Source: Hemerocallis citrina (lineage: Eukaryota > Streptophyta > Magnoliopsida > Asparagales > Asphodelaceae). From it: a DNA stretch of 64,000 nucleotides. The stretch lies in assembly GCA_017893485.1 (NCBI GenBank), contig CM030362.1, positions 182,364,175-182,428,174 of the forward strand. Direction: 5' to 3'. Shown one piece after another: positions 1 through 64,000 of the stretch. A program made the position numbers and the translations under genes. Below the pieces are notes generated by a model. That model made no database searches and was not told the DNA's origin. It was given only the letters and a program-made list of their open reading frames with translations. Position 1 is the stretch's first letter; each line of letters begins with the position of its first letter.

Positions 1-1826
1 GTCTTGGCATTTTTCACTAACAACAAAAAACATTATATTAATAAAATTAACAAAAAGGTCAATAATTAAAAGTAAAATAGCATCTTTCAAAGAATTTTGG
101 AATTTGGAAATATTAAACCATATAAGCATAATAAAGTAAAAGAATCCCAACAGAGATAGTCAAACTAAGAGTGCAAGTTAGGAGTGGTACAATTGCAGCT
201 GCAGCCATGGCCGGTAAAATTGTTCGTTTTTGCAACAAAAATTCTCAACTTTTAACGTATAATTAATTCAGTATAAACATATACTGTTTTGGCTTGATTT
301 GAGACTTAATGCAGAGGTTGCAACTATTGCAATCATACTGCAGGCTGCATGTTGCAACTTACGCAACTTTGTTTTTCTTAAAAAAATTCTTCAAGTGTGC
401 TGTTTTTTTTAGGGGAAATGTAGCAGTAGTTGTAGGCTTGCACAACCACAAAAATTCACAAAATGCAACTGCATAAAAACTACTGAGCCACAGCAGAAGT
501 CCATTATACAGGACCTGAGAATCTGCATAAAGAAAATTTTAAAAAAAAATTTATAGTTAGCCACTCTAAACACGACATCAAGATCAAAATCCTTCTACAT
601 TAAGAAAATTTACAACGGAATTTTATAGTGCACACTCTCAATAACCATGTGAAGATCATGGAGAACTCACAGAACAAATACAATGAAAAAAGAAATCTTC
701 ATGTCCTGCAGCAGACAAATTTAGCACTTTTGGCTTCATAATTTACCCAAAAATAAGTCGAAATTAGTTAAAGATGATGTTTTTCAACATCTGGGTGAAA
801 GGCTTTCCTTTCTACATTAGACAACCTACATATTGAGCTCTGGGGTGCTTCTTCTGCAAATTTGGCCACTGCACAAAGATCTGATCAGCCAGGTGGAGGT
901 TATAAAGCAACAAGCCACTCAGTGAAAATTTCCTCACTCTCGCAATGCTCTCAACATAAAAGATGAATGACCATCCAAACCCCGCAACCTCCACAAGTTA
1001 AATTCAGCTTCAGTTCTCTTTATGAAATACTAGTTAATTAGCACATGCAATGTATGAGAGAGGCAGTGTGGTTGAGATTTGACAATCGAGTGATTGATTT
1101 TTAAGTGGATGGTTAATAATTAATATAACATTGACTTGAAACTGCGTTTCAATTCAGTACATCGATAGTTTGACTATCCCAACCAGTATTATCCTCCTTA
1201 TTCCTTAACCATCAAAAGGGCAGTGCTCTTCACAGATGACACTAACCATAAAAGTCAAAACAGTAAAAACTAAGATCAACTAGAGGCTTCAGGTTAAGAA
1301 TGAAGCTTCAACTAAGCATAGGTTTCAGGAAGTATATTTTCCTCTTGTAAAGGGACAAAGACCATCATTTTCAATTCTCTATTCACACATAGATAAACAT
1401 AATGCAGAACTCCATATTCCAGAAGTTCCTCCTGTACCAACAGAAAAAATGTTCCCAATATGTGCAGGAAGGAAAATAAATATGTGGTTTGATGTGCAGG
1501 AAGGAAAATAAATATACAACCATAAACAACAGCAATAAAAGAGCTTCAATTTGATGTCAATTCCTAAATACAAATCCACTCTTCAGTTTCATTGGTCAAA
1601 ACTATTTAATACTAGAATTCCTTGCACTTTTGTTTAGCTCAACAGAGAGTTCCTTGCACTTTTGTTTAGATAACCAGAGTTCAATTGTGTATACAAAATA
1701 GAAATAGAAATCAAGAGCAAATGGTATTGCTTTCAATATAAAACAAACAAATGAAAAACGGGAGAAAAAGGCTAAAGTTGCAAAAGTTGTACATGATACA
1801 CTGCAGACCAGAACAGAGAATGTTTA
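1..1826. other. Non-coding 3' region, probably inside CACTA-A
   Basis: AT-rich sequence downstream of the TNP2 pseudogene. Only short open frames without recognisable domains are present (for example minus 812-994 and 1379-1579), which I do not call as genes. A short local duplication of the phrase TTTGATGTGCAGGAAGGAAA is visible near 1455-1510 and another near 1615-1670. It is probably the 3' tail of the transposon, but no terminus was found to prove this. Confidence 0.4.
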
Positions 1827-4800
1827 TTATAATACAATATCATCCAAGACATCTCCTGCCTCTCCATCCGTATGGAGCCAATTAGAACTACTGTTGTCAT
1901 CTGTTATGTTTACATCTAATATTGGAAACTCATCAGCAATATAGTTGTTCATGGGATCATCGTTCTCATCATCTGCAGCCTCGCCCAACTGAAATACATC
2001 TCTTGGTTGCATAATAAGTGCAATGTGAGATTTTGGGCAAATTGGATCTTCAACATAGAACACTTGAAGGACTTGGGATGGAAACACAAATGGCTCATGA
2101 CTATTGTGTATACCTGTGTGAACCAAATTTGAGAAGTTTACAATTGTAAAACCTAATTTATCCTTGTTATTGGGATAATTCTTATCCAAACCAGCCCATT
2201 CCCCGCGAAATAAGACTACCCGGAAATGACCGTAATAATCCAACTCGATGATATCCGTGAGCACCCCATAATAGTCAACATCTTCATCTATAGGATTCGC
2301 GTCTTCCCTAGTAGCATAACTTATAGTGTTTGACGTTATTCTGGGACTTCAAATAACGTTCACAATCTTTAGTATGAAATCTGAATCCATTGTATATATA
2401 CCCCCTGAATCTTCTAACCATTTTATGGGGACATTTCGTCATAATCTTTATTTCAGATGAAAGATCCTCATCATGCAATTTAGAGACCTACATATGTGAC
2501 GATTAATCTTATAAGTACAGTGACGAATATAGATATAAAATATCATTTAATAAGTTGGAATTTCACTTACATGAGATTGAAACCATGTATGAAATTTTTC
2601 ATTCATTATCTTACTTTGATCACGTGGTCTCAGTCTTCTCTGTCTAGCAGTTCCTTTAATCTCACGGATAAATTCACTAGAAATAATAAAATGATCTAAA
2701 TGATAGTTAGTTAAAATTAGGTATCGATTTTAATGCAATATAAACAACTCCAAAATTGACTTACGCTCGAAATGGCTCAACTGCTGCATGGTGATCTAGT
2801 ACATATCGGTGTGCTTGTTCCCATGTTAAGTTAACTAACTCATATGCGTCAACTTTACCGATAGTAGTGCCAGTAGTCTGAAAGAGATACTTAGCCCCGC
2901 CAAGGTTTGACATGTCTGGGTTTCTCCTTGGCCTATTCAGACTTGTCTCTACACCCAAAAGATATCTTGAACAAAAATTAGAGCACTCTTCTGATAGATA
3001 CCCTTCAGCTATCGAGCCTTCTGGATATACCCTATTTTTAACATATCCCTTAAGTCGATAAAGGTACCTATATAGTTAAATATTTTGGTCATAAAAACTG
3101 AATAAATACATCACATAATGTAGAGAAACCAGATGTTCAATGAGGCATGAATATTACCTCTCAATGGGATACATCCACCGATAATGTACGGGTCCCCCGA
3201 GTCTAGTTTCACCGGCCAGGTGGATTATCAAGTGAATCATTATAGTGAAAAACGATGGAGGAAATATCCTCTCCATTTGACAAAGTACCACTGCAGCACG
3301 TTGCTCCAATTAGTCAAGATCTTCAATACGTAGAACTCTTGAACAAAGTCCTTTATAAATACTACAAAAATCCTTGATGACGGCAGTGACTTGCTCACAC
3401 ATCGAAAACCTTAGAGCCAAGGGAAGGAAATCTTGCATCAATATGTGATAGTCATGTGACTTTGGACCCTGAAGCTTCTTCTCCTTAGAGTTGACGCACC
3501 GTGCTATGTTAGATGAATAGCCATCAAGGACTTTAATCTCCTGTAACACCTTGCAAAATAATCCTAACTCTTTTTTCGACATTGAATAAATTGCAGGAGG
3601 GAGACGGACTGTGCCATTAGGTAAGTACTCTGGGTGCAACTCATGTCATATATCCATCGTAACTAAATCAAGGCGACACTTAAGATTATCTTTGGTCTTC
3701 CGATCATCCCCCATGACAGTTTCTATATAACTTTCGCTGATATTTTTGCCAATGTGCATCACATCTAAATTATGACATAATGAGTTAAATTCCCAATACG
3801 GAAACTCAAAAAAAATGCTCTTCTTTTTCCATTACCCTAAATCAACAATGTTGTCACATTCATCTGCATCGCATAAGTCGGTGTCCTTATCCCTTGCTCT
3901 TTTCTTGCCTTTCTTGATGACTTCTGGTTCTTTACCGTAATTGAAATCATGACCTTGTAATCGCCTAGACACATCTGACCCTGTCAAAATTTCAGGCGCA
4001 TGTCCCCACTCCTGCAACCCATCAAATGTTGAAGTTTATGACCTGAATATGTGTGTGTCATGCAACCATCTCCGATGATCCATGTAACAAAATTTTCTAC
4101 CATTATACAACCATTTTGAAACTGTTTGATCAGTACAACAAGGACATGTATAACGCCCTTTGGTGCTATAACCGGATAAATTTGCATATGCAGGAAAATC
4201 ATTGATTGTCCAAGTCAACGCAACCCGTAGACGAAAAATTTATTTAGCTGTTGCATCATAGGTTGGAACAGCCTCCCATAATTTTTGAAGTTCATCTATT
4301 AATGGTTGAAGGTACGCGTCTATATCATCTCCTGGACTTTTTGGTCCAGGAATTATCATGGACAACATAAACGATGAAGATTTCATACATTTTCAAGGGG
4401 CAAATTGTACGGAATTAACACAACAGGCCATATGTTATATGTATTGCTCATTTGTTTAAATAGGTTAAACCCATCACTGGCTAATCCAAGTCTCACACTG
4501 CGAGGATTCTACAAAATCAGGATATCTTTCATCAAACTTTTTTCAAGATTGAGAATCAGCCGGGTGTCTGAGAATCCCGTCATTCTTGCGACATTCTGCA
4601 TGCCATCTCATATCCGAAGAAGTTTTAGATGACATAAACATTCTTTGCACCCTAGGAATATGAGGAAAATATCGCAAAATTTTTGCAAGCTTCTTTCTCC
4701 TACTTGTTTCAACTGGGTCATCAGCTTCTTGGCCTTCATTTTTTTTCCTTTCCATTTTGACGTTCCGCATATTTCACAATTCTGGAATCTTACCTTATCC

Positions 4801-5546
4801 CCCCTGAAGAGCATACAATCAAATGGACAAGCTAAAATCTTCTCATACCCTAAATCAAAAGACTTGAGAAATATTTTGGTAGCATGGGATGATTCTGGAA
4901 TACAGATTTCGGGAAATGCTTCATTCAACAATTGAAGTAGCATATTGAAGGACTAAGCAGACCACCCGTTTAAAGTTTTGATCTGAAATAGTCTAACAAT
5001 GAATGCAAATTTCGTAAATTTTGAGCAATCACGGTACAAAAGTATACTAGCATCTTACATTAACTTAATAAAGGCTTCATATTCTTTATTAACTTCTGGA
5101 TCTTGTCTTTCCTCTTCCAATCCTCCACTAATGTCTACTGTTACTGTTGGCTCATTATGGGCTTGTGTTGTTGGACTGTTGGAGTGTGCTTGGTTGTTAC
5201 GAATTCCAAATGCATCCTGCAATAAATCTTGCATCTCATCTGCCACACTTAAGTCGTCGTTTACTATGGGCTCGTCTTCATCTTCTAACACACCCGGTTC
5301 AATCGGAATCGCCTGGGCATGCTCTCCATGGCAAAACCAGTGTGTGCACCCTTGGAGAAAACTATTGATCACCAAATGTGTTTCAACTTCGATGCATGTC
5401 TTCAAATGACAGTTAGTACACCGTCGGCATGGACAAAGAATCAAATTTGGATCACTAGAATTTTTCTTGGCGAAAATAATGAAATCTTTAACGCCGTCCC
5501 GATACTCCTTTGATAATCGTGACTTGCTCATCCAGCTTTTATCCAT
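1827..5546 (-). pseudogene. TNP2-type CACTA transposase pseudogene
   Basis: This would cut and paste the CACTA element in the nucleus. Reading the minus strand, the domains occur in the family order. An N-terminal transposase-associated domain (5546-5055, beginning MDKSWM, with the CPCRRC and cysteine/histidine pattern) is followed by the TNP2 core (about 4943-3830, including CPFDCMLFRGD and the CPCC cluster near 4150). Then come a DUF4218-like segment (about 3639-3200, with KLQGPKSHDYHILMQ) and a DUF4216-like segment (2264-1827, with VVLFRGEW near its start). The reading frame is broken by several stops and frame changes between these blocks, some of which may be introns. No continuous open frame longer than 163 codons remains, so the copy is almost certainly inactive. 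An intact TNP2 is about 900-1000 residues. Confidence 0.88.
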
Positions 5547-5658
5547 TTCAACAATATCACTAAATCTGAAATTAAAATTTTATATATTAAAATATTAATA
5601 GCATCTACCTTACTAAGTTGATTGCCCATGACTCAAATGAGAAAATTAAAATTAATGT

Positions 5659-6066
5659 CATTACTTTATATGTCAAAGACCAAATGAAGGTTTATAGATG
5701 TCGGATGCTCATGATGTTTGTTAGCACAAATTTCAACCTAATTAATTCCTCAATCTCAAAAGAAAGCAAAGAGCCCTAGAGTTCCTTTCTCTCTTGAACT
5801 CTTCATTAGTGGAAAAACTGATTTAACCCATTTGATTCTAATTTGCCTGGTCATGGAACTCTCATTACTTTATATGTCAAAGACCAAATGAAGGTTTATA
5901 GATGTCGGATGCTCATGATGTTTGTTAGCACAAATTTCAACCTAATTAATTCCTCAATCTCAAAAGAAAGCAAAGAGCCCTAGAGTTCCTTTCTCTCTTG
6001 AACTCTTCATTAGTGGAAAAACTGATTTAACCCATTTGATTCTAATTTGCCTGGTCATGGAACTCT
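5659..6066. repeat. Perfect 204-bp tandem duplication
   Basis: Two head-to-tail copies, 5659-5862 and 5863-6066, each start CATTACTTTATATG and end CATGGAACTCT. I compared them base by base and saw no difference, which implies a recent duplication or conversion. It sits in the 5' region of CACTA-A, upstream of the transposase start. It contains no gene. Confidence 0.95.
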
Positions 6067-6583
6067 TTTAACTACCATATGCCCTTTAGATTTCTTTTTT
6101 TTTTGTGGGGAAAACAACGGTGAATCAGGAAATACAGTTAAGTAATATCTAAGAACACACACACATGAGATGGTGAGATGAAAATGTTTTTGGAGAGATG
6201 AGCATTTGAGTCATCCAAATATCGGCTCTACCGTTCACATCACTCTAGAGTACTTAATGTTGCATAGGTTTTTTGTGTTGATATATTTGCATCAAAATTT
6301 AAAGATGATTTACTGAATCAGTTTGCCGAACTACAGTTGAGAAAGAAGGTATTAACCTTTCCCATGCCTATGCTTAGCTTTGCAAGTTTATCTTTGTCAT
6401 TCTCTAATTTTTACTGTCTTAAAAATTTTGAGTATTAGTTCAGAACATACTCACAGTAACGCATGTTCTATGTTACGTGTATCAAAGTATATTTGTTGTG
6501 TGTATCTTTGTGTCTGTGCCTCTGCTATAAGTCAGCAAGTCATGTGGATCAACTAACATTGCAAGTGGAAACTTCTATAAGTC

Positions 6584-7081
6584 GGCTCTGATACCATTTG
6601 TAACGCCCCGTCCCAATACTCAGACAATTTTAATATTTTTAGAAGACAAATTAGATACTATGTACAACTGCCCACCACAGGCTGCCTCTCAAAAGGTGGT
6701 TAACCAATTAGGTGACTCTTGATCATAGGTAATTATATTTATACTCAAACTATTTTTGTATATCTCCAATATGGAACTATATTTCTCAATCTCCTTCACA
6801 AATCATCAAATCCCGTGTATGCACACATCATCCAAATCCATTCCAATTTCTATTCCGAAATTTCAAACAATCGGGTGGCCCACCATCTCAATACATAGCA
6901 CCTTGTGCTGTGTTCTTTCCAGACCGTGGGTCCCCTCCATATAAATACCATTCCAAATCCATATATCCAACCGTGTATTATATTTAATACATCCATGCAC
7001 ATATTTTAATACAACCAGCACATATGTATATATTTATTTATTTATTTTTATTATACTATTCACAAATTATGGGTTATTACA
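6584..7081 (-). mobile_element. LTR plus primer-binding site fragment (TRIM-like)
   Basis: The sequence from 6599 begins TGTAACGCCCCG and shares the phrases CTCAGACAATTTT, GGCTGCCTCTCAAAAGG and GGTTAACCAATTAGGTGACTC with the TRIM LTRs at 30321 and 31166. It plausibly ends ...GGGTTATTACA at 7081. At 6584-6596 the minus strand reads TGGTATCAGAGCC, the usual primer-binding site for initiator methionine tRNA, two bases from the LTR edge. The 5' LTR in minus orientation and its primer site are therefore kept. No second LTR is seen to the left, so the element is truncated. The exact right edge is uncertain. Confidence 0.7.
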
Positions 7082-7763
7082 TAATCCAATACACCCCTGT
7101 AAGTCACTACCTTTCTTCACCTTTATCCACTTGATGCTTCCCCTAATTCTAAATTCTATTTCAACTTTTGAAAGCCATATATGTCGATGCTGCTAAGTTG
7201 CTGATTTTAGACTAATCCTCTATAACCAGTAATCGTATATCAACAGTGAAGTTATGGTGGGGTTTGAGGAATTTAGACTAATCGTCTCTGACATTATATA
7301 ATCATCATAATTAATAAATACAACAAACCCTAATTAGTCCACATTATCAAATCCCAACACATTCTCAAATTGCAAAATACTCCTAAATCACAGATTATTC
7401 AGCACAAAATCACAAACAATTTCATTAAAAAATAAAAAATTTATTTATAGTTGGAAATTATCATACCTAGGGTTTGAGAGCTAGAGAGAGGGGGAGAACG
7501 ATGGCGTGCAAGGGCGATTAGGAGGCCGGAGATACGACGGCGGGGAGCATGGCAAAGGAGACAAGCGGGGGGAGCACGACGGAGGAGACGAGCGCTAGGG
7601 TTTGAGACTAGAGAGATTTGGAGACGAGCGCGGGGATTTGGGTTGCGACGCGGGGATTTGGAGACGAGCACTAGGGTTTTTTGGTTTCGTGCGTAAACAA
7701 GAGAGAGAGAGAGAGGCGAAAGATAATAACGCTGATTAATCGAGGGTTAAGTTAATTAGAGAG
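7082..7763. other. 5' leader region of CACTA-A, no gene recognised
   Basis: AT-rich sequence followed by a purine-rich block (7470-7720) that repeats variants of GGGGATTTGGAGACGAGCGC. On the minus strand this gives only a low-complexity Pro/Arg-rich frame (7671-7441), judged to be untranslated leader. A similar purine-rich leader precedes the right end of CACTA-D (46130-46440), which suggests a common 5' organisation. Confidence 0.45.
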
Positions 7764-7940
7764 TATACCCCGGCGTCTCTTATCCAACGCCGGGGAACAT
7801 ATGCCAACCCCGGCGTTTTATAGCAAATGCCGGGGAATTAAGGTTGTTTTTTTACTTTCAATAAATAATTTTGTTCTTCCCCGGCGTTTATCGAAAGCGC
7901 CGAGGTAACAACGCCAGTGTAGGATAATTTAGTTGTAGTG
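7764..7940 (-). repeat. CACTA-A subterminal CCGGCG palindromes and terminus
   Basis: Paired CCCCGGCG...CGCCGGGG motifs occur at about 7769-7794, 7805-7836 and 7879-7906. They are followed by the terminal sequence whose reverse complement is CACTACAACTAAATT. Spaced inverted motifs next to a CACTACAA end are diagnostic of CACTA elements, and the same core recurs in CACTA-B, -C and -D. Confidence 0.88.
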
Positions 7941-8486
7941 TCAGAACTTTAAGGGTGGAAAATGATGAAATTTAACTATTGAAGAGATATTTACTATTTT
8001 CAATGTAACATGAACAATAAAAAAACATAAAAAATCTGAAAATTTATAAACCTGAAATATGAAAATTTAAATTTATGAGTAAATAGAGAGAGAATGAGAG
8101 ATATAGAGAAAAAGAGAGAAATAATTAAATAAATAAATGAGTTTTTTTTTTAATTTTGAGATTTGAATTTGAGTTTTGGGGTTTGAAATTTGGTGGGGGA
8201 TAGAGAGGGGAAGAATGTGTTATGTAAAGTTAGATTTGGGCATTTGATTTTGAGTACTTTCTTTGTGTTTTATTATATAGATATTATATTAAACACAAAC
8301 GGTTGGGCTACTTTGTTTTTTGCTCACATATATTTTATTAAGAGACCAAATAACAATACAACTGAAGAAATGAAACCCCATCAAAATGACACCACTGATT
8401 ACAAAAACAAACTCGCTAGCTCAAGCCACAAATATATATATAGACTAGCATTGTCCTAGAGTTCATTGCAAATCTCAAGATCTGAG
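7941..8486. other. Intergenic spacer and distal 3' UTR of the host gene
   Basis: AT-rich spacer between the CACTA-A terminus and the host gene's 3' end. The part from about 8200 to 8280 resembles 20930-21035 (shared words include AATGTGTT/GATGTGTT, GTTAGAT and TTTGTGTTTTATTATATA). It is therefore probably a dispersed repeat. A minus-strand AATAAA lies at 8333-8338 as an alternative distal polyadenylation signal. No coding sequence seen. Confidence 0.45.
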
Positions 8487-8492
8487 TTTATT
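8487..8492 (-). terminator. Candidate polyadenylation signal AATAAA of the pKIWI501-like gene
   Basis: The minus strand reads AATAAA here, 56-61 nt beyond the stop codon at 8548-8550. A second AATAAA at 8333-8338 is an alternative distal site. The choice cannot be made from sequence alone. Confidence 0.4.
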
Positions 8493-8547
8493 GCTAATAA
8501 GAGATCGATCTCGCTCCAGTTCAAACCCCGAATTTTCAAGAACCCAA

Positions 8548-11500
8548 TCACTCTGAAACTGCCTTGTTCTCCTCTACTGGGGCAGCGTCAGCCTCGGCTG
8601 CTACTTCCTTCTTGGTGGCAACAACTGTCTCTGCTAGCTGCTCCTTGGTCTCTACCTCAGCAACTGCCGGAGTTGGAGCTGCAGGTTCTTCCAGTGCTCC
8701 CTCTGTTTCTGTTGCTACTTCTACAGGTGCTTTGGTTTCCGCTGCGGGCTTTGCCGCTTCCTCTTCCTCTTCCTCTTCCTCTACTTCTGCGGTTGTAACT
8801 GGCACTTCTTCTACTGCATTCTCTTCTGCCACTGTTTCTGCTTCTGACACAGGTGCCACTTTTTCTGCTGCTGGCTCTGTTGCTTCTGCTTCTTTTACTT
8901 CCTCTGCGGCTGCTGCGGGGGTTGGGGCTTTGGCTTCCACTGTGACTTCTTCAACCGCAGGAGTGGCTTCAACGACTGGTATTTTGGTTATCTCAGCGAC
9001 TGCGGGAGTTGGTTCCGCCTGAATGTATAATTGTTGGTTAAGAGCTGTAGTCGTCTGCTAAATAACGAAAAAATAGAAAAAATGGGGAAAAGAGCACTGT
9101 AGTCGTGTGCCAAAAATCCAAAATTTGGATGTCGCATGAATAGTAGATTGTCAAATATAGAAGACGATTTGGCAAAAGCTAAATTATAGCTGACGAAAGA
9201 TTTCAGCGTACGACAAATTCGACAGACGAAGAATAATCTTCCTTACTAGTATTTAAATTTGGAAAGAAAAAAAAAATTTGACAGACCGTCCAACACATTA
9301 GCAAAAGACAAAATGCCTAGGACGGGACTTTATCCCTGTCCCTGGCATTTGTCTCATTTTTTTAAAAAAAAAATTTTGTCCTATTGTGCCCCCCTTTTGT
9401 TTATTTTGTTTTTTTTTAATTTTTTTTTGTCCTTTCTCCCTCAATTCAATGCGAAAATAAGAAAAAAAAAATTAAAAAAATCCTTCGACAAGGGATAATG
9501 TACCGTCCAAGAACTTTGCTTTTTTTAAAATATTTTTTCGATCGATAGACGGTAAATTATCTTCCGTCCTCAACGATTTTCGTCTGCAAGCGATGAGACG
9601 AAAGATAATCTTCCATCTCAAAATAAAAAAACATGCGACGAAACAAATATAGCTTGAACGACTACAGCGACATTCCTTTTTTCCTATTTCCAATTGCTAT
9701 ATACTCAAAATTTAGCAAGCAACGACTACAGATGCTCTAACACATGGTTATTTGAATTCGACTTCATGATTTTTTTTTCTTTTTTTTTTTCTCCTCTCCT
9801 TAGAGACAATATAAACATCTTATAAAGTTTTCTTAAAGCTGTTACAAAAATAAAAAAAATTATTTTATTTTTATGTAAGTTGCAAAATAATAATAATAAT
9901 AATTTCTATGTATAATATAATACTTAGTAAAAGAGTTCTAAGAGCCTCCATACTCATTTTTCTTAAATTTAGCAAAATTTTGCACAAAAAAATAGTTTGC
10001 CTGCACTCTTCACTTGCCAAATTTTGGCAACTGAGAAGAACGAAACATTTTGTTCTGCTCAACCAATTTTTATTTTTATTTTTTAAAAATATTTTAAGGG
10101 ACTTAGACTTTGATAAAATTTCGATGAACTTGGTAGGACTTGGGTTTGGACTTTTATAAAATAATTGGAGGGATTTGGACTTGATAAAATTTTTTTAAAA
10201 AAAAATAAAAAAAATGGAGCGACAGAACAACCGTCCCCTCCCTTTTTATTTTTCCCTTTTTATTTTTTTTATAATCTCTGTTTTTTTTTTCTTTTAAGTT
10301 ATCCATTTAAAAATTTTAAAAATTAATTTGTCCCCTATATTTTGACAATTGTCAAACCAATTTTCAAATATGATAAACTACTATTCATCATTTCTCTAAA
10401 TTTGGCAAAATGAGAAATTACTACAGCGCATCATTTGAGAATTTGGCAAAATGAGAAAGGAGTGTGGATGCTCTAACTCAATTAAAATTTCCCAGTTTCA
10501 AAAGTTAGGAATGAATGAACAACACTTGGGGCTGAACATAGGCAATGCACAAAACTTTTGATAACTGTAATAGGCTGTATATTAGTAATCAGAACTTGTA
10601 TAACCATATATAGATGTCTTTTCCAAAAGAATGTAAGCTTCATCTATCATCCTAGTAGCAAAGATTGGCCTTTTTTTTTTCTTTTGTGTTATATATATAT
10701 ATATATATATTCTAGATTGCAAACAGACTTTGGTGCGAACTAGCGTTTATATATTCTAGATTGCGAACAGACTTTGGTGCGAACTAGCGTGTGAATGATT
10801 GCGAACAGAGTTTGGTGTGAACTGGTGTACGAACCACTGATAACCGCTATTGAAAGTAGCGGCATAAGTACAAATTTTAAAAATATATACACGGATGTTG
10901 TTATTCTCAATAACAATTTTACAATTTGTAACAATTCAATATATGGACAAAGGAAACTCAAATAACTTAATTTCTCATCCATTGAATTAATTTAATCATA
11001 TAAATCTAAATTAACAGTTGGGATCTTTCAACTAATATTTCAAACAAAAAGTTCTTATCAAATTAGTTATATATATACACAAGGGCAATAGTTATTTCAA
11101 ACAAAGAGTCCAACATTCCCATTATTTTTTCAACCTGTAAAGTATTTGTGATACAAACCGCATTCAGTATCTCTTAATGCGTTGTTGTATGGAAAGATCA
11201 TACCTAATTAACACACTCTCTCCGAACTTACATTATGAATACAGGACCGATCATCGTGTCGGAACAACTTTCTTGTATTATCTTTACACATAATCCTCTT
11301 ATTGCTCTTTTTTCAAATTAACTTGGAACAAAATGTAGAATTAATGGTAGACTTAATTATTTTAACATCCCAACTTGTAATAAATAGATCAATTTAAAGG
11401 GAACTTAACTACAACCTTATAAAAGAAATTTGTTATGAATTCGCTTAATCCAAGTGTTCCTTGCTTGAGTTGCTTCATTAGATCTTAACGAAACCTTGAA

Positions 11501-11651
11501 TACACACACATGTACACACATCTACAATTCAAATGTCTACTACTTCATCTACATATACAATCTCAAGGTTTACAAAGTATATAAACAAACAAGCAATGGA
11601 AAAGAGATAAAAAGGAGATTAATAAATTGGGCTCACCACTGGAGTAGCCAT
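8548..11651 (-). CDS. pKIWI501-like Ala/Glu-rich acidic protein, two exons
   Basis: Host gene, joined from 11651-11637 (exon 1, encoding MATPV) and 9018-8548 (exon 2). Splicing CCAGTG|GTGAGC to ATTCAG|GCGGAA keeps the frame and gives about 161 residues. The protein is dominated by Ala, Glu, Val and Pro, with a run of glutamates near the middle and the C-terminus PVEENKAVSE. Composition, length, the very short first exon and the MAT start match the plant 'fruit protein pKIWI501'-like family. That family has no established enzymatic activity and is probably intrinsically disordered. A TATA box lies about 126 bp upstream of the ATG and AATAAA downstream. The 2.6-kb intron holds two MITEs. The exon structure is inferred and family assignment rests on recognition only. 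Confidence 0.8.
9042..9737. mobile_element. Tourist-like MITE in intron 1 (696 bp)
   Basis: The left end is TAA then GAGCTGTAGTCGTCTGC. The right end, reverse complemented, is GAGCATCTGTAGTCGTTGC, followed by TAA. The 3-bp TAA duplication and GAGC...GTAGTCGT inverted termini are typical of PIF/Harbinger-derived (Tourist) MITEs. There is no coding capacity. The interior is AT-rich, with scattered words related to the ends. Confidence 0.78.
9942..10473. mobile_element. Second Tourist-like MITE in intron 1 (532 bp)
   Basis: The left end is TAA then GAGCCTCCATACTCATTTTTC. The right end, reverse complemented, is GAGCATCCACACTCCTTTCTC, followed by TAA. The same TAA duplication and GAGC start mark it as a Harbinger-type MITE, of a different subfamily from the one at 9042. 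Words such as AAATTTAGCAAAATTTTG and GAATTTGGCAAAATGAG recur as imperfect inverted repeats inside it. Confidence 0.78.
10711..10829. repeat. Short tandem repeat, about 44-bp unit, in the intron
   Basis: Two near-identical units (from 10711 and from about 10755) carry TCTAGATTGCAAACAGAC followed by TTTGGTGCGAACTAGCG. A degenerate third unit is at about 10798-10829. They follow an (AT)n run at 10691-10710. No gene. Confidence 0.75.
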
Positions 11652-11776
11652 TAGAGATATGAAAAATAAAACGGATGAAAAAGAACAAATTATTATGAAG
11701 AGAATGGGTGTGTGTGTGTGAGAGAGAGAGAAATGAAATGATGATGATGCTTAGAGTGAACAAGGCTAGCTATCAC

Positions 11777-11784
11777 TATTTATA
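11777..11784 (-). promoter_or_regulatory. TATA box of the pKIWI501-like gene
   Basis: TATAAATA on the minus strand, 126 bp before the start codon at 11651. A start site about 30 nt downstream would give a leader of about 100 nt containing a (CT)n/(CA)n tract, common in plant 5' UTRs. Confidence 0.72.
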
Positions 11785-11980
11785 GTTATACCTAAGCTCA
11801 AGATGCGGCAAAACAATTTAATATTAAATAAATAATTAATCTTAAAAACTCAATTATATCATCTACATTCCCATTCCAAATCAAATATCAATTCAAATCC
11901 GACAAAAAAGTACTTCCAACCTCACATGCCCTGCTCATCAGCTTTCCCTGACAAGCAGTCACGTTAGTCTACTCTACACA

Positions 11981-11988
11981 CACGTGGC
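11981..11988. promoter_or_regulatory. G-box/ABRE motif CACGTGGC
   Basis: CACGTGGC lies about 200 bp upstream of the TATA box of the minus-strand gene, with a CCAAT motif (minus strand) near 11995. The core CACGTG is bound by plant bZIP and bHLH factors, and the form with GGC is typical of abscisic-acid response elements. Regulation by abscisic acid or stress is inference only. The region 11785-12116 otherwise has no gene, and the MULE duplication begins at 12108. Confidence 0.5.
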
Positions 11989-13395
11989 AGCCTACCATTG
12001 GTGGACCTGCCACTCCTGACCCGAAAGTTATGCATGTGTGGTCCCCATCCGGTTGCCGCCAGGGAGAATTTGGCATGGGCGGTGGGATGTGGGCCCCAGG
12101 CGGTGATTAAAGGAGGGAATTTTTTCCCAAAATGATTTTTTTTGAAAGTTTTTTCCAAACTGTCTTATTTTTTATTTTTGTTCCCTAAATGATTCACTCG
12201 CTTTTTCAAAAAGCAAGTTTGGTTAAAAATAATTCGTTTTTTCAAAAAGCGAGTCTGAAACTTTTAATTTTCAAAATGTTAGACTCGTTTTTTTGAAAAA
12301 GCGAGTTATTTTTAACCAAACTCGCTTTTTCAAAAAGCACGCTTGGTTATTTTGATAAATATTTTCGAAAGTGGGTTAGCTTGGTAAATATTTTTAGAAA
12401 GTGAGTTAGTTTGGTAAATAATTTTAGAAAGTGGGTCATTTTGGTAACAAGTTCTTTCTATATCATATTGTCACTTTATTTTCTTTAGACCACTATATAT
12501 GAAATCGTTTGTTAGGACTTTCTATATCACATTGTCACTTCATCTTCTTTGGTCATGATTTTATAAATTTAGCAACTGTTTAGCTGTAACACCCCGCAAA
12601 ATTGGAAATTACAATTTTGCCCCTGGGTGTTACGTACGTATATTTTTGTAATGTTTTTCACTACATATTTTGGATTCGTACTATTTATACATTTTCCGCA
12701 TTGATTTCAGTCAACTAAAATATAATATTTCAATCCCTGGGATTTACGTGCTTTTTACGTGTTTTGATGCACGTGTTTCCACCACTACGTATAATATTTT
12801 CTATAGGTTTAAATTATTTATTTTTATGTATTTAAATCTATTTTATAAAACGAAAATTCATTTTCCTCTTATTTTGATTAAAATGCATTTTTCGATTTTC
12901 TGCACGTATGGTGCACGTGCAAATTTTTTTTATTCTCATTTTGCTACTCTCATTTTACTATTTTTGGCATGCATTGATTTTATTTAGCCTTTCTTTTGAT
13001 CCATGGGCCTATAAACTAAAATGTAGTCCATTAAGAAGGGAGTCCACTAGATAATTAAAATTAATTAATTAATAATGGGCCCATGTAGCAAGCCCATTAT
13101 TAAAATCACATTTTTAGTTAAACATGTATTAATACATGACAAGTTACAATATTAGTACACATTTTTGAGTTATACAAATGTGTTCATATTTGTTTATGCA
13201 TGTGTGCATGCATACACAAATGTATTTGGACCATTTTTTGGATAAGGGGAGGAGAAGAGTTGGTAGGTTGAGTTAGTGGAGAGTGGGGAGATGAAGAGAT
13301 GGAGATTTTAGGAGTTAGGAAAATGTAAGGTTGCATGAATTAATTTGAAGAGTTATTAGGGAGGGATTTTGGCACTTTAAACCCTTCCAAAATCC

Positions 13396-13403
13396 TATAA
13401 ATA
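13396..13403 (+). promoter_or_regulatory. TATA box of the solo LTR
   Basis: TATAAATA in the context AATCCTATAAATAGAGTC, about 810 bp from the LTR start, followed by a purine-rich stretch with AAGAAAGAAAGG repeats. Placement fits the U3/R boundary and implies a long R-U5 of nearly 3 kb. This promoter may still read toward 16364 and the MULE centre. Confidence 0.6.
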
Positions 13404-14537
13404 GAGTCTTATTTCCTACATTTCTCTTGCACCAAAAACAATATCAAAATAAGTGTAAGAAAAAGAAAGAAAGGAAGAAAAAGAAAGAGAGTAAGAAAGT
13501 TATTGTGCTTGGAGGATCTCTTGCTTGGAAATGAGAAATTGCTAGGAGGAGAAGCCTTACTAGGAGCTAGGAATCTTTGGAGCTAGAAGTGGTGTTCTCT
13601 TTTCTTTTCAAGCTTCACAAAAGGTGGGTGTCTCCTACTTTCTAATTTTTTTTGAATGTGCATGTTAATAGAAATGAATGAGTAATATAGAATTTGATTT
13701 GATAAAATAGGACAAACCTATGCATTGGATGTAATGAAATATTGCTTTATTGAGTAAACAAACCCAACTTATGTTAATTAGTAATGAGAAAGAAATGTTG
13801 ATTTGTTTTGTCATGAATTAGTATGCATGAATGAAGATATAATTGATTGTATGAAAAATGTTGGGAATACATTCTTTTGCAAAAATATTTTTCGTAAAGT
13901 TAATTGAATACCATAAACTTGTTTTGATTGTTGCCATGCTAGTTGAAATGAATAGTGCAACTAAAGGATTAATTCTATGAACCATATTAGAGTGTTTGCA
14001 CATTTGTGATTTGCCAAATGTGTGATATGTGGGAGAATTGTTAAAGAATGCTATATTTCGACATATGATTAGAGATATGATGAAAAAGAAAAGAGAAGAA
14101 AATAAATTCTTTTTTATGAAGTATGTTGACATATGTCAAAAATACAATTTTTGTATGAAAGAAATTTCTTTGAGACACCCATAATCGATTAAAAAATATG
14201 TTTGATTCTTAACACAAATTTTTATTTGTAAGATGTTAGGCATAAACTAGTTTTTTTAGAAAATCATGATTTTAATTTTCGAGTTTGAAAAGAAGTGTAA
14301 ATTTTGTAAAGAAAGGAAAATCTTTTTTTTTTTAAAAAGAGATATATGCTAAAAATAAGTTTGGACTTGTTGATTACTATTTAAGATTTCCTTTTAGTCC
14401 AAAGAGAAGTTTATTCAAATATCCTAAAGGATTGGATTATTGGGTAAACAAGTTTTATTAAAAAGAAACAATTTCAGAAAATTGTGAACAAAAGTATATG
14501 AATACAACTTCTAAACAAAAAGCACACTAGGACTTAC

Positions 14538-14583
14538 TGGTTAGTCAATGAGCACCTCTTATAAGAGATCTTGGGTTCAAATC
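14538..14583 (+). other. tRNA-like A-box/B-box fossil inside the solo LTR
   Basis: TGGTTAGTCAATGAG (A-box-like) is followed about 31 nt later by GGGTTCAAATC (B-box-like). The spacing and wording resemble the tRNA-derived head of a plant SINE. No cloverleaf can be completed and no clear SINE tail is seen, so this may be a relic or chance. Confidence 0.3.
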
Positions 14584-16574
14584 TTAATAGCCATCTTTTA
14601 TTTTTTTGATTTGGTTTTAATAGAATAAGATGTTTTTTTTAGTATGAATAAATTCCTATTATGGTTATAAGATAAAATGGGAGCTATTAGAGATTGTTAT
14701 GAAAATTTTATTGTCTATTTTAAGAAAGTAAAAATGAGACTTTAAAAAGGGGGCTTTTGATTAAAACTCATACTTTCTTCATATAAAATGAAGTAATAAA
14801 TATTAAAATTAATCATAACTTTATTGCATATTTTGAGGAAAATGAAATGGGAAATATTAAGATTGTTTTCTTGTATATTTTGAGATATAAAGAGAGATGA
14901 AATTGTGAGTATGAAACTTTGTAGTGAACAAAAACAAAGTATTATTTTTGTGAAGTGATTTTTTTAAGAGAATTATACTTTGATTTTGTTTAAGAAATAT
15001 TTTAAAGGGAATTGAGATATTGTGATAGTTTGAATTGGTTATAAAATTTCATGTGATGAAATTGTGTTCTAAAAAAGGGAATCCTTTTTGCTTATAAAGA
15101 CTATGAGTGAATAACTAGATTATGAATAGTATAACGACTAAGAAATGATTGCTTTATGGATAAGTGCTAATACAAGACATTAATCATTGTGAATAAGTAG
15201 AAGATGAAAATTATATAAGTTAAGACATGATTAAGAAAGGGTGTGAATACTCATGTTTCTTGTACATGAAAGTTTATGATTTAGAGTTAGTACGACCTCG
15301 GTACCGGCATTATCGAAAGAAAGAATTTGAGAAATGATTTGGAGATATGGCCGTGGAGCTATCTCGTATTTGTTGATTAAGTCCGGTAGGAGGTAAAACT
15401 AATTCTTTGAATGGAAATTATTCATGTCTTGAACTTAGGAAAATTTAGGCACATAAGTGAAGATGTAGTAAACTTAGTGAAACGTAAGTGGGGTGCTCTA
15501 TATAGTCGGCAGTGGACTCCAAGACTATAGACCCAGTTGGTGGACTGAGGTTGCCCTGTGGGAGACGGATTATTATATTTTAGTCCGGGACTATGAGGAC
15601 GGGTCAGCGGTGGACTCCGGGATCTTGAGTAGTCGGACGGATGGATTTTTGTGTTTACCGTCTCCAATGTATATATATATATACTGGGCTAGAGGGTCAC
15701 ATACGGGACGGTTCGTACGATGTGGAATCTGTTATAACAGCTGGCGGTGGACTCCAAGGCTGGGATTCACATTCGTGGAATAGTCTGAACTTTGTTTTGC
15801 TACCGGATAGTTTTCATGGCGAGGGATCGAGCCCTGTATTGTGAAGAACGTAGGCACTTGCACTCGGACCTATGTAGTATGGGATGCATAGAATCCGAAC
15901 AAGTGTGCATTAGTGTCATCCTAGTATAGAAATGTGTGCATTAGGCATTAAGGCATGACATACACTTATATTTAGAATAATCACTTCTGACACTTTACTT
16001 GTTCATTCAATCTTTTGTGTGATTTGTTAAAGTATGAGATCGTTATACTATTCCCGGCATAGAGATGATAGCCGTGTATAACATTTCGTCAGTTGTAAGT
16101 AACCGACGTGCCCACAGATTGATATGCAGGTAAAGAACTATTCATGGAGCTATAAAGTGGATATGCTGATGCTGTTTTATTTTAAAGATGTTGTAAATGT
16201 TTTATTGTAAATTTCATTCTTCCGCTGTGCAAAACCAAGTTGTAATTGAACTCTGATGTATTGTGAATAAAAAGTTTTAAATTTTCCTTGTAAAATTGTA
16301 CGAAGTGAAGTAAAGATCCTGTGAAATCTCGAATTTATCCTTATTTGAAATTCGGGGCGTTACATTAGCAATAGCAGAGGATATACATAACTTGACATTA
16401 TTTCAGTATATACATAATTGGTGTATTTTAAGTTGTCGAGAATGAGCTCATAGATACTCTCAATTCCCGGTATACACATAATTGACTTTTGACCTATCAA
16501 TCATATGCGCTGAGTTCTTGCGCCAAAAGTCTCACACTCGCTTTCTGAAAAAGCGAGGGTGGTTAAAAGGGTCC

Positions 16575-17440
16575 ATGATTTTTTTTTGTATTTCACATTA
16601 GCGGAAATGATCAAGTTACCCTTTTCTTCATATAACCAGATTATCACCTTAGGGGTAAAAGGGTCATGCGGTAGGGAGGGACGGATGAAGTTCATCCGTC
16701 TCTCACTTTCACAAATTTTTTTTAATTATAAACTTTATATATTTAATATATATTATTTATATTTAAAGTATTAAATCCACCGAGAGACAGAAGATCTTCA
16801 TACATAAAGTTATTTATATTTATAAAGTTAGCAACAGTTTAGCAGTAGTCGAGGATATACATAACTTGACATTATTTCAGCATACACATAATTGGTGTGT
16901 TTTAAGTTGTCGAGAACGAGCCCATAGATACTCCCAATCAATCTTAGTTTTTGGCCTATCAATCATATGCGCTGAGTTCTTGCGCCAAAAATTCTTATAT
17001 TAAAAGGGTGGTTGTAACTTCGTTCATGGTTGCTGTTATACATAATGGTAGACCACAAAAGCCTGACGTGGTAATTGATGAGACATTATTTTCTAGTTCT
17101 GAATATTGTCAGCAGACTAAGGTTTGCTCATAATATATTGTTTTATATTTCTTGCACTTGTTTTGAAAGCCCGAGTTTATTTTTTCCGAACAAAGAAGAA
17201 ATTTTCTCTCTTGATCACTTTTCTTTCGTTGTTTATATTGTTGTTTGTGAATTATTCATTATGTTTATGATTTGTCCATTGATTTATTGGTAGGAGCATC
17301 AACATATGCCAATTCAGTATTTGGATGGATAAATGTTAAGATTGTTGTCGAGGCTCATATCTGTTAACCATTGGATCTGATTTCTAAGATCGTGACCTAA
17401 TGGTGAACTATTTTGGTTGATAGGTGTGCTGATGAAAAAG
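16575..17440. other. MULE interior: partial second copy of the arm and an unidentified short frame
   Basis: 16800-17000 repeats part of the inverted arm in direct orientation (GATATACATAACTTGACATT, CTGAGTTCTTGCGCCAAAA), giving an internal duplication. From about 17000 the plus strand has a short open frame including VVVTSFMVAVIHNGR, whose tone resembles the N-terminal part of MURA-like proteins. It is too short to identify. Nothing else recognisable. Confidence 0.35.
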
Positions 17441-18124
17441 AGATGAGATTTTAACCACCCTCGCTTTTTCAGAAAGCGAGTGTGAGACTTTTGGCGCAAG
17501 AACTCAGCGCATATGATTGATAGGTCAAATGTCAATTATGTGTATACCGGAGATTGAGAGTATCTATGGGCTCATTCTCGACAACTTAAAACACACCAAT
17601 TATATATATACTGAAATAATGTCAAGTTATGTATATCCTTTGCTACTGCTAAACAGTTGCTAAATTTATAAAATTATGATCAAAGAAGATGAAGTGACAA
17701 TGTGATATAGAAAGTCCTGACAAACTATTTCATATATAGTGGTCTAAAGAAGATCAAGTGACAATGTGATATAGAAAGAACTTGTTACCACAATAGCCCA
17801 CTTTCTGAAATTATTTATCAAACTAATCCACACTTAAACGTGTTTACCAAGCTGACCCACTTTCGAAAATATTTACCAAATTAACCAACCGTGCTTTTTG
17901 AAAAACCGAGTTTGGTTAAAAATGACTCGCTTTTTCAAAAAGCGAGTCTAACATTTCGAAAATTAAAAGTTCCAGACTCGCTTTTTGAAAAAGCAAGTTA
18001 TTTTTAACCAAACTCGCTTTTTCAAAAAACGAGTAGGTCGTTTAGAGAACAAAAATAAAAAATAGGACAGTTTGGAAAAAACTTTCAAAAAAAGGATTAT
18101 TTTGGAAAAAAAATCTAAAGGAGG

Positions 18125-18521
18125 CTCAGGCCCGGATGGGGTTGGATGCTGACGTGGAACGGAATCTCAGTGTTTAGCCCAAAACTGGAAGTCTCGGTCT
18201 AACAAAAAATTCATTTCCATAAGTGTGCACATATGATTTTTTATACAATACTGATGGTAGCACGATTTTTACAGAAGATCCAAAGGCTTGGAGTTACAAA
18301 TTTTTTTATATATGAAATCATATAATGATATGGGTCTGTTACTTTGTTTGGTCTGTGGTTGGCGTGCGATACAGCTAGGATTGGGTCCCACATGTAACGT
18401 CAGGCCATGTGGGAGTAGCTGTGTACGACGTGCATATCGGATCCCGAGCCTAAGATAAACTCGAAAGGTTGGTTTTAACACACTATTATTAGAAAGGATT
18501 TGTCTGGATCCACTTGCAAAG
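18125..18521. other. Intergenic segment, no gene recognised
   Basis: Flank of the MULE. It contains GC-richer stretches (for example around 18370-18450) and the palindrome-like pair CCCACATG...CATGTGGG. The minus-strand open frame 18580-18269 lacks any recognisable domain and I do not call it as a gene. Confidence 0.4.
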
Positions 18522-18692
18522 AGTAATGGTTCAGCCACTACCAATTTAATTACCATTCTCTTCATTATCTTAGGTGGCATACTCCTATTAGAGAGTTTTC
18601 CTACCTACTCTATCTTCTCCTACCTACTGAAATGTGTCATCTAAGGTAGTGAAGAGAAATGTAGTGAAATTGATAGTGGATGTAGCATTACT
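18522..18692. mobile_element. Small MITE-like inverted repeat (171 bp)
   Basis: The two halves form an imperfect inverted repeat of about 70 bp. The left starts AGTAATGGTTCAGCCACTA. The right, reverse complemented, starts AGTAATGCTACATCCACTA. Both contain a TTCTCTTCA(T/C)TA(T/C)CTTAG word. No clear target duplication was found, so the superfamily is not assigned. Confidence 0.55.
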
Positions 18693-18826
18693 TAATCTTA
18701 AATTCTCTCTTGGACTCTTGTTTAGTTCGTGACCAATTTCTCTAGTAAAGCTTTACTCTATTTGCAACTTCATACACAGTGGTGGTGCACATTATCACAC
18801 TAATTTTCTCAACATATATATTATAA

Positions 18827-20049
18827 CTAGGTTTACCCGTAGACACATGCCGTAGGCACGTCTTCAGAACAGTACACCTGATTTGATTATATAAAATAGT
18901 TTTGCAGGTCCAGCAAATTAATTGAAGTAGCAAACATATTATATGAGGAAGCAGTATATCTACCTTTAAGCTCAACCATCACTTTCTTGATCATGAGCTT
19001 GAACTTACCTGGAATGCATATAGTTTGTTAGAAACATTGCAAAAAGTTTTAATTTAACTTCAGTATCACTTTTAGATACTTGTAATAGTTTTATAAGGAC
19101 ATTATCATATAGGTTTTATTGAGCTTACTCTAATTTCATAACCACTATGAGCATGTCGAAATGTAATGGTAACGCAAGTGTATGTGTGAAGATATCTACA
19201 ATACCAATAATCTAAATATTTGTTTGTCTGAGACTCAGTTTGCAATTGAAATACCTCTTATTATTATTTCAACCAAAATGAAATACATGAAGTTCTCAAA
19301 ACTCTAAACCAAGTTAATCATTTCTTTTATCATCACTTTGTCTCCCCATTGCACCTTTAAAAAAAGATTCAAAATTGATAAATAACAATTTTACTTTCGC
19401 TGTCTTTCTTGAGTGGAGAGTTTGCACCCTTTACTGGTAAACTTCAGTCATCCCAATCCTATATATCCAAACATATACTAAAAGTTCTTATATGTTATGT
19501 TATTTATGGTTTCTAATAACCAGTGAAGAGAATATTTCACGATAGTATTTTTTCTTGTAGTAAAGAAATTAATGTTGCATATTTGCTAAGTTATTTTAGG
19601 TTGTTGGTTAGCTTACCCGTTCTGCTATGATTTGGAAGGCCAAATTGAGGCCACTAAATAATTCATCTCTCACTTGCGTACACCTTTAATCAAAACCAAT
19701 AAAAAATTCATCAAATAAATCACCAAATTAAAAAAATTTAAACCCAAAAATAAAATAATCATATCTCTTTGAACTTAAATCTCATGCACACACAAAATTC
19801 GAGTCAGCAAAAAACTAGGTAATCCCCTGCACACACAAAATTAAAAATTAGCATAAGAATTCGGTTAATGAGATAAAATTAGAGTCGTCACATCGCATAT
19901 AGAGGCTCTCGATTCGGTGGAGGAGAGTCGCCAATACGGAATCGGTTGATATTCGTGCTCGATTTGGTGGTGGGGATTCATCGATAAGGAATCAGCAACG
20001 GATCAGATATCGACGACAACCTCTTGATTGAGGTTCAATATTGGATTTG
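18827..20049 (-). mobile_element. Possible Helitron 3' end (minus) and adjoining unassigned sequence
   Basis: On the minus strand the sequence reads GTGCCTACGGCATGTG, then CTACGGGTAAACCTAG, then T at 18827. This resembles a Helitron CTAG 3' end preceded by an imperfect hairpin and followed by T. No matching 5' TC end was identified, so the extent to the right is arbitrary. 19870-20040 is GC-richer and repeats variants of TTCGGTGG/TTTGGTGG GGA, perhaps a captured gene fragment on the minus strand. No reading frame there could be identified. Confidence 0.3.
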
Positions 20050-20505
20050 GATATAGATTTGCTTTGAGATTTTCAAATTTTCAAAATTTTTAAATTTTCA
20101 ATTTTAAATTTTAAGTTTTATATTTTTTAAAATTTTCAAAGATTTTAAATTTTTTTTAAATTTTTAAAATTTTAAAATTTTTCAAAATTTTTTAATTTTA
20201 AAAACTTTAAAATTTTAAATTTTAAAAAGAAATTATATTTTTTTGATTTTTTATTAATTTATTAAATTTTTTATATTTTCAAAAAGTTTTTGGTTTTTTT
20301 TAAAAATTATTTTTAAGGTTTTTAAAGTTTTAATTTTTTTTTAAATTTTTAATTTTTTTTAAATTTTAAAAATTTTAAAAATTTTAATTAATTTTTGTAA
20401 AATTTTTAATAATTTTTAATAATTTTTTATAAGTATTTGATTTTTTTGAACTATTTTTAAAGTTTTTAAATTTTATTTTTTTTTAGTTTTTTTTTATTTT
20501 CTTAA
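20050..20505. repeat. Low-complexity A/T block built from AAATTTT words
   Basis: About 450 bp consist almost only of alternating A and T runs (AAATTTT, TTTAAAATTTT). It has local self-complementarity and almost no G or C. No coding potential. Confidence 0.85.
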
Positions 20506-20892
20506 TCTCTAATATTATAATGGGAGAGTTGGAGTTGTAATGTTGTCAACATACAAACCCGTGTGTTGCACGTACAACTCCAACTCTCCCATTAATTACA
20601 AAAAAACAAACAAATAAATAAAAAATTCACATATTTAAAATGTGCAATGCACGTGCAAAACAATTTTACGATATTTTTTTAACACTAAACATACACATAT
20701 GTTGCATATACAACTCAAATTCTACCTATAAACACTTGCATTACACGTACAAATTATTGTTTTTTCTTTAAAATATTTTTACCAATTACGTGTAATGCAT
20801 GTCCAACTCAAAAACTATTTCTTAACACGTAAATCGCACGTGACAATCCTCCAATTTTTATCAAAACGTGCATCGCACGTGAAAAATACTAG
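20506..20892 (+). mobile_element. Non-autonomous Helitron (387 bp)
   Basis: Begins A|TCTCTAATATTATAATGGG. Ends with the hairpin ACGTGCATCGCACGT, then GAAAAATACTAG|T. The TC start, the hairpin about 12 nt before a CTAG end, insertion between A and T and the absence of a duplication are the Helitron signature. Inside, GTGTGTTGCACGTAC and AACACGTAAATCGCACGTG are further decayed copies of the same 3' hairpin. Confidence 0.75.
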
Positions 20893-21037
20893 TTTTTTAA
20901 ATAGGAGAGAGAGAGAGAGATATTGAAGGGATTGAAGGAGATGGGGGATGTGTTTTGTGAGGTTAGATCTAAGTCTTTAATTTTTTAGGGATTGAAGGAG
21001 AGCCATTTAATAGCTTTTTTTTGTGTTTTATTATATA

Positions 21038-21442
21038 TCTACTATTTTAATGAGAGAGTTGGGGTTGTAAACAAATAAACCCTAATTTTGTAACTGAGTA
21101 AACACGTGCAATATACGGCAAACTAAATCCACCAAACATACCCGTGTGATGCACGTGCAGCTCCTAAAAAAAGGATATTTTAGCAAATGTCTCCATTTAA
21201 AATGCGAAAATTAGCATATACCCCCACTATTTTTAAAAACTAAGAAATACTCCTATTTCTAATATTATAATGGGAGAAGACCTTAGTGTCATTTGTAAAT
21301 ATTTTGTCAATCTACCAACCCGTGCAATACACGTGCATAACTATTATAAAGGAGATTCTAAATTCAAGTCAAGATTATGTCTAAATTTTTATTTTAAAAA
21401 ACTATATTTATTAAGACGTGCATCACACGTGCAAATTACTAG
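21038..21442 (+). mobile_element. Nested or truncated Helitrons
   Basis: A Helitron-like 5' end (A|TCTACTATTTTAATGAGAGAG) is at 21038. A second 5' end (TCTAATATTATAATGGGAGA) is at about 21258. A 3' end with the hairpin ACGTGCATCACACGTGC, then AAATTACTAG|T, is at 21442. The simplest reading is a 185-bp Helitron (21258-21442) inside or abutting an older truncated one. Confidence 0.6.
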
Positions 21443-22011
21443 TAGATATAAGATAAGAAGGTGTGCTATACATACGCACATTCCTGCATGGTGAATCACA
21501 ATACACATGTTTTGAAAGAGACATATATTTGAGATTATTAGTTCTATCCAATAAGCACTTTATTGGTAGAGTGAATACAGAGCGTGTTAAAATTAATGGA
21601 CTTTGTTTTATGTGCTACTGTGAACTACTCAAATTTCTAACAAAACACTTGTATAACAAGTTTGAGGATGTAAACATGGTGTTGCTGCTTTTTTCTTAAG
21701 CGGGCGCAATCTGGTAATAAGTTTTTTTTAATAGAAAAAAAATAACAATCTGAACATCGGTCGTATCTGAATTGTGATGACTGAAGTTTCCTTAATCTGA
21801 ATCGAGCATCTGGATCTCCGATGCTGGAGTCAATAACCTAGAGAAAGACTCGAGTTTTTGTGGCATAAGATTGATTACAGTGGAAGAAAATTATAACCTA
21901 AAAAGAGTATCTTTTTGAGATTCTCCTTGATGAAAAGAGAGAGTTTGTTGCTCTTCTCTTATTGTAGAGATAGAGTTGGTTGCTCTAGGAGAAATTTGAA
22001 TGTCTTCTTCC
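21443..22011. other. Intergenic spacer, no gene recognised
   Basis: Short plus-strand frames (for example 21463-21699) have no recognisable domain. The stretch 21870-22010 repeats a phrase about GTTGCTCT and is AT-rich. It ends at the TAA target duplication of the Harbinger element. Confidence 0.4.
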
Positions 22012-22301
22012 TAAGAGCGTCTCCAACCAAGCTAGCTATTTTGGCTAGCTAGAATAGTCAAAATAGATAACAAATAGATACTTTGGCTAGTGAAAAAAGC
22101 TCATACTCCAACCATGCTATCTATTTTGGCTAGCCATAAATGTTTTAATTTTTATTTACTAATAAATAGTTATAATAATCTTTTTTTAAAATGAGAACAT
22201 TTCTATTCCTCAAGAGTTTTGGAATTAAATGAAATATTAGTTTCCAAATAACACTAAACAATTACATGATATTGCAACACTATGAACTCAATCTACTAGT
22301 T

Positions 22302-23654
22302 TTATTTTGGAAAGAAACAAAAATACTTGTGTTTATTGTCTGTGTCGCTGCCACAAGTGTTATACAAGATCCAACTGGAGTTGGGAATGCATTCGTCTTT
22401 CTCTGATGCGATGATGAGTTTGAATAAATGTAAGCAGTTCAGGCGTATAATCATGTGACATTCTATGGACAGACTTTCCTCAACTGCATCATAATTAAAA
22501 TCCTTATTATTATATTCTCTCTCATCTGCGACTATCATGTTATGCACTTTTATGCATGCTGTCATAATATCACGAAGCGTCTCTTGATCCCAAAAACATG
22601 CTGGTCCACGAACAATTGCAAAACGTGCTTGAAGAACACTGAATGCTCGCTCTACATCCTTCCTTGCTAATTCTTGAGCTTCAGCAAAATATTTATTCTT
22701 ATCACCTTGTGGAAATAGAATAATTTTTACAAATGTTGACCACCCTGGATATATACCATCAGCAAGATAATATTCCATCGTATAGTTATTACCATTGATA
22801 GAATAGTTAACCTTGGGCGCTCGTCCATTAGCAAGATCATGAAAGATAGAAGACCGATGTAGCACATTAATGTCATTAAGAGCTCCTCGTAACCCAAAGA
22901 ATGCATGTCATATCCAAAGATTATGTGAAGCCACAGCTTCTAAAATAATTGTAGGTTTATGAATGTGGCCAATATACATTCCTTGCCATCCAGCTGGACA
23001 ATTCTTCCACTTCCAGTGCATACAATCAATATTTTCCAATATACCGGGAAAACCACGATCTTCGTTCATTGCTAGCAATCGGGTAATGTCATTATTGTTT
23101 GGTGATCTTAAGTATTCATCGCCAAATACTCTAGCAATGGCCTTGACAAAATGACGAAGACTCTCGATTGCAGTGCCTTCTCCAATACGTATGTGATCAT
23201 CAACTAAATCTGCTGATACCCCATAAGCAAGCATCCTTATTGCAGCTGTCATCTTTTGAAGTGAAGACAATCCAAGAACTCCACAAGCATCCCTTCTTTG
23301 AATGAAGTATCGATCATAGGCTTCTATAGCAGATTGAATTCTTAGAAAAAGCGAACGTCTCATTCGGAATCTCCTTCGAAAGAAATGAGGAGGATATACA
23401 GACCTTTCAGAAAAATAGTAATTGAAAAGTCTTTCATATCCTTGAGCTCTATCACGTTGAATAATAGTGTGGCCTGGAATAGAACCATAACGAGGTGCTC
23501 TTCGTCTTCTTGTAATTAGCTCATCTTCATTTTCTATAGCCATTAATGCTAAAGGTAGCATTTCATCATCTGAATAGACATCAAGGTCATTGATCTCAAA
23601 CATTATATGAAGTACATTAGTAAAGTGTGCCATCAGTGAGTAAATGTGGTTCAA
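22302..23654 (-). pseudogene. Harbinger DDE transposase, one in-frame stop
   Basis: This is the HARBI1/PIF-like nuclease (DDE_Tnp_4 type) that cuts and joins transposon ends. It starts at ATG 23654. Two open segments (23654-22908 and 22865-22302) are in the same frame, separated by a single TGA at 22908-22910, where the family normally has Trp before HAFFG. The catalytic acids are visible: Asp in ENIDCMHWKW, Asp in YYLADGIYPGW and Glu in KDVERAFSVLQARF. Read through, it would be about 449 residues, normal length. The C-terminal part is slightly extended past the conserved MIVADER. Apart from that stop the frame is well preserved, so inactivation looks recent. Confidence 0.88.
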
Positions 23655-23856
23655 TGCTTAATTGAGCTGAGAAGAGTGAAAGCATGAATTGAGTTAGAAT
23701 ATTTATATTGCAAGTTTATGTGGAAATTGGATTCATACAGGCAAAATACAACTTTTATTAAAAAAAATGTTTAGCTGAAGGCTTACAAATGGTTAGGTAA
23801 AAAAAACTACATTAATAAACAATGGCTATTTGAAGTAATAAATACACAAACAAATA

Positions 23857-26800
23857 CTAATTATTGCTTAGTGTTTTTCCAAGAATTTCCATCTTGCGGG
23901 CTTCATAATATTTTGCTCGCAATAGGTCCATTCTAGTGGTGTCAATAGCCATTATTTTTTCCTCGTTTGCTAACATTTGTAGACGTAGTCACTACAAGAT
24001 TTTTAGTATTCCCCGGCGAATCTTCCCTGGTGTTTGAGTAGTCGCGCCGGGGAATCGAAGGACTATAAAATTTTGGTAATCTACGCCGGCGTTTGTAAAA
24101 AGCACCGGTCTAGGGTATGTATACTTCAGCGTCCATTAGTTAAAATTCCCCCAATCCGAACCGTATTTCACTCTCTATCTTTTTTTACTCAATTTTATTT
24201 TTCCCTCTCTCTCTCTCTTGCGATCTCCCGCCACTCATCGACGCCGGTTCATGGCGGCCGTCGCTGTGCCCACGTCGACGTCCACGCACTCTCTATCCCG
24301 CTCACTCATTTCTCTCTCATCGCAAGTACTCTCTCTCTCCCTCTCTCTCTCTCTCTACTTCTTGATTTTGTTTTGGAATCTATGCTCAAGAACTCATGCG
24401 ATCTCAAATCTCGTCTCGATTTTTGCTTCACTGTGTTACTCTGTGATTGGATCTAGCTAGGTTTTAATTTCACTGACTTGTTGTTCTTGAGATTTTGAGG
24501 GATTTAATCTCTGTTTATTTTTGTAGGAATTTTGGGTTGTAATGGTTTTTGTAAGGACTAATTTAGGGGAGATTTGAAACTCAATTTGCAAAAAATGTGG
24601 CAATATACTCAGATTTGGAATTTACTGCCCTTTTTATTAAGTACCCATTTATGGTTAATTTAGGGGAGAATGTACCCATTTATGGTTAATTGATGAATGC
24701 CCTTTTTATGCATTGTTAATGTTAGTGATGCATGGGATTGACAAGATGGAGTGCTTTATTGTCTTGAGACAGATTCTAGGATTGGTATATGTGTTTACTT
24801 ATTTGTTTATTTGGTTCATAATTGCTTGTGGTCAGTTTCATTATTAATAAATGTAATGTAGTTGGTTTATAGATATTCGGCAAGATATTGGGCGTCGCTC
24901 TCTCATTTAGTTTTGTCATCGTGGATTAATTCTATCACCAATCATTGTCTTGCTCATCTATTTGTTTCTATTCTTTTGGGATATACCAATGAAAAAGAAG
25001 GGTAAATTGAGGAAGTTTAAACTTGGCTCATCTTCAAATGTCATTCAGCTCACATTGAATTAATGTTTGGTTCAGCCAAAAAGGAAGTTATGTTCTCCAT
25101 GCTGGCAATCTATTATATTTGGCTCATTTTATTATGATGTTATGTTTAGATTGAGGAAAGGGGTCTTTAGTTTGGGTTCTTTGTCGTATGTGCTTCATTT
25201 TTTTCACTATTCAATACTTGAAGCTTATCCTGATTAAAACAAAAAATGGGACCATGCAGGTTCATTTTTTTCATTCTTCAGTTTGAGTTTGCTTTCTTAT
25301 CTGCAATCGAAAGAAGTTTGCAGTTTGACAACTTTTTAAGAAAATTAACCGATGCTAGTTAGATTGTGTTTCGATGAAGTATATATGATCCAATAGTTAA
25401 TGAAATGAACTCTCAAATTCTCTCACTGCATAGTGTGTGCTTGTTTGAAGTTTGGTTGAATGCCAACATGCAAGTGGTTTATAGCCTTCAGAATAAACTG
25501 GAATTATTATGCATTTGGAGATGGATTAGTTTCTTTTTTGTCTGAATTTGGAGATGAGATGGATCATGTATCTGAAGTTGCACACTATAATTTTTTGAGG
25601 AGCGACTAGTGATGGAATTTTTTTATCTAAACTTTATATACAATTATATCATGATGTCTACATGAGTATCAGTTTCTAACGTAAGGTTCATGCCTGTTGC
25701 TTGGGTTTGAAAATGAGATTGTTCTTTGTCGTATGGTTTTAAGTGATGATGAGATGGATTATGTAACTGAAGTTGCATACTATGATTTACAGAGGAGTGA
25801 CTAGTGATGAAATAATCCTGTTTGAACTTATGTTGTGGTTTCAATTGACAGTTATCTCGTGAGTATTATAAAAGTATAAGTTTCATTTCAAGTAGTAGCA
25901 TTTTTGCCTTAATTTGACAGTGAAAGTATTCTTTTTCACTCTTTGTAATTCAATAATTTGAACTCCATATTCTAGTTTTGATTGTAAGAGTGTTGCATGT
26001 TTTTTTTTTTAAATTTATTTTTTTAAAATTTATATACCTACACTAGTGTTTGTAAAATCTCCGATATAGAATGATTATAGGGGAAGAAGAGGGCAGTCTT
26101 GAATACGCCATACACCGGCATTTTTGCGACGGCCAGTGTATCTTACGGAAATACCGGTGTTCGTAAAAAACGCCGGTATAGATCCCCCCCTTTTCTGCGA
26201 CGTCTTTTTCAGCGGCATTAGCATCGACGATTTTAAAAACGCCGGTGAATTATTCACCGGCATTTTAAAACACCGGTGAATATCAGAAAAAATGCCAGAA
26301 AATCCATTGTGTGTTGTAGTGAGTTTTTCTTTCTCAATTTCGATTAGCTCTTGCTGTTGACCGAATGCTTTCTCATATTGTTCTGTTTTAATTTTTTTTA
26401 TTTTCCTCCATATATTCTTGCAGGAACATTACTGCATGTGTTTTCTCTTGATTGTGTTCCTTATGCTTTTTCATTTGTTGCTCCTTGGAAGCCTTTCTAC
26501 CAATAGGCCTTTTCATATCAGTTACAATATATTCTGTCTCTAAATTAACTTAATCCAGTAGTGAAACAGACGATTTTGCAGGACTTATCCTTTTACAAGT
26601 TTTAGACTTTTTCTTTGAAATTTCTATTGTCCATTTAGGATTATGCTTCAATTCATGCCAACAATGAAAAAATTCAAATGGCATTCCTTGCAGTTCTTCA
26701 TACATTAGCTTTGCTTGAAAAATCTAAAATTAGTTAAAATTAATAATTATTTTTGGAAAAAAAAGTAATTCATAAACTTCAATGATATTAATACCTTGTC

Positions 26801-27240
26801 TTTATTGATGATCCCAATTGGTTTCTTGATTCTATCTGAGTATAGTACCCACAGTAGAAGTTAACTTCTTTTTGAATTCCTGACCACTGATTCATGAGAG
26901 AAATTGCATTGCGCTCAGACTTAAACTTTTTGTTTGCATGAAAATATTCATGTATTCTATCCCAATATTTATCCATTATTTGTTGATTTTCTTGTCTCGG
27001 ATCTAAACCAATACTAAGCCATGCATGTACAATGAGAAGGTCTTCTTCCATTGTGAAGTTACCCCGTCTTTGTGTTTTCTTAGTAGATGAATTAATTGTT
27101 GCTCGATTTTCTGGTGGTGTCATGGTAGGTTGATCTGTGAATTGAGTAGACTCAACAAATTCTGGACTAAATAGTTCATTCTCGAAGTTTGATCCTTCGC
27201 TCAGCAGAGCAGTGTAAAATGTATTATTATGTGAATCCAT
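23857..27240 (-). pseudogene. Harbinger ORF1 (Myb/SANT-like, NAM-associated), split by CACTA-B
   Basis: ORF1 proteins bind DNA and assist Harbinger transposase. Exon 1 begins MDSHNNTFY at 27240 and holds a Myb/SANT-like region (GNFTMEEDLLIVHAWLSIG, then YWDRIHEYF near 26960). After a short intron (donor near 26795, acceptor at about 26727), exon 2 carries the typical PFEFFHCWHELKHNPKW. The coding sequence then runs into CACTA-B at 26322 and resumes at 23989 with MLANEEKIMAIDTTRMDLLR, ending in TAG at 23857-23859. Exon 2 also has in-frame stops near 26550 and 26395, and there is a frame change at the end of exon 1. The gene is therefore dead in several ways. Confidence 0.85.
23990..26321. mobile_element. 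CACTA-B, 2.3-kb non-autonomous CACTA inside Harbinger ORF1
   Basis: It starts CACTACAAGATTTTTAG and ends so that the reverse complement reads CACTACAACACACAATGG. AGT duplications flank it (23987-23989 and 26322-26324). Subterminal CCCCGGCG/CGCCGG motifs lie at 24013-24110 and 26040-26290. Inside, 24170-24540 looks like a captured plant 5' exon/leader on the plus strand. It contains (CT)n tracts, a frame starting MAAVAVPTSTST, a GT-rich donor area and an intron-like stretch ending in TTTGTAGG near 24527. Its source gene is not recognised. No transposase is present. Confidence 0.88.
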
Positions 27241-27298
27241 CTAAACATTGCAAAATATCACTGTGAGATTAGATAATCTAAAATATACCTAACCATAC

Positions 27299-28575
27299 AC
27301 ATGAAATGTAGGAGTAAAGAATATAGACATATACCCAACCATAACAAAAACCCCAACCTGCAGATCATGTTTAGATGATATTAGTTGCTATCTATTTTTT
27401 TAACTACCTCTATCAACTTATTTGATGAAATATTCTTGCAGCACATAGGGTAAAAGGAGTTAAGAATATGTAAGAAACATTAGAAAGGAACAACAGCATA
27501 TGCAGGCTTCATCAAATGGAGTGAAGGCATAGGCAGTGAGATAGCATTGTAGGCTAACAGGGTGAAAGCAAGGCATAGGCTAATACATGTCAGAAACATA
27601 CATAGGAAATGTAGGAGTAAAGAATATAGACTAACATATACCCAACCATACCAAAACCCCCAACCTGCAGATCATGTTTAGATGATATTAGTTGCAAACT
27701 ATTTTTTTGACTACCTCTATCAACTTATTTGATGAAATATTCTTGCAGCACATAAGGTAAAAGGAGTTAAGCATATGTAAGCAACATTACATAGAAACAA
27801 CAACATATGCAGGATTCATCAAATGGAGTGAAGGCCTAGGCAGTGAGATAGTATTGTAGACTAACATGGTGAAGGCAAGGCATAGGCTAATACAAGTAAG
27901 TATACAAAAGTTATCAAGTGTTATCAGAATTGATAGGTAAACAGACACATGACTTGGAAACTGATACAAAAGTTTAGAAGTGAAGGCCATGTTCATAGCA
28001 GGAAACAAAATTGTAATTGAAAAGAAATTAAAGGAACAGTACAATTAGTTTAACATCAAAGAAATTAAAGGTACAAAACGGATACTTATACATTCTTGAT
28101 AATTTTTGATACTTATACATTCTTGATAACTTTTGGTATGGAAACTAATAGTTATACATTCTTGATACTTATACATTCAAGTGTTATCAGAATTGATAGG
28201 TAATTGATAAGTAATTGATATCAGAATCAAGTAAGACACATGACTTGGAAACTGATACTTATACATTCTTGTGAAATAACCATACTGCCCTAGTAGCATT
28301 AAATTGATATGCACCTCTTCATGAATTGATAGGTAAGTATCAAGTGTTATCAGAATTGATAGGTAATTGATATGGAAACTGATACTTATACATTCTTGAT
28401 AACTTTTGGTATGGAAACGGATACTTATACATTCAAGTGTTATCAGAATTGACAGGTAATTGATAGGTAATTGATATCAGAATCATGTAAGACACATGAC
28501 TTGGAAATTGATACTTATACATTCTTGTGAAATAACCATACTGCCCTAGTAGCATTGAATTGATATGCACCTCTT
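27299..28575. repeat. Direct repeats between ORF1 and the Harbinger right end
   Basis: A block of about 300 bp appears twice (from about 27299 and 27597), marked by CCCCAACCTGCAGATCATG and GATGAAATATTCTTGCAGCA. From 28080 to 28575 a second family repeats GATACTTATACATTCTTGAT and AAGTGTTATCAGAATTGATA several times. Both lie in the non-coding 5' side of the element. No gene. Confidence 0.8.
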
Positions 28576-29469
28576 CATGAGACAGACTTAAGCATCACGA
28601 CATTTGGACAGTTCATGACCTTGATGTGTGTCTCTCATTGTTGTATTGTAGGTGCTACATCCCTTTTGCAACCACAACATGTTATCAAGTGTTTTGCAAG
28701 TCCAAATGGTAGTTGTAGTTTTGTTCAACAAAAGAAAGGTAAGCATTTCTTCCCCTTATAAAAAATAACTAGACAAATTGTATTAGCATTTCATATTAAC
28801 ACTTAGGGGAAGCCAATTCCACATTATTAGATATATATAGTTAAAAACTTAGGTTATCTCTGAGTAAAGCACAAGTAGTTAAAGACTAAACATCTCAAAT
28901 CTGAATAAACTAAACATCTCAAGTTCTTAAGAATCTCATCAGAATAATAGTTATACTTATTCTGTTTTCTGAATAAACTAAACATCTCAAGTTCTCAAGA
29001 ATCCCATCAGAATAATAGTCATACAGAATTAATTAGATAAAGTTTTAAACTTCAAATTCTCCACACAACAAATTTTTTTTAAAAAAAGAATAAGTATTAC
29101 CTGAAGAAGAAGAAGAAGAACCCAACGAACAAGAACCCGATGAACATGAAAAAGAACCCGATGAACAAGAAGGAGCATCAATCTACCAAGAACAAATTGA
29201 AGGGATTGAAGAAATTGAAGAAATATCACTTCGATTTAAATCAGCAGGCTTAAAATTTTACCGTCAGAAATTCCTTGATCTCCGGCAGCAAGAGAGGAAG
29301 AAGTTTGGCGAGCGGAAATCAAATCGCCAAATTTAGCGAGCGGATCGCGAGCAGAAATGGAATTGCCAAGATCGCGATCGATTTGGCGAGGTCATTGGAG
29401 AGCATCTTTTGGGGGTTTATCGCTATTTTGACGAATTTAGGAGATTTGGCGAGACTGTTGGAGATGGTC
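28576..29469. other. Harbinger right (5') subterminal region
   Basis: No gene. 29090-29200 is a GAAGAAGAAGAACCC/GATGAACA purine-rich tandem. 29270-29469 is GC-richer, with repeated TTGGCGAG and AGCGAGCGGA words that may be subterminal transposase-binding motifs. It ends at the terminal inverted repeat. Confidence 0.5.
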
Positions 29470-29519
29470 TAAGAAGTTCTAAGATTCCTAATATTGCTAT
29501 TAGGTAAATATGACTCTCA

Positions 29520-30013
29520 GGGGGCATTTGGTACATGGATAGGAAGATTCTCATAATTGAGAGGATTCCCGGGAATGTGAGGGTAGGAATGAAGATTTCC
29601 GAAAATGTTGCATTACCCCGTTTGGTATAATACATTGCATTCCCGGTAATCCTTTATTATTGTATTTTTTATATTCTAATTTTTTGGGTTATTTTATTGT
29701 TTTTTGTGGAAATTTTATGGGAATCCTCAAATCATGAGATTTGAAGGGGGAATATATTTTTTTAATTCTAATTTTTTTGGTTATTTTATTGTTTATTATG
29801 GAAATTCCGTGGGAATCCTCAAATCTCATGGTTTTTTCTTTGCGGGGGGGGGGGGGGGGGGGGGGGGGGATGAAAATTCTTCCCAGCGAAGAATTTTGAT
29901 TCTCTTGAGAATCAATCATTTCTTCCAAAACTATGATTGCCACATATCAAATAAGGTAATTTAAGGGAAGAATCTAGGATTTCCTTGCAAATTTCAACGT
30001 ACCAAATGCCCCC
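29520..30013. mobile_element. Harbinger-like MITE (494 bp) with perfect 15-bp termini
   Basis: The termini GGGGGCATTTGGTAC and GTACCAAATGCCCCC are exact inverted repeats. Flanks are TCA (29517-29519) and TAA (30014-30016), i.e. an imperfect 3-bp duplication of the Harbinger T-N-A type. Two direct copies of TGGGAATCCTCAAATC lie inside. It also contains the G26 tract at 29844. Confidence 0.75.
29844..29869 (+). repeat. G26 homopolymer tract
   Basis: Twenty-six consecutive guanines between TTTGC and ATGAAAATTC, within the MITE. Such long G runs are rare in plant DNA and can be mis-sized by sequencing. Confidence 0.95.
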
Positions 30014-30315
30014 TAAGGCTTTATATATTTCTTCTTCATTTGCTAACATTTTAAATAAGTCTTGCATATTTGTTATGTGGTCTATTATCTAACCAAACTA
30101 ATTTGGTAAAGAAAGAGATACAAGCAAAATTAAAATATGTGAGGTGTGAATTTTTATGTGTGTAGCTCTTACTTGGTACTTACCCTTTCGTTTATGTGTG
30201 TTTTTATGTCCTTTTTTATTACTCTTTTTTTTAACTGTTCACCATCCCTAACTTCCCATTTAGGACATACCAAGATGAGCCAAGCTCAGTTCAACTTTTC
30301 AGCCGAACATAACAA
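30014..30315. other. Spacer, no gene recognised
   Basis: About 300 bp of AT-rich sequence between the MITE and the TRIM, without recognisable coding or repeat content. Confidence 0.45.
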
Positions 30316-30320
30316 CTTTC

Positions 30321-31556
30321 TGTAACACCCCGGCCCCAACTCAGACAATTTTTTTATTTATTAGTACAACTACCCACCAAAGGCTGCCTCTCAAAATGTG
30401 GTTAACCAATTAGGTGACTCTTGATCATAGACAATATTATTTATTATTAATTAATCATGCAAATCCTTACATGTGATTTATTATTAATTAATCATGCAAA
30501 TCCTTATATGTGGGACTAATCAATTCCACACTCGTCATCACAAAGCCCCCTCCTGCACCTGGGTCCCACCTTTGCCACGTCACCCACGTGCTTATCAAAG
30601 CAAAACAGCAGCCAAGCCACATCTCATCTCATTTAAATCTCATTTTACCATTATGCCATTCAACATTTTTACTCTTATGCCATTCTATATATATATATAT
30701 ATATATACAAAACTATATTATACTAGTATATTATACCTCCAAGAAATACGGGGTGTTACACGCACCCCCCCTTAAGAATTCAGTGTCCTCGCTGAGTACG
30801 GGACATGCAACCTAGTGCATGATCTTTTTTCTAGTCGATGTGGAACGGAGTACCCTAATTCAGCTAATTCTAGGCCAGCGCACTGACTACATCTCCCTCT
30901 CAGGCATACATCTCGCTGATGTGGAGTGGAGTACCATGATTCAGTGGAATGGAGTACCCTAATTCAGCTAATCTTAGGCCAGCGCACTGACTACAACTCC
31001 CTCTCAGGCATACATTTCGCTGATGTGGAGTGGAGTACCATGATTTAGCTAATTCCAGTGTACTGCCCCTCGTCAAACTGCCAGCGTACTGACCTCAACT
31101 CCCTCTCAGGCATACATCTCACCCACTCTTACCCACAATTGGTGTCGAAAGTCACTGATACCATTTGTACCACATCAGCCCCAACTCAGACAATTTATTT
31201 ATTTATTAGTACAACTGCCCACCACTGACTGCCTCTCAAAAGGTGGTTAACCAATTAGGTGACTTTTTATCATAGGCAATATTATTTATTATTAATTAAT
31301 CATGCAAATCCACCGATGTGGGACAAATCAATTCCACACTCGTCACACAGAGCTTCCTCCTACACCTGGGCCCCACCTCTGCCACATCACTTACGTGCTT
31401 GCCAAAGCACAACAGCAGCCAAGCCATCTCATCTCATTTAAATCCCATTATTACCATTATGCCATTCCATATTATTACTCTTATGTCATTCTATATATAT
31501 ATATATACATATATTATACTAGTATATTATACCTCCAAGAAATACGGGGTGTTACA
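30321..31556 (-). mobile_element. Complete TRIM (miniature LTR retrotransposon)
   Basis: Two LTRs, 30321-30760 (440 bp) and 31166-31556 (391 bp), both start TGTA and end GGGGTGTTACA. They are flanked by the 5-bp duplication CTTTC (30316-30320 and 31557-31561). On the minus strand a primer-binding site TGGTATCAG lies two bases inside the right LTR (31152-31163). A purine tract AAGGGGGGGTGCG abuts the left LTR (30761-30773). The internal region is only 405 bp and non-coding. Short LTRs plus PBS and PPT without genes define a TRIM, which must be mobilised by proteins of another element. The right LTR start is slightly mutated (TGTACCACATC). Confidence 0.88.
30761..31165 (-). repeat. TRIM interior with about three degenerate 120-bp repeats
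   Basis: The phrases GTGGAGTGGAGTACCATGAT, AGGCCAGCGCACTGACTAC and CTCCCTCTCAGGCATACAT recur two to three times. The whole internal region is therefore a degenerate tandem array between the purine tract and the primer-binding site. No open frame. Confidence 0.75.
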
Positions 31557-31705
31557 CTTTCCCCTTTTGGCATTCTCATGGCCTCTCTCATTCTCTCGGC
31601 CTTCCTTGCATATAGGGTCACTCGTGATCATTAAGAATTTCTTAAAGCTTAACTATGTTGTTATGATACGCATAATTGAAAGAAATTAAAGATGACCCTC
31701 GGTGT

Positions 31706-31711
31706 TTTATT
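31706..31711 (-). terminator. Candidate poly(A) signal of the endogenous pararetrovirus
   Basis: AATAAA on the minus strand about 290 nt downstream of the TATA box at 31998-32005. In caulimovirids the poly(A) signal follows the pregenomic RNA start in the terminally redundant leader, so the spacing is plausible. Confidence 0.45.
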
Positions 31712-31997
31712 TCATACTATACAAGAACAATTAGAAAATGAAACTTTTCTTAGTTATATTATACATAAAGGGACACAAAACATACATAACTAAGGGTTGT
31801 CCCTTTCAGGAATCCCTAGAAAAAGACTTACAGAGAAATCTTACAAGCCTTTGTACACACCAAACTTACACACCTTGGATATATTTTACAAATTGTTTAC
31901 AAGAGGAATATTTGTGGAGGAAGGGAGGAGAGGAGGGGAGTTGGAGCTTCAGCTCTCTTCTAATTGATCAATGATCCGAAATCTTAGGGGTCTTTGC

Positions 31998-32005
31998 TAT
32001 TTATA
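31998..32005 (-). promoter_or_regulatory. TATA box of the pararetroviral intergenic promoter
   Basis: TATAAATA on the minus strand in the context GCCTATAAATAGC, about 170 nt past the end of the last viral-type frame. This is where caulimovirids place the 35S-type promoter. The downstream leader is rich in CT. Activity is unknown. Confidence 0.55.
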
Positions 32006-32989
32006 GGCAAAGGATGGAGTCTGGTAATGATGAAATTCTTTTGACGTGTCTCAAGACTAGCAGAGCATCTCTACTCTTCTAGGAGGTTCTTCAATAATGA
32101 AGCCTTTCTTTTGACGTGTCATCTGTTTACGGTGAGTTACTTTTTAGAGTCTTCATCGGCCTTTTATGTGCCTACATTATGAAGGGCTATGGAATTTAGA
32201 GATAGTGGACATGGGTTCATTATCTCCACTAAAATGTGTGTCTGTCGTGTCTGACTTTACTTTTTCTTTCTTATTATCTCGAATCATCTTTTCTTTTTCT
32301 TTTTCTTTTTCTTTCTCTTTCATTACTTCTAAATGCCCTTCTTTTGATAATGCATTCTTCAGTGCATGGGACACTTGTTCAACAATTATTGTTCCAAAGA
32401 ATTCTTTTCTTTTTCTATGTCATCTTCTTTGGCTTAGGACATTCAGGTAGCTTCTGTAGTTCTTCAATTTGTTGAAGTATCTGAATAATTTGAGCATAAT
32501 CATATGTTCTTACGATCTCTTCTTCTGCTAGGGCTTTGCCCTTATTTTGGCTTTTTGGCAAAGCCACGACCATCGACTGATTTGATACGTCTTTACCGGT
32601 AGCCGTCTGCTCCGGACTAGCCATTGAAATTTTGGACCCAATGATATCCTTTGTAGCATTCACACTACAAAATAAATGGTCTATCCCGGCATTTTTGTGT
32701 CGGCATTTTAATAAAACGCCGTTATAGACCCGTGCAAAAATCTAAGAGATCTATCAAGTCATTATTTAACGGCATTGATGGAAGGCGCCACAATAGATAT
32801 TATCTATCCCTGCGTTTGGTGGAGAAACACACCGGGATAGTCTCAAAACTTCTTAGAATCCCCTGAGACCTATCAAAATCCCCCAAATCTCAGAACCCCC
32901 AAATCTCTCAGATCCCCCAAGTCTCAAAACCCCCAAATCTCTCAAAATCCCCACAAGTCTCTGAACCCCCAAATCTCTCCAAACCCAAA

Positions 32990-33560
32990 TCAAAACTGGT
33001 CACCGTCGTCGTCGTTGTCGTTGCCGCCGTCGTTGTTGCTGTCGACGTTGCTGTCGATGTCGACGTTGTTGTCACCGTCGCCGTCTTCAGCCCAATGCCA
33101 ACACCATGTCTCTTCTCCTCTCCTTTCCTTTCCATTCCCAAGCCATCGACTTCCATCTCCACCTTCCTCCACCCTAGAGCTCTGAAAGTAGCTAGGGCAT
33201 CCAAATCCCTCATTCTCTCTAATCGATCTCTCAGGTTCAGAAGTTTTCTCTAATCCAGATCCTTCAATATTTAGTTTATGTTTTGTACAATTTGAAGGGA
33301 CTAATCTGAAAATTCTCCTCCTCTAGTTAATGCCGAGACTCAAGCTAGGGTTTTATTCTTTTGCCGCCCCGCCTTCAATTATCTCTGGTAAAATTCCAAA
33401 CCCTAAAAAAATTTCTTCATCAATTCCTCATATCTTTCATTGTTTAGATCCATTCCAGTTTTTAAATTTCATGCGCTTGTTGTTGATTTGTATGAAGGAG
33501 TGAAAAATCACAAAAGAAAGCAAATTTGGGAAACAATGAGGTCGGTATTTCTGATAGAAG
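32990..33560 (+). other. Leader/first-exon-like captured fragment in CACTA-C
   Basis: Opposite to a (GTC)n-rich low-complexity frame, the plus strand can be read as MPTPCLFSSPFLSIPKPS and onward to a CTCTCAG|GTTCAG junction at about 33234. It is Ser/Pro/Leu-rich and resembles an organelle transit peptide. It may come from a second captured gene or be the 5' leader of the transposon transcript. Identity unknown. Confidence 0.3.
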
Positions 33561-34742
33561 TACTCAATTTTTGTTGTTCAATCATTCATTTTCTTGTTCA
33601 TTTGATGTAGAAATGTTTGTTTAATTTATGTTTTTATCATTATGGAATGGTTAATCATTAAAGTTCTTTTTTTTAATATAATTAAATCTGAATAATAATG
33701 TGTTTAATCATGAAAAGGTCTCTACTTTGAAGGCTATTATGGTTTTGGAATCATGGATTTTTTTTGTTGGAAATATAAAACAGTAATAGAAAAAAATTAG
33801 GAGGAATATGAAGAAAATGTTATTAGAGATTGTTATATGAGTTGTTCGAAGGGATGGTATATGGTAAAGGGAGAGCATATTGTAAATTATCCTTATAATA
33901 TGTATGCACACACATGTAACCTGCTTTTCTTAAACTATATATCCTAGCGACGAATCTGTGCAATGCACAGAATTAATATGATGCTATCTATGCAAATATT
34001 GAAGTGCTGGATAAAGGAATAATCAGTAGTCAGAAAAAAGTATGTTATACCTCTAAAAATGAATTCTTACCTAATGCCAAATCATTTATGCTAATTGTTT
34101 GATGGCATTTTGTGCATTTGCTAATTTTATTTTTTTTTGCAAGTAGCATATGTATATCTAGGAATGTAACTTCTCATGTTGTCCAATTATTCATGTTGAT
34201 TTCCTTTCTTTAGTGTGTTAAATAGCAATCATATAACCCCATATGTGGCAGTATATGATCAACTACTTTGACTTGATGCCAATTGTTTTGTCATAGAGCT
34301 AAAGTCTTAACGCAAATGGATGTGTTGGATCGTGTATTGAGCAACTACTTTGACTTGATGCCAATTGTTTTATCATAGTGCTACTTATTTTGCACATTTT
34401 TCGATGATGATAATGTTTTAGGAAGAATAGAGTGAATCTGTTATGGAACTGGCCCTTGATTCGTGTTGATTTGGTGTCCTTATCATCTTGTTCACATACA
34501 CCTCATGGGATTGAATCATCGCATCATTTTCTAGCATTTGCTAGTATGTACTTTTTGTGATACTTTCAGTTTTTTATACACAGACATACAAGTATGGTAA
34601 TTAGTTCAAAGAGATGTTTATGCTTGGTTGAAGTAGCTTACATTGTTCTATCCACTTGCTAAATAAGTACATTGGTTGAGGTAGCTTACATTATTTGTGT
34701 TCGTCAATTTAAATCTTTGTATGGGATCTTGTATTTTATCAG

Positions 34743-36031
34743 ACACATTTTGTTGCATATCATGATAGCGATAAACAAAAACTTGAGAAGGCTTTGTTTC
34801 TTTATGTTGCCATCTCAGATCTCCCTCAGGAAATAATTAGCTTAGTATATGTATATTCCTTGCTTTTTAAATCTCTTGACATGTCAAATTCATATTTTGT
34901 TCTTATAGTTAAATGCTTTGTATTTTGTTTAGGTTGCAAATAATGAATCAAGAGATGTGATGCCTTATGGTGATATTCCAAAAACAGCTTTTCAGAGCTA
35001 TATTCGACTTCCACACGAAGGTAGAATCTGAGATTAGTTTTTGTTTTTCTTAAATATGAAATTAAGTTTGTGGTATGTTGTATGCAGTTTTGTTATTTTT
35101 ATTATTATTACTGTATTTACTCTCTTTGGCTAGTTATTTGCAACCTAAGTTTGTGGTATGTTATTACTTTTTTTATATGCCTACCCAAAAAAGTTCTTGT
35201 ATATTTGCAGCAATGCTGGACCCATCATCCACTGGAGATGAGCTAATCAGAATCTAAAAAAATTTGACCATCGCCCTCTCCGTTTAAATGAAGATGATTA
35301 TCAGCGGGTTTGTGAAATTTCTAAGCGTAAGGTACATAAGCCATTTTAGTAACAATCCGGAAAAGTTCTTTCTTTATTTCATTACAGTTTTCAATCCTAG
35401 CATTGTTACCTGTCATTTTAATTTGGAACAGGGAGCAAACTTTAGAGATTTACCAGGTGTGTGTGTTGGTGCCAATAATATAGTAGAGTGGGACAAAAAG
35501 GTTTCAGAGAGTTCTTTTACCTTCTGGAAAACCACTGGTATTTTTCTTACTAACTTGTTAGAAATTTAAGCACTAGTCTTTCCTTTTCTTAAAAAATTTA
35601 ATGTGTATTTTTCTCTCTCCCTGTATTAGGTTCCAGATTATGCAATGAGTTTTATTAAGGGAAAATCGTTAAAGTAAGTTTATCCAATTCCTTTGGTTTT
35701 TTTGGCATTTTGTTGTCTCAGTCAATGATTTCATGAATATTATAGGCCATTTGGTCGCTTGTGGTGGGATGAGACTGTTCCGACGGTTGTCACAAGAGCG
35801 GAACCACATAATCAGGTTCTTTTCTTCAAAAAAGTTTCTTCATTATCGCGTTCTCTAATAATTATTTTTTTTAAAAATGGAGTGTGAGATATCTTTGATT
35901 TTCTGCTATTTATAAATTTAATTTCAGATCATAATCCATCCCGAACAAGATCGAGTGCTCACTATTAGAGAAAATGCAAGATTGCAAGGATTTCCTGAGT
36001 ACTACAGACTGTTTGGGCCAATCATGGCTCG
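34743..36031 (+). pseudogene. Captured chromomethylase (CMT) DNA methyltransferase fragment
   Basis: Seven exons with GT/AG introns on the plus strand: 34743-34829, 34933-35020, 35211-35331, 35432-35537, 35630-35673, 35746-35815 and 35928-36031, about 206 codons in all. They spell CMT hallmarks in order: [77 protein letters not shown], then [20 protein letters not shown]. CMTs methylate CHG/CHH cytosines at transposons, recruited by H3K9me2. Only the region after the catalytic PCQ and ENV motifs is present, and the final QVGNAV motif is replaced by unrelated sequence. Lesions include a frameshift/stop near 35258 in exon 3, a frame change near 35508 in exon 4, and a lost donor (GA for GT) after 34829. 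It cannot encode an active enzyme. Retained introns show DNA-level capture. Confidence 0.88.
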
Positions 36032-37991
36032 GTATGTTCTGATATTGTTCTGCTTCAAGTCAAATTTTCTACTTTTTCATCTAAATCATTGAATTTAAAC
36101 AAGTACATTTGCAAATGGAAGTGAATAATATCATATGTTTAGTTGTAGTATTTGTTTATCTCCGGCCCCTTTGATAAAGAAGTAGGATTAGGTGGGGTTC
36201 TTTCTTATCCTTTTTCTGATAAATGCCATAGAATTTGAGTTAGATCATCTCAAATTATCATTAAATATTTTGAGACATAAAATAAACTATATACCATCTT
36301 GTGTGCATGCATTAATTAATAACAAGACAATAAAGAAATTGTCAATCAGATTCACATCACTTAAACACCAATTCAATTCAAAGAGTGAAGGCATAAACCT
36401 ATTTCGTTAAACAAGCATAGCATATATGAGTATCCACATGAACTGACAAATAATTTCAATCTGTTTCCCGATTAATTTAAATTAGTTAGAATTCAGTTAT
36501 GCTCTGTTTTGTGATAAATAAGTATGACTGCAGCATGTTTCCTTGTAGTCAACTCAGTTATGCTCCAATTTGTGCTCTTTTTTTCTTTTGTTTGACAAAT
36601 TGATGATCAAATATTTATGTTTTTTCTATAGGGCTAGCGTATTCCATCGGTTTCCAGTCACGCACATACATTAGGGCAAAATAATGATGGAATTGGAAGT
36701 AACAGCAGGCCACACGAGGAGACTCCCTTGCTGTAGTTTGTCGAATTTGGACTTTTTTAAAAATGTTTTGTAGAAATTATATCTATGTTTTGTAATAACT
36801 AAGTGTTGTACAACATATACATTTGATGCTCGTTGTATGATAGTTTATTTTGTTTTCTATTCAGTTGTTTTTTGTGATGTGCGACTTTCGGTTCTTGATT
36901 ATGATGTTATTATTGATTTACCTGATTTGCATTTAAATTTAATATGATTATATGTATTTGTAATATACGATTAATTGCTGGTTTTTTCAATTGAAAATTT
37001 TATCATTAAAATTTAAAAAAAAAAAAAAAAACCAATCGTGACGTTTCCCAAGAAATGCCGCAATAGGTCCTACAGCTTTTGAGTAACCTCTATCGCGGCA
37101 CTGAACAAGCGCCGTGGCAGGGTACCAATGGTAGCTTTTAATCATGGTGCGGTCCCGGCGCTTGCAAAAAGCGCCGCTATAGCTCTATTTTTTTCAAAAC
37201 GAAATGTTCCTGTAACGGCGGTTTGGCAACGCCGTTACAGGTGGACATCCTATAGTGGCGGCGTCCGTAAACGCCGCGATAGCCTATATGGCTATAACGA
37301 CGCATGTTCTAACGGCGCTTTTAGCGGCGATTTCAGAAGCGCCGTTATGAGCTATAACGGCGCCAAAAAACGCTGCTATAGCCTTGTAAAAGCGCCGCTA
37401 TAGCCTGTGCGGTTTGTAGTGTCAGATGGGAATGCTCATTAATCTCACCCTTTTGATTTATGACTGAGGATACAGTATTTGGTGGGAACTTGGTTTGGAA
37501 TAGGTCCTTTTGTTAATCAGATATCTTCTTATGCAAATTATGTTTTTCATGGATCAAACTATTAATATTCACATTTAACTTTTTAACAGTCCTTGTCAAT
37601 GCTTCACAGTGATCACAAAATAAAAACATTTATCGTTCATCTCTAGCTACTGAATAGTGTAGAGGTGCTTCATAAACGGTTGTTAAGGAGAGAGAAACAA
37701 AATAGTTAAGTCCTAGATACTTTCTAGCTACATCTAATGCTTTTGACAAGTTATTAAACCCTATATAAAATGGATCTCTAAAATCTTTAACACTATCTAA
37801 GACTTCTATCCACATATGGAACACTCATGTTAAACTTCCTTTTAAAACTACATAAAATTTAAAATTTCTTTGTGTCTGATTAAAGAGTTCTGATATAGCA
37901 TTTCATTACTACTAAAAGTATTTCTAGTCTTTATTATTAAAAGCAATCCGGAGATATTCTAAAATGCATTTATGTTCTTTATTAACTAAAA

Positions 37992-38656
37992 CTAGTATAA
38001 TGCACGTGCGATGCACGTCTATAAAGGTGCGTAGGATTTTGAGGAAGGGGAAGGTCACCAAAGATGTTGCATGCATGCATGCAGACAGGCATGCACAATT
38101 TATTCATTTTGATATTTGCATGCATGTAATAGACCTACTGGCTTTGATAGGAGGAAACTTTCTTATGAATAAATTGTGCATGCAAGTACATGCAAATCTA
38201 TACTATTAATTATTTTTCCAAAACTATGCAGATAGGCATGCAGATCTATGCATGTTAATTATTTTTTCAATACATGTAAATTACATTTCTGACCTCCGAT
38301 ATTAACTCTATATTTTTTTTAGCCTTTTATGTTTATGAGGGTATGATAGTAAAAAGCCGCCAAAATGAGGCTTTACTTAATAATAGTACTAGTAATCCGC
38401 ACGTGCAATGCACGTTTTATGGGTTAGCACGTGCAATTTGCACTGGGGATATGCACGTGCAATGTACGGATTTGATGGAGGGAGAGGAAGAGACGGTTTC
38501 GATTTTTGAGGGAACAAAATTTTATGAAGACTTTAAATGGGAAGTGAAAATTACAAAATTAACCTTATATATTTTTTTTAGCTTTTTATGTATATAGGGG
38601 CATAATAGTAAAAAGCCACTAAAAATGAAGCTTTGCTTAATAATAGTATAGATAGA
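37992..38656 (-). mobile_element. Helitron C, with Helitron D inserted in its 5' tip
   Basis: On the minus strand Helitron C ends with hairpin ACGTGCATCGCACGT, then GCATTATACTAG|T at 37992. Its 5' end would be TCTATACTATTATTAAG, but this is interrupted after four bases by Helitron D (38389-38652). The unit interrupts the pararetrovirus between the RNase H and transactivator-like parts. It contains a CATGCATG(C)n-rich patch at 38060-38270. No coding. Confidence 0.72.
38389..38652 (-). mobile_element. Helitron D (264 bp)
   Basis: On the minus strand it begins TCTATACTATTATTAAGC at 38652. It ends with ACGTGCATTGCACGTGCGG, then ATTACTAG at 38389, next to T. The termini match those of Helitron C, so it is the same family. 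The interior repeats the hairpin word GCACGTGCAA. Confidence 0.75.
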
Positions 38657-40500
38657 TATGAGAAAAAGTCTTAAAAGATATATTACTAGTTGGAAAGACA
38701 ATCAGTTCTTGGTTACCAAATCTAAGGCGTTCTTGACTTAGTCTTACTAGCATGGTCTGATTAGATAAAAAGTTATTTGATGGTAAACCTTGCCTGGGAG
38801 GAGGTATCTCCATTTGTACATGATTAAAAATGTTCATAAGATCAATGCTTAAATAAAGTGTGGATAATTTAAGAAGATGATCAATTCTTATAGTAATCAA
38901 TTGTCGTCTAATTAATCCTTCATACCCTTCTTCATAAGCGTCAAATTTATTTTCTAATTGATATAAAAAATGTTTATCATATATACAATCAATACTTTTA
39001 CTAAATGCTTCTATGGAGCAAATTTGAAGAAATTGAAATAATGAAAAATCCAAGTCTGTGTAATCAAGAAAAGGGTCAGGAAAATTAGCACCGAATTCAG
39101 GATGAATCTGGTCCACCAAGCTTTGGAGCGCACTTTGATGGACAAGGTGACTAAGAGTGCCAGGAATAGTATTAGTAGTGCCCTTGATGTGAGCAAAGTA
39201 AATACGTGCTCCTAAGGCAGAGCAGCGGTCAATAAAGTTTAACCAACGTCTTCTTGAACTTCTTTTACTGTCTAAATTCATCTTATTATGAAAAGAAACA
39301 ATTGCTACACAACAGTTCCCAAAGTAATTTCTTTCCTAGAGAATATAAATAACTCGAAACTATCTAATGCATATGAAATTGTAAGAAGTTATGCATCAAT
39401 ACTACTAATGTTATCTTTTTCTTCATGTTTTCCGCTAGCATATCTACAGATTCTTTCGGTATATCTGTCTGAATATTTGTTCCGTTTAGCAATAAGAGTG
39501 GATCCCCACCCTATGTTACAACCATCTATCTCAACTATTAGATAATCTGTATCTAACGGTAGAATTAATTCATGAAGATTTTTTACTAGTTGTTTTATTT
39601 GTAAAAAGAGTTTAATATCTTCTTGATTAAAATTTCTATGACATTTTTGTGAGATTTTTGCATATAAAGGACCTGCTATTTTTCCTAAGTCTTTTACAAA
39701 AGATCGAGCATAGTTAACTAGTCTTAAAAATTATTGAATTCGTTGTAAGGTTTCTAATTAATCTGGAAAATCTAGAATCGTTTGTGCTATATGTGGTTGA
39801 AGATTTATTTTTCCTTGGCCTATAATTACTCCAAGAAATTCTATCTGAGGTTTAAATAATTGCATTTTCTTCTTACTAACAATTAGTCTATAATTAATAA
39901 ATTAGGAAATAATAATTTGTAAATGACCACGATGTTCTGTCTAGTTTTACTAAAAAATAAACAACAAACATTTTAGGTTTTAAAAATATATCATCCATTG
40001 TTCTTTGAAAAATAGATGGTGCATTCATTAGGCAAAATGGCATTACGAGCCATTCATACTTACCTTCTGGCAAGTGAATGCTATCCATTCTACACTTCTT
40101 GGATGCATTCTAATTTGTTAGAAACCTGATTTTAAGTCAAATTTATTAAAAAATGTACAACCTTGAATCTGGTTTATTAGCCTAGTTTTGTCTGGTATAT
40201 CATAACCATCGTATATTGTATTATCATTTAATCTCTTATAGTTAATAACCTTTCTACTTTTTCCTCTAACTATTTCACTATGATTTCTTACTATAAAAGC
40301 TGTTGATCTATGCGGGCTTTCAGATCTTCCAATTACTCCTAATTTTAAAAGCTCAGAAATATGTGTTTTAAAATCTTCTAATTCTTGATTAGTTGCATTA
40401 ATCTTAGCGGTTCTAATCTTATATTCAGGATTTATTATATTAAGTTTGCATACTATCTTATCTTTTTTTCCCAGTATATTAATATATCTTCGCCTAATAT
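38657..40500 (-). pseudogene. Caulimovirid reverse transcriptase and RNase H, decayed
   Basis: The minus strand shows the RT palm region near 40088-39990 (motif around '[14 protein letters not shown]', with Cys replacing the usual Gly). Fingers-type sequence lies upstream to about 40450. The RNase H end is near 39281-39120 (a 'KGTTNTIPGTLS' type motif), followed by a linker to the next gene. Frames are interrupted by several stops. These domains copy pregenomic RNA to DNA in related viruses. Here they are non-functional. Confidence 0.78.
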
Positions 40501-40502
40501 TT

Positions 40503-41374
40503 CTATTTTTCTATTTTCGAAATTAATTGTTTTATTTCTTGTTCGCTTACTAAAGTATAATATAATTGTTCTAGGTTTATAATTTCTTTTTTAATGTCTA
40601 TCTTGTAATCATCAACTTCTGTGTCTTGTTCTATTTCATTTAGTTGGCACTCATTTTCATGTTTACATTTGCATTCTTTTTCTGGAAATAAAGTGTTAAT
40701 TTTTCTAGTCATTGTAGGTTCATCTTGAATAAATACGGGAGTATACAAGGTATGTTTTTGTAGTTGTAAATAGTCTTTACTAATAAGTATACTACCATTA
40801 TCTTTTAATACGAAACTTGTCCTAATATTAGATCTACTCTTAGGTTTAAAGGTCTTAGCCAAGTACCATCCTTCGGTAATGTATATTCTTGGCTTTCTCC
40901 GCAATTAATTTCAAATCTTATTTTACTATTGAGTGCTAATTGGCTATCATATGTATAGGTCTATCCATCCATTTGTTGTACTTCTACTGTACTTTGGGTT
41001 ATAACAATATATTGGATAGGTATTAAATCTTGATTAATAAAGCAATTACTGCACACTGTATCTACTAATGCTAAGCATTTTATTTCATAATCTTTTATTC
41101 GGATTATGCATATAACTTTTAGAATTTTTAAATCTTCATTATTATATATTTGTACTAATTCATTAGGTTCTGAAATATCCACAGGCTGTTCTATTACTAT
41201 TTTTCCTTTTTTAACTTTAGCCTCCAATATTTCCAATTTTTCATATATTAGTTTATGTGCATCTTCAACATTTTCTATTCTTTTCCCTAATATATTTAAT
41301 TCATCTGTATGGATTAACGTTCGAGCTACTAAAGGGCTAAATGATATTTCATATCTGTGTTCTGTACACTTCAT
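40503..41374 (-). pseudogene. Caulimovirid aspartic protease region, decayed
   Basis: Two minus-strand open segments (41374-40961 and 40904-40503) lie between the zinc-knuckle and RT pieces. A protease-type motif 'ALVDTV' is visible near 41075, where the family has Asp-Thr/Ser-Gly. The glycine is replaced by valine, which would inactivate the protease. The segment upstream is charged and coiled-coil-like. Confidence 0.65.
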
Positions 41375-42237
41375 ACAACATTCTCTATGACATTTAGAAC
41401 ATTAGTTCTATGTTCTCTACTAGGATACCAATTGCAGAAAAAGCAAGATACGTTATCCATTCATGTATTAATTTTTCAATCGTGTTGGCAAGAATCTTGA
41501 CTGGTACTTTATATGTTCATCATGTATAAATCTTCAAGATCAGATAAGTCTGGAATATTGTTTTCTAATGGGGAAATACTATCAATGAATCTATTATTTT
41601 CTATTTCCTCTAACCCCCCTTCATGGTTTTGATCTTCTATAGTACTATAGAAGAAATTAATTCAGTGTGTGATACAGTTTCGTCTATATTAATTAAGTCT
41701 TCATTAGCATTTACTAAAGTATTGTTTTAATTATGTTTATTTATTCTTTTTTGGCACACTACAAAAGAAATGGTCTTTGCCGGCGTTTTTTTGAACATTT
41801 ACCGGCGTTTATAAACGCCGCTGTAGATACCACCGGCGTTTTATAAATCGCCGGTGCAAGTGCCGCTGAATCGAGCGTCGCTGTAGCTTAGGGACATTCA
41901 CCGGCGTTTTTTACGGCCGCCGGTATATGTTAAAACTACACCGGCGGTCGTAAAAACGCCGGTGAATGTCTGGTTTCGTTTGGAAGCACTGTTTTCGCCA
42001 TGACCTACACCGGTGTTTCTAAAACGCCGGTATATACTTCCAATTTTTTGCTGAAAGCTACACCGGCGCTTGTAAAAACGCCGGTGTAGCTATATTTTTT
42101 TTTTAAATTATTTTTTTTAAAAATTAAAAAAAAAAAAAAAACCTTCGACACTCTTTACTAATCAAAACCAATTGCAAAACTAAAAGTGACCCATTATAAT
42201 ATATATGAATGAAACATATATTTTTCACAGTGAACCC

Positions 42238-43000
42238 AATTGTTGTACATATCCGGAGGATTTTGGCATACAGCTATAGCATCCTCAGTTCACAGTGAAC
42301 CCATTTTGGTCAAAAAAACATGCCATGAAATAAGCTTCATTAACAGTAAAAGAAGATGAGGATGCTAGCAGCATACTTAGTTTGGAAGTGAACCCATTTT
42401 TTGTTAAAAAATCATGCCAAAGATGGCAATCAGCTTCATTAACAGTATCTGAAAATGAAAATATCCATTATCTGAGCATATATGTTGCTCTACTAATTCT
42501 TTAGCCCAACTAAATCTAAAACCCAATTGTTGTACATATCTGGAGGATTTTGGCATACGTACCTATAGCATCCTCAGTTCACAGTGAACCCATTTTGGTC
42601 AAAAAAACATGCCAAGATGACAATCAGATGCATGAAATAAGCTTCATTAACAGTAAAAGAAGATGAGGATGCTAGCAGCATACTTAGTTTGGAAGTGAAC
42701 CCATTTTTTGTTAAAAAATCATGCCAAAGATGGCAATCAGCTTCATTAACAGTATCTGAAAATGAAAATATCTATTATCTGAGCATATATGTTGCTCTAC
42801 TAATTCTTTAGCCCAACTAAATCTAAAACTCAATTGTTGTACATATCTGGAGGATTTTGGCATACGTACCTATAGCATCCTCAGTTCACAGTGAACCCAT
42901 TTTGATCAAAAAAACATGCCAAGCTGACAATCAGATGCATGAAATAAGCTTTTATTTGCACTGTGACATTTCAGATGCAACAAATAAAATAAGCTTTGAT
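42238..43000. repeat. Tandem repeats of about 290-307 bp inside CACTA-D
   Basis: The phrase AATTGTTGTACATATC (T/C) GGAGGATTTTGGCATAC recurs at 42238, 42525 and 42832, each followed by CATCCTCAGTTCACAGTGAA. Two full units and a truncated third are highly similar. No gene identified within them. Confidence 0.85.
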
Positions 43001-43079
43001 TTGGTATTTACTAATTTTGTCAAACCTATATTTACCCAGAACCGGATCCCTAACCAAATTTAAAATTTTGGAGACTGTT

Positions 43080-46000
43080 CAAGCATGCTGAAAGCCATAT
43101 ACCCAATACCCGATGATAAGGTTATACAGCTATAATTTTGGGGTCAATTGTACAATTGTTCGATACTCAACCAACCCTAACAGTATTAAAATCAAAATCA
43201 ACAGCATTATGCTTAAGCTTATTATAACAATAGTTCAAGTCCATAACCTTTCCTCATTGAAGCTATATTCAAACTCTTCTAAATGATGAAAAAGGAAATT
43301 CATTGTGAATAAAGCATCCAACTGCAAGTCCATAACCTTTCCTCATTGAAGCTATATTCAAACTCTTCTAATTGATTTTTCCTCAAGTAGACTAGAAGGT
43401 TGTCAACCTTACCGAGAACAACTGGTAAAGACTATAGTAATGCTGATATAAACTTAGCATATCCAAAGATACAAGTTTGATGTCAGCTGTACTTCATTAG
43501 AACATTTTTTTTTTTACATCAAAGTAATAAATATGGCTCCCCATATTTCACCATGTCAATTTTGATATATTGGATAAGAAAGGACTATAAAGCCTTTTGA
43601 AACTATACATATTAGAAAAGCTGCGAGGTTTTGTAGATAACAGAATAATCAACACAAGGAATTTCAAACTATAAGTGTTGTTAAAAAGCATATGCCTTTC
43701 TCTACTTCCACTGCAGTCATTCAGAATTCCCTTATTTATTTTTACTTCACGCACAACTACCATGAATGTAATATTATTCTGATTTTTGCTTAAAAACTTC
43801 AAACGTATGAAAAAGATAAACTTATACGAGAGATATAAAGAAATTGCCAATTAGAAAGAGTAAGACATGGTTAATGAAAGTGTCACAAGCTGAAAAAATA
43901 CAAAGTATAATCTGCAAGCACAAATCTAAGCGACTTGAGCTAATGTAAACACATTTCACAAGAAAGAAAAAAATGTTATTACTCACTCGCCTTCACTGAC
44001 TGAAATATATTTTGATAAAGTGTATATGTTTTACTTAAAGAAGAGTTAGTTTCTGTTTTCACTTTTATTCTGAGTGAGGAAACCAAAAGGATGAGTTCTA
44101 CAACGGAAAAACTTCACTAGCAAAGAAGAAAGAGTACGAGCTTCCAACTAACCCGTGATCTCCCATTTATCAAATTTTGCTAGCCAAGCATCCGAACCAA
44201 TCTACGAAGAAGAGACTCTGTCCACCCAAACTTGATAATGCTTTCCTTGTTTATCCCCATAATGTGCCCCAAATGCATCTATGAACTCATGAAGAGAATA
44301 CTCAACTCCGGAAGGATGAACAAGAACTCCATTTTGATACTATCAATCACATTGCATAGAAACATTTTAGTTCATGATGACGATGGAAGGTATACCATCT
44401 TTTATTTTTATTGAACCCATGAAGCACATCAAGTCTGAGCTATTCTAAGGTATATTTAATTTATTAAAAAAAAGAGATCATGACAGCAAATTTTTGCTAC
44501 TTTCAGGCACAGAGGCAAAATCCTTCACGCATTTTGTAAAAAGACTATATTATCCTGTTAGATCTCAAATGAAAGTCATTCAATATTGGAAACAAAAGAA
44601 AATCTAAAACTTCGTAGGACTTAATGAATAGTTACGACCTAAAAGTTTAAAATGTCACAGTGTACCAACTTTAGAATAGTGGATTAACATTTGTACCAGT
44701 AAAGTCATGTGAAGGGGAAACATACACTGATCCTTTTCATATTCTCGATAATTGATTCGGATTTTTCCAGCTCTGCCCGACGCCATCTCTCATATAGCAA
44801 ATAAAAGTTGACCACTTCATGCCCAGGGTTGAAATTTTCTAGCTTGCAAGTAGATAGATCTAAAATACATCAAGAAGAGGTGCACGAATACATGCAAATA
44901 AGGACATGGAAACTCTACAAATGCTGCGTTCCGGGGTCATTCGAATATAAATTCTTCATACTACAGTTCAAAATTTCTAAAACCATAACTAATTCCTACT
45001 TCCAAATTAAACAAACAAAAGAACTTAATTCCTAATCCAAAAAGAAAAATATAAGTAATCAAACTCTAACAAAAAGAAAAATATAAGTAATCACATGCAC
45101 ACTTAGAATTGCATCAAAACGCTTGAGGTAATCCTGAAAAGCAATTTAAAGTGTCAGGGATAATCACCAAGAGAAACTGAGGCTCTTGAAAAGAACCGTT
45201 GCAATGTCGCCTATAATTGCATCAAAACTTATTGTGTCATGTTTTCTTCCCACACGAGAAAATAAGTTGGAAAGACAGGAGAAAATACAAACTAGAGAAT
45301 GATATACTGTAATTACTTTTGTAATGAAAATCTAGCTTGATGATATCTTTATAGCATATTGCATGAATATTAACTCAAAAATAAAGTAGACTGTTATTAG
45401 TATTAATGCTGAAGTATTAAAATGTCTGCTTCAGAAATGGCCTCAATTTTGCAACTCTTCTATGCAACTATTGTTAATTTGAAAAAAAAATTTATCCATG
45501 TGCACGAGAAATAACTCAAATCATATATGTGACTCAACGTTGAAACCCCAAGTGTTCCATCTATATTTACATACATCCATCACATCTTCTACGGAAAAAG
45601 CTCTACAAAACCATACAAACTTCATCTGGAAACTGCATATAATCACACCAAATATTACCAACTTCTCCAATTCATGAAGTTGAATGTAATACTTGTGCAT
45701 TTTACCCTCAAATGTGCCGATTAAACACAACCCGCTAAATTTTATCTCTATATATGGGTACCCTCATCTAACTAACGTATCAACAATATCTCTATGTATA
45801 AGCACTCTCCTTAGCTTATGTATTAACATCCAAGGTTGTGAAGCCAATATCATGCCACCTCACATTTCTTTTCATAAATCAAGGACTCAGACTCAAAACA
45901 TTAATTCAGTAAAAATTAAACCCTAAAATCGAAACTGAATTGAACCCTAAAATCCTACAACTAACAAATCAATTCAGTAAAAATTGAACCCTAATCAATT

Positions 46001-46130
46001 CAGTAAAATTTTCCCAAAACAAAATTAACAAAATTAACCCTACAACTAACAAATCCCAAAACAAAATTAACCCTAAAACCATAAAATTAACATTAAATTT
46101 GTTTACACCAGATTACAAGATCGTTGACGG
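43080..46130 (-). pseudogene. Captured, unidentified exon fragments in CACTA-D
   Basis: Several minus-strand stretches look like exons of an ordinary plant gene separated by AT-rich introns. About 44855-44730 reads NPGHEVVNFYLLYERWRRAE and continues with a Glu/Ile-rich helix. About 44320-44180 can be read as VEYSLHEFIDAFGAHYGDK before a stop. A 69-codon frame at 45730-45521 is Phe/Val/Cys-rich. I do not recognise the family or families and cannot tell whether they come from one gene. The rest of 43080-44150 and 45000-45500 is intron-like. Confidence 0.4.
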
Positions 46131-46456
46131 TAGGAGACAGCGGAGGACTGCGGGGAACGACAGCGGGGGAGGGAGACAGTAGGGGACGGAGAGGGACGAT
46201 GGCGGGGGAGGGAGACAGCAATGGCGACAGCGGGGGAGGGAGACAGCAACGGCGAGGGACGACGGCGGGAGAGAGAGAGAGAGAGAGAGAGATGGAACCG
46301 TGAACAAATAGGAGAGACGGGAGAGTGCGGGAGGGGGGAAATTTGGGGGAAATAGGAGAGGGGCGTGGGGGAAATAGGAGAGGCGGGAGAGTGCGGGAGG
46401 GGGGAAATTTGGTACATTTTTTAACTTAGGGTTTGGGGGAAATTTATCCCAAACCC
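46130..46456 (-). other. Purine-rich leader at the right end of CACTA-D
   Basis: On the plus strand, (G/A)-rich units such as GGGGGAGGGAGACAG repeat. A 50-bp block containing GGGAGAGTGCGGGAGGGGGG is duplicated at about 46320 and 46385. On the minus strand it gives only a Ser/Pro/Leu low-complexity frame. It probably acts as an untranslated leader. Confidence 0.5.
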
Positions 46457-46716
46457 TATACCGGCGTTTTAACTAAAAAACGCCGGTGAATGAGAGAATG
46501 TTCACCGGCGTTTTTTATTAAAACGCCGGTGAATATGGACTTCCCCGGCGTTTTAATAAAAAACGCCGGTGAATATTATAATTCCCCGGCATTTTTTATA
46601 GGCCGCCGGCGTATAACCATCCATTTTGATGCCCCATTCCTGGTCTCTTCCTACCCCGGCGTTTCTGGTAAAACGCCGGGGAATATACGCCGGTAAATCC
46701 ATCTTGTGTTGTAGTG

Positions 46717-47955
46717 GCATGTTCTACTCATGTTCTGTACTACCACATGTATAACATTCAAGTTTATTTTTATAAGTCTATAGGCTTAAATTTTCTAACA
46801 TACCGTTGGGCATCAAAATAGGGTTTTCTCCTATTATACTTTCTTAAATAGTATTTCTTTTTATGATATTTTTGTTCCTTTCGATAGTTCTAATAATTTC
46901 TAGGTTTTTTATCAATAATACCATAAGTATGTGGAGTGTAAATTTCTCTGCAAAATCTGTAATCTGAGTGTTTTAATTGTTTTTGTATTTGGATTTATGT
47001 ACACTTTTCTTTTAATATTTTTATAATATGTTGTATTCTCTGACCAATTGACCAGGTATTGGTTGGTTCTTCTTCAATACCTGGTTCATTTTTCCAACTT
47101 TCTGCAATTTCTATTCCTAGGGCACCGGGAAGTTTTCTAAAAAGTTTATCACCTAATTCTTGATTAAAGGCGTTGCTGGATATACAAGTATAATAAAAAT
47201 AGTCATTTAGGAATATTTTAATATATTTTCATTTATAAAGCTTAACTGTTCTAGACTTCTACTAGCGTCTTTTTGTAATCCTAAGCATCCTGAATTAGGA
47301 TCTTCTCCTGTTGCCAGGCTTTGGATTTTATTTACAAAGTTATATGGATTAGCTCCGAATTATAAAAGCTCATTATAATCAGCTACCTGATAGGTCTTGT
47401 ATGACTCCCACATAGCGCTAGTACTATCTCCTAAATATGTTTCTAAATATTTATGCATCTCTTCTGTTTGCATATCTATGGCGGATTATAATATTCTTCT
47501 GCTGGTGTATATTTCCAAACGTCTAAAACATTTGCCCATGTTTGAGGATCATGAGCTACTAAGTTAAAAATTTGAGGTTCTCCTTTTGTTTGAAATTTAA
47601 TGGGTTGTTCTAAGGGTAATCTTTTACCCCTACTTCTATACCTATTTTTTTGGTTCTCTATATTTAGAGTAAGGAAGTTTGGGTGCATTTCCTACATTAT
47701 AAGTTTGAGGTGGTAATGGTACAGTTCTATGAAAAGGAGAGGGTGAAATAGCAGTACTAGTGTCTACTGTATCAGTTAATTCCTTTTGATATGATATATC
47801 TGTAACTATTGTTTGTATATCTTCATCATCAGATTCTATTAATTTACGTATTCTTATAATTCTTTCTTGGTCATAATATAAATATTCATTTTCATTTATA
47901 GACTTATTTCTATAATGTGTTTCTTCTAATTCTAATAATTCCTGTTTTGTTAATT
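46717..47955 (-). pseudogene. Caulimovirid coat-protein and zinc-knuckle region, decayed
   Basis: The minus strand encodes, in broken frames, an acidic N-terminal segment (47955-47700), a basic/capsid-like segment (47688-47476 open) and further capsid-type sequence to about 47100. At 46765-46735 comes the start of a CCHC knuckle (Cys-x2-Cys-x4-His). CACTA-D sits at the codon for the last cysteine of that knuckle. Order before the protease and the CCHC motif support a caulimovirid capsid. In-frame stops show it is inactive. Confidence 0.68.
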
Positions 47956-47960
47956 CTATT

Positions 47961-48563
47961 TGTTACCGTTGATTTCGGTGTGGGGGTAAACAGATAAGAT
48001 TTGTGAGTTTGAGAACAACCTGAACAGCGGACCCTAGCCTTCTGATTCCTGCCGCAACCTGCAAGGAAGTGCGATACACCGGGGTTGATCCCGGCGATGC
48101 ACCCTCTGACGCTCTTGTCAGTAACCAGTCAAAGATTAAGAAAAGAGCTTAAAGTGGAGAAAAAGTGATTAACCTGTAACAGTGGTGGGTTGGAGGTATT
48201 TATAGTCGCCATAGGAGTAGAATTAGAGGCTTAATTTCCTGTCTAACTGTTAGGAGTAAAATCCTCCCAATTAGTTTAGGAATCTTACCCCTAATCCCCA
48301 GGTGAGAGGGTAATTGTAAATCAAGCCCTTTGATTTGGTCAAAATCAGTGGCCTTGATTCCCTCTTGTTGGACTGGGTTTGTATCGGGTCGGGACCCGTA
48401 CCCGGTTGAGGCAGGTCCGTTCGCGGGTTATTGGTTCTGCAAAAAGGAGACCCCGTACCCGCTTCAGACTCATTTGTACGTGGAATTACCGTCTTACCCC
48501 CGTGCGTCAAGATTCGTTCCTGATTTGGGCGGTCCCGATTGAACCCCGATTTTAGCCATATCA
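47961..48563 (-). repeat. 3' LTR of the Tat element
   Basis: On the minus strand it starts TGATATGGC and ends ACGGTAACA, 603 bp. It differs from the other LTR at seven positions, all within the first 290 bases of the plus-strand reading. The TATA box (minus) is at 48197-48204. A purine tract GGAGTGGGGGGCTCG (minus) abuts it at 48564-48578. Confidence 0.95.
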
Positions 48564-48578
48564 CGAGCCCCCCACTCC
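48564..48578 (-). promoter_or_regulatory. Polypurine tract of the Tat element
   Basis: The minus strand reads GGAGTGGGGGGCTCG directly before the 3' LTR start TGATATGG. It primes plus-strand DNA synthesis in LTR elements. Confidence 0.7.
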
Positions 48579-48984
48579 TGAAGACCGAGCTTGATCGGCC
48601 TTTGAGGAGTAGTTCTTGTTGTTCTAATGGCTAGTGGTGTCGTATCGGAGCCCAAGTGAGAGGTTTCGAACCATGAAGGAGGTGGTGTGGTGATTTTCCA
48701 AGTGGACTGAACTCTGCGCCACTCCGGAGTTCTTATGATCAGGCGGTGTTCTTGCAGGAACATCTTCCCAGTTTTGTGCTCTCTTGGCGGATGATTCTGC
48801 CGTCTCCCATTGTTGTGGGTCGCACACGCTGACATAATAATTCCGACCTTTCCAAGAGCTCGCGGGCCAGGAGGCCGAGGTCTGGGGTCGGTTCGGCGCT
48901 CCCTTCCGAAGGGTGGAGGTACCTCGGCACGGTTGCGGGCTTTGGTAGGGAGTTCGTCAGGGTCCGAAGACCGAACTTTTCTTC

Positions 48985-50075
48985 GTAAGGGGGTCGGTAC
49001 CAAGAACGATCGACGATTGGTGCCGAACTCCAGCCCGTAATACGTTCGGTGGCAAGAGCGCTCGGCAGCTCGTGCCGAACTCAAGCCCGTAATACGGTCG
49101 GTGGCAAGGTCGCTTCGAAAGCTGGTGCCGAGCTCAAGCCCGTAATACGGTCGGTGGTAAGGTCGCTTCGGCAGCTGGTGCCGAACTCAAGCCCGTAATA
49201 CGATCGGTGCCAAGAATGATCGGCAGCCGGCGCCGAACTCAAGCCCGTAATACGGTCGGTGCCAAGAATGATCGGCAGCTGGCGCCGAACTCAAGCCCGT
49301 AATACGGTCGGTGCCAAGAATGATCGGCGGCTGGCACCGAACTCAAGCCCGTAATACGGTCGGTGGCAAGGTCGCTTCGGCAGTTGGTGCCGAGCTCAGG
49401 CCCGTAATACGGTCGGTGGTAAGGTCGCTTCGGCAGCTGGTGCCGAGCTCAAGCCCGTAATACGATCGGTGCCAAGGTCGCTTCGGCAGCTGGTGCCGAA
49501 CTCAAGCCCGTAATACGGTCGGTGCCAAGGTCGCTTCGGTAGATGGCGCCGAACTCAAGCCCATAATACGGTCGGTACCAAGGTCGCTTCGGCAGCTGGT
49601 GCCGAACTCAAGCCCGTAATACGGTCGGTGCCAAGGTCGCTTCGGCAGATGGCGCCGAACTCAAGCCCGTAATACGGTCGGTGCCAAGAATGATTGGCGG
49701 CTGGCGCCGAACTCAAGCCCGTAATACGGTCGGTGGCAAGGTCGCTTCGGCAGTTGGTGCCGAGCTCAAGCCCGTAATACGTTCGGTGCCAAGAATGATC
49801 GGCAGCTGGCGCCGAACTCAAGCCCGTAATACGGTCAGTGCCAAGGTCGCTTCGGCAGATGGCACCGAACTCAAGCCCGTAATACGTTCGGTGCCAAGAA
49901 TGATCGGCAGCTGGCGCCGAACTCAAGCCCATAATACGGTCGGTGCCAAGGTCGTTTCGGCAGATGGCGCCGAACTCAAGCACGTAATACGGTCGGTGGC
50001 AAGAGCGCTTCGGCAGCTGGTGCCGAACTCAAGCCTGTAATACGGTCGGTGCCAAGAACGCTTCGGCAGCTGGGG
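48985..50075. repeat. 52-bp tandem array, about 20 copies
   Basis: The unit contains GCCGAACTCAAGCCCGTAA, then TACGGTCGGTGCCAAG and a TTCGGCAGCTGG variant. The TAATAC word occurs 20 times at 52-53-bp spacing. Copies alternate between two types, AAGGTCGCTTCGG and AAGAATGATCGG. It lies in the 3' region of the Tat element between the 3' LTR and the antisense gene. Open frames inside it are by-products of the repeat. Confidence 0.93.
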
Positions 50076-50363
50076 GCGAGGTTTGAGACTTGTCGTTTTT
50101 TGTTGGGTTTTTTGGCGGCCTCGACAGTCCTGACGGATGTGATGGCCTCTGGATTTCTGACGGATGTGACGGCTTCTGGGCTTCTGATCGATGTGACGTT
50201 CATTAATGCTGCGTCCCCTGAGCTTCTACCAGGCGGGACAGTCATTAATGAGCCGCCGGATCGGCGCGGTGAACAAGGCGACGATTGAAGTCGCCTTTTG
50301 TCGTTTTGTGGGAGTGGGCCTACAGTAAAGGCCCATTAACCTCGATGGACGCGCTAGCTTCTC

Positions 50364-50370
50364 TATAAAA
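50364..50370 (+). promoter_or_regulatory. TATA box of the antisense gene
   Basis: CTCTATAAAACCCTCACC on the plus strand, 157 bp upstream of the ATG at 50521 and opposite to the direction of the retrotransposon transcript. A pyrimidine-rich leader follows, so the antisense gene probably has its own promoter. Confidence 0.65.
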
Positions 50371-50520
50371 CCCTCACCCCCCCTCATTGTTCACTTTCCC
50401 ACTTTTTACTCAGGCACTTTCATCTGTTCTTTGCGAGAGCTCCAGGTGATCGCTAATCGTTTTCCGGCAAGTTTTCCGACGACATCTCCCTCCAAGGTAA
50501 CTTATATTTAGTTTCTAAAC

Positions 50521-52613
50521 ATGTCTGCCTCCGACTCCTTTTCTTCGTCCGAGCCCTCCCTTGAAGTCTTCGAAGCTCCGACTCCGAGTCGACCAGACAA
50601 GGGCAAGAGGGTGTTCGGCAAAGATTCCGTTGTGGTAGAACCGAAGCATATGGGGGAGTTCGGCAGGTTGCCGGGGCCACTGACGGGACTTCACAGGGTC
50701 CGGGAGCTTCCGGAGGAACATGCCGAGCGCATTGTGTACGGGAGGGGAAGGTCATTCGAGGAGAATGCGGCAAGGGAGACGATGGAGGCTGACGAGACGG
50801 TGTCGATCCTTCGCGAAGAGGACTTGGTAGCGATCCGGGACTGCTTCTAGATCCCGGAGGAGTACGAGCTTATGCTGTCGGGTCCCGGGGTTAGGGCCAA
50901 CTCGCCGCTGCCGGTGACCATGTGTTGCTGGCCGGTCGATGCTTTTATCGCCGGGGCTTGGCTACCTCTCCATCCGTTCGCGGTTGCTGTCTTAAGTTGG
51001 TTCGGGGTCAGCCCCGTCCAACTTATGCCAAACGCATGGAGAGTTATAAACGGCTTCGTACTTCACTGCCAAGCCGCGGGGATTCAACCGGAGCTGAATG
51101 TGCTTCGGACTATCTATCAGCTACACCAAGGGAACAGGTCGGCGTACCGATACTATTTGGCTCCGAGGCACGGTGGCAGGCTAGTCGTGTGCCTTGACTC
51201 CATCAAGTATTGGCGCGAGAAGTTTCTTTTGGTGCGCAGCCCGGAGGCCTGGGCTATCCCTGTTAGTTGGGTGGAAGGTGTGCCGAAGAGGGTGAAGGCG
51301 CTGCCCCAGCTTCGACCCGAAGAGGAAGACGCTGTCCGGACACTCCTTGATCGGCCGAAGTTGGACTGGAGGGAGCTGACCGAGGACGTCCTGTTTAAGG
51401 GAGGGCTCGTTCGTGTCGATCCCAGTACGCGGCCTTTTTTTTATGCATTCTTTGTTTTACTTCACTTGTTCCGAACTAACCAACTTGGCCTATGGTGCAG
51501 AGTCGATGGACTATCAGGCGGTGTTGGTGTTGAGGGCAGGCTTCGCCAACAAGGCACCGAAGAAGTGGAAGAGGGTGGCTTCCAAACTGCCGACGGCTAA
51601 GGTTCCGAAGGTTACTGAGGTGGTCGAGGAGGTGGAGGTCCTCGAGAGCCCGGCTCCTGCAGGTGGGGGTGCCTCGGCGTCGACCAGGGTCGGCGAATTT
51701 CCCGTCGCCGCAGCCCTCAATATGGCAACGCCGCCATTGACGGTGGCAGCCGAGGAGCTCCTGACCAAGGCCCACAAAAGGATCCACGTTTCGGACTGGC
51801 AAGTTCGGAAGCATGACGGATTCCTCGGCAACTCCTTGGCGAGCATGGAAGCCGTCAAGCATCTCGCCACGCCGAAGGACCGGGCCGCCATAGAGGCCGG
51901 ACAGGAGGGCGACGATGTTATTGAGATTGCTCGCTCGGCGGTGTCGGTGAGCGCTGGATCTTCTTTTTTGACGCCGACCTTCTTAAGTTGTAATTTTTCT
52001 AACTCTCTTGACTCTTCATCGCAGATCGTCGTCCATTTTGGGCACCTTACCCGAGAGGCTGGCGGCCCAGGAGAAGGAGCTGAGGAAGGAGTTCGACCAG
52101 GCTCGGAAGGAGAAGGCTCAGATTAGGAACGAGCTCGATAAACTCGAGTTCCAGTTCGAGGCAAAGTCGGCGAGGGTTGCGTACCTCGAGGATAGGGTCG
52201 CGACGCTGGAGGGTGATCTTCTTCAGCAGAAGGAGGAGGCGGCCAAGCAATTGGCGGAGGCGGCCGAGGCCAAGGCGGCGGCAGTGAAGAAGGCTGAGGA
52301 TGCGACCTTGGAGAAGGCACAAGGTTTCCTCGCCCAGAACATGGCCAAGGCCTACGCCGAGGCTCTTGCTCGGGTGACGGAGGCCTACCCCACCGTGGAC
52401 TACTCGGGGTGGAGACTGTTCCCAGGCCACGTTGAAGGCTTTGACCCCGAGTCGGAGGGGGAAGAAGAAGAAGAGGAGGACGAGATCGAGCCTGGGGCCG
52501 AAGCCCCCGCCGGAGTTCAGGGGTCGGTGATTACGCCGTTAGCAGCGGTGACCCCTTCAGAGGCGTCGACCCCTACCCGCTCTCGCCACCCCGGGAAAGA
52601 GGTCGTGCCATGA
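50521..52613 (+). pseudogene. Antisense gene of the Tat element (putative gypsy-type transposon / transposase-28-like)
   Basis: A plus-strand gene inside the minus-strand retrotransposon. It starts MSASDSFSSSEPS at 50521. Exon 1 runs to 51424 with one TAG at 50848-50850 (before IPEEYELMLSGPG). A 76-nt intron (51425-51500) joins VDP to KSMDYQAV in frame. A second probable intron (about 51947-52024) leads to a Glu/Lys-rich coiled coil (PERLAAQEKELRKEFDQARK) and an acidic C-terminus ending at TGA 52611-52613. For this second junction the best donor does not keep the frame. The region with PLHPFAVAVLSWFGVSPVQL matches the domain annotated as 'putative gypsy type transposon' (PF04195), found antisense in Tat elements. 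Its function is unknown. Confidence 0.78.
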
Positions 52614-52789
52614 CTTCGTTTGTTTTTCATTCGGCTCTTTTTTCTTTCTTTTTGAAATGTATTGCCTAATAGCGGACTGGCCACCGCTGTTTTGATGAAT
52701 GAAAAAAAAAACTTTTTGGGTTCGACTCCGTGTCCTTTGATTTTGTTTGAGAAATCTTCAAGTGTTAGACTCCGGCAGGGTTTGAAGTT

Positions 52790-53737
52790 TTGTTGCTTGT
52801 CTTGATTTCCTTTCAGCTCGGGATCGTAACTCAGGACATCAAGCGCCCTCGCTCGGATGACCAGGTCAGGACCGAGGTAGGCTTGGGGGCGACGAGGCTG
52901 TGCTTGGCGAAGTGCCGAGGAAGGCTTTTTGAAGTCGAGTTGGGATTGCGCCGAGCTGAGGGAGAGCGGAACCAGCTTCAGCTCATCCTAGGTCAGCGAG
53001 ACCTCGATATTCAGTGTCTGGAGAGTAGGATCGCCGAGATGACCCCCTTAGGAGAGGACGATGGTTCGCCGGCCTCCTTCACCACCGGACTTCGGACGAA
53101 GTGCTTTCGTCATACTTTATCAAAGGTAACGGCGGAGAGGGATAGTCTGCTCTCGGAGATCAATCACCTACAAACAGTGGAGACGGAGCTTCGGTTGGAG
53201 GGGGGAGCGCTGGCGGCCAAGGTGGTCAAGTTGACGACCGAGCGGGACGAGCTGACTGCCGAGGTCGACGTGCTTAAGAGGGCCACGGTGGATAGGAGCA
53301 TCGAGGTCACCCACCTTCGGCGCCTTGTAGCAAGTCGCTCCAGTATCTCGGGTTCCGCGATACCCCCTTGCTTCAAGGTCGACGTCGGAGACGGCTCGTT
53401 CCGAGGCCGGATCTCAGAACTAGAGGCAGAGGTAGCTCGGCTCAAACCACGTTCGGGGCCGATAAACGTGAGGAGCACTTCGTGTGCTCGTGCGGAGAGC
53501 GATCGGGGCATCACGTTTTACGAGATGGCGACCCGTCCGCCCCTCGGCCATCCGAGCCCTGGAGATGCGCAAAGTTCGGTGGCCATTTCGTCGAGCGGTG
53601 CATCCGTCGGCGTGGCTGCCAGAAGCAGTGCCGAGGACACGTCCCAACTCGCCGGCCTGGGATCGAGTTCCGGAGGCAAACGTCGTCGACCTCACGTGTC
53701 CTTGAAGAGGAGCATCCCTGTGCCTCGGAGGCGTTGA
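52790..53737 (+). CDS. Second antisense frame: coiled-coil protein
   Basis: Open on the plus strand for 315 codons. The annotated start is uncertain: the first residues overlap a CTTTCAG|CTCGGG junction near 52815, so this may be a downstream exon of the antisense gene. It has heptad-like Leu/Glu/Arg-rich stretches (about residues 50-85 and 115-185) and a Ser-rich tail ending in basic KRRRP and RSIPVPRRR, a possible nuclear signal. No catalytic motif is recognised. An alternative frame from 53368 holds clustered Cys/His (WRCAKFGGHFVERC), so a frameshift to a zinc-knuckle tail is possible. Confidence 0.5.
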   Translation: MLLVLISFQLGIVTQDIKRPRSDDQVRTEVGLGATRLCLAKCRGRLFEVELGLRRAEGERNQLQLILGQRDLDIQCLESRIAEMTPLGEDDGSPASFTTGLRTKCFRHTLSKVTAERDSLLSEINHLQTVETELRLEGGALAAKVVKLTTERDELTAEVDVLKRATVDRSIEVTHLRRLVASRSSISGSAIPPCFKVDVGDGSFRGRISELEAEVARLKPRSGPINVRSTSCARAESDRGITFYEMATRPPLGHPSPGDAQSSVAISSSGASVGVAARSSAEDTSQLAGLGSSSGGKRRRPHVSLKRSIPVPRRR

Positions 53738-53924
53738 TGGCTTTGTATTTAGCTAAGTGTAACAAGTCGGATGTGTGATCTTTGCTTCTTAGCGCTTTGT
53801 AATCTTGATGTATGTAAGGGTCGTTTTAATAAAATTGGAGTTGATTTGCCCGTTGTTGTATTGTAGTTGCCCCACTCTTGCTCTAGTTGTGGAATTGGCT
53901 CTGGTAATATGATCACTTGGCACA

Positions 53925-54045
53925 TGGTGCCGAATCCAAGCCCGTAATACGGTCGGTGCTAAGGACGCTCGGCAGATAGTGCCGAACTTGAGCCCGTAAT
54001 ACGGTCGGTGGCAAGAGCGCTCGGCAGCTTGTGCCGAGGTTTGGG
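53925..54045. repeat. Two outlying copies of the 52-bp repeat
   Basis: GTGCCGAATCCAAGCCCGTA and GTGCCGAACTTGAGCCCGTA start two units of the same family as the 48985-50075 array, in the same orientation, on the far side of the antisense gene. The gene is thus bracketed by direct repeats. Confidence 0.88.
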
Positions 54046-54751
54046 ACTTACGTCTTTGACGAAGTTCGGCGGTCCGAGCAACGCGGCGCGGTCTGGCCCG
54101 TTGGGTGACAGAACGAATTTTGAGTTTGTTCAGTTTTTGAGGGCTTTTAGCGGCGCATCCGGATTCGTGCGGCGTTCCGCCTTCCCGAGGTCGTTGAGAG
54201 TTGTGTCCTCTAATTAATGCAGAGCGTTTCAGTTCCCCAGGCATGACGTTTGGCCTTCCGAGGATCATAATGGCCGTTCTCTGAGGGGAAGGCTATATAT
54301 ACCCCACTCCCCTTGTAGATTTAGTTATAGCAATGTTGACCTTTATCTTTCGATGGTGTCTGCCTTTGGCGGATGCCGGTTTTGTGAAGTTTTAACCTCG
54401 ATAGGTTCGGAGGGGTGGTCATTCTATTGCCTTGTTCTTCTCCCGTTCCTGACGGCCCCAATGTGGGTGTCAGGGTCGGGGGAGAACAGGGCAGAAGTAG
54501 TGACGACTGTGATCCGAGCCCGGGGTTCCAGTTGCTTCGAGAGGACGGGTGGTCGTTCTTCCACCATGGTCTTCTCCTGACTCTGGCTGCCTCGCTGTGG
54601 GTGTCAGGGTTAGGGGAGACCACGGCGGAAGAGGTGACCGTCAAAGTTCGGATCCGAGGTAGGCTCGCCGATGGCGGTGCCTTAAAACTTTTAATCCAAA
54701 TTTTCTCGACGGATCCGAAGTGCCTCGTCCGAGGGGGATTGTTCAGTGGTT
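54046..54751. other. Tat 3' region between repeat arrays
   Basis: No gene called. A TATATATA sits at about 54291 (GGCTATATATACCCC, usable on either strand). From 54350 to 54720 a degenerate duplication with about 133-bp spacing shares GTGGGTGTCAGGGT and GGGGAGA. Open frames here look incidental. Confidence 0.45.
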
Positions 54752-55415
54752 GTGGGAGCAGTTCCGAATCGCGACCAACTTTTAGCTCGTCTAAGAGCGG
54801 ACTTGTGAAGTAGGGTCGAACCAAGTGTTGGACTCCGAACCATCGGTAAGTTTGTTCAACGGTTGTGGGAGCAATTCCGAATGGCGACCAACTTCTAGTT
54901 CATCTAAGAGTGAATTTGCGAAGTAGGGTCGAACCAAATGTTGGACTCCGAACCATCGGTAAGTTTGTTCAACGGTTGTGGAAGCAATTCCGAACGGCGA
55001 TCTACCTCTGGCTCGTCCGGGGACGATCCGAGGAGGTAAAGTCGAGCCGAGTGTTAGACTCCGAACCATCGGTAAGTTTGTTCAACGGTTGTGGGAGCAA
55101 TTTCGAACGGCGATCTACCTCTGGCTCGTCCGGGGACGAGCCGAGGAGGTAAAGTCGAGCCGAGTGTTGGACTCCGAACCATCGGTAAGTTTGTTCAACG
55201 GTTGTGGGAGCAATTCCGAACGGCGATCTACCTCTGGCTCGTCTGGGGACAAGCCGAGGAGGTAAAGTCGAGCCGAGTGTTGGACTCCGAACCATCGGTA
55301 AGTTTGTTCAACGGTTGTGGGAGCAATTCCGAACGGCGATCTACCTCTGGCTCGTCCGGGAACGAGCCGAGGAGGTAAAGTCGAGCCGAGTGTTGGACTC
55401 CGAACCATTGGTTGA
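54752..55415. repeat. 113-bp tandem array, five to six copies
   Basis: Units begin near 54752, 54865, 54978, 55091, 55204 and 55317. Each has CAACGGTTGTGGGAGCAATT, then GGCGATCTACCTCTGGCTCG, and ends GACTCCGAACCATCGGTAAG. Later copies are nearly identical and the first two are diverged. 113 is not a multiple of three, so overlapping open frames on both strands are artefacts of the repeat. Confidence 0.93.
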
Positions 55416-55580
55416 AATCAAATTAAGAAACAAGAGATAAAGGCGGAGAGAGATATGCAAATTTATAAGTATGAAAGAGCATTCTTCATTGATAATCGAC
55501 GGCGAACCGTTTTTACATATTACAACTTATGAAACAGATTATAAGTCAGAGGAGAGGAATGGCTCAATATCCTGTGATAC

Positions 55581-56969
55581 TTAGAGTGGCGCCGGGGCGC
55601 TTTCTTGGTATTTCAGGAGGTGGTCGGCATTCCAGGTCCTCGGAATCTCTCTGCCCTCTAGATCTTCCAGACGATATGCTCCGGGCCGAACTACCCTTGT
55701 GATCTTGTATGGCCCTTCCCAGTTCAGAGCCAGCTTGCTCTTCTGACTGGGGAAGGATATGGCCAGTTTTCTCAAGACTAAATCCCCTTGCTTAAGGTTG
55801 GTGGGTCGGACCTTCTTGTTGTATGCCAACTCGACCCTTCTTCGGTAATTCTGCTGTCGAATCGACGCTCTTTCCCTCAGCTCATCTATCAGGTCTAAGT
55901 CTACCCTGAGGTCCCTGGCATTCTGTTCCTCATCGTAGGCTGCGAGCCGAGGGGAAGGTATTCCGACCTCGAGGGGTATCACGACCTCGGACCCATAGGT
56001 GAGGTTGAAAGGGGACTCGCTTGTGGGGGTCCGTTTGCTCGTGCGGTAGTTCCATAGGACGTTGGGGAGTTGGTCGACCCATAAGCCTTTGGAACTTTTG
56101 TCCAGCCTTTTCTTGATGCCTGCGAGGATCTGCCGATTAGCATTTTCTGCCTGTCCGTTCGACTGAGGGTGGGAGACGGACGAGAAGCGCTGCTGGATGG
56201 CAAGGTCGTCGCACAGAGCTCGGAATGCTGCGCCAGTGAACTGAGTCCCGTTGTCTGTCACGAGGACACGGGGGACGCCGAATCTGCAGATGATGTTCTT
56301 CCAGAAGAATTGTACCACCTTGTTCTCGGTTATAGTGGCGAGGGGCTCGGCCTCGACCCACTTCGAGAAGTAGTCGATGGCTACGACCAAGAACTTGAAC
56401 TGACCCGGAGCCGGAGGGAAAGGCCCTAGTAAATTCATCCCCCACATTGCGAAGGGGATAGGACTTGATAGGGAGGCGAGGTTGGTTTGAGGGAGGCGAC
56501 GGATGCTGGAGTGTCTCTGACAAGAGTTACATTGCCGAACGTGTCGTTCGGCGTCTTGAAGGAGAGTCGGCCAGAAGTATCCATAATTTAAAGCTTTCCG
56601 GACCAAGGACCTGGATCCTGAGTGTGCCCCGCCGATGCCCTCGTGGAGCTCTTGCAGAGCGTAGTCGGCTTGCTCTGGGGAGAGGCACCTTAGGTATGGT
56701 CGGCCGTCAATTTGAGAGAAGGAGCATTTGTATAAAATACCCTCGATCAAGACATAGCGGTCGGCCCGGGTTCTGACTCGGCGCGCTTCTCTGGGGTCTT
56801 CGGGCAGGAGTCCGTCCCTTAAGAACTCCACCAACGGCTTCATCCAATTATCTTGCAACATGACCGGCAACGACTCCACCGAGCTGGATGTCTCGTCTTC
56901 TATGCTCGGCTTAGAGAGGACCTCGATCAAAACGGTCTGCTCGAGACCTTGGAGGGAGGATGAGGCCAA
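55581..56969 (-). pseudogene. Integrase of the Tat element (open frame, cut off from upstream pol)
   Basis: It inserts retrotransposon cDNA into the genome. It contains an HHCC zinc-binding region (His in LHEGIGGAHSG, Cys in CNSCQRH). The DDE core follows, with Asp in VAIDYFSKWVEA, Asp in VTDNGTQF and Glu in SNGQAENANRQI. A C-terminal segment (GPYKITRVVRPGAYRLEDLEG) completes it. All three catalytic residues are intact and the 462-codon frame is clean. The shown Met is internal: the true polyprotein frame enters from the RNase H part, but a one-base insertion near 57015 shifts it. Confidence 0.9.
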
Positions 56970-57000
56970 TTTGGAGAGGGCATCGGCCTGTGAATTCTCC

Positions 57001-57963
57001 TCACGAGGGACTTCGTTGGATGAGCGCCTCTTCGAACCGGCTCATAAGGGACCGAACCTTGGTGAGGTACTTCGCCATTCGCTCGTCTCGCGCCTCGTAT
57101 TCGCCCAGGACCTGGTTCACAATCAGCTGAGAATCGCTGTGGATTCGAAGGCGCTGCGCCCCTGCACTTCGGGCAAGTCCGAGGCCTGCGATGAGTGCCT
57201 CGTACTCCGCCTCATTGTTCGAGGCTTTGAAGTTCATACGGATCGCATACTGGAGGACGAAATCATCTGGGCCGTTCAGGATGATACCGGCGCCGCTTCC
57301 TTCGTTACAGGAGGAGCCGTCCACGAAGACCGTCCAAACGGAGGATCCGTTCGGGACGTTGCTGACTTCAGGAATGGTGGACTCCACGATGAAGTCGGCG
57401 AGGGCCTGTGCTTTAATTGCCGACCGAGGTTGGTAAGAGATGTCATGCTGGCTCAGCTCTATGGACCACTTCATTAGCCGGCCCGAGGTCTCAGGCTTAT
57501 GGAGGATCTGCTTTAGGGGTTGGTCGATGAGGACAACAACCGAGTGAGATTGAAAGTACGGCCGAAGCTTCCTCGCTGCCATGACCAGGGCGTAGGCTAT
57601 CTTCTCTATCTTCGGGTAGCGAAGCTCGGCGTCCCGAAGCACTTTGCTTACGTAGTAGATGGGCCTTTGGGCCCGGTCCTCCTCTCTCACCAAGACAGCA
57701 CTTAGGGTTTGCTCGGAAGCAGCCAAGTAAATGAAGAGGGTTTCCCCCGGGACAGGTTTGCTGAGCAGAGGGGGATTCACCAAGTAGGCCTTCAGTTGGT
57801 CGAACGATTCCTGTTGTGGCTGGCCCCATTCAAACCCCTTAGCCCCCTTGAGTGCTTTGAAGAAGGGGAGGCAGTTTTTCCCAGACTTTGAGAGGAACCG
57901 GCCAATAGCGGTGAGCCGACTGGTAAGCTTCTGCACCTCCTTGATGTTCCGAGGCGGGGCCAT
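57001..57963 (-). pseudogene. RNase H and second archaeal-like RNase H of the Tat element
   Basis: The frame begins in the RT connection/first RNase H (FIYLAASEQTLSAVLVRE, RPIYYVSKVL, YPKIEKIAYALVMAARKL) and continues into a second RNase H. In the latter the acidic residues lie in VFVDGSS, NNEAEYEALIAGL and IHSDSQLIVNQV. Two RNase H domains in tandem are specific to the Tat lineage. Upstream, TGA at 58006-58008 separates it from RT in the same frame. Downstream, an extra A near 57015 causes a premature stop after ALIQR. Confidence 0.88.
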
Positions 57964-58005
57964 GTCTAATATGGCCTTAATCTTCTCGGGATTGGCTTCG
58001 ATCCC

Positions 58006-58917
58006 TCACTGGCTCACCATGAAGCCGAGGAATTTACCCGATGAGATCCCGAACGCACACTTGTTCGGGTTCAGACGCATGCTGTGTCTCCTCAACACGT
58101 CGAATGCCTCCTGGAGGTCGGCCACGTGGTCAGTACCTCGGACGCTCTTGACGAGCATGTCGTCAACGTACACTTCCATGTTGCGGCCTATCTGGCTCTG
58201 GAAGACCTTGTTGACAAGGCACTGGTAGGTGGCCCCCGCATTCTTTAACCCGAACGGCATGACCCTATAGCAATAGAGGCCTTGGTCGGTGACGAAGGAG
58301 GTCTTCGGAATGTCCGGAGGGAACATTCGGATCTGGTTGTAGCCCGAGAAGGCATCCATGAAGCTGAGGAGCTCATGGCCTGAGGTGGCGTCAATAAGGG
58401 TGTCGATGTTTGGGAGAGGGAAGGGATCCTTCGGACACGCCTTATTCAGGTCGGTGAAGTCAATGCATATCCTCCAAGAGCCATTGGACTTTTTGACCAT
58501 TACAACATTCGACAGCCATTCGGGATAGTTTACCTCCTGTATAAACTTGGCCTTCAAGAGCTTATCCACCTCCTCCTTGATGGCCTGTTGTCACTCGGGA
58601 GTGAATTTTCGTCTCTTCTGCTGAACCGGTTTGCACCCCGGTTCGACGCTTAGGCGGTGGACTAGCAACTCCTCGGAGATGCCGGGCATATCCGCGGCCG
58701 ACCAAGCAAATAGGTCGCGGTTATCCCGGATGCACTTCACCAAGTTAGAGTACAGTGCGGTCGGCAAGGACTTGCTGACGAGGAACTTTCGGCTCGGATC
58801 CTCGTCCGAAAAGAGCACTTCTTCCAACTCGTCCGCCGGCTCGGACGTGGGTCGGACTTTCGGCTCGGGGATTTCTAGTGTCTCAAGGGAGAGCACCGGT
58901 CCCCCAGTGGAAGTCAT
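58006..58917 (-). pseudogene. Reverse transcriptase of the Tat element
   Basis: It copies the retrotransposon RNA. Two segments are in the same frame, 58917-58591 and 58569-58006, split by TGA at 58591-58593 (CGA to TGA expected). RT motifs include WRICIDFTDLNKACPKD, LLSFMDAFSGYNQI, MPFGLKNAGATYQ and the catalytic VYVDDMLV. The upstream part includes RDLFAWSAADMPGI, the usual RT leader in this lineage. Catalytic residues are intact, but two stops prevent a full polyprotein. Confidence 0.9.
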
Positions 58918-59246
58918 GTAGCACTTCCGAGCCGTTTCTTGGCTTCCCCTACTCCCGACTGAGTGGGGAACTTCATTTTAAGGTGGTACGCTGAGGGGAC
59001 AGCTTCCAGGGCAGCTAGGCTGGGTCGGCCTAGAATGACATTATACGCGGCCGGGACGTCGACGACCATGAAGTCCATCGGCTCGGTCCGGGTAGTAGGG
59101 GCCTTTCCAGCAGTTACGTCTAGGGTTATCACTCCCTCGACAGTTACTGGGACCCCCGTGAACCCGTGGAGTGTGTAGCCGGCCGGCTTGAGACGGTCCC
59201 GAGACAGCTGCAGGCCTCGGAAGGCCGAGAGGAAGAGGATGTTCAC
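58914..59246 (-). pseudogene. Aspartic protease region of the Tat element
   Basis: The segment reads VNILFLSAF at its start and AAYNVILGRPSL in the middle, both typical of retropepsins in Tat elements. Just upstream (about 59255-59240) the active-site motif reads Asp-Asn-Arg-Ser-Ser, where Asp-x-Gly is required, so the catalytic glycine is lost. A missing base near 59262 separates it from gag. Another frame change near 58935 separates it from RT. Confidence 0.85.
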
Positions 59247-59260
59247 CGAGCTCCTGTTAT

Positions 59261-61309
59261 CTACCGGACCCTTTGCACCTTGAAGTTTGCCATGCGAAGG
59301 TCGATGACGAGGGCGTCGCAGTGGGGAGTTCGGACCCCCTCGAGGTCTTCATCGGAGAAGGTCACCGGGACTCCGAGGCCTTTGGGCGGAGGGGCGCTGT
59401 GAACTGAGTTGACCTCTCGGACGAAGGCCTTCCGAGAGGAGTTGGAGGAGCCCCCCATAGGCCCTCCGTGGATGAGGTGCAGGACCCGTTCTTCCTCAAA
59501 CTCGGGCGTCTCCTCATGCCGTTCGTAGCGCTTGTTAGCCCCCCGAGGCGGAGGAGTGCTGCGATCCGCCCGATCGTTTGTCTTTATAAATTTGGCCAGT
59601 TGCCCTCTCTGGATGAGGACCTCTATTTCATTTTTCAACGCCCGGCAGTCGTTGGTGTCATGGCCGTGGTCCCGGTGGTAACGGCAAAATTTCTCCTTAT
59701 TCCTCCTCTTAGCCGGGGTGTTCATCCTCGGAGCCGAAGGGATGACCCCCTCCTTCTCCACTTCCATCAGGATGGTGGAGACATTGGTGGTGAGGGGAGT
59801 GAACTTCTCGAACCTAGGGGGAGGGCGGCACTGACCGCCGTTGTCCTTCTGCATCTTCTTCGACCCCTCCTCCTCTGTCTCCTTCCTCTTCGATCCGGAG
59901 GCCGAACCTCCGAAGTTCGGGAGGCACTCGGCCTCTTCCGCCCGGATATACTTCTCGCACCTTAGGATAAGATCGGCAAAGTTGTGCAGAGGCTTCTTCG
60001 CGAGGGACGACCGTAGGTTGGAGTTGAGGACGTTCGACTGGAATGCAACAGTCGCCACTGACTGGTCTAAGGAGGCGATAGACCTGACTTCTGCGGTGAA
60101 TCTCTTCACGTAGTCCCTCAACTTCTCTCCCCTTTCTTGCCGCAGGTTGAGTAGGGAGAGGCTCGTCTTCTCGGCTCGCCTGCTACTCACAAAGTAAGTG
60201 ATGAACAGCGTCTCGAACTGCTCGAACGAGAAGATGGAAGAGGGGGCGAGCCTGGAGTACCACTCCCGAGCCGACCCCCGGAGGGTGGCGGGAAAGGTCT
60301 TGCAGAGCATGGCGTCGGAAGCTTGATGGATCAGCATTAATGTCTTGAAGCTTTCGACGTGATCAACTGGGTTGGACTCCCCTGAGTACGTTTCAAACTG
60401 CGGAGGTTTGAAACCCCTCGGTATGGGGGCCTCGATGATCGTCCGAGAGAAAGGGGGTCTGCTGGGCCGGACGGTCCCTGCTCTGGACTCCTCCTCTCTG
60501 TCCATGTGACCAATGCGCCTCTCCACCTCATGGAGACGGCGGTTGAGGGCATCGTCTCTCCGCTGGTAATCATACGATCCCCCGGACTCTTCCTCATAGG
60601 AAGGGGAGCGGGGACTGCGGCGCTGGTAGTCCTGAGATCGGCGGGGGCTGTAGTGCTGCTGCTGGTGACTGGGAGCCGGGAGAGGACTTCGGGATCGGCG
60701 GCGAGGACTGATAACCCGCGGGGGTGTTGGAACCCTCTGGGCATTTTGGTTGTTAGGACGAAGGTTGAGGGCCTGTAGCACGGTGTCCTGAAATTGCAGG
60801 AACTCGGCACGAGTGATAGGTGCCTCATTGTTCCTCCGATGATGCCGATCCGCGGGGGAATTCGGCCTCCTCCTTCGGCGCTCGGGGGATGTCGCTCGGC
60901 CCCTGCGGTCCGGAGACCTTCTACCGTCTCGGCGGTGAGGGGACCGCTTACCCTGATGCTGGCGGGAGGCTCCCTCTCGGGCCCGCCTCTCATCAAGGTG
61001 GATGCGGAGGTCCTCATCTTTTTGGCGGTTCAGGACTGTGTTACGGAGGTCGGGGTGATGAGAAGTCATTGAATCCGAGGATTCATTATGAACCGAAACA
61101 TGGTCCGGGTTGAGGGGCTGCTTCTGCCTCCGACCGTTATGACCGGAAGGGCCATTGGGGGGTTGCTGTTTAGGAAGAGGAGGTTGGCCCTGTTGGGCCG
61201 GTGGAGGAAGTTCGGGCTGTGGAATAGGATTGAGAGGGGCTTCCTCCGTAGGATCGGCGGGATTGGGCCCGCGGTTGGACCCTCTAGATCTGACCTTCTT
61301 TGAAGGCAT
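59261..61309 (-). CDS. gag of the Tat element
   Basis: Structural protein that packages the retrotransposon RNA. I prefer the ATG at 61309 (MPSKKVRSRGSNRG) because the longer frame to 61435 reads through the LTR and primer-binding site. It yields about 682 residues. An Arg/Ser/Pro-rich N-terminal half is followed by the retrotransposon gag domain (AREWYSRLAPSSIFSFEQFE, RQERGEKLRDYVKRF). A zinc-binding motif CRYHRDHGHDTNDC comes next, then a linker into protease. The frame is clean to 59261, where a one-base loss forces a stop just before the protease active site. Confidence 0.88.
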   Translation of the reverse strand: MPSKKVRSRGSNRGPNPADPTEEAPLNPIPQPELPPPAQQGQPPLPKQQPPNGPSGHNGRRQKQPLNPDHVSVHNESSDSMTSHHPDLRNTVLNRQKDEDLRIHLDERRAREGASRQHQGKRSPHRRDGRRSPDRRGRATSPERRRRRPNSPADRHHRRNNEAPITRAEFLQFQDTVLQALNLRPNNQNAQRVPTPPRVISPRRRSRSPLPAPSHQQQHYSPRRSQDYQRRSPRSPSYEEESGGSYDYQRRDDALNRRLHEVERRIGHMDREEESRAGTVRPSRPPFSRTIIEAPIPRGFKPPQFETYSGESNPVDHVESFKTLMLIHQASDAMLCKTFPATLRGSAREWYSRLAPSSIFSFEQFETLFITYFVSSRRAEKTSLSLLNLRQERGEKLRDYVKRFTAEVRSIASLDQSVATVAFQSNVLNSNLRSSLAKKPLHNFADLILRCEKYIRAEEAECLPNFGGSASGSKRKETEEEGSKKMQKDNGGQCRPPPRFEKFTPLTTNVSTILMEVEKEGVIPSAPRMNTPAKRRNKEKFCRYHRDHGHDTNDCRALKNEIEVLIQRGQLAKFIKTNDRADRSTPPPRGANKRYERHEETPEFEEERVLHLIHGGPMGGSSNSSRKAFVREVNSVHSAPPPKGLGVPVTFSDEDLEGVRTPHCDALVIDLRMANFKVQRVR

Positions 61310-61358
61310 GGTTGGAGAGGACGACAAGGAAGAGGCTAAGGCTGTTCGTGTGGAGTTT

Positions 61359-61375
61359 CCCACAGACGGCGCCAA
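61359..61375 (-). promoter_or_regulatory. Primer-binding site candidate
   Basis: Immediately inside the 5' LTR the minus strand reads TGGCGCCGTCTGTGGGA, starting two bases from the LTR. TGGCGCC-type sites are standard in plant Ty3/gypsy elements. I do not assign the primer tRNA. Confidence 0.7.
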
Positions 61376-61377
61376 TC

Positions 61378-61980
61378 TGTTACCGCTGATTTCGGTGTGG
61401 GGGTAAACAGATAAGATTTGTGAGTTTGAGAACAACCTGAACAGCGGACCCTAGCCTTCCGATTCCTGCCGCAACCTGCAAGGAAGTGCGATACACCGGG
61501 GTTGATCCCGGCGATGCACCCTCCGACGCTCTTGTCAGTAACCAGTCAAAGATTAAGAAAAGAGCATAAAGTGGAGAAAAAGTGATTAACCTGTAACAGT
61601 GGTGGGTTGGAGGTATTTATAGTCGCCATAGGAGTAGAATTAGGGGCTTGATTTCCTATCTAACTGTTAGGAGTAAAATCCTCCCAATTAGTTTAGGAAT
61701 CTTACCCCTAATCCCCAGGTGAGAGGGTAATTGTAAATCAAGCCCTTTGATTTGGTCAAAATCAGTGGCCTTGATTCCCTCTTGTTGGACTGGGTTTGTA
61801 TCGGGTCGGGACCCGTACCCGGTTGAGGCAGGTCCGTTCGCGGGTTATTGGTTCTGCAAAAAGGAGACCCCGTACCCGCTTCAGACTCATTTGTACGTGG
61901 AATTACCGTCTTACCCCCGTGCGTCAAGATTCGTTCCTGATTTGGGCGGTCCCGATTGAACCCCGATTTTAGCCATATCA
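61378..61980 (-). repeat. 5' LTR of the Tat element
   Basis: 603 bp, same ends as the 3' LTR, with TATAAATA (minus) at 61614-61621 in the context GACTATAAATACC as promoter. Transcription would start near 61585 and run toward lower coordinates through gag. Confidence 0.95.
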
Positions 61981-62248
61981 CTATTAATCCTAGTTCTTTG
62001 GGATAGAGGGTTTGGTCTTTAGATGATTCTATATGAACTAATTTTGATTCTAAATCTGTTTCTAAATCATCTATATTTCTATTGGCTTGTGGTGTATAAT
62101 CTGCAAATTTTATGCTAGTACATCCTTGAGTGTCTTTATAAATTAATGATTCTTGTGGAACTATAGTCTTATTGGATTCTATGAATTTTTCTAAATTCCA
62201 ATCTAAACCTGCAAGTCTTTCAGAATTATATTCTAAAGGCTTAATCAT
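61981..62248 (-). pseudogene. N-terminal segment of a caulimovirid frame
   Basis: Open from ATG 62248 for about 89 codons, then running into the Tat LTR, which adds unrelated residues. Charged, Asp/Glu/Leu-rich. It joins the coat-region frame at 47955 when the LTR element and one CTATT copy are ignored. Its exact domain (coat N-terminus or movement-protein remnant) is uncertain. Confidence 0.5.
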
Positions 62249-62278
62249 TTTAATTTATTTACTACTAAGTAGTTCCAC

Positions 62279-63036
62279 AAGAGTTTTGGAGATAAACTTT
62301 GGAAGCTAGAGGCTTTAGGATAAGCAGAACTAAAACAAAGTATATGGAGTGTAACTTTATTGATATTCGGAACACAACTGAGGAAGTAGTGAAGCTTAAT
62401 GGCGAAGAGATACCTAAGAGAGACCGTTTCCGATATTTATGCTCGATTATACAAAGAGATGGGGAGATTTGCGAAGATGTTATACATAGGATCTAAGTAG
62501 GATGGCTTAAGTGGAGAAGTGTCAGTGGTGTTTTGTGTGACAAATGTATGCCTTTGAAGTTGAAGGAAAAAATTTACAGGACGACTGTTAGACCAGCAAT
62601 GATGTATGGAGCAGAGTGCTGGACAACACAGAAACAACATGTCCAAAAAATTAGTGTAGCGAATATGAGGATGCTAAGATGGATGTGTGGTAAAACAATG
62701 AAAGATAGAATTAGAAACGAGCATATACAAGACATGCTAAAGGTAGCTCCAATTCAGGATAAGTTAAGAGAGAATCGCCTCAGGTGGTTTGGACATGTCA
62801 CACGTAGATCTAGTTGTGCCCTCATTAGAAATAGTGATTTGATAAGTATTGAGGGTAGAGTTAGGGGTAGAGGAAGATCTAAACTAACTTCGGTGGAAAC
62901 GGTAAAAAATATATGATAGTTTCTGACCTTACAGAAGATATTGTGCTAAACTGAGCAATGGAAAACCATGATTTATGTAACCGACCTCATCTAGTTGGGA
63001 AAAAGGAATTATTGTTGTTATTGTTGTTGTTGTTGT
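62279..63036 (+). mobile_element. 5'-truncated RTE-type LINE (758 bp)
   Basis: The plus strand encodes the C-terminal part of a LINE reverse transcriptase protein: SRTKTKYMECNF, FRYLCSIIQRDGEI, KEKIYRTTVRPAMMYGAECW, MRMLRWMCGKT and NRLRWFGHVTRR. This is a set of motifs typical of plant RTE-like LINEs. One stop (62494-62496) breaks it. The 3' end is a (TTG)n tract at 63011-63036. Imperfect 19-bp duplications flank it (62260-62278 and 63037-63055, three mismatches). It lies at the 5' side of the pararetroviral remnant. Confidence 0.88.
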
Positions 63037-63099
63037 ACTACTAGGCAGTTCTACTACTTAATCTATATGTACTTTATATTTTATCTTAGAATTTGTAGT

Positions 63100-64000
63100 T
63101 GTAACACCCCAAATTCCAAATAAGCCTGAATTCGAAGTTCCACATGATCTTTACACTTCACATTGTACAATTTTACAAGGAATTTAAAACTTTTAATACA
63201 ACAGAGTTTTTTACATCATCACGCAGCGAAAAGTAAATAAAACATAACAATGATAAATGTACAATTGCAACAACTCTAGCATTTAAGTAATCATCAGCAA
63301 CAAATTCATCTTTATATCTCTTGTAAACTCCAAGTCCTGCATATGAAACTGTGGGCACGTCAGTTGTTTACAACTGACGAAATATTATACACGGTCATCC
63401 TCGCTAGGCCGAAAGTATAACGATTCTTAAATACTTTAACAAACACAAACTTGATCACAAAACAAAGCTAAAGAGGGACTATCCTATTGGTTTCGTGGGT
63501 GTTGTGCACCTAATCCTTAATGCAGTTATTTATATTAAATGATACTAATGCACACTGGTTCAGATTCTATGCATTCCATACTACATAGGTCCGAGGGCAA
63601 GCCCTTAACCATTGTTCATCTTGTAGGGTTGAATCCCTCGCCATGAGTTAAACTACTACGGTAAGTATCCTAGATGTTCTATGAGTTACGAGCCCATGTC
63701 CAGACAGCCTGGACGGGAATTTCATGTCATGACATGACGCATCATGTAGACAGCCTATGGACAATTCGCCTTCGTCATGGGGCAATGACACTACGTAGTC
63801 ACGAAACACCCCACAAGCGTCGCCACGATCCCGATAATTCCGGAGATAGGTTCACGTCATGACATGATGCATCATGTTGATAGCCTGTGAAATTTCTCAC
63901 ACCGTGAATCCGAGGCCCTCATACATGTGTTTTTCTCTTACTTTCATCACATCTCCACTATAGTGTAGTTCTTATAATTTTAGTTTGTTTTAGAAGAAAA
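63100..64000 (-). mobile_element. Partial LTR, same family as the solo LTR, opposite orientation
   Basis: Starts TGTAACACCCC. It matches, in reverse complement, the end of the solo LTR at 12585-16364: AAATTC(C/A)AAATAAG, GATCTTTAC(A)CTTCA and ACAATTTTACAAGG. Further in come GTGGGCACGTC (63350-63360) and ACAACTGACGAAAT, corresponding to 16080-16115. It continues beyond the window. The stretch 63700-63900 carries a duplicated word, CATGTCATGACATGA(C/T)GCATCATG, not obvious in the solo LTR. Confidence 0.78.

Follow-up and report, generated by a model that had tools for sequence, protein, structure and literature searches.

Pack-CACTA and other Pack-TYPE elements have been described in Arabidopsis, rice and maize, and a gene-fragment cargo is usual in Pack-CACTA, as stated in the available text of PMC8903248. 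The element considered here lies in a stretch of 64,000 nucleotides of the Hemerocallis citrina genome (contig CM030362.1, positions 182,364,175 to 182,428,174), hereafter the window. It resembles Pack-TYPE elements in its CACTACAA ends, its 3-bp duplications and the failure to find a transposase, as well as in its host gene fragment with introns, its several copies and the presence of a donor relative elsewhere in the genome, and differs from them in that its cargo is a chromomethylase (CMT) sequence; by term counts, “methyltransferase” is absent from the main text of PMC8903248 and of PMC13317346. The soybean element Tgm-Express1 is likewise a CACTA with exon-intron pieces of host genes, but these come from five unrelated genes and their splicing into a host transcript was shown (PMC1947982).

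In rice, miR820 resides in a multicopy CACTA with methyltransferase-derived (OsDRM2) sequence, intron sequence included, and it has a fold-back precursor, 22/24-nt RNAs and a demonstrated effect on OsDRM2 (available parts of PMC3459959). The window element contains CMT and not DRM2 sequence, and its CMT part is without a hairpin. RIP is not known to occur in plants, and another genome in which a cytosine methyltransferase gene was multiplied, that of Zymoseptoria tritici, differs from ours in its history. There, capture of a transcript and exchange between telomeres were held responsible for the amplification, and methylation was lost via RIP mutation (PMC6710886). In Drosophila, the TART-A element has also acquired a piece of a silencing gene of its host, nxf2, with 93–96% identity, but it is a retrotransposon facing the piRNA pathway and its antisense small RNAs were observed (PMC7785250, in part). 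Suppression of silencing by capture is, in any case, not new in kind, being preceded by miR820 and TART-A/nxf2 as far as the accessible portions of PMC3459959 and PMC7785250 go.

The element, its flanks and its family

The terminal repeats of the element, CACTACAAA and its reverse complement, are identical over 9 bases, and the matching TCA duplications claimed for these ends in the original prediction are present (Table 1). A chance occurrence of the end motifs is ruled out by the fact that all three neighbouring pairs of facing CACTACAA ends in the window have matching 3-bp flanks (AGT, TCA and GCA), as against none of the two cross-pairs listed. An assembly accident is ruled out by a complete copy of the element on another contig, C7, which is 98.3% identical over 4777 aligned columns and has its own duplication, AAG/AAG. 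A Pfam scan of the 10 open frames outside the CMT exons gave weak matches only, below the cut-off, and no transposase domain, although short exons could escape such a scan; a CACTA transposase-associated domain occurs at 5058–5579 of the window. Movement of the element would probably depend on a CACTA transposase supplied elsewhere.

Table 1. Features of the element, its cargo and its surroundings (window positions)
Feature	Position	Strand	Remarks
CACTA element, non-autonomous (Pack-type), with CMT piece	32663..37421	+	9-bp terminal inverted repeats, matching 3-bp flanks, second full copy on C7
Left TCA, target-site duplication	32660..32662	no strand	
Right TCA, target-site duplication	37422..37424	no strand	
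5′ terminal inverted repeat CACTACAAA	32663..32671	+	
3′ terminal inverted repeat	37413..37421	-	
Subterminal repeats at 3′ side, type AGCGCCGCTATAG	37160..37410	no strand	
3′ part common to large CACTA family	36313..37000	+	all 40 scored candidates match
Captured piece of CMT gene, introns included	34693..36092	+	~90% alignment to L040 4589-5012 and 5225-6125
Captured exon 1	34743..34829	+	donor GA vs GT in intact gene; GA also in C7 copy
Captured exon 2	34933..35020	+	
Captured exon 3	35211..35331	+	1-nt deletion vs intact gene, window copy only
Captured exon 4	35432..35537	+	1-nt insertion, also in C7 copy
Captured exon 5 (VPDYAMSFIKGKSLK)	35630..35673	+	
Captured exon 6	35746..35815	+	
Captured exon 7	35928..36031	+	no match to last conserved CMT exon downstream
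Caulimovirid reverse-transcriptase piece	40121..40510	-	PDB 8r0s E 5.9e-21
Caulimovirid coat-domain piece, endogenous virus right of element	46998..47228	-	PF22909 E 3.4e-17

Viral sequence had been claimed on both sides of the element. This is shown for the right flank only, where pieces of a caulimovirid coat domain, protease, RT and RNase H lie; in the left flank piece, a domain search gave no viral domain. On the minus strand, an open frame of 109 codons crosses the empty site, the remaining five frames being of 7 to 37 codons. Scans of IMG/VR with the element end and with the RT piece yielded no match.

As to relatives, the 25 bases at the 5′ end have 40 exact occurrences genome-wide, and the region 36100–37000 has 1403 first-look candidates, 40 of which were scored, all with a match. 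Among these 40 relatives of the 3′ part, six reach to the CMT side, and all six are CMT carriers. The carriers are, judging by these matches, a small offshoot of a large 3′-end CACTA family. As a base rate of gene cargo, 10 open frames from seven of eight 5′-end relatives were scanned with Pfam, and no gene fragment was recognised; the one match, to PF24368 (E 0.009), was below the cut-off, and the scan, covering about 1.5 kb per relative, is little informative.

The captured segment, its origin and its decay

The cargo, of about 1.4 kb including introns, comprises seven CMT exons, which encode sequence from the 3′ part of the catalytic domain. When read through after splicing, with X at the two frame changes, it matches the maize CMT structure 4fsx with E 5e-87 and Pfam DNA_methylase with E 3e-5, and a CMT profile recovers the seven exons, in order, from the unspliced window DNA, which confirms the predicted capture of CMT sequence by a mobile element. 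CMT exons are found, as predicted, at 34743–36031, but the captured extent is wider, about 34693–36092 (Table 1). Compared with 110 full CMTs, the fragment is 65–71% identical and keeps 52 of the 55 invariant columns. In the element DNA, the profile search did not find the last conserved CMT exon, and the upstream catalytic motifs are absent; a candidate for that last exon at 36632 was rejected, as the profile detects none there. The seven segments had been described as bounded by GT and AG: the acceptors are AG in 7/7, while the donors are GT in 6/7, exon 1 having GA. The lesions of the window copy are this lost splice donor, a 1-nt deletion in exon 3 and a 1-nt insertion in exon 4, the latter two bearing out the claim that the fragment is frameshifted.

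Further copies, whose absence would have pointed to a passive single capture, do exist. The captured core is found at nine places in the genome, with complete elements on contigs C5, C7 and C10, the last having a different 5′ end and the duplication CCC/CCC. Seven aligned copies form one clade versus the intact gene L040 (support 100/100) and retain introns; the left breakpoint is common to 7/7 and the right one to 6/7, the C8 copy being cut short and joined to an exon of an unrelated host gene, for a papain-family protease. The common breakpoint and the single clade rule out multiple independent captures; the seven aligned copies descend from a single one. On the preferred reading, a non-autonomous CACTA element took up some 1.4 kb of a CMT3-type gene of its host in one event, at the DNA level.

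Since the copies spread, the cargo has been decaying with no detectable selection. Variable sites among five copies are 49/620 in exons versus 45/636 in inner introns (p 0.59), and in four copies the differences from the intact gene that are not common to all are 40 nonsynonymous and 12 synonymous, with a per-site ratio of 0.94 and a neutrality p of 0.87, which is rough because a change in two copies was counted twice. Most splice sites are kept in most copies, as would be needed if the captured exons made a truncated CMT protein and this interfered with the enzyme of the host. Such a protein is, however, highly improbable: all seven aligned copies have a frameshift, a stop, a deleted exon or a lost splice site, of their own or shared with their nearest kin, the upstream catalytic motifs are missing, a search of the captured copies did not recover the last conserved exon, and the changes match the expectation without selection. 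A protein-coding cargo was rejected on the lesions and the neutral-like changes.

The differences from the intact gene common to all five copies compared show another pattern, with 9/620 in exons versus 65/723 in introns (p 2e-10), and neutral change on the element side alone would, by a rough estimate, give 19–22 exonic changes (P(≤9) = 0.002–0.011). Constraint inside the element before the spread is possible on these figures, which count to that extent against a passive cargo; an ancestor of today’s intact gene would then have been captured and the fragment kept under selection until the copies spread. We regard this course of events as very unlikely, since the same pattern is expected if the donor was a paralogue or haplotype whose divergence, under gene constraint, preceded the capture, and no constraint is visible over the span in which the copies allow comparison. 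The scarcity of common differences in exons and their frequency in introns are ascribed to a diverged donor gene, and the immediate donor would probably be a diverged CMT paralogue or haplotype, not the present-day intact copy.

Possible effects on the intact gene

The intact relative of the donor, L040, is located on contig C4 at about 293.14 Mb and groups with the CMT3/CMT1 rows and not with CMT2; a paralogue lies on C4 at 59.2 Mb. Its similarity to the cargo is not so low as to preclude cross-targeting, an objection that the original prediction had raised against itself. The window exons are 96.8% identical to those of the intact gene and, out of the 600 21-mers in the captured-exon stretch of the latter (620 nt spliced), 269 recur exactly in the unaltered window copy; pooling the seven aligned copies, unspliced or spliced, raises this to 431, and the longest match is 84 nt. 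Because exact identity is sufficient, cross-targeting of the intact gene by 21–24-nt RNAs is possible by sequence. These matches, a prerequisite for any RNA-based effect, count against a passive cargo, as does the persistence of the core through several insertions with two kinds of 5′ end.

The exact matches and the nine places of the core favour the predicted strategy of anti-silencing by capture, in which transcripts of the CMT elements would give rise to small RNAs that lower expression of the intact CMT gene and ease the non-CG methylation of the elements; precedents are miR820/OsDRM2 and TART-A/nxf2 (PMC3459959 and PMC7785250, each in part). A further point in its favour, and against a passive cargo, is that 21-nt stems in the whole element exceed those in shuffles, with 31 on the plus strand (shuffles: mean 16.2, max 23) and 29 on the minus strand (mean 6.2, max 13). 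The best minus-strand stems lie within simple repeats at 32732–32965. The excess is, however, located outside the CMT part, where stems number 9 on the plus strand (shuffles: mean 6.2, max 13) and 1 on the minus strand (mean 1.2, max 4), and zero of the 42 windows folded in the CMT part had a z below -3. A miRNA-like precursor in the CMT part was rejected on the lack of both hairpin and stem excess there, and the element's only two Rfam miRNA matches, both weak, fall well short of their gathering scores and lie outside this part. Moreover, each of the nine places has the core in a single orientation only, zero 21-mers are common to the cargo and the other CMT loci compared (at least two CMT3/CMT1-group relatives among them), the captured exons are unconstrained after the spread, and carriers are few within their large family. 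The anti-silencing strategy is left unsupported by these results, and we consider it unlikely. Equally doubtful is the reading that a CMT-bearing CACTA subfamily may feed small RNAs, perfect over hundreds of 21–24-mers, into the silencing of one host chromomethylase gene, the carriers dampening CMT-dependent non-CG methylation and so protecting themselves.

The reading that we hold with considerable confidence is that of a Pack-CACTA with a piece of a host CMT3-type gene, acquired in one DNA-level capture and most likely carried as passive cargo, and the effect on CMT expression would be little or none. The small-RNA reading, if true, would give miR820 a counterpart that works through long RNA and is directed against the maintenance pathway, not the de novo one. 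The locus offers a natural test of whether the capture of a silencing gene helps a transposon, with several related insertions and an intact target gene of about 97% exon identity as material, and with internal controls in at least two CMT3/CMT1-group relatives without a common 21-mer and in many family relatives that lack the CMT piece. Should small RNAs and CMT expression follow the carriers, the miR820 case would extend to chromomethylases; should they not, the locus would show that a cargo may look suggestive and still be passive.

Ends, flanks and CMT cargo of the element

The window element starts with CACTACAAA, ends with the reverse complement of those nine bases, and is flanked by TCA on the left and on the right. 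Matching 3-bp flanks are found at all three neighbouring CACTA end pairs in the window (see the table) and at neither of the two cross-pairs listed, and the termini of the element are therefore genuine transposon ends. The rightmost of the three pairs has a caulimovirid coat piece on one side (about 47 kb) and protease-RT pieces on the other (about 40–41 kb). In the original prediction, viral sequence was placed on both sides of the window element. On the right, the minus strand holds, besides the coat piece in the table, A3B-type protease, RT and RNase H pieces whose Pfam matches (E 4e-5 to 6e-4) fall short of the cut-offs, the RT piece being the one listed in the table with a match to a solved viral RT; in the left flank piece no viral domain was found. 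The joined empty site of the element carries a 109-codon minus-strand open frame (the longest at the second site is 31), which together with the right-side pieces makes viral flanks on both sides likely, though shown on the right only. The two-copy tandem duplications elsewhere in the window suggest local duplication.

Features of the window, with strand and supporting details
Feature	Position	Strand	Details
CACTA element with CMT piece	32663–37421	+	flanks TCA/TCA
Further CACTA-ended pair	23990–26321		flanks AGT/AGT
Further CACTA-ended pair	41757–46716		flanks GCA/GCA
Weak Rfam miRNA match	33023–33088		23.7 bits, gathering score 69; outside CMT part
Weak Rfam miRNA match	37338–37400		22.7 bits, gathering score 93; outside CMT part
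Caulimovirid coat domain piece	46998–47228	minus	E 3e-17
RT piece	40121–40510	minus	solved viral RT, E 6e-21
CACTA transposase-associated domain (PF13963)	5058–5579	minus	
DUF4216	1830–2348	minus	
Plant transposon protein (PF04827)	22911–23657	minus	
Two-copy tandem duplication	5658–6066		period 204 bp, 100% matches
Two-copy tandem duplication	27294–27894		period 307 bp, 91% matches
Two-copy tandem duplication	42324–42951		period 307 bp, 98% matches
About twenty 53-bp repeats (TGGCGCCGAACTCAAGCCCGTAATACGGTCGG...)	49018–50073		within a GC-rich region; Gypsy-like frames there (by eye)

The element contains seven + strand exons, collinear with the C-terminal part of chromomethylase (E 5e-87 against PDB 4fsx, E 3e-5 against Pfam DNA_methylase). 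Each was recovered in the unspliced DNA by a profile of 110 CMTs, with which neither the last conserved CMT exon (YIQVGNAVAVPVA) nor the upstream exons were found in the element. Compared with the 110 full CMTs, from which the protein rows P0121 and P0122 were excluded because their scores are inflated and part of the catalytic domain is repeated, the fragment retains 52 of their 55 invariant columns, and 14 of its residues occur in none of these proteins (leave-one-out of family members gives 0 to 9). Relative to L040, the intact CMT gene related to the donor, the window copy lacks 1 nt in exon 3, has 1 extra nt in exon 4 and carries GA instead of GT as exon 1 donor, the latter two changes being common to the copy on contig C7. 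The real ends and the seven CMT exons show that the observation of a CACTA element with a captured CMT piece was right, and its frameshifted state is borne out by the two indels.

One capture and its copies in the host genome

Searches of the host genome (3.78 Gb, 701 contigs) gave 70 exon matches with protein and 18 matches with DNA. Once the matches to the intact gene and its duplicate and to less closely related CMT loci are set aside, the captured core lies at nine places, so that the additional copies sought are present: C5 (window), C7, C8, C10, three in tandem on C2, and partial copies on C88 and C89, which are 125-kb contigs and may represent one locus. The C7 copy is a complete element, 98.3% identical to that of the window over 4777 aligned columns and with AAG on both sides. 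The C10 copy, likewise complete, is 7548 bp long and flanked by CCC at either end; its 5' end differs from that of the window element and is common to C88. For the C8 copy the 5' end is present and a matching 3' end was not found; for the C2 copies the 3' end is present and a 5' end was not found. The C8 and C10 copies each contain one stop codon; in the C2 copies there are deletions, exon 1 being among the parts lost. The C8 copy (L042) is truncated on the right, where the CMT core directly abuts an exon of a papain-family protease (PF00112, E 3e-25); this 3' exon (L042:4073–4342, minus) points either to capture of another gene or to rearrangement. The three C2 units (about 42.39–42.42 Mb) are spaced by about 11.5 kb, and beside the first, in the expected position of the 5' part, long frames resemble by eye the Gypsy element at 55–61 kb of the window.

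Seven of the nine copies were aligned, C88 and C89 being omitted because only exons 1–2 are present there. They form a single clade against L040 and its duplicate L041 (support 100/100), and share the left breakpoint and, except for C8, the right one. The aligned copies derive from one capture. With two near-identical C2 copies removed, the five remaining ones vary at 49/620 sites in exons and 45/636 in inner introns (p 0.59), or 74/723 with outer introns added (p 0.15). Differences from L040 beyond those common to all five were counted copy by copy in four of them (C7, near-identical to the window copy, dropped); they comprise 40 nonsynonymous and 12 synonymous changes, with a per-site ratio of 0.94 and a p of 0.87 against neutral that is only rough because changes present in two copies count twice. 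Neither these variable sites nor the substitution counts among copies give any sign of the captured coding sequence being kept, and the fragment has decayed without detectable selection since the copies spread.

Positions 36100–37000 of the window element have 1403 first-look candidates in the host genome, and all 40 of those that were scored match; six match from the first position, all of them CMT carriers, and in the remainder the match begins no earlier than 36313. The first 25 bases of the element occur 40 times (0 in a reversed control), and eight of these sites, compared over about 1.5 kb of interior each, match over the first 29 to about 620 columns only. The 3' part is thus shared with a large family, in which CMT cargo marks a small subfamily, since so few scored relatives reach the CMT side and the 5'-end relatives match over so short a stretch. 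Among the 40 scored of 1403 and the eight 5'-end relatives, there is no sign that CMT carriers spread better than relatives without CMT.

The intact gene and the donor

In the 10 kb of L040 examined (C4, about 293.14 Mb), which start inside the gene, exons cover profile positions 151–858, last exon included, the frame is open through the captured exons, and the catalytic motifs PCQ and ENV are present. L041 (C282) is a near-identical duplicate (2/620 exon sites differ), either a haplotig or a recent duplication. In the tree, L040 is sister to L049/50 within the CMT3/CMT1 group, which also includes L051, and L053/54 group with Asparagus CMT2 (support 100/96, few monocot CMT2 rows being included). 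The tree suggests that the host is a monocot, which the captured fragment by itself did not reveal. Truncated CMT-like proteins are annotated in pepper (9 of 120 listed rows: P0031, P0065, P0085, P0086, P0092, P0102, P0105, P0117, P0118; Capsicum) and Xanthoceras (5 of 120: P0042, P0070, P0082, P0088, P0107), where CMT fragments have possibly been amplified too.

The captured segment aligns to L040 4589–5012 and 5225–6125 at about 90%, and the window copy differs at 20/619 exon and 89/723 intron sites. Differences from L040 common to all five copies are scarce in exons (9/620) versus introns (65/723, p 2e-10). Had the element split from the lineage of L040 itself, with neutral evolution thereafter, about 19–22 exonic changes would be expected on the element side alone, and 9 or fewer would have, as a rough sum, a probability of 0.002–0.011. 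This scarcity is what selection inside the element before its spread would leave, as an alternative; our reading is that a CMT paralogue or haplotype, diverged from L040 and outside the matches found, served as donor and was under gene constraint before capture.

Possible RNA action on CMT and precedents

The captured-exon stretch of L040 is 620 nt spliced and comprises 600 21-mers, of which 269 occur in the window copy in its unspliced state and 318 in its spliced form. Pooled, the seven copies hold 431/600, with a longest match of 84 nt, and similarity is thus physically sufficient for cross-targeting. RNA from the captured piece could on this ground act against silencing, as originally proposed, but the CMT part has 9 21-nt stems on the + strand versus a shuffle mean of 6.2 (max 13) and 1 on the minus strand versus 1.2 (max 4), and 0/42 windows fold unusually (lowest z –1.46). 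The whole element exceeds its shuffles, which blend regions of unlike composition (+, 31 vs 16.2, max 23; minus, 29 vs 6.2, max 13). Its best minus-strand stems, above shuffles, lie outside the captured part, in simple CCCCCAAATCTC-type repeats (32732–32965) near the 5' end. At gathering scores Rfam has no match anywhere in the window.

Two published cases offer precedents. CACTA elements of rice carry pre-miR820, for which an OsDRM2 origin is called possible by the authors, and miR820 lowers OsDRM2 (PMC3459959); in Drosophila, TART-A has captured part of nxf2 and antisense piRNAs are made (PMC7785250). Spliceable pieces of five genes are described in soybean Tgm-Express1 (PMC1947982), and several gene sources in maize Pack-CACTA elements (PMC8903248); captured pieces are regarded as siRNA reservoirs affecting donor genes in a review citing maize work (PMC13317346), and in a fungus methylation was lost as a result of methyltransferase gene amplification (PMC6710886). 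Among the literature matches listed, no title or abstract opening reports a captured chromomethylase.

With a CMT part devoid of excess stems or unusual folding and a captured coding sequence that shows no sign of being maintained, the anti-silencing strategy is possible but unsupported, and passive Pack-CACTA cargo explains the data. The other CMT loci compared, L049–L055, have no 21-mer in common with the core (L053 has three 18-mers), two weaker protein-search matches at C6 209.38 Mb and C1 18.20 Mb lying outside the comparison. Two or more CMT relatives are thus out of reach and may compensate if one CMT gene is lost.
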